A stretch of DNA of 23,154 nucleotides from a virus. The DNA lies in the IMG/VR virus record IMGVR_UViG_3300040816_001455, positions 1-23,154 of that record; one strand, given 5' to 3'. Shown piece by piece: positions 1 to 23,154 of this stretch. Under the pieces are notes generated by a model. That model made no database searches. It saw only the letters and a program-made list of their open reading frames with translations, and was not told the DNA's origin. The number at the start of each line of letters is the position of its first letter. The first letter of the stretch is position 1. The position numbers were made by a program, and so were the translations under genes.

Positions 1-1250
1 TTGGTGCTATTACTTTAATTTACATCCAATCTCCTGAAAATAAACTTCCCTTATTAATTTTAGGTCTTGGTGATGCTATTTTCCTAAGTATTATGTATTT
101 AATTTCTGAAACTCATAAAGTTGGTGGACAAGCTCAACAATCTGGAGACTTAAGAGACAAAATGCGTGTTATGTCATTTGCAACATTTGTAACATCAACA
201 ATGTGTTTACTTGTAGTTATTATAATTGCATTACTAAAACATAATAACTTATTCCCTACTACTTTAGATAACTCATTCTTACCAACTGTTGATTCATTAA
301 AAGACTTTCCATCAATGCTATCTGGTTTTGTTTGGGGTTGTATCTTTGCACCTGTTGTTATTTACTTTAGATGGTCTGCAAGTTATAAAATTACAGCTGA
401 ATCAGTATTAGCTATTTATGCTCTAACACCAATATTTACATTAATTTTTGAATACTCTATTTCTAACATTCCTGCATTCAATGTAAATATGTCTGCTTTT
501 GAAGGAACAAAAGGCACTGGCTTGCTATTTGTTGTATTCATCATGACTCTTGGTGCTGGTATGTCTGCATATATGAAGAGCTTTAATAAGATTAAAGAAT
601 CAGAAGGCGATACTTGGTGGGAGAAGTTCAAAAATTCATCTAAATTAGAATCTGAAAACTTAGCAATTGGCGTAAGTGAGCATAACATGGCAGACTATGA
701 AGTTGTTAAAAATACTATTGATTTTTATGAAGGAGATGAAGTTAAAGCAGCAGAAATGTTAGAACTTCCATTAGATACTGTTAAAACTTTAAGCTTAACA
801 AAAAATGCTTATGCTTTACGCGATGATATTTCTAAAAAAGTACACGATATATTCCGCAATAAAATTTTCTATCTTGACCAATTAACAGGTGTTGAAAATA
901 AAAAAGGCCTAATTCGTCAGTTTGCCGATTTTAAAGAAAAAAATATTAAATTTAAGTTATTCTATAAAAATGAAGGTTTTACATACCGTCTAGGTGGTGA
1001 TGAATTTGCAATGATGACAACTTCTAATAAATTAGAAGAACAAGTTAGTGAAGAAATCAAAGCTATTGTAAACCAACCTATTGATTATTATCAAGGCAGT
1101 AACAAAGGCACTTTAAACCCATCTATAAGCATTAGTAAAGCAAATGTTATTAAAGATACAGAAGTTAAAATTAAGGACTTAATTAAATCTGCCGATGAAA
1201 ATATGTATAAAGATAAAAAAGAATCAAAAGATAAAAAAGTTTTAGCTTAA
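1..1250 (+). CDS. Membrane protein: DMT/EamA-like half fused to a degenerate GGDEF domain (5' partial)
   Basis: The reading frame is open to the left edge (first full codon at base 3), so the true start lies outside the window; the ATG at 93 is internal. The visible N-terminal half has several hydrophobic segments laid out like the second half of an EamA/drug-metabolite transporter. The C-terminal part is a GGDEF domain: an LTG motif at 882-890, GGDEF at 993-1007, and a terminal ADENMYKDKK segment. Canonical GGDEF domains have about 75 residues between LTG and GGDEF; here there are 37. The missing block normally holds the first metal-binding Asp and the substrate-binding Asn, and no RxxD inhibitory site is seen five residues upstream of GGDEF. 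I infer that it does not make c-di-GMP and may act as a receptor or partner. The gene ends at a strong terminator. The transporter assignment is less sure than the GGDEF one. Confidence 0.75.
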   Translation, partial: GAITLIYIQSPENKLPLLILGLGDAIFLSIMYLISETHKVGGQAQQSGDLRDKMRVMSFATFVTSTMCLLVVIIIALLKHNNLFPTTLDNSFLPTVDSLKDFPSMLSGFVWGCIFAPVVIYFRWSASYKITAESVLAIYALTPIFTLIFEYSISNIPAFNVNMSAFEGTKGTGLLFVVFIMTLGAGMSAYMKSFNKIKESEGDTWWEKFKNSSKLESENLAIGVSEHNMADYEVVKNTIDFYEGDEVKAAEMLELPLDTVKTLSLTKNAYALRDDISKKVHDIFRNKIFYLDQLTGVENKKGLIRQFADFKEKNIKFKLFYKNEGFTYRLGGDEFAMMTTSNKLEEQVSEEIKAIVNQPIDYYQGSNKGTLNPSISISKANVIKDTEVKIKDLIKSADENMYKDKKESKDKKVLA

Positions 1251-1284
1251 AAAAAACCTGTAGATCATTCTACAGGATTTTTTT
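1251..1284. terminator. Bidirectional rho-independent terminator
   Basis: A perfect 8-bp stem, CCTGTAGA (1257-1264) and TCTACAGG (1269-1276), has a 4-base loop. It is followed by a T-run on the plus strand and preceded by an A-run that gives a U-run on the minus-strand transcript. It therefore serves both the GGDEF gene from the left and the glycan operon from the right, whose last gene ends at 1387. Confidence 0.85.
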
Positions 1285-1386
1285 AGGTTTATAACTAGAT
1301 TAGCTTGACAAAATGCTAATTTTTATAATGGTTTGAACCTTTATTTTTGTATACTTTAGGATCATCGTTTAGATAGCTGTATTTTT

Positions 1387-3129
1387 TTATGTGCTAGAAT
1401 TATATAAGTTCATATAATATCCGTTTTGGTTAATTAAAGTATCATGGTTTCCTTGTTCAACAATTAAACCATCTCTAATTACTACAATATTATCAGCATT
1501 TTTAATTGTCGATAGCCTATGAGCTACAATAATAACTGTTTTTTCATTCATTAAGTTTGCAATAGCTTTTTGTACAATTTTTTCAGACTTATTATCTAAT
1601 GCAGATGTTGCTTCATCTAATACTACAATTGGTGTTTTACGAACTAATGCCCTCGCAATTGAAAGCCTTTGCTTTTGACCTCCTGATAGCAATGAACCCC
1701 TTTCACCTACACTGGTGTAAATTCCATGTTCTTGCTCATTAACAAAATCTAATAAACAAGCTGATTCTAGTGCTTTGTAAATATCATCATCTGTAATAGA
1801 TTCATCACCTAGTGCAATGTTGTCTCTAATTGTTGTATGGAATAAAAAGTTATCTTGGAATACAAATGAAATATTATCTCTTAATGATTTTAACGATACT
1901 TCTGTTAAGTTATTACCATCAATTGTAATTGAACCGCTATTAACATCATAAAACCTTGCTATTAAGCTTACAATAGTAGATTTACCACCACCACTATTAC
2001 CAACTAAAGCCACTGACTGACCTGCTTTAATATTTAAGTTTAAATTATTAAATAAAGTTTCACCATTATAACCAAAAGTAACATTATTAAAGCTAATATC
2101 TCCTTTAACATTACTTAATACTTTAGCATTTTTATCCTCTTTAATATCAATATCTGCATTAATTAGGTCAAACACCCTTTCAATAGCCATTAACGATAAT
2201 TGAAGTTGGCTGTAACTACCACCAATATTTTTTAATGGATTATAAAGCATAATTAGAGCAGTTAAAAATGATACAAAGCTACCAGGAGTAATAATATCAT
2301 TAACGATAAGATATGAACCATACCAAATGATTAAAGCAATACCAATATACATTACAAAGTTCATAACTGGTGCTAAAATAGCTGCTTTTTTAACAATTTT
2401 AATAGAAACTTTAAACAAATCTTTAGCTGTTAGGCTAAAAATATTATCTAAATAGCCGTTTAAATTATAAGAATGTACAATTTTATTACCTGTAAATACT
2501 TCGTTAAATTGAGTAATTAATTTACCTGCTTGAGCTAATGACTGATGCATTAACTCGCTAACTTTATACCTAAAGCTTGCTAATGGTAACATAGCACCAA
2601 ATAGCACAATAATAGCTACTAAAGCTAGTTGCCAAGAATTATAAAATAATACAGCAATTAATGAAATAGAAGACACTACACGGGTAAAGAACACCTTTAA
2701 ATGCTTTAATAAACCTGAACAAGCCAACTCTGCATCGTTATTAAATCTAAAAATAACATCACCAGAGCTTGTTGTATCAAAAAACTTTGTATTATAAGTC
2801 ATTAAAGTATTAAAAAGCTTTTGCTTTAAATCAAACGTAACCCTTAACCCTACCCAACTATTTAAGTAAGTTGCAAAAAAGTTAAACACACTTTGAATTA
2901 AGGCAAAAAATATTATAAATAGAGGAATATACATTGTTTTATCTTGTGATTGATCTAACAGTATATTATCCATAAAAGGTTTTAATGCTGCTGCTAAAAC
3001 AGCATCTAAAGCGCCTATAGGTATAGTTATTAACATTGCTAAAAGCGCCCTAAATTTATACGGCTTTATAAAAGTCCATATTTTCATATAATTATTTATA
3101 ATATAACTTTTTGAAAGGTGTTTATTCAT
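1387..3129 (-). CDS. MsbA-type ABC exporter (fused permease and ATPase)
   Basis: A 580-residue half-transporter that should dimerise in the inner membrane and flip lipid A, a glycolipid or a related amphiphile at the expense of ATP. Residues of about 16-320 form the six-helix type 1 exporter domain. The ATPase domain follows with Walker A GNSGGGKST near 376, the Q-loop (FVFQD) near 426, signature LLSGGQKQR near 481, Walker B VVLDEATSALD near 503 and the H-loop (AHRLST) near 536. All catalytic motifs are intact. It is the last gene of the minus-strand operon, 8 bases after the GT8 gene, so its substrate is probably the glycolipid built by its neighbours. The name msbA would be reasonable, but the sequence alone cannot separate a true lipid A flippase from a paralogue dedicated to this locus. 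No strong ribosome site precedes the ATG. Confidence 0.88.
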   Translation of the reverse strand: MNKHLSKSYIINNYMKIWTFIKPYKFRALLAMLITIPIGALDAVLAAALKPFMDNILLDQSQDKTMYIPLFIIFFALIQSVFNFFATYLNSWVGLRVTFDLKQKLFNTLMTYNTKFFDTTSSGDVIFRFNNDAELACSGLLKHLKVFFTRVVSSISLIAVLFYNSWQLALVAIIVLFGAMLPLASFRYKVSELMHQSLAQAGKLITQFNEVFTGNKIVHSYNLNGYLDNIFSLTAKDLFKVSIKIVKKAAILAPVMNFVMYIGIALIIWYGSYLIVNDIITPGSFVSFLTALIMLYNPLKNIGGSYSQLQLSLMAIERVFDLINADIDIKEDKNAKVLSNVKGDISFNNVTFGYNGETLFNNLNLNIKAGQSVALVGNSGGGKSTIVSLIARFYDVNSGSITIDGNNLTEVSLKSLRDNISFVFQDNFLFHTTIRDNIALGDESITDDDIYKALESACLLDFVNEQEHGIYTSVGERGSLLSGGQKQRLSIARALVRKTPIVVLDEATSALDNKSEKIVQKAIANLMNEKTVIIVAHRLSTIKNADNIVVIRDGLIVEQGNHDTLINQNGYYMNLYNSST

Positions 3130-3137
3130 ACTTATTA

Positions 3138-4211
3138 TTATACTCTTTCCATATGGTATTTGTGGTGTTTTCGTTTTTGTTTAAACTTTTTCTTTAACCT
3201 ACCAAAAGTTACTTTTGCAGCAAGTTTATAAAGTTTATATTTTTTTCTATGCACCTTACGAACCTCTTTTGGTAAAGAATGAATATTAGTAAGCTCAACA
3301 TTTGCAACAGGCTGGTTAGAAATGTTTAGCCTTTTTTCTAATAGTTCTTCATAAAACTCGGTTGATCTTGCATATAACCAAAATGTTTCTGCATATTCAT
3401 GCTGAATTTCATTCCAAGGCTTAATATGGCTTGTGTAATGAACAACTTTAGGATTTTTAGATGCTTTTAAAAAGTCTTTATAATCTTCTTCAGACATTTG
3501 ATCTTTTAGCTTATCCTCATCAGCAAAAATCTTTGTATGCCACTGATAATTATAAACTCTATCTAAAATTTCAACATCATCATTATATACTGAATTTAAA
3601 ATACATTGATCAACAAACCATGGCTTTTTAACTTCTTTTAACTTATTAATTAAAGCTTCCAAGTAATTATTATCCCTCATTTTTTTCAGATTCATCATCA
3701 TTAAACCAGAGTTGAAGTATTTTTTGTAATTCTTAATCCCGAGACCTACTTTAACATAGTTTTTATAATTTAAATCATTATTTGTAATAGATCTGATTAC
3801 TTCAACATCTTTAGCTGCTAAAATAGAGTTAGAGCTTTCTTTCTCATATAGCTCTGCTATATCAAATAAAAATACCATATCGCAATCTAAATATAAAATT
3901 TTATCTTCATATTTAAATATTTCTGGTATAAAAAATCTATAATAAGCAGCAACTGAAAAATGAGCACCAATATTAAAAATACTTAAATCATAAGATTCTA
4001 AATACTTTTTAATATCAATAAAGTCTATTGATATATTACTTTTATTTATAACTAATCTATCAATTTTTAATTTATTATAATCTGATATTCCGCCATCTAA
4101 AATGCTAATACTGTAGTTATTCTTATCACTACTATTATCTATTAAAGATTTTATTGCTACACCCAGATAAGGGGCATAGTTATTATCTGATGAAAAAACT
4201 ACTTTAACCAT
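3138..4211 (-). CDS. GT8-family glycosyltransferase (LPS galactosyl/glucosyl-transferase-like)
   Basis: A 357-residue retaining glycosyltransferase of family GT8, which uses a UDP-sugar and a divalent metal. The metal-binding DxD is D109-C110-D111 in the segment ILYLDCDMVF. The FNSG motif is at 166-169, DQ at 201-202, and the C-terminal H...KPW signature typical of GT8 lies at about 258-266. The last ~50 residues are strongly basic, which fits docking to the inner face of the membrane. Its start overlaps the end of the upstream GT2 gene by 8 bases, so the two are translationally coupled. Donor and acceptor cannot be read from the sequence; LPS core or a similar surface glycan is likely from context. 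Confidence 0.87.
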   Translation of the reverse strand: MVKVVFSSDNNYAPYLGVAIKSLIDNSSDKNNYSISILDGGISDYNKLKIDRLVINKSNISIDFIDIKKYLESYDLSIFNIGAHFSVAAYYRFFIPEIFKYEDKILYLDCDMVFLFDIAELYEKESSNSILAAKDVEVIRSITNNDLNYKNYVKVGLGIKNYKKYFNSGLMMMNLKKMRDNNYLEALINKLKEVKKPWFVDQCILNSVYNDDVEILDRVYNYQWHTKIFADEDKLKDQMSEEDYKDFLKASKNPKVVHYTSHIKPWNEIQHEYAETFWLYARSTEFYEELLEKRLNISNQPVANVELTNIHSLPKEVRKVHRKKYKLYKLAAKVTFGRLKKKFKQKRKHHKYHMERV

Positions 4212-5346
4212 TTTTCTTTTTTCCCACTTTAATTCCCAATACGTATGCTCTTGTAATACCCTCTTTTATTTGCTTTTTAAAAATAGAGAACCCCAGCACT
4301 TTAAATTTAGTTTGCTTTTCTCTAACTTCTATTCTAAAAAAGAAGTCTTGTATTTTTTTTGATATAGTTAGCTTACTGATATAAATTTTTCTGATTGCTT
4401 CTGTACCATATTGCATATTATTCATAATATTTATTAACTCATCAATAGAAAAGTTATTTGACTCTATATCTTCATAAGTCTTTTGCATAAACTCATCTTT
4501 TAAATCTTCATTTATGCTGCTATGCCAGTGGTATAAACCGCAATATTTAAATGCATAAAACTTATATTTAATTTTTTCAAATACACCATTTTGTTTTAAA
4601 GTTTTTTCAATATCATTATAGTTTGCAAAAAAGTCAAAATACTTTCTATCTTTTGAACCAATCATAGATGTTGATATATTCATTCTGTAAGTAAGCATTT
4701 TTTCATCTAAAGTACTAACCTTATCTGCTTTAAGCCACACAAGGAAGAAAAATAGCATATCTTCGTACCATCTACCTTCAGGGAAATTAATTTTATGTTT
4801 ATCTAAAAAATCTTTTTTATAAATTTTATTCCATGGTGCTAAACATAGTTTAAACATTACTTCTAAAAAATCTCTATTTGAAAACGTTTTATCCATTAAT
4901 TCAGGGTTATATTCTTTAAATGGGGATAAATTAATAAATTCAAAATCTTGTGTTATCATACTAACATCATCATAAGATACTACATCAAAAATTAATAATT
5001 CAAGTTTATTTTTTAATATTTTTCTGTAAGATTTTTCATATAACCTTTCATCAATCCAGTCATCAGCATCTAAAAAGTGAATATACTCACCACTTGCTAA
5101 AGTTAAACCCTTATTTCTTGAACCACCTGCCATTAATGACTTTTCATTTGTAAATATTTTAAACCTTGAATCATCTTTAGCATATTTATTTAAAATATCT
5201 AAAGATGAGTCTGTTGAACAGTCATTTATACAAATAACTTCAAAATCTTTAAAAGTTTGGTTTTTTACTGTATCTAAACAGTTCTCCAGAAATCTTTCTG
5301 CATTATGTACAGGAATAATTACTGAAATTTTTGGTTTTACACTCAT
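4204..5346 (-). CDS. GT2-family glycosyltransferase
   Basis: A 380-residue inverting glycosyltransferase with a GT-A fold. The start KISVIIPVHNAERFL, the nucleotide-contacting NDCSTD (41-46) and the metal-binding DAD (93-95, in FLDADDW) are all present. The C-terminal tail carries the repeated hydrophobic-basic pattern (FKVLGFSIFKK, then AYVLGIKVGKK) often seen at the end of bacterial GT2 enzymes that decorate surface polysaccharide. It sits 19 bases after the methyltransferase gene and overlaps GT8. An AAGGG ribosome site precedes the ATG. Sugar specificity cannot be predicted. Confidence 0.87.
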   Translation of the reverse strand: MSVKPKISVIIPVHNAERFLENCLDTVKNQTFKDFEVICINDCSTDSSLDILNKYAKDDSRFKIFTNEKSLMAGGSRNKGLTLASGEYIHFLDADDWIDERLYEKSYRKILKNKLELLIFDVVSYDDVSMITQDFEFINLSPFKEYNPELMDKTFSNRDFLEVMFKLCLAPWNKIYKKDFLDKHKINFPEGRWYEDMLFFFLVWLKADKVSTLDEKMLTYRMNISTSMIGSKDRKYFDFFANYNDIEKTLKQNGVFEKIKYKFYAFKYCGLYHWHSSINEDLKDEFMQKTYEDIESNNFSIDELINIMNNMQYGTEAIRKIYISKLTISKKIQDFFFRIEVREKQTKFKVLGFSIFKKQIKEGITRAYVLGIKVGKKKNG

Positions 5347-5365
5347 TTTCTTTATTACCCTTTAA

Positions 5366-6421
5366 TTAAATAGCTTTATGAAGCATGCTTCTAAAGTGAT
5401 TAATTTTTTCAATTTTTTGCTTATATTTTCTAGATTTGTTACCAAACGTAATAACTCTCATAACTTTATAAACTGTTAGTTTTTTAGACAACTTATTCAT
5501 TTTTGTAACATAGTTAATGTAGCCAAAAATAGATCCTGTCATATTATTGTTGCTTTCTGTAACTTCATATTTATTAAATATAACTTCACTCATTTTTTCT
5601 GCCCATTGTTTACCAAAGTACTTGTTGGTTAAATTAACTAGTTTTAATAACACAGAGTAAAACTCCATTAAAGTTTTATCGTCATAGTAGCATTTCTCCC
5701 AGTTTAGATTTAATGCACAGTAAATTGATGATAGAGCATCCTCTTTATTCTTTAACTGTATAGCAAATGCATTTGGTGTAATGTCATCGTATGACATTAC
5801 TGCTTGATCTTCTAATAATTTGTATAATACATAAGGACCTTTATGTTGGTCTTGACCTGTATTAATCCAATCTGGGTGTCTAAAACCATCTGCTAAACCT
5901 AAAGCAATTTGATTTAAGTGAGAGTCATGAAATACAATAATTGCATCTTCTTTAATATGTGGTAAAGATGCCAATAGATCTAAGCTTGCCCATGGGTGGT
6001 AATGATGAGCATCAATAAATACAAAATCATACTTTTCTTCATTATCTTTAATTAAAAAGTCTACTGCATACTGACCTGTTTGCAGGTTCCAGTTTTTAGC
6101 AAATTTAGGGTTCATTTCTCTAAATGCATCACCTACTGCTTTTTCTGGCGTGTAATATAATGTGTCTGAAGATAAATCTACAGATGTTAATTTAGCATTT
6201 TTGTTATGTCTAGTTGCTTCATCTAACATGTAGTAAGCTGCCCAACCTGCTGCTGTACCAATTTCTAACATATTTTTAGGTTTGTAATCTTCAATTAAGC
6301 CTTTAATAAATGCACCTGAAGGATAGTCATTATCATTATTACCCATCCACTCTGGTCTTGTTTTAAATAGCTCTATTGTTTCTTCTATTTTTAAGTCCCA
6401 GTATTCTTTGCCTGTTCTCAT
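5366..6421 (-). CDS. SAM-dependent methyltransferase (class I, Methyltransf_24/CmcI-like)
   Basis: A 351-residue protein. The N-terminal ~200 residues hold a class I Rossmann methyltransferase: the SAM-binding loop LEIGTAAGWAAY (52-63), an acidic residue after the second strand (SVDLSS, about 80-85), and FIDAHHYHPWAS (135-146) followed by IVFHDSH (162-168). The His/Asp-rich pattern is like metal-dependent sugar or hydroxyl O-methyltransferases of the CmcI/Methyltransf_24 group. The C-terminal ~150 residues are helical and basic with no recognised domain. An AAGGG site lies 8 bases before the ATG. Embedded between two GT2 genes with almost no gap, it probably O-methylates a sugar of the same glycan; small-molecule or nucleotide-sugar substrates remain possible. 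Confidence 0.8.
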   Translation of the reverse strand: MRTGKEYWDLKIEETIELFKTRPEWMGNNDNDYPSGAFIKGLIEDYKPKNMLEIGTAAGWAAYYMLDEATRHNKNAKLTSVDLSSDTLYYTPEKAVGDAFREMNPKFAKNWNLQTGQYAVDFLIKDNEEKYDFVFIDAHHYHPWASLDLLASLPHIKEDAIIVFHDSHLNQIALGLADGFRHPDWINTGQDQHKGPYVLYKLLEDQAVMSYDDITPNAFAIQLKNKEDALSSIYCALNLNWEKCYYDDKTLMEFYSVLLKLVNLTNKYFGKQWAEKMSEVIFNKYEVTESNNNMTGSIFGYINYVTKMNKLSKKLTVYKVMRVITFGNKSRKYKQKIEKINHFRSMLHKAI

Positions 6422-6423
6422 TT

Positions 6424-7365
6424 TTAATACCCTTTTTTATATTTTTTTAACAGCCTATTAAACATAAATCTTTTATTTAAACTTAGGTGTTTTCTATTAA
6501 TTAAATTTTCTTTTTCTGCATCTACTAATCTTTCAACATACAGCTCTTCACCTTCTGGGTAAAATTTGTATGGTTTAACATATATATCTAAAAAAATTCT
6601 TCTTGAAGCCTTAATATCTAAAACTTTTTGAAATCTACCAGCATTTGCTTCTAAAAATATTTTTGCAATAATTTTAGATGATATATAAGCATTATCTACA
6701 TTAAAACTTTTAGTTACAGAGTCCTCTCTTTGCCTGTAGTAAACAAGCTCGGCTTTATTATACGAAAAAGTCTTAGATTTTAATAAACATTGAAAAGTAA
6801 ATATATCATCCTCAGCGGGGTGAATACCCTTAACAAATGACATAGCTTTCACTAAATCTTTTTTATATAGTTTATTCCATATAGTTACAAAAACGTTTAC
6901 GTCTTTTCTAAAATAGTCTTTAATTGGATTATCAAACTTTAAACTATTTGTTTTAAATGTTTTATGACTAAAATTATTGTAATTAAAACTTTCTGGTACT
7001 TCTATAAATGAGCTTGATGCAAAATCAACGTCATTTTCAATAATACCTTTAACTAAAGTAATTAAAAACTCAGGATGGTAGCAATCATCAGAATCTAAAA
7101 AGCAAATATAATCACCTTTTGCTTCTTTAATTCCTAAATTTCTTGTTGCACCAACCCCCTCATTTTTTTTATCTATAAGTTTAAACCTTGTATCCTTAGT
7201 AGTAAATGCCTTAATAATATCTATACTATTATCAGGGCTTCCATCATTAATACATAAACACTCAAAATTTTTATAAGACTGATTTTGTACCGACTTTAAA
7301 CTATTATGTAAAAATTTTTCTACATTATAAATCGGCACTATAACTGTAACTAACGGCTCTAACAT
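6424..7365 (-). CDS. GT2-family glycosyltransferase
   Basis: A 313-residue GT-A glycosyltransferase. It has the [14 protein letters not shown] start, NDGSPD at 40-45 and the metal-binding DSDD at 91-94 ([13 protein letters not shown]). The C-terminus is short and basic. The ATG has a GGAAG site just upstream that lies inside the end of the UDP-glucuronate decarboxylase gene; the two reading frames overlap by 7 bases. The methyltransferase gene begins 2 bases after its stop. A role in adding one sugar to the shared glycan is inferred from position; donor and linkage are unknown. Confidence 0.87.
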
Positions 7366-8465
7366 ACTCTTCCTTCTAATTTAGCTTTTACTGAGCCAAT
7401 ATTAAGATTAAATGATTCATCAGTATAGTTTTCTTTATTTAAAACATGTACTTTAGCTTCTTGCTCTGCAAATTCATTCAACTTAAATTGTGCATTAATA
7501 GAAATGTCTTTAAATTTATTTGTTTTTAATACTTCTTCATAATATTTAATTGTATGGTTTAAACCTTCTTCTAATGAAATTTTTGGTTCCCAGCCTAATA
7601 CTGATTTTGCTAAAGAAATATCTGGTTTTCTTTGAGTTGGGTCATCCTCTGGTAGAGGCTCTTCAATTAATTTTGATTCACTATCTACTTTATTTAAAAT
7701 AATCTCAGCTAATTCTCTAATTGTAAACTCACCTGGGTTACCCAAGTTAACAGGACCTGTAAAGCCTGTTGTATTATTCATCATTTTTTCTAAACCATCA
7801 ATTAAATCATCAGCATAACAAAATGACCTTGTTTGTGAGCCATCTCCATAAATCGTAATATCATCACCTTCAATTGCTTGGCAAATAAAGTTTGTAACAA
7901 CTCTACCATCTAATGGGTTCATATTTGGGCCGTAAGTATTGAAAATCCTAACCACTCTAATATCCACACCTTTTTGCCTATGGTAGTCAAAAAATAACGA
8001 TTCGGCACATCTTTTACCTTCATCATAACATGCTCTAATACCTATAGTATTAACGTTACCTCTGTAACTTTCTTTTTGTGGGTGCTCTAATGGGTCACCA
8101 TAACACTCTGATGTAGAAGTAAATAATACTGTTGCATCATGCTCTACTGCTAAATTTAAAATATTAATAGAACCAATAACTGATGTTTTAGTTGTGTGAA
8201 TTGCATAATCTTCTTGATAAAAGATTGGAGAACCTGGACAAGCCATATGATAAATTTGATCGATTTTTCTTTCAAAGCTAATAGGTGTTACAACATCATG
8301 TAATATAAACTCAAAGTTTTCTTTATCTAAAAGGTCTTCAATTGCTTCTAATGAACCTACATAGTTATTATCTAGACATATTACATAATGACCCTGTTTA
8401 ACTAAATAACGGCATAATGTTGAGCCTAAAAAGCCTGTGCCCCCAGTAACAAGTATTGTTTTCAT
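7359..8465 (-). CDS. UDP-glucuronate decarboxylase (UDP-xylose synthase)
   Basis: An extended short-chain dehydrogenase/reductase that converts UDP-glucuronate to UDP-xylose using bound NAD+. Numbered from the ATG at 8465: NAD loop GGTGFLG at 8-14, TSTSECYG at 116-123, catalytic YxxxK in CYDEGK (Y147, K151), RIFNTYGP at 173-180, and [12 protein letters not shown] at 206-217. The [22 protein letters not shown] and GSQTRSFCY blocks are hallmarks of this enzyme rather than of UDP-glucose epimerase or dTDP-glucose dehydratase. I chose 8465 and not the in-frame ATG at 8483 because an AGGAG ribosome site lies 6 bases before the 8465 ATG and nothing comparable precedes the other. About 45 extra C-terminal residues follow the usual end. 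As the first gene of the operon it supplies the donor sugar. Confidence 0.88.
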
Positions 8466-8717
8466 ATTAACTCCTAATCTCATATATTTTAATAATCTTA
8501 CTGAAATTAAGAATAACTATTTTATTGTTATTAGTCAACATAAACTTTGAAGGTTTTTTTAATATGTTTGGAGTCATAACCAGATTAATTTCATTATTTA
8601 TTACTTTAATTATACTATTTTTTCTGTACACTAACTTACAATTTAAAGTATACTATCTGTCAAACAATTATTAATAATTATAAGTCACTAGTGTTAATAC
8701 TATATAAACTTTTGACA

Positions 8718-9638
8718 TTATTTAATATCCTTTGCTATACTTCTTATCCTCCATAATCTATATTGAGTTTTTAAAGGTAATTTACGAAAAGACAAACCTC
8801 TTTGCCTTGCTAATTTATTTAATTGGTTAATTAAACATGTAGACAATTCTGATCTATTTTTCTTATCTCTGTAAACTTTATTAATACACATTCTTACAGC
8901 AACTAGTACTCTTTTTTTCGCTAAATAAAGATCATCTTTATTTTTAAAAAAATCTAAAACATAATTCATACCTGTAATATAATCCATAATTTTTTTTTTA
9001 GAAAAATCACTTCTTACTGTTGATATATTATCATTTGTATAGATATAACAAGGAGTTTTTAAAGATGCATAGCTATTAATTTGCGAAAACAGAGTTATAA
9101 TATAAGGCCAATCTTCAAAGTAAATACCTTCAATAAATTTTTTATCTTTTACTACTGATGATTTATACATTTTATTCCATACTACAGAAAATGATTTACG
9201 ATTATTTAATATTTCTTTTAAAGGTTTTTTATGTATATTCCATTGTTTATTAACTTTAGGTATTTTTATTTTTTTAGATGTATATAAAAAAGAGTCTGAA
9301 ATAACAATATCAGAACACGACTCAATAGCTGTATTATGCATTAACTCTAAAGCATATGGTGGAAGTGCATCATCAGAGTCTAAAAATACAACATAATCAC
9401 CTCTTATTAATTTACAGCCAGCATTTCTTGCTACAGAACGACCACTATTTTCCTGGTTTATAATTATAATTCTATCGTCTTTATTTTTAAATTCCTTTAA
9501 AATCTCTAAACTTAAATCTTTAGAACCATCATTAACACAAATTACTTCAAAGTTTTGATAAGTTTGATTTAGAACTGAATCTAAGCATCTTATTAAATAT
9601 TTTTCTGCATTATATGTAGGTATAATTATACTAATCAT
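8718..9638 (-). CDS. GT2-family glycosyltransferase (separate unit upstream of the glycan operon)
   Basis: A 306-residue GT-A glycosyltransferase: ISIIIPTYNAEKYL start, NDGSKD at 36-41, and DSDD at 87-90 in VVFLDSDDALPPYAL. An AAAGGAAA site lies 7 bases before the ATG. It is separated from UDP-xylose synthase by about 250 bases of very AT-rich DNA, so it probably has its own promoter or is only weakly read through into the operon. No convincing terminator is visible after it. It resembles the GT2 of 6424-7365 in size and layout, so duplication within the locus is possible. Donor and acceptor are unknown. Confidence 0.85.
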   Translation of the reverse strand: MISIIIPTYNAEKYLIRCLDSVLNQTYQNFEVICVNDGSKDLSLEILKEFKNKDDRIIIINQENSGRSVARNAGCKLIRGDYVVFLDSDDALPPYALELMHNTAIESCSDIVISDSFLYTSKKIKIPKVNKQWNIHKKPLKEILNNRKSFSVVWNKMYKSSVVKDKKFIEGIYFEDWPYIITLFSQINSYASLKTPCYIYTNDNISTVRSDFSKKKIMDYITGMNYVLDFFKNKDDLYLAKKRVLVAVRMCINKVYRDKKNRSELSTCLINQLNKLARQRGLSFRKLPLKTQYRLWRIRSIAKDIK

Positions 9639-9727
9639 CTTTTTTTCCTTTCAAAGAACAACCTATACACTATATTAGTAGAATAACATATTAAAAAATA
9701 TAATTGAATCAAAATAGAACATAGGGT

Positions 9728-9775
9728 TAACAGGAGTTCCTGTAGAAAATAACATGGAATTATCATTACCTGTTA
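9728..9775. repeat. Palindromes between hsdR and the GT2 gene
   Basis: The palindrome ACAGGA-GT-TCCTGT lies at 9730-9743. In addition TAACAGG (9728-9734) is inverted at 9769-9775 (CCTGTTA). They sit immediately downstream of hsdR and upstream of the GT2 gene, so they could be a weak terminator for hsdR (no U-run is seen) or an operator for the GT2 gene. Confidence 0.4.
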
Positions 9776-9791
9776 TTAATCATAATCAAGA

Positions 9792-12700
9792 TTAAACCTC
9801 ACCACCAACACCTTTAAACTTATCAACAAGCATTGATATTTTTTCAAATACTGTTTGCTTTTTAGTTAAGTATTGAGGGTTTAGAGGGCTCATTTTAGGA
9901 AGAATCTCATTTAACTCTGTACCATTTTCAGAAGCATACTCTCGTCTTAATGATGACATGATATAACGCTTTGCAGCATCAATATTTAATTCTTCATCAT
10001 CAATTAAATGTTTAACCTCTTTCTTTTGTTTATCTCTAGCAAACTCATAAAAGGCATCTATAACGCTTTCTTTGTCTGTTATATCATCTAAGTTAGTTTC
10101 ATTAATAAAGTCAACTAATAGGCCTTCTTTAGATCTATTACCAATGCTAGAACGAATCAGTCTACGAACTTCTTCAACTAAAGTATCTTTGTTTTTTGAA
10201 TCCTTATTCTTTTCAAAAATTAACTCTAGAATATAATCAAGGTTAATTTCTTGAGATTTTAAAAGCTCAACTTCAAATACTACATCATCCCAGTTTATAG
10301 ATGAATCTTCTTTTTCGTTACCTTCTCTTTGCTGACGTTGCCAATCACAAATATCATTATATGTTGATTTATAGTCTTGCAGAGCTCTTTCAGATGGTAC
10401 AAAAATATTTTTCATATCTTCAATATTGTTATCATCTAAATGGTATTTATTTTTAAACTCTTCTAAAGCCTTTTCATCTTCTAAGTCAACACCTTGCAAA
10501 GCTTTTAGACTTACAAACTCATCATAGTTTTGTAAGATATTTTCAACTTTAAGGTATTCACCAAATAGCTTAACAAATGCTTTTTTATCTTTTTCTGTCT
10601 CAATTTCTTGAGGGTTAGGGAATGATACATTTAAATCTTCCACAATTTCAATAAAACCGCGTTTATCTTTACCTGTAATAATATCAGTAAAGCCTTCCAT
10701 ATATTCTTTAAAGCTTTTTTCTAATACTACATTATTTGTATTTTCATCACCAAATAAGCGAATAGCATCAATAGTGGCTTTTTCTAAGTTACGGAATGTT
10801 ACCACATTACCAAAAGTTTTAGTAGCATCATAAATTCTATTTGTTCTTGAATAAGCTTGGATTAAACCATGGTATCTTAAGTTTTTATCTACAAATAAAG
10901 TATTTAATGATGGAGCATCAAAACCAGTTAAGAACATACCTACAACAATAATTAAATCAACCTCTTGGTTTTTAACTCTGTTTGAAAGGTCTCTATAATA
11001 GTTTTGGAACTGCTTACTTTCAACACTAAAGCTTGTTTTAAATGTTTTGTTATAATCATTAATAGCTGAAGTTAAAAACTCTTTAGCACTGCTGTTTAAA
11101 GCTGTTGGTTCAAAAGTTTCATCTTGGATATCACCTATGGCATCTTGTGCTTCATTTGCAGCAAATGAGAATATAGTAGCTATTTTTAATGGCTTTTCAG
11201 AATTTTTTTGTAGATTTTTAAACTCTTCATAATAATGCTTAGCAGCTTCAACACTACTTACAGCAAACATCGCATTAAAGCCTTTAGCTCCAACTTGTCT
11301 TCTGTGTGTTTTTTTGTTGAAGTTATCTAAAATATATTGAGTTACCTCATTAATACGCTGAGGGTGTAGTAAAAGCTCTCTAGTTTCTGCAGCTGTTAGC
11401 TTATCCATATCTTGTTCAGATTCAATTGCCTTAAACTTAGGTCTTACATCGTTATATTTAACATTGAATTTAAGAACTTTTTCATCTCTAATAGCATCAG
11501 TAATAACATAAGTATGTAATTGAGTACCAAATACACTTGCAGTAGTTTCTGCACCTAGTGCATTTTCAGGGAAGATTGGAGTACCTGTAAAACCAAACTG
11601 GTAGAAGTTTTTAAATTTTTTCTTTAAGTTCTTTTGAGCTTCACCAAATTGAGAGCGATGCGCCTCATCAAAAATAAATACTACATGCTTGTTATAAACA
11701 TCTAGATTTTTTTCTGTCTTCATTAAATTGTTTAGTTTTTGAATAGTTGTAACAACAATTTTGTTATCGTCTTTTTCAAGGTTTGCTTTTAAACCTGCTG
11801 TATTGTTAGACCCATTAACACTATTTTCAGAAAACTTTTGGTATTCTTTCATTGTTTGAAAGTCTAAGTCTTTACGGTCAACAACAAATAGAACCTTATC
11901 AATAAAGTCAAACTCGGGTTCTGTTGCTAATAACCTAGCTGCTTTAAAACTTGTTAATGTTTTACCTGAACCTGTTGTATGCCACACATAACCGCCACTT
12001 TCAACCTTACTCCAGTTTTTTGCTTCAAATGAGCTTTTTACTTTCCATAAAATACGCTCTGTTGCTGCAATTTGGTAAGGTCTCATTACTAATAGAGTGT
12101 CATTAACATCAAATACAGAATATTTTAAAACAACGCTAAGTAAAGTTTCTTTACCCAAAAATGTTGCTGTAAAATCTTTTAGGTCTTTAATTAGTTTATT
12201 GTCTGACTTTGCCCAGTTAATAGTAAAATCAAAACTATTTTTATTACGCTTTGTTGTATTAGCAAAATAACGAGTATCTGTACCGTTTGAAATTACAAAC
12301 AGCTGTAAATATTTATATAATGAATTTTCAGAGTTAAAGCTTTCTTTACTATAACGGTGGACTTGGTTAAAAGCCTCACGGATTGCAACACCACGCTTTT
12401 TAAGCTCTACTTGCACTAAAGGTAAACCATTAACTAAAATAGTTACATCATAACGGTTTGCATGAGTACCAGTTTGCTCAAATTGGTTAATAACCTCAAC
12501 TTTGTTTCTTGAAAGGTTCTTTTTATCAAATAGGTAAATATTTTGGATACGACCATCATCAAAAGTAAAGTCATGTATATAATCTTCATGCACTTTACGA
12601 GTTTTTTCAACTATTGAATCACTAGCATTATCTAAAAAGTTTCTACAAAAACGCAGCCATTCATCATCACTAAATTTTGTTTTGTTTAAACTTTCAAGAC

Positions 12701-12902
12701 AAGCTCTAACATTATCACGCATAGCATCAACACTACGAATATCTTTACGGTATTCATAACCTTGGTTTACTAAATCTTTAATAAGCTCTCTTTCTAAGTC
12801 GTCTTCAGTTTGATAATGCAATGGCATATCAAAATCTTTAACATACTTATTTAAAACAATAAACTTATCTGACTCTATAATTGGCTTTGTTTTATTATTC
12901 AT
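9792..12902 (-). CDS. hsdR: Type I restriction enzyme R subunit (type IC, EcoR124-like)
   Basis: The motor and nuclease subunit of a type I restriction complex, 1036 residues, close to the 1038 of EcoR124I HsdR. The PD-(D/E)xK nuclease shows D152, E166 and K168 (in VQVELKKR); the EcoR124I residues are D151, E165 and K167, so spacing is identical. The SF2 translocase follows with Walker A TTGSGKT (309-315), DEAH at 412-415 and GFTGTP at 437-442. The C-terminus ends with the KGVGG segment seen in type IC HsdR. All catalytic residues look intact. It is the last gene of hsdM-hsdS-prrC-hsdR; its AAGG ribosome site overlaps the prrC stop codon, so translation is probably coupled. It cuts unmodified foreign DNA after ATP-driven translocation. 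Confidence 0.95.
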
Positions 12903-12914
12903 TATTATTTTACC

Positions 12915-14123
12915 TTATTTTTTATCTTCCCAAAACTTATAACTTGTAGTTAAATGTTTTAACAAAAATTCAACTGTTTTCTTTTCAGCTTCTGTAGGTT
13001 CTGCAACTGCCTCTGTAGATAAAGATGAATGACTTGTAAACTGAATTACTCTTTTATAGTAAACATCTTTATCATCTGGTAAAAGCTCAGCCCATCGAGG
13101 ATAGCCTAAAAAGCTTGCTGTTTTTTCATATAAATTTCTTAAAAGTGTAAAGTGATACTTCTCAACAGTATTACTTTCAATAGCTTCATTGATGACTTTT
13201 TTTAAGTATAAGTGGTAAGAAAAACTAGTATTTGAGTCTCCGTTTTTACCCTCTAAATTATATGTTCCATCTTCATTTTTTTTAAGCATATAAGTAGACT
13301 TACTATTAAGCTCATTATGTAAAACATTATAGAAGAATGGATTATGAGTAGTAATGATAAACTTTAAGTTTAATTTCTTATCATTACTATTTTTTATTAG
13401 CTGAGCTAGATTAACCGCTAATTCAATAAGATGGTTTTCATCTAAAGAGCTTACAGGGTCATCAATAAAAATATATTCTAAATCACTAAATTTTGACTTA
13501 AATTTATCAGTATCTTCTTTTTTAGTAGTACTATTGCTATTTTCATCTAAAGATTCGTCTGCTAATCTTTTGTTTTCATTATCAATTAAATCAAGAACAA
13601 TTGATTCAAAAACACTATAAAAAACACTCCAAATAAAGTTACTTTCTTCACCTTTTGAAATTTTAATATTCTCTGCAACTTCATCATTGCCTTTTTCAAA
13701 AGAAAATGTAACTTCTGAAAATGCGGGTACTACTTTTCCATCTACATTTTTATATTCAGGATTAAATTTAGGCGTTAGCTTATCGTTTGAATATTTTTGG
13801 AATGTTTCAATAATAGCTGGTTCTTTGGTATTTTCATTTAAAATCCAATTAGTAAACTCATTGGGCTGTATTTTTAATTTTGGTTCAGAGTCATTTTCTA
13901 AATCATTATCCCAATAAAATAAATCTTCTGTAAAAGCATTATAATAAAGGATTTTTCTTTTTTTATCTGAATCATCACCTGTAGTATCATCAGCTATAAT
14001 TAGACTTTTAAACTCTTTTGAAAGTCTTGTTTTACCTGTACCATTAAAGGCATAGATTAACTTAACAGAACTCTTTGATTCTTCTTTTAATTTTTTTGCA
14101 ACATCTGCTAATGTCATAATCAT
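12915..14123 (-). CDS. prrC: PrrC-like anticodon nuclease (latent tRNA endonuclease with ABC-type NTPase)
   Basis: About 402 residues, numbered from the ATG at 14123; a GTG at 14132 or ATG at 14117 in the same frame are alternatives, but a GAAAG site is best placed for 14123. The N-terminal two thirds is an ABC/SMC-like NTPase: Walker A FNGTGKTRL (26-34), signature-like SKGEE (156-160), Walker B IFIDDPVSSLD (218-228) and H-loop TTHNP (258-262). The C-terminal part has R329-x3-E333 and, 32 residues on, H365. This matches the catalytic R320-E324-H356 of E. coli PrrC in both order and spacing. The gene lies between hsdS and hsdR, exactly as prrC does in the E. coli prr locus. PrrC is kept silent by its type I partner and cleaves tRNA-Lys when a phage disables restriction; I infer the same role here. 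A low-complexity stretch at about 190-210 separates signature and Walker B. The tRNA target is untested. Confidence 0.88.
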   Translation of the reverse strand: MIMTLADVAKKLKEESKSSVKLIYAFNGTGKTRLSKEFKSLIIADDTTGDDSDKKRKILYYNAFTEDLFYWDNDLENDSEPKLKIQPNEFTNWILNENTKEPAIIETFQKYSNDKLTPKFNPEYKNVDGKVVPAFSEVTFSFEKGNDEVAENIKISKGEESNFIWSVFYSVFESIVLDLIDNENKRLADESLDENSNSTTKKEDTDKFKSKFSDLEYIFIDDPVSSLDENHLIELAVNLAQLIKNSNDKKLNLKFIITTHNPFFYNVLHNELNSKSTYMLKKNEDGTYNLEGKNGDSNTSFSYHLYLKKVINEAIESNTVEKYHFTLLRNLYEKTASFLGYPRWAELLPDDKDVYYKRVIQFTSHSSLSTEAVAEPTEAEKKTVEFLLKHLTTSYKFWEDKK

Positions 14124-14141
14124 ATCACACACACTTTCAAA

Positions 14142-15305
14142 TTATTTAGTGAAGTTGAATAGCATATCTCTATAGTATTCATATTGTTGTTGTCGTAGTT
14201 CAATTTCACGAGGTAAACCATCACTAATAGAATTAGTTAAATTGTCAAACTTATCTAAGATATCAACAATACGCTGCTGCTCTTCTAATGATTTTTTAGA
14301 GTCATTAGGGAATGGTATTGGTATTAAATAGTTTTCAAACATTGGTTTTCTTAAAGATGTTACAGAAGCATGAACCGATACTTTTTGAATATAACTTAAA
14401 AAATTATTTCTTATAAAATAAAATAAATATTTGGAATTTAATAAGTTACTAGTAACATGTATTCTATAAGCTCTTTGATGTAGTGCATATTTTCCTTCTA
14501 CATAATGAAAAACTTTACCAACGCCAACACCATCTCCAGCTGTAATAATAGCTGTTTCGTCAAATTCATAACTATTAATTAAACGAGGAGTTTGAGAACG
14601 AACATAAAATGGATATTTACCATCTTCAACAGATTCATTTGTATTAGAACTACCTGTACCAATAAGAGCTAACTCTTTTAATGCTATAAACTCTATATCA
14701 TCTCCAAAATTAAAAATACTATTTTGGTAGTGTTCGTATTGAGTTTTGCGAGCTGTAAGCTCTGCTGTAAGCTCTGCTGTAAGCTCTGCTGTAAGCTGGG
14801 TAAAGTTATCTAAAATTCTAACAATTTCAGCCTGTATCTTCAACGACTTCTCCGGATTCTCCGGGCATGGGATGGGAATCAACTTATTTGAATAGTTGCT
14901 TATCCATTGTCTTTTATGGTCATTATCAATTAATTGGCTTGGTAACGAGTTCATCCAATAATAAACATACTTTAAAATATATTTATTATTATCTTTTGAT
15001 GTAATCATTTTCATAGCTGAAGATTTAGCCTTAAAATCAAAATCAACCCACTTATTTGCTGTTGTAAAATCATCAAAAATTATTACAGGGCTAACGGATG
15101 CATTATATATACCGTCTAACTCATCTGTGTAACCTAAAATAAATGTTTTACCAGCTGTTAATACTGGAGTTTTATATGAATCATTATAGTTTTTTGATTT
15201 CACTAAATATTTTGTTGGTTGTTCGTAACCAGCAACATCACCCAAAGGCAACCACTCAACATTGGCACCGTCTAATAGTTTTGTTAAATATTTTTCATTA
15301 AGCAT
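14142..15305 (-). CDS. hsdS: Type I restriction-modification specificity subunit
   Basis: The DNA-recognition subunit of the type I complex, 387 residues (EcoR124I HsdS is about 400). It has two target-recognition domains. The first, about 15-150, is followed by the central conserved helix, which contains tandem TAEL units at 172-185 and the segment [14 protein letters not shown]. The second, about 205-350, is followed by the matching C-terminal helix ending in [15 protein letters not shown]. The TAEL repeats set the distance between the two half-sites in EcoR124-type enzymes. A GGAG site lies 7 bases before the ATG, and the start overlaps the hsdM stop region by 8 bases. The target sequence cannot be predicted by eye. 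Confidence 0.93.
14752..14797. repeat. 12-bp tandem repeats inside hsdS (TAEL units)
   Basis: Three full copies and one 10-base partial copy of the unit GCTGTAAGCTCT (plus-strand reading) run through 14752-14797. On the coding strand they encode [14 protein letters not shown] in the helix joining the two recognition domains. Because the unit is 12 bases, gain or loss of a copy stays in frame. Confidence 0.95.
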
Positions 15306-16848
15306 TTTTTATCTCCGCAATAACTGAGTTAATCTCTGAGCGAAGTCTATTAATATGAACAACTGTCTTTTCAATATCTTCTTCTATTTCTTTAATTGGA
15401 CGTCTATTGTTCTTAATTTTAGGTTCTACATATGCACTTACTGATAAATTATAATCTTTTTTTATAATATCTTCATTATCAACTAATATAGAAGTATGTT
15501 TAACATCTGATTTATTTGCAAATAAACTATAAATTGCTTCTATATTATCTTCTGTTAGTTTATTATTATTTGTTGCAGGTTTGAAGAAATCTTCAGTGCT
15601 TGCATCAATAAATTGAGTTTTTGTATCTTTTTTATTTTTTGCTAATACTAAAATATTAACCGCAATTGATGTACCATAAAATAAATTAGGAGCTAATGAT
15701 ATTACAGATTCAACATAGTTATTTTCAACTAAGTATTTTCTGATTTTTTGTTCTGCACCGCCACGGTAAAAAATACCAGGGAAACAAACGATAGCAGCCT
15801 TACCTTTTTGCGATAGGTAGTTTAAAGCATGTAACACAAAAGCAAAGTCAGCTTTTGATTTTGGTGCTAAAACGCCTGCAGGTGCAAAACGGTCATCATT
15901 AATAAGTGTAGGGTCATCACTACCAATCCACTTAACTGAATAAGGTGGGTTAGATACAATTGCATCAAATGGCTTTTCATCTTTAAAACGAGGGGTTCTT
16001 AAAGTATCACCTAGTGCAATATCAAACTTTGCGTAGTTAATGTTATGTAAAAACATGTTCATTCTTGCAAGGTTTTGTGTTGTATGGTTAAGCTCTTGTC
16101 CGTAAAAACCATCTTCAATAATATGGTCTTCAAACTGTTTACGAGCTTGTAGTAATAACGAACCTGAACCTGCTGCAGGGTCATAAATTTTATTGATTTT
16201 ATTTTGCCCGTGGATTGCAATTTTAGCAATAAGCTCTGATACTGTTTGCGGAGTAAAGAACTCACCACCTGATTTACCAGCATTTGCCGCATAGTTTGAA
16301 ATTAAGAACTCATAAGCATCGCCAAAAAGGTCAATCTTACTAGCTTGGAAATCACCTAAAGGAAGTTCTGCAACTTGTTTTAAAACTTTTGCAAGGCGCT
16401 CATTCCTATCTGCAACTGTATTACCTAGTCTTCTGCTTGTAGTGTCAAAGTCTGCAAATAAACCTTTAACATTTTCTTCAGATTGGTAGCCCATTGCTGA
16501 ATTTTCAATATCTGAAAAGATATTTGCAAGGTCTGTGTTTAAACTTTCATTTTTATGAGCATGTTTTGCCACATTTTCAAAAAGTTGGCTTGGGTAAATA
16601 AAATAACCTTTAGTTTTTACAGCATCTGCTTTAATTTCATTTGTAATAATATCGTCTGATAGTTCTGCATAGTTAACTGAAGCATCGCCTGCCTCAATAT
16701 ATAGCTTAAAGTTTTCACTAATAAATCTGTAAAATAATGAACCTAGGACATATTGCTTAAAGTCCCAACCATCAACAGCACCTCTAACATCGTTAGCCAT
16801 TGCCCAAATTTTTCTTTGCAACTCTTTTCTTTGTTGTTCACTTGTCAT
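15298..16848 (-). CDS. hsdM: Type I restriction-modification DNA methyltransferase subunit
   Basis: The N6-adenine methyltransferase subunit, 516 residues (EcoR124I HsdM is 520). The N-terminal helical HsdM_N domain spans about 8-160. SGGEFFTP (193-200), SAM-binding DPAAGSGSL (223-231) and the catalytic NPPY (300-303) are all present. With HsdS it methylates the host's target sites; with HsdR added the complex restricts. It is the first gene of the operon, behind an AAGGAA ribosome site and a promoter at 16899-16927. The LexA-like repressor gene ends only 88 bases upstream on the same strand. Confidence 0.95.
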
Positions 16849-16885
16849 AATTTTTAATATTCCTTAAATAGAAGTTTTGTTGTGA

Positions 16886-16904
16886 TATATTACTACGTAA
16901 TATA
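16886..16904. promoter_or_regulatory. Palindromic operator candidate at the hsd promoter
   Basis: TATATTAC (16886-16893) is inverted exactly as GTAATATA (16897-16904) around a 3-base centre. It covers the -10 element of the hsd promoter, a position where a bound repressor would block transcription. The neighbouring LexA/S24-type protein is the obvious candidate; that link is inference. Confidence 0.5.
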
Positions 16905-16927
16905 CATTATTTTGCCATATTTTTCAA
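16899..16927 (-). promoter_or_regulatory. Candidate sigma70 promoter of the hsd operon
   Basis: On the minus strand a TTGAAA -35 element (16922-16927) is followed by a 17-base spacer and a TATATT -10 element (16899-16904), about 50 bases before hsdM. Each hexamer differs from consensus at one position. The -10 lies inside the palindrome at 16886-16904. Confidence 0.6.
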
Positions 16928-16936
16928 TCTAAATAG

Positions 16937-17554
16937 CTATATCTTTTTTATTATCTGCACAACTTTACCTGCTAACATAAAGTCATCTTTTTCTCTATCA
17001 ACGAAAATTGTAGGTTCCTTACGGTTGCTTGATATTAAACGAAGCTCTTTTTCATTAACTTTATAAAGTTCTTTTATCTTTACTTCGTAGTTTTTTTCAC
17101 AGACAATTATATCACCATTTTTTACACTTGAAAGATCTCTTGTTTCTTTTGCTATTATTTTATCCCCTTCAGAAATAGTTGGCTCCATTGAATCTCCCTT
17201 AGCTTCTACCATAAAGCAATCATTAATTTTATGACTAAGCATACCTGAATACATTGGGATATAGTCTTTTACATTATCTAGAAAAATACCATTAGCACCA
17301 CATTGTGCTTGTCCAAAATATCTTATATACTCAACTGCATTTTCTTCACTTTTTTGAGGGGTTAGCTCATAGCCTTCAGAAGTTTTATGCAAATATCCTT
17401 TTTCTTCAAGTTGTTTTAGATGGTGTAAAACTAAATTATTAGATTTTGTTCCAATTTCTTCTCTCATTTTAGATAATGTAATATCTTCGGCTATATTGTT
17501 TTGAATATAATCTAATAATGCTATCTGTTTGGGGTGTAGTGATTTTTTCTTCAT
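16937..17554 (-). CDS. LexA/S24-type self-cleaving transcriptional repressor
   Basis: A 205-residue protein with a winged-helix DNA-binding domain (about 5-65) joined to a LexA-fold S24 peptidase domain (about 78-205). The cleavage site is C85-G86 in FGQAQCGANG. The catalytic pair is S122 (in GDSMEP) and K159 (in YEVKIK); their 37-residue separation equals S119-K156 of E. coli LexA. The residues for RecA-stimulated self-cleavage are thus present. It sits directly upstream of hsdM on the same strand and divergent from the ParB-methyltransferase gene, with palindromes at both promoters. I infer autorepression and control of the hsd-prrC operon, relieved by DNA damage. It could instead be the cell's main LexA or a prophage repressor; its position among defence genes favours a dedicated regulator. 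Confidence 0.85.
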   Translation of the reverse strand: MKKKSLHPKQIALLDYIQNNIAEDITLSKMREEIGTKSNNLVLHHLKQLEEKGYLHKTSEGYELTPQKSEENAVEYIRYFGQAQCGANGIFLDNVKDYIPMYSGMLSHKINDCFMVEAKGDSMEPTISEGDKIIAKETRDLSSVKNGDIIVCEKNYEVKIKELYKVNEKELRLISSNRKEPTIFVDREKDDFMLAGKVVQIIKKI

Positions 17555-17568
17555 AAATGATTCCAGTT

Positions 17569-17596
17569 ATTATAATTATTATACAATAATTATAAT
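17569..17596. promoter_or_regulatory. Perfect 12-bp inverted repeat: operator candidate
   Basis: ATTATAATTATT (17569-17580) is exactly inverted at 17585-17596 around the 4-base centre ATAC. It overlaps the -10 box and start site of the repressor gene's promoter, as expected for autoregulation. No alphaproteobacterial GTTC-N7-GTTC LexA box is present, so the binding specificity would be its own. Confidence 0.6.
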
Positions 17597-17617
17597 ATAG
17601 GATAACCATTCTGTCAA
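17589..17617 (-). promoter_or_regulatory. Consensus sigma70 promoter of the LexA-like repressor gene
   Basis: On the minus strand a perfect TTGACA (17612-17617), a 17-base spacer and a perfect TATAAT (17589-17594) place the transcription start near 17582, about 28 bases before the repressor ATG. A promoter this strong normally needs repression. Confidence 0.8.
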
Positions 17618-17626
17618 TGTTATTTT

Positions 17627-17651
17627 AATAGTCAATTTTTTATTGACTATT
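17627..17651. promoter_or_regulatory. 10-bp inverted repeat over the methyltransferase promoter
   Basis: AATAGTCAAT (17627-17636) is exactly inverted at 17642-17651 around five T bases. Its right arm contains the -35 element TTGACT of the plus-strand promoter. Its sequence differs from the palindromes at 16886 and 17569, so a different protein may bind it. Confidence 0.5.
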
Positions 17652-17672
17652 TGTTTTTTATGATGCTATGCT
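17643..17672 (+). promoter_or_regulatory. Candidate promoter of the ParB-methyltransferase gene
   Basis: TTGACT (17643-17648), an 18-base spacer and TATGCT (17667-17672) lie 48 bases before the methyltransferase ATG. It is divergent from the repressor promoter, so both units share one 150-base control region. Confidence 0.5.
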
Positions 17673-17719
17673 GAATATAAAGGTCAATTAAGAATTAATC
17701 AAAATAAGGTATGCACATA

Positions 17720-19015
17720 ATGAGCCAGTTAAAAATTGAATACATAAAAACATCATCCATATATCCCTATGAAAAAAATGCAAGAATTCATGATGATAAA
17801 CATATTGGTCAAATAATGTCATCAATTAAGACATTTGACTTTACAAATCCAATACTGATAGATGAAAATAATGAGATATTAGCTGGTCATGGAAGATGGC
17901 TATCAGCTAAAAAGTTAGAATTAAAAGAAATTCCTTGCGTAGTTTTATCTCATTTAAGCGAAAGTAAGAAAAAAGCTTATAGAATTGCTGATAACAAGTT
18001 AACTATAAATGGTTCTTGGGATGAAGACTTACTTTCTTTAGAGTTAAAAGATTTATCAGACTTAGAACTTGATTTTGATTTAGATGTTGTTGGTTTTGAG
18101 CTTCCAGAAATAGATCTAATGTTACAAAATTTAGATGATAAAACGGAAGACCCTTTAGATGAGATTCCGGAGATAAGCGAAAAGAATATTGTATCAAAGT
18201 CTGGAGATTTATGGCAATTAGGAGAGCATATCATTTATTGTGGCGATAGTTTGAAGGATGAAAGTTTCGCAGCATTAATGAAAGATGATAAAGCTACTAT
18301 GATATTTACTGATGCTCCGTATAATGTAAAAGTTGATGGTCATGTTTGCGGCTCTGGTAAGGTAAAACATGACGAATTTGCTATGGCTTCAGGAGAAATG
18401 ACAAAAGAAGAATTTACAAATTTTTTAAGTAATGCTTTTACAAATATAAAAAATTATTCAAAAGATGGTTCTATACATTATTTATGTATGGACTGGCGTC
18501 ATATTGCAGAAATTACCACCGCTTGCAATAGCATTTACTCAGAAATGAAGAACCTATGTATTTGGAATAAATCCTCTGGTGGGATGGGCAGCTTATACCG
18601 TTCTAAGCACGAATTAGTATTTGTTTATAAAAACGGTAACAAACCTCATATTAATAATATTGAATTAGGCAAGCACGGTCGTTATAGAACTAATGTTTGG
18701 GACTATGCTGGTGTTAATTCATTCGGGGAAGAGCATGATAAACTAAAACTACATCCAACAGTTAAGCCGGTTCAAATGATAGTTGATGCAATAATGGACA
18801 CAAGCAATCGAGGAGATATTGTTTTAGATTCATTTTTAGGCTCAGGTTCAACATTAATAGCTTGTGAAAAAACAGGTCGTGTTTGTCGTGGTATTGAGTT
18901 AGAACCTAAGTATGTAGACGTTGCAATTCAAAGATGGCAAAAACTTACAGATAAAAAAGCTGTAAATTTAAATAGTAACAAAACATATAACGAATTATTA
19001 GAGGAGATGAAGTAA
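17720..19015 (+). CDS. ParB-domain fused DNA methyltransferase (N4/N6, beta-type motif order)
   Basis: 431 residues from the ATG at 17720; the in-frame ATG at 17711 touches the AAGG ribosome site, whereas 17720 has normal spacing. Residues 5-95 are a ParB/sulfiredoxin-like domain with EILAGHGRWLSAKKL (52-66). A linker follows, then an amino-methyltransferase in which catalytic motif IV, TDAPY (197-201), precedes SAM-binding motif I, DSFLGSGST (370-378); this order marks the beta class. DAPY is a variant of the more usual DPPY. Such ParB-methyltransferases are common in prophages and usually lack a cognate nuclease; they may protect element DNA or regulate it. The stop overlaps the DUF5681 start by one base (TAATG). 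The linker (about 110-155) is strongly acidic. Confidence 0.88.
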   Translation: MSQLKIEYIKTSSIYPYEKNARIHDDKHIGQIMSSIKTFDFTNPILIDENNEILAGHGRWLSAKKLELKEIPCVVLSHLSESKKKAYRIADNKLTINGSWDEDLLSLELKDLSDLELDFDLDVVGFELPEIDLMLQNLDDKTEDPLDEIPEISEKNIVSKSGDLWQLGEHIIYCGDSLKDESFAALMKDDKATMIFTDAPYNVKVDGHVCGSGKVKHDEFAMASGEMTKEEFTNFLSNAFTNIKNYSKDGSIHYLCMDWRHIAEITTACNSIYSEMKNLCIWNKSSGGMGSLYRSKHELVFVYKNGNKPHINNIELGKHGRYRTNVWDYAGVNSFGEEHDKLKLHPTVKPVQMIVDAIMDTSNRGDIVLDSFLGSGSTLIACEKTGRVCRGIELEPKYVDVAIQRWQKLTDKKAVNLNSNKTYNELLEEMK

Positions 19016-20061
19016 TGGCAGGATACAAGAAACCACCTAAAGATAGTCAGTTTAAAAAAGGCAAATCTGGTAACCCAAAAGGGAGACCTAAGGGAAGTAA
19101 GAATAAAGAAAGTATAGCAGAAAGCATTAGTAAAGAGTTTTCTTCAAAAATTAATTTAAAAAATGGGGAAACTATAAGCAAAATGGATGCAGCAATAAAA
19201 AACTTTTCTAATAATATGCTTAAATCAAATAAATTGCATGAATTATCAAAAGGAATAGATATACTTCGTAAAATTGAGGAAGACAATAAACAAACTAAGC
19301 TTGCTCTAGAGTTTACAGGAAAAATAATAGATGAAAAGTATTTAGATGAAGAAGATGTTAGCAATTTTGCAAAAGGTAAAAAAGACCCTAAATTTAATTA
19401 TCCAGAAGGTGTGCATAAACTATATCATCGAGAAAACTCTAAACATATAATGGCATTGGACGCTGTAAGAAAGAATCAAACTTTAGGTAATATTTACGAA
19501 TATATAAATAAAGTTAGCGATATTAATTCATTAATAACTCAGGCAAATAATGAAATGACTTTCTGGTCTCATGTTGAAGAAGATATTTTGCCTAATTTTA
19601 ACCTTAATAAAAAAGAAAAAAGCGAAGTTATTTCTATTCTTGCTGAAACTAGAGAGTTCCCTAAAGCCGACATAAATGTATTAATGACATTATATCAAGT
19701 TTTAAGTGTAGAAAATAATAATCTTAAATGTTATATGTTTTTAGAAAGGGATAGATTAATCGCATCTAACTATTATTATGAAAATGAACAGGCTTATTTA
19801 GAAAGAAACTATATTAATGAAGCCTTAAAAGAAGATCCTAATTTTACTAGAAAAGAATTAGAGCTTGCGAATAATAAGCTTAAAAATTCATATCATACTT
19901 TTACTAATGAAGAAAATACTTACAAATTCTTAGAACTAAAAGATGTTATGACAGATGGAGAACTAGAGCTATTATCAAACTGGCTCAATAATAGCAACGA
20001 TAAGAAAGATTTAGTTACTTATGGTGATGCTATTGATAAAATAGAACAAAAGTACGGATAA
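19015..20061 (+). CDS. DUF5681 domain protein
   Basis: 348 residues. The N-terminal 30 residues (FKKGKSGNPKGRPKGSKNK) are the lysine/glycine-rich DUF5681 signature, a likely nucleic-acid-binding tail. The rest is charged and mostly helical, without motifs I recognise. It starts in a TAATG overlap with the methyltransferase gene behind a GAGGAG ribosome site, so the two are co-translated. DUF5681 proteins typically lie next to ParB-methyltransferases and terminase genes in phages and integrated elements; no terminase is present here, so this pair may be a remnant or a stand-alone cargo module. Function unknown. Confidence 0.75.
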   Translation: MAGYKKPPKDSQFKKGKSGNPKGRPKGSKNKESIAESISKEFSSKINLKNGETISKMDAAIKNFSNNMLKSNKLHELSKGIDILRKIEEDNKQTKLALEFTGKIIDEKYLDEEDVSNFAKGKKDPKFNYPEGVHKLYHRENSKHIMALDAVRKNQTLGNIYEYINKVSDINSLITQANNEMTFWSHVEEDILPNFNLNKKEKSEVISILAETREFPKADINVLMTLYQVLSVENNNLKCYMFLERDRLIASNYYYENEQAYLERNYINEALKEDPNFTRKELELANNKLKNSYHTFTNEENTYKFLELKDVMTDGELELLSNWLNNSNDKKDLVTYGDAIDKIEQKYG

Positions 20062-20090
20062 AAAATAGAGCGATTTATGCTCTATTTTTT
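20061..20090. terminator. Bidirectional rho-independent terminator
   Basis: The 11-bp stem AAAAATAGAGC (20061-20071) and GCTCTATTTTT (20079-20089) has a 7-base loop, with A and T runs at the outer ends. It can end both the DUF5681 transcript and the converging HNH-endonuclease transcript. Confidence 0.85.
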
Positions 20091-20116
20091 ATTATTAAGG
20101 TCTTACATATGGATTA

Positions 20117-21277
20117 CTAGTTTATATAAAAGCTTAATAAATCATCATACTCAATTAATAAGCCTGAACTTTTTAACTCATCTTTTTTCTGTTGCCATAA
20201 CACTTTCAGAATCTTTTCAATTTCATCTACATTTCCGTTATGTATAGCTTTATGACAATTAGGACATAGTACAGTGATGTTTTGAGGAATATCTAAGGAG
20301 ATATCAAACTGAGATTGAGCGGATGTTGGTATTAAATGATGTGCTTCCATATAAGGATTATTTTGCCTATTTAGGAAACTACTGTGGTCATTGTCACAAT
20401 CACATTTATATTCATTTTTTATAATTATGGCTTTTGATAAAGTAGGATTTCTTTTTAATTTTAGTTTTTTATTAGAAGTGCTGTAACTTATAGGTTTAAA
20501 ATAATTTTCTAAAAACTCGTTTATTTCTTCTTTCTTTATTGGTTCAAAAGAATTTAAGTTTTTATTAAATTTTTCGTCTTCTAATAAATCTTTGTCACTA
20601 TCAAAGTATACTGATTCAGAGAAAAACTCTTTAGTATAAACATCTTGTAAAGAGTTACCAGAATCATCTTTCCATAGCTCTAGACCTTTTGAAATCTCTC
20701 CTAAAACTAAAGATATAGCTTCTATAGGAGAGTCAAAAATAATATCTTTGACAAAAATATAATCATTATCTTGTTTCTTAATTATACCTTTAGATTTTAA
20801 ATTTTCAAATTGATTAAGAAGTTCTGGAGTATTAGTTTTATTAAGGTTACAGTTAGAACCTTTAAAAACTATAAATCTATTTCCACCTATATAACGTCCA
20901 GATGCATTCAAATTTTTGCTATTATAATAAAATTTTGTATCAAAATATTGTTGTCCTAATAAACTTTCTAAAGCATTCATAACTTCTGGTTTTAATATCC
21001 AAAATTTATTATTTAGCTTGTCTACCCCATAATTACACAAGATATCAGACCATAACTTACCTTTTTCAATATTATAATACTTAGCTATTTTTTTTGAGGG
21101 CCTGGACATTTTCTGGTTGATTGCTGCACACCAACCATCATGACCTAAAGAGTAAGATAAAAGAGAAGATTTAGCTACACCCTGATATTCTTTATAGAAA
21201 AACTCTAAAAAGGCGAGGTCATTTTCATTTATTAATTCATTATTTTTTAAAATTTCTGAGAAGTTTAAATTATACAA
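20117..21277 (-). CDS. HNH endonuclease with DUF4357-like domain
   Basis: 386 residues in three parts. Residues 1-115 have no family I recognise. Residues about 131-215 resemble DUF4357: FIVFKGSNC, a Gly-Ile-Ile segment, then FDSPIEAISLVLGEISKGLELWKDD and a terminal LQDVY. Residues 288-350 form a zinc-finger HNH nuclease: C292/C294 (KCDCDNDH), EAHHLIP (311-317) with catalytic H313/H314, NITVLCPNCHKAIH (333-346) with C338 and C341. DUF4357 occurs in several restriction-type nucleases. A role in cutting foreign or modified DNA is likely but inferred; a homing-type nuclease is an alternative. The AAGGAG ribosome site is 12 bases before the chosen ATG and is partly inside a 12-bp hairpin. An in-frame ATG at 21289 lies too close to that site. 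Confidence 0.8.
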   Translation of the reverse strand: MYNLNFSEILKNNELINENDLAFLEFFYKEYQGVAKSSLLSYSLGHDGWCAAINQKMSRPSKKIAKYYNIEKGKLWSDILCNYGVDKLNNKFWILKPEVMNALESLLGQQYFDTKFYYNSKNLNASGRYIGGNRFIVFKGSNCNLNKTNTPELLNQFENLKSKGIIKKQDNDYIFVKDIIFDSPIEAISLVLGEISKGLELWKDDSGNSLQDVYTKEFFSESVYFDSDKDLLEDEKFNKNLNSFEPIKKEEINEFLENYFKPISYSTSNKKLKLKRNPTLSKAIIIKNEYKCDCDNDHSSFLNRQNNPYMEAHHLIPTSAQSQFDISLDIPQNITVLCPNCHKAIHNGNVDEIEKILKVLWQQKKDELKSSGLLIEYDDLLSFYIN

Positions 21278-21287
21278 TATTTCATCT

Positions 21288-21324
21288 CCTTATTTTAGAT
21301 TAATTTTTTACTTCTAAAATAAGG
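21288..21324. promoter_or_regulatory. Perfect 12-bp inverted repeat at the HNH/ncRNA divergence
   Basis: CCTTATTTTAGA (21288-21299) is exactly inverted at 21313-21324 with a 13-base loop. In the HNH transcript the stem would bury four bases (AAGG) of the AAGGAG ribosome site. As DNA it could be an operator: a TAAAAT -10-like hexamer at 21315-21320 would start a plus-strand transcript near 21327, where the structured block begins. Confidence 0.6.
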
Positions 21325-21329
21325 TAAGA

Positions 21330-21580
21330 ACCGGGGGCTCGAAAAACTGTCACACAAGGAAACCAGCCGCATAAACTTTTAAGCCGTAAAGCTCTGGACA
21401 TGGAATATGCACCCCGGTAGGATAATTCTTTAAAATACTTATAAAATATTAATAATCAGCCTATAAATAAAATAGACTAAAATTATGTACCGGGATAACG
21501 GTTCGGTAATAAACCAGATGACTGGTTGTCCCGGACATTATCCTTGTTATGAAAGTGGTTTTCGAGGCCACGGGCTCCCT
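21330..21580 (+). ncRNA. Candidate structured noncoding RNA (unrecognised family)
   Basis: No gene occupies 21278-21725. Within it the outer parts of 21330-21580 are much richer in G and C than anything nearby and dense in complementary segments. A closing helix pairs GGGGGCTC (21333-21340) with GGGCTCCC (21572-21579), 8 pairs including two G-U. Inside it GGATAAT (21420-21426) pairs with ATTATCC (21537-21543). CCGGGA (21490-21495) pairs with TCCCGG (21529-21534) and encloses the hairpin AACCAG-ATGA-CTGGTT (21512-21527). GTGG (21555-21558) pairs with CCAC (21568-21571). ACCGGGG (21330-21336) can instead pair with CCCCGGT (21412-21418), which excludes the closing helix. Bases 21427-21487 are an AT-rich linker. 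The strand is assigned because the block lies upstream of, and on the same strand as, DUF2924. It matches no RNA family I can name. Confidence 0.55.
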
Positions 21581-21587
21581 ACTTAAG

Positions 21588-21630
21588 AAGCTTGAGTTTA
21601 TTTTAAAATAATAAAGCTTGATAGTCAAGC
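21588..21630 (+). repeat. Direct AAGCTTGA repeats sharing one inverted partner
   Basis: AAGCTTGA occurs at 21588-21595 and 21614-21621. TCAAGC (21625-21630) can pair with either copy, giving two mutually exclusive hairpins between the structured block and the DUF2924 leader. There is no U-run after it, so it is not a standard terminator. Confidence 0.45.
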
Positions 21631-21648
21631 ACAATAGATAATAAGTCA

Positions 21649-21717
21649 CTTTTAGTTATATTTAACTGGACTTACTACCAACTGTAAGCGTTACTGTTAT
21701 TGTAACTAAAAGAAAGG
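21649..21717 (+). promoter_or_regulatory. Leader with alternative hairpins before DUF2924
   Basis: CTTTTAGTTA (21649-21658) is exactly inverted at 21703-21712, one base before the AAAGG ribosome site (21713-21717). Inside the loop CTTAC/GTAAG (21671-21675 and 21684-21688) and GTTAC/GTAAC (21690-21694 and 21702-21706) form smaller hairpins. The second of these shares bases with the outer stem, so only one can form at a time. This could set translation of DUF2924 and the integrase, or be a binding or recombination site. Confidence 0.5.
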
Positions 21718-21725
21718 TTAATATT

Positions 21726-22163
21726 ATGGCTAAACGACTGAAGCAACTTAAAAGCTTAGATAAATTACATAAGCTAAGTCAAACAGAACTTAAAATTATA
21801 TGGGAGAATGAGTTTAAAACAACTCCACCAAGTAATATGAAAGCTCTTTTAAGACCACTATCTTATAAATATCAAGAAATAACAATTGATAAACTCAGTA
21901 AAATTTCAAAAAAACGAATTACTTATTATATAAGAATGTTAGATGGTGGAATAAAAAAGAAAAGCCCCAATAAAATTCAAGTTAAAGATGGCACAGTCTT
22001 TAAGAAAACTTACAAAAACAAAGAGCATACCGTACTATTTTCTAATAATAAATATCTTTATAATAATAAAGAATATCGCTCGCTATCAGCAATAGCTAAT
22101 GAAATAACAGGTAGCATAACTAGCGGAATTAAGTTCTTTGGAATAACAAGGAGGAAAGCATAA
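21726..22163 (+). CDS. DUF2924 protein, recombinase-associated
   Basis: 145 residues with the full DUF2924 pattern: an N-terminal LSQTELKIIWENEF.TTPP helix region, the PLSYKYQE segment (about 44-51), a central HTVLFSNNKYLYNNKEY region, and the C-terminal SLSAIANEITGSITSGIKFFGI (about 118-139) in which the usual tryptophan is replaced. This family is nearly always found directly upstream of a large serine recombinase in Alphaproteobacteria, and here the two genes overlap at TAATG. A role as a DNA-binding accessory or directionality factor is plausible but unproven. It has an AAAGG ribosome site 8 bases before the ATG. Confidence 0.85.
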   Translation: MAKRLKQLKSLDKLHKLSQTELKIIWENEFKTTPPSNMKALLRPLSYKYQEITIDKLSKISKKRITYYIRMLDGGIKKKSPNKIQVKDGTVFKKTYKNKEHTVLFSNNKYLYNNKEYRSLSAIANEITGSITSGIKFFGITRRKA

Positions 22164-23154
22164 TGAGCGTAAAATGTGCAGTATATATCAGAAAATCTAC
22201 AGAGAAAGGCTTAGACCAGAATTTCAACTCTTTACATAACCAAGAAGAGGCCTGTAAAAATTATATTTTATCGCAAACTTTTAATAATTGGGAATATTAC
22301 AAAACATTTGAAGATGCTGCAATAAGTGGTGGAACGACTAATCGTCCAGCACTACAGCAAATGATATCAGAAATTAAAGCAGATAAAATAAATACTGTTA
22401 TAGTTTACAAAGTTGATAGACTTTCAAGAACAATTGTAGACTTCCATAATATTATGAAAATATTAGAAGAATATAACTGTAACTTTGTATCAATAACTCA
22501 ATCCTTTGATACATCAAACTCCATGGGTAAGTTAACATTGAATATGTTGCTATCATTTGCTCAATTTGAGAGAGAAGTCTCCGCAGAAAGAGTAAGAGAT
22601 AAAGTTGCATCATCAAAACAAAAAGGATACTGGATGGGTGGAGTTGCCCCTATTGGATATGACACAATAAATAAAGAATTAACTATTAATGAAAAAGACT
22701 CTGAGCTAGTTAGACTTATTTTTAATAAATACATAGAATTAAAATCAATATATTTATTAAAAGATTGGCTTGATGAACACCACTACAAAACTAAAATAAA
22801 AATAACTAAAACAGGTAAAAAAACTGGAGGGAAGCCATTTAATACATCTCATCTTCATCAAATGTTAAATAATCCAACATATATTGGTAAAATTAAACAT
22901 TTAGATAATGTTTATAAAGGTAGACATGAACCAATTATCTCAAAGGAAATTTGGGATAATGTACAAAAAATATTATTATCAAATTCAAATAAAATTAAAA
23001 ACAAAGGTAAGAAAAAGCATTCTCAATCATATTTATTAAAAGATCTGGCCTACTATCAAGATAAAAAATTAATGTATACCTATTCAAAAAAAGAAACATA
23101 CACTAATTACTACTATGTTTATGATAAGGTAAATTATATCAATGCCCACTATCT
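22163..23154 (+). CDS. Large serine recombinase/integrase (3' partial)
   Basis: The reading frame from the ATG at 22163 is open to the right edge, so the 330 residues seen are only the N-terminal part. The catalytic domain has YIRKST with nucleophile S12 and R10, VYKVDRLSR (about 79-87), and FAQFERE followed by SAERVRDK. A recombinase domain (about 165-270) includes GGVAPIGY, the KPFNTSHLHQMLNNPTYIGKI segment and the start of a zinc-ribbon-like region. Large serine recombinases integrate and excise phages and mobile elements between short attP and attB sites. An ideal AAGGAGG site stands 8 bases before the start, and translation is coupled to DUF2924 through the TAATG overlap. The catalytic residues are intact, so it is probably active. 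Confidence 0.92.
   Translation, partial: MSVKCAVYIRKSTEKGLDQNFNSLHNQEEACKNYILSQTFNNWEYYKTFEDAAISGGTTNRPALQQMISEIKADKINTVIVYKVDRLSRTIVDFHNIMKILEEYNCNFVSITQSFDTSNSMGKLTLNMLLSFAQFEREVSAERVRDKVASSKQKGYWMGGVAPIGYDTINKELTINEKDSELVRLIFNKYIELKSIYLLKDWLDEHHYKTKIKITKTGKKTGGKPFNTSHLHQMLNNPTYIGKIKHLDNVYKGRHEPIISKEIWDNVQKILLSNSNKIKNKGKKKHSQSYLLKDLAYYQDKKLMYTYSKKETYTNYYYVYDKVNYINAHY

Follow-up and report, generated by a model that had tools for sequence, protein, structure and literature searches.

Ribosome-binding-site-sequestering leaders, among them translational riboswitches and autoregulatory leaders, place a long structured 5' region before a single gene and end in a hairpin in which the Shine-Dalgarno sequence is paired. 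HEARO, the omega RNA of IscB, is a structured non-coding region that immediately precedes the gene of an HNH nuclease in a mobile element, and palindromic or MITE/REP-pair elements consist of intergenic DNA in which inverted arms flank a spacer. In low-GC genomes, intergenic stretches with a high GC content are the mark exploited by GC-IGR pipelines (PMC8723152, PMC11109978). In this work we have analysed a stretch of this kind in IMG/VR virus record IMGVR_UViG_3300040816_001455 (positions 1 to 23,154; this whole stretch of 23,154 nucleotides is called the window below). The block at 21330-21585 is a 270-base GC-rich, strongly folding sequence which lies inside an AT-rich mobile element, directly before a restriction-type nuclease gene; the GC content of the whole window is 28.7%. 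When a mobile element transfers a lone restriction nuclease, every new host is put at risk, and an RNA leader that limits translation of the nuclease would, if true, explain how such cargo is tolerated. Should the block be no more than an inverted-repeat element, it would be an ordinary finding.

Though the window is listed as a virus record, its positions 1-17000 are mostly a bacterial glycosyltransferase/ABC-transporter and restriction region, and for this reason the record probably represents host DNA whose right end carries a recombinase element. A type I restriction-modification operon of hsdM, hsdS and hsdR was found at 9792-16848, with a PrrC-like anticodon-nuclease gene (12915-14132; PADLOC PrrC E=8e-141) inserted between hsdS and hsdR. 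At 19015-20061 there is a gene for a DUF5681 protein of 348 aa; Pfam has no match for the ~250 residues at its C-terminal end. Reading of the open frames in two related loci, L002 and L014, revealed a terminase-like large-subunit gene near this neighbourhood, which is missing in the window. Among solved structures, the relative of the HNH protein next to the block is EcoKMcrA (PDB 6ghc, E=4e-8), a modification-dependent nuclease, and PADLOC matched the protein to its type IV restriction model mREase_IV. The features discussed here are collected in Table 1.

Table 1. Positions in the window of the block, its predicted helices and the neighbouring sites and genes
Feature	Position	Strand	Details
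Long-range closing helix, 8 bp, CTCGAAAA/TTTTCGAG	21338..21345 with 21559..21566	-	pair probabilities mostly >0.9 on both strands
Inner helix CCCGGTA/TACCGGG	21413..21419 with 21488..21494	-	from the exact helix list; in the minus-strand MFE structure
GC island / arm 1	21330..21430	.	101 bases, 47.5% GC; inverted similarity to arm 2
AT-rich linker between the arms	21431..21484	.	13% GC
GC island / arm 2	21485..21585	.	101 bases, 47.5% GC; inverted similarity to arm 1
ACCGGGG side of the proposed competing helix	21330..21336, partner CCCCGGT 21412..21418	-	unpopulated in the predicted ensemble
Promoter-like site TTGACT-17-TAAAAT (10/12)	21600..21628	-	points into the block; inferred start near 21593
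Perfect 12-bp hairpin CCTTATTTTAGA/TCTAAAATAAGG	21288..21324	-	pairs AAGG of the HNH gene's Shine-Dalgarno sequence
Shine-Dalgarno sequence AAGGAG	21286..21291	-	8 bases before the TTG start at 21277; read from the sequence
McrA-like nuclease, 386 aa	20117..21277	-	DUF4357 (158-210) and C-terminal HNH (306-348); domain search, structure match, PADLOC
Conserved palindrome ACTGGACTTAC-N8-GTAAGCG	21664..21697	+	before DUF2924; recurs before related DUF2924/recombinase genes
DUF2924 protein	21726..22163	+	PF11149
Serine recombinase	22163..23154	+	resolvase and recombinase domains (PF00239, PF07508); cut by the contig end

A sequence-only reading of this DNA had described a gene-free block with two GC-rich islands in a low-GC background, and both parts of this description hold. 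The islands occupy the 448-base gap between the HNH gene and the DUF2924 gene, and their GC content compares with only 19-26% in the intergenic regions elsewhere in the window. Six-frame translations of the block gave no Pfam match at E<=1, and the sole open reading frame of at least 60 aa across it is a 62-aa frame with a GTG start. Aligned with each other, the two arms resemble inverted copies over ~100 bases, with a local score of 42 against a mean of 22.9 and a maximum of 40 in 500 shuffles. The block is a real and unusual sequence feature.

The same reading had proposed an unrecognised structured RNA closed by an 8-bp long-range helix. This helix was recovered, and it dominates the predicted ensemble on both strands. 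The block holds 2 helices of at least 7 bp with at least five G-C pairs, compared with 0.22 in shuffled sequences (P=0.015). On the minus strand the predicted fold reaches -81.7 kcal/mol (z=-4.39), which none of 300 shuffles equalled, whereas the plus-strand value of -69.0 kcal/mol (z=-2.03) is modest and was attained by 3.7% of shuffles; the gap of -12.7 kcal/mol between the strands was matched by 1.7%. Energy alone is neither unique to the block nor decisive, because other windows in a contig-wide scan also came near z -4, and we give more weight to the GC islands and the similarity of the arms. In the arm-to-arm alignment, transitions that keep a G-U pair number 9 on the minus strand and 1 on the plus strand, a bias which would lean towards a minus-strand RNA without being proof, as part of it comes from poorly aligned stretches. 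Rfam gave no match to the block at the gathering threshold, with tmRNA, SRP, RNase P, 6S and riboswitches all negative; at E<=5 only a chance snoRNA match appeared, and ARAGORN detected no tRNA or tmRNA. As a structured-RNA candidate that matches no Rfam family, the block is supported to the extent that one sequence permits. The RNA reading comes from a single sequence, as no relative of the block was found.

Could the block switch between two structures? A 7-bp helix of ACCGGGG with CCCCGGT, which would exclude the closing helix, had been suggested as such a switch. The helix exists, but its predicted pair probability is 0.000 on both strands, and a fold forced to contain it is less stable by 12.5 kcal/mol (minus strand) or 7.6 kcal/mol (plus strand). 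In a two-state switching RNA the exclusive structures would be comparably stable; with an alternative this much worse, the folding model offers nothing in favour of switching between these helices, and the proposal is not supported.

A role of the block in the neighbouring recombinase module had also been considered. From contigs of genomes and viruses we assembled a set of 160 recombinase loci, to which six phage or plasmid loci were added (~165); nhmmer and blastn searches of these DUF2924/recombinase loci found nothing like the block, similarity being confined to the palindrome at 21664-21697. An association with the DUF2924-recombinase pair is not supported, and the strand evidence favours the HNH gene instead. 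Among 448 genomes, 153 of the order to which a related alphaproteobacterial genome belongs and 295 of Elusimicrobiota, the block gave only short matches, in its AT-linker or in coding sequence. The best GC-rich pair of matches (G140 and G102) lay inside a gene, which we take to be hfq, and was judged a chance match given the 153 genomes searched. Phage and plasmid records held nothing credible that resembles the block; three exact scans of IMG/VR with 17-18 bases and a further scan with an arm consensus returned nothing or chance coding matches, and single-protein searches of IMG/VR with the DUF2924, recombinase and HNH proteins gave no close relatives. The nearest matches of two flanking genes are in AT-rich Alphaproteobacteria MAGs and in Elusimicrobiota. 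As judged by these sequence comparisons, the block appears to be an orphan.

What is conserved in these loci is the short palindrome, with the consensus ACTkGACTTnC-N8-GnAAGCG. Many lineages carry it before a DUF2924 or recombinase gene, in loci labelled as Alphaproteobacteria, Elusimicrobiota and Gammaproteobacteria; its carriers are, besides the window, L008-L011, L014, L021, L066, L227-L232, L237 and others. This palindrome could be an operator/promoter, with TTGACT at its start, or a recombination site. At several Elusimicrobiota and alphaproteobacterial loci an opposite-strand gene, such as an HNH or Mrr-type restriction gene, is flanked on one side by DUF2924 and on the other by a second palindrome copy, which precedes the recombinase. 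Inverted cargo genes of McrA-like HNH, Mrr-type or unknown kind were seen in L227, L230-L232, L237, L009, L021 and L066 as well as at 20117-21277 of the window. In L227, L230, L231 and L237 the cargo gene begins ~15-35 bases from the palindrome, whose left end, reverse-complemented, contributes to the ribosome-binding site of the cargo. With inverted cargo beside the second palindrome copy, often starting only tens of bases from it, this position resembles a hotspot of restriction cargo. The HNH gene of the window has the same orientation to the palindrome, but its start is at a distance of 387 bases, and the additional space is taken up by the block; the block is therefore not a standard part of the recombinase module or of such cargo genes.

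Which gene, then, might the block serve? We tentatively regard it as the main part of a structured 5' leader, ~315 bases long, which would be made from the minus strand ahead of the HNH nuclease gene, and we give this reading somewhat less than an even chance. The leader would belong to the HNH-gene side, opposite to the DUF2924-integrase, because of the strand asymmetry, the promoter-like site and the continuity of the block into the Shine-Dalgarno hairpin. The promoter-like site is suggestive only, since the region holds 12 such sites against 11.3 expected by chance in AT-rich DNA. The hairpin has an energy of -12.0, against -4.7 for shuffles, of which 0.4% are as low, and in the predicted full leader the AAGG of the Shine-Dalgarno sequence is at least 99% paired. 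A scan of the minus strand from the block to the HNH gene found no intrinsic terminator. RNA polymerase would start near 21593, as suggested by the promoter-like site, and the 5' end of the transcript is predicted to form a short hairpin (21591-21574), followed by a multibranched domain which the arm 1/arm 2 long-range helix would close. At the 3' end of the leader the perfect 12-bp hairpin is predicted to pair the AAGG of the ribosome-binding site, ahead of the TTG start. As a likely outcome, a self-endangering restriction-type nuclease would be translated little or only under certain conditions; the large domain may serve to stabilise the leader or to sense a trigger. A single minus-strand mRNA that carries leader, hidden ribosome-binding site and nuclease is the most economical reading of the observed sequence features and predicted folds, from which we infer transcription, repression and a trigger. 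Against it, the positionally equivalent Elusimicrobiota HNH genes, close to the palindrome, have no such leader, so that a leader is not required for HNH cargo genes of this kind. Perhaps the block even represents a new class of large cis-regulatory RNA, which silences the nuclease cargo of a serine-recombinase element until a trigger opens the ribosome-binding site, although we think this quite unlikely. The leader proposal is now specific as to the strand, the gene served and the test, and a single sequence cannot decide it.

The main rival, which we hold to be somewhat unlikely, is palindromic DNA, as a non-autonomous mobile element or a repeat like a REP pair, composed of two decayed inverted ~100-bp copies and an AT-rich spacer, with no RNA function. 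The inverted relationship of the arms along ~100 bases, the mobile-element setting and the lack of the block at equivalent loci, as expected of a recent insertion, all fit such an element. With its inverted arms on either side of an intergenic spacer, the block is similar to MITE/REP pairs. It differs from them in being single-copy as far as seen, with no second copy in the 23-kb window, in the 448 genomes of two related groups or in phages or plasmids, and in its strand-asymmetric fold; moreover, no target-site duplication was noticed by eye. It may also be that the block gives rise to a free-standing small RNA, from either strand, which acts in trans by base-pairing regulation or in a function of the element. 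The self-contained fold closed by the long-range helix would suit this unlikely alternative, as would the exclusion of known Rfam classes, but on the minus strand no intrinsic terminator comes straight after the block and the next feature is the Shine-Dalgarno hairpin. Serine integrase attachment sites commonly adjoin the integrase gene, and since 140 bases separate the block from the beginning of the pair of DUF2924 and recombinase genes, it may be an attachment region, or else a replication origin or packaging site of the mobile element; this is very unlikely, as the conserved sequence of the ~165 related loci is the palindrome and nothing there is similar to the block. That the block is a chance feature, whether ordinary intergenic sequence or the remains of a foreign gene richer in GC, agrees with the z values near -4 elsewhere in the contig but hardly with the GC content of the islands, an arm similarity and a minus-strand energy beyond all shuffles, and the lack of a protein signature, and is highly improbable.

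How does the putative leader of the HNH gene compare with the described systems? In its position, immediately before the gene of an HNH nuclease in a mobile element, the block matches the omega RNA of IscB, and the sequence-only reading had allowed for an RNA that guides or is packaged by the neighbouring element. We have seen no evidence for this. The HEARO comparison failed on both features tested, a covariance model match and a RuvC domain split by HNH: the block had no HEARO match at E<=5, and the protein has only DUF4357 and HNH with no RuvC family match, which makes it McrA-like rather than IscB-like, with positional equivalents elsewhere that lack this RNA. From the ribosome-binding-site-sequestering leaders the block differs in having no Rfam family, known ligand or relatives, and its alternative helix is unpopulated. 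It nevertheless resembles them in its long structured 5' region before a single gene and in the feature that characterizes a structured translational leader, a Shine-Dalgarno sequence which is predicted to be paired in a stable structure before the start codon.
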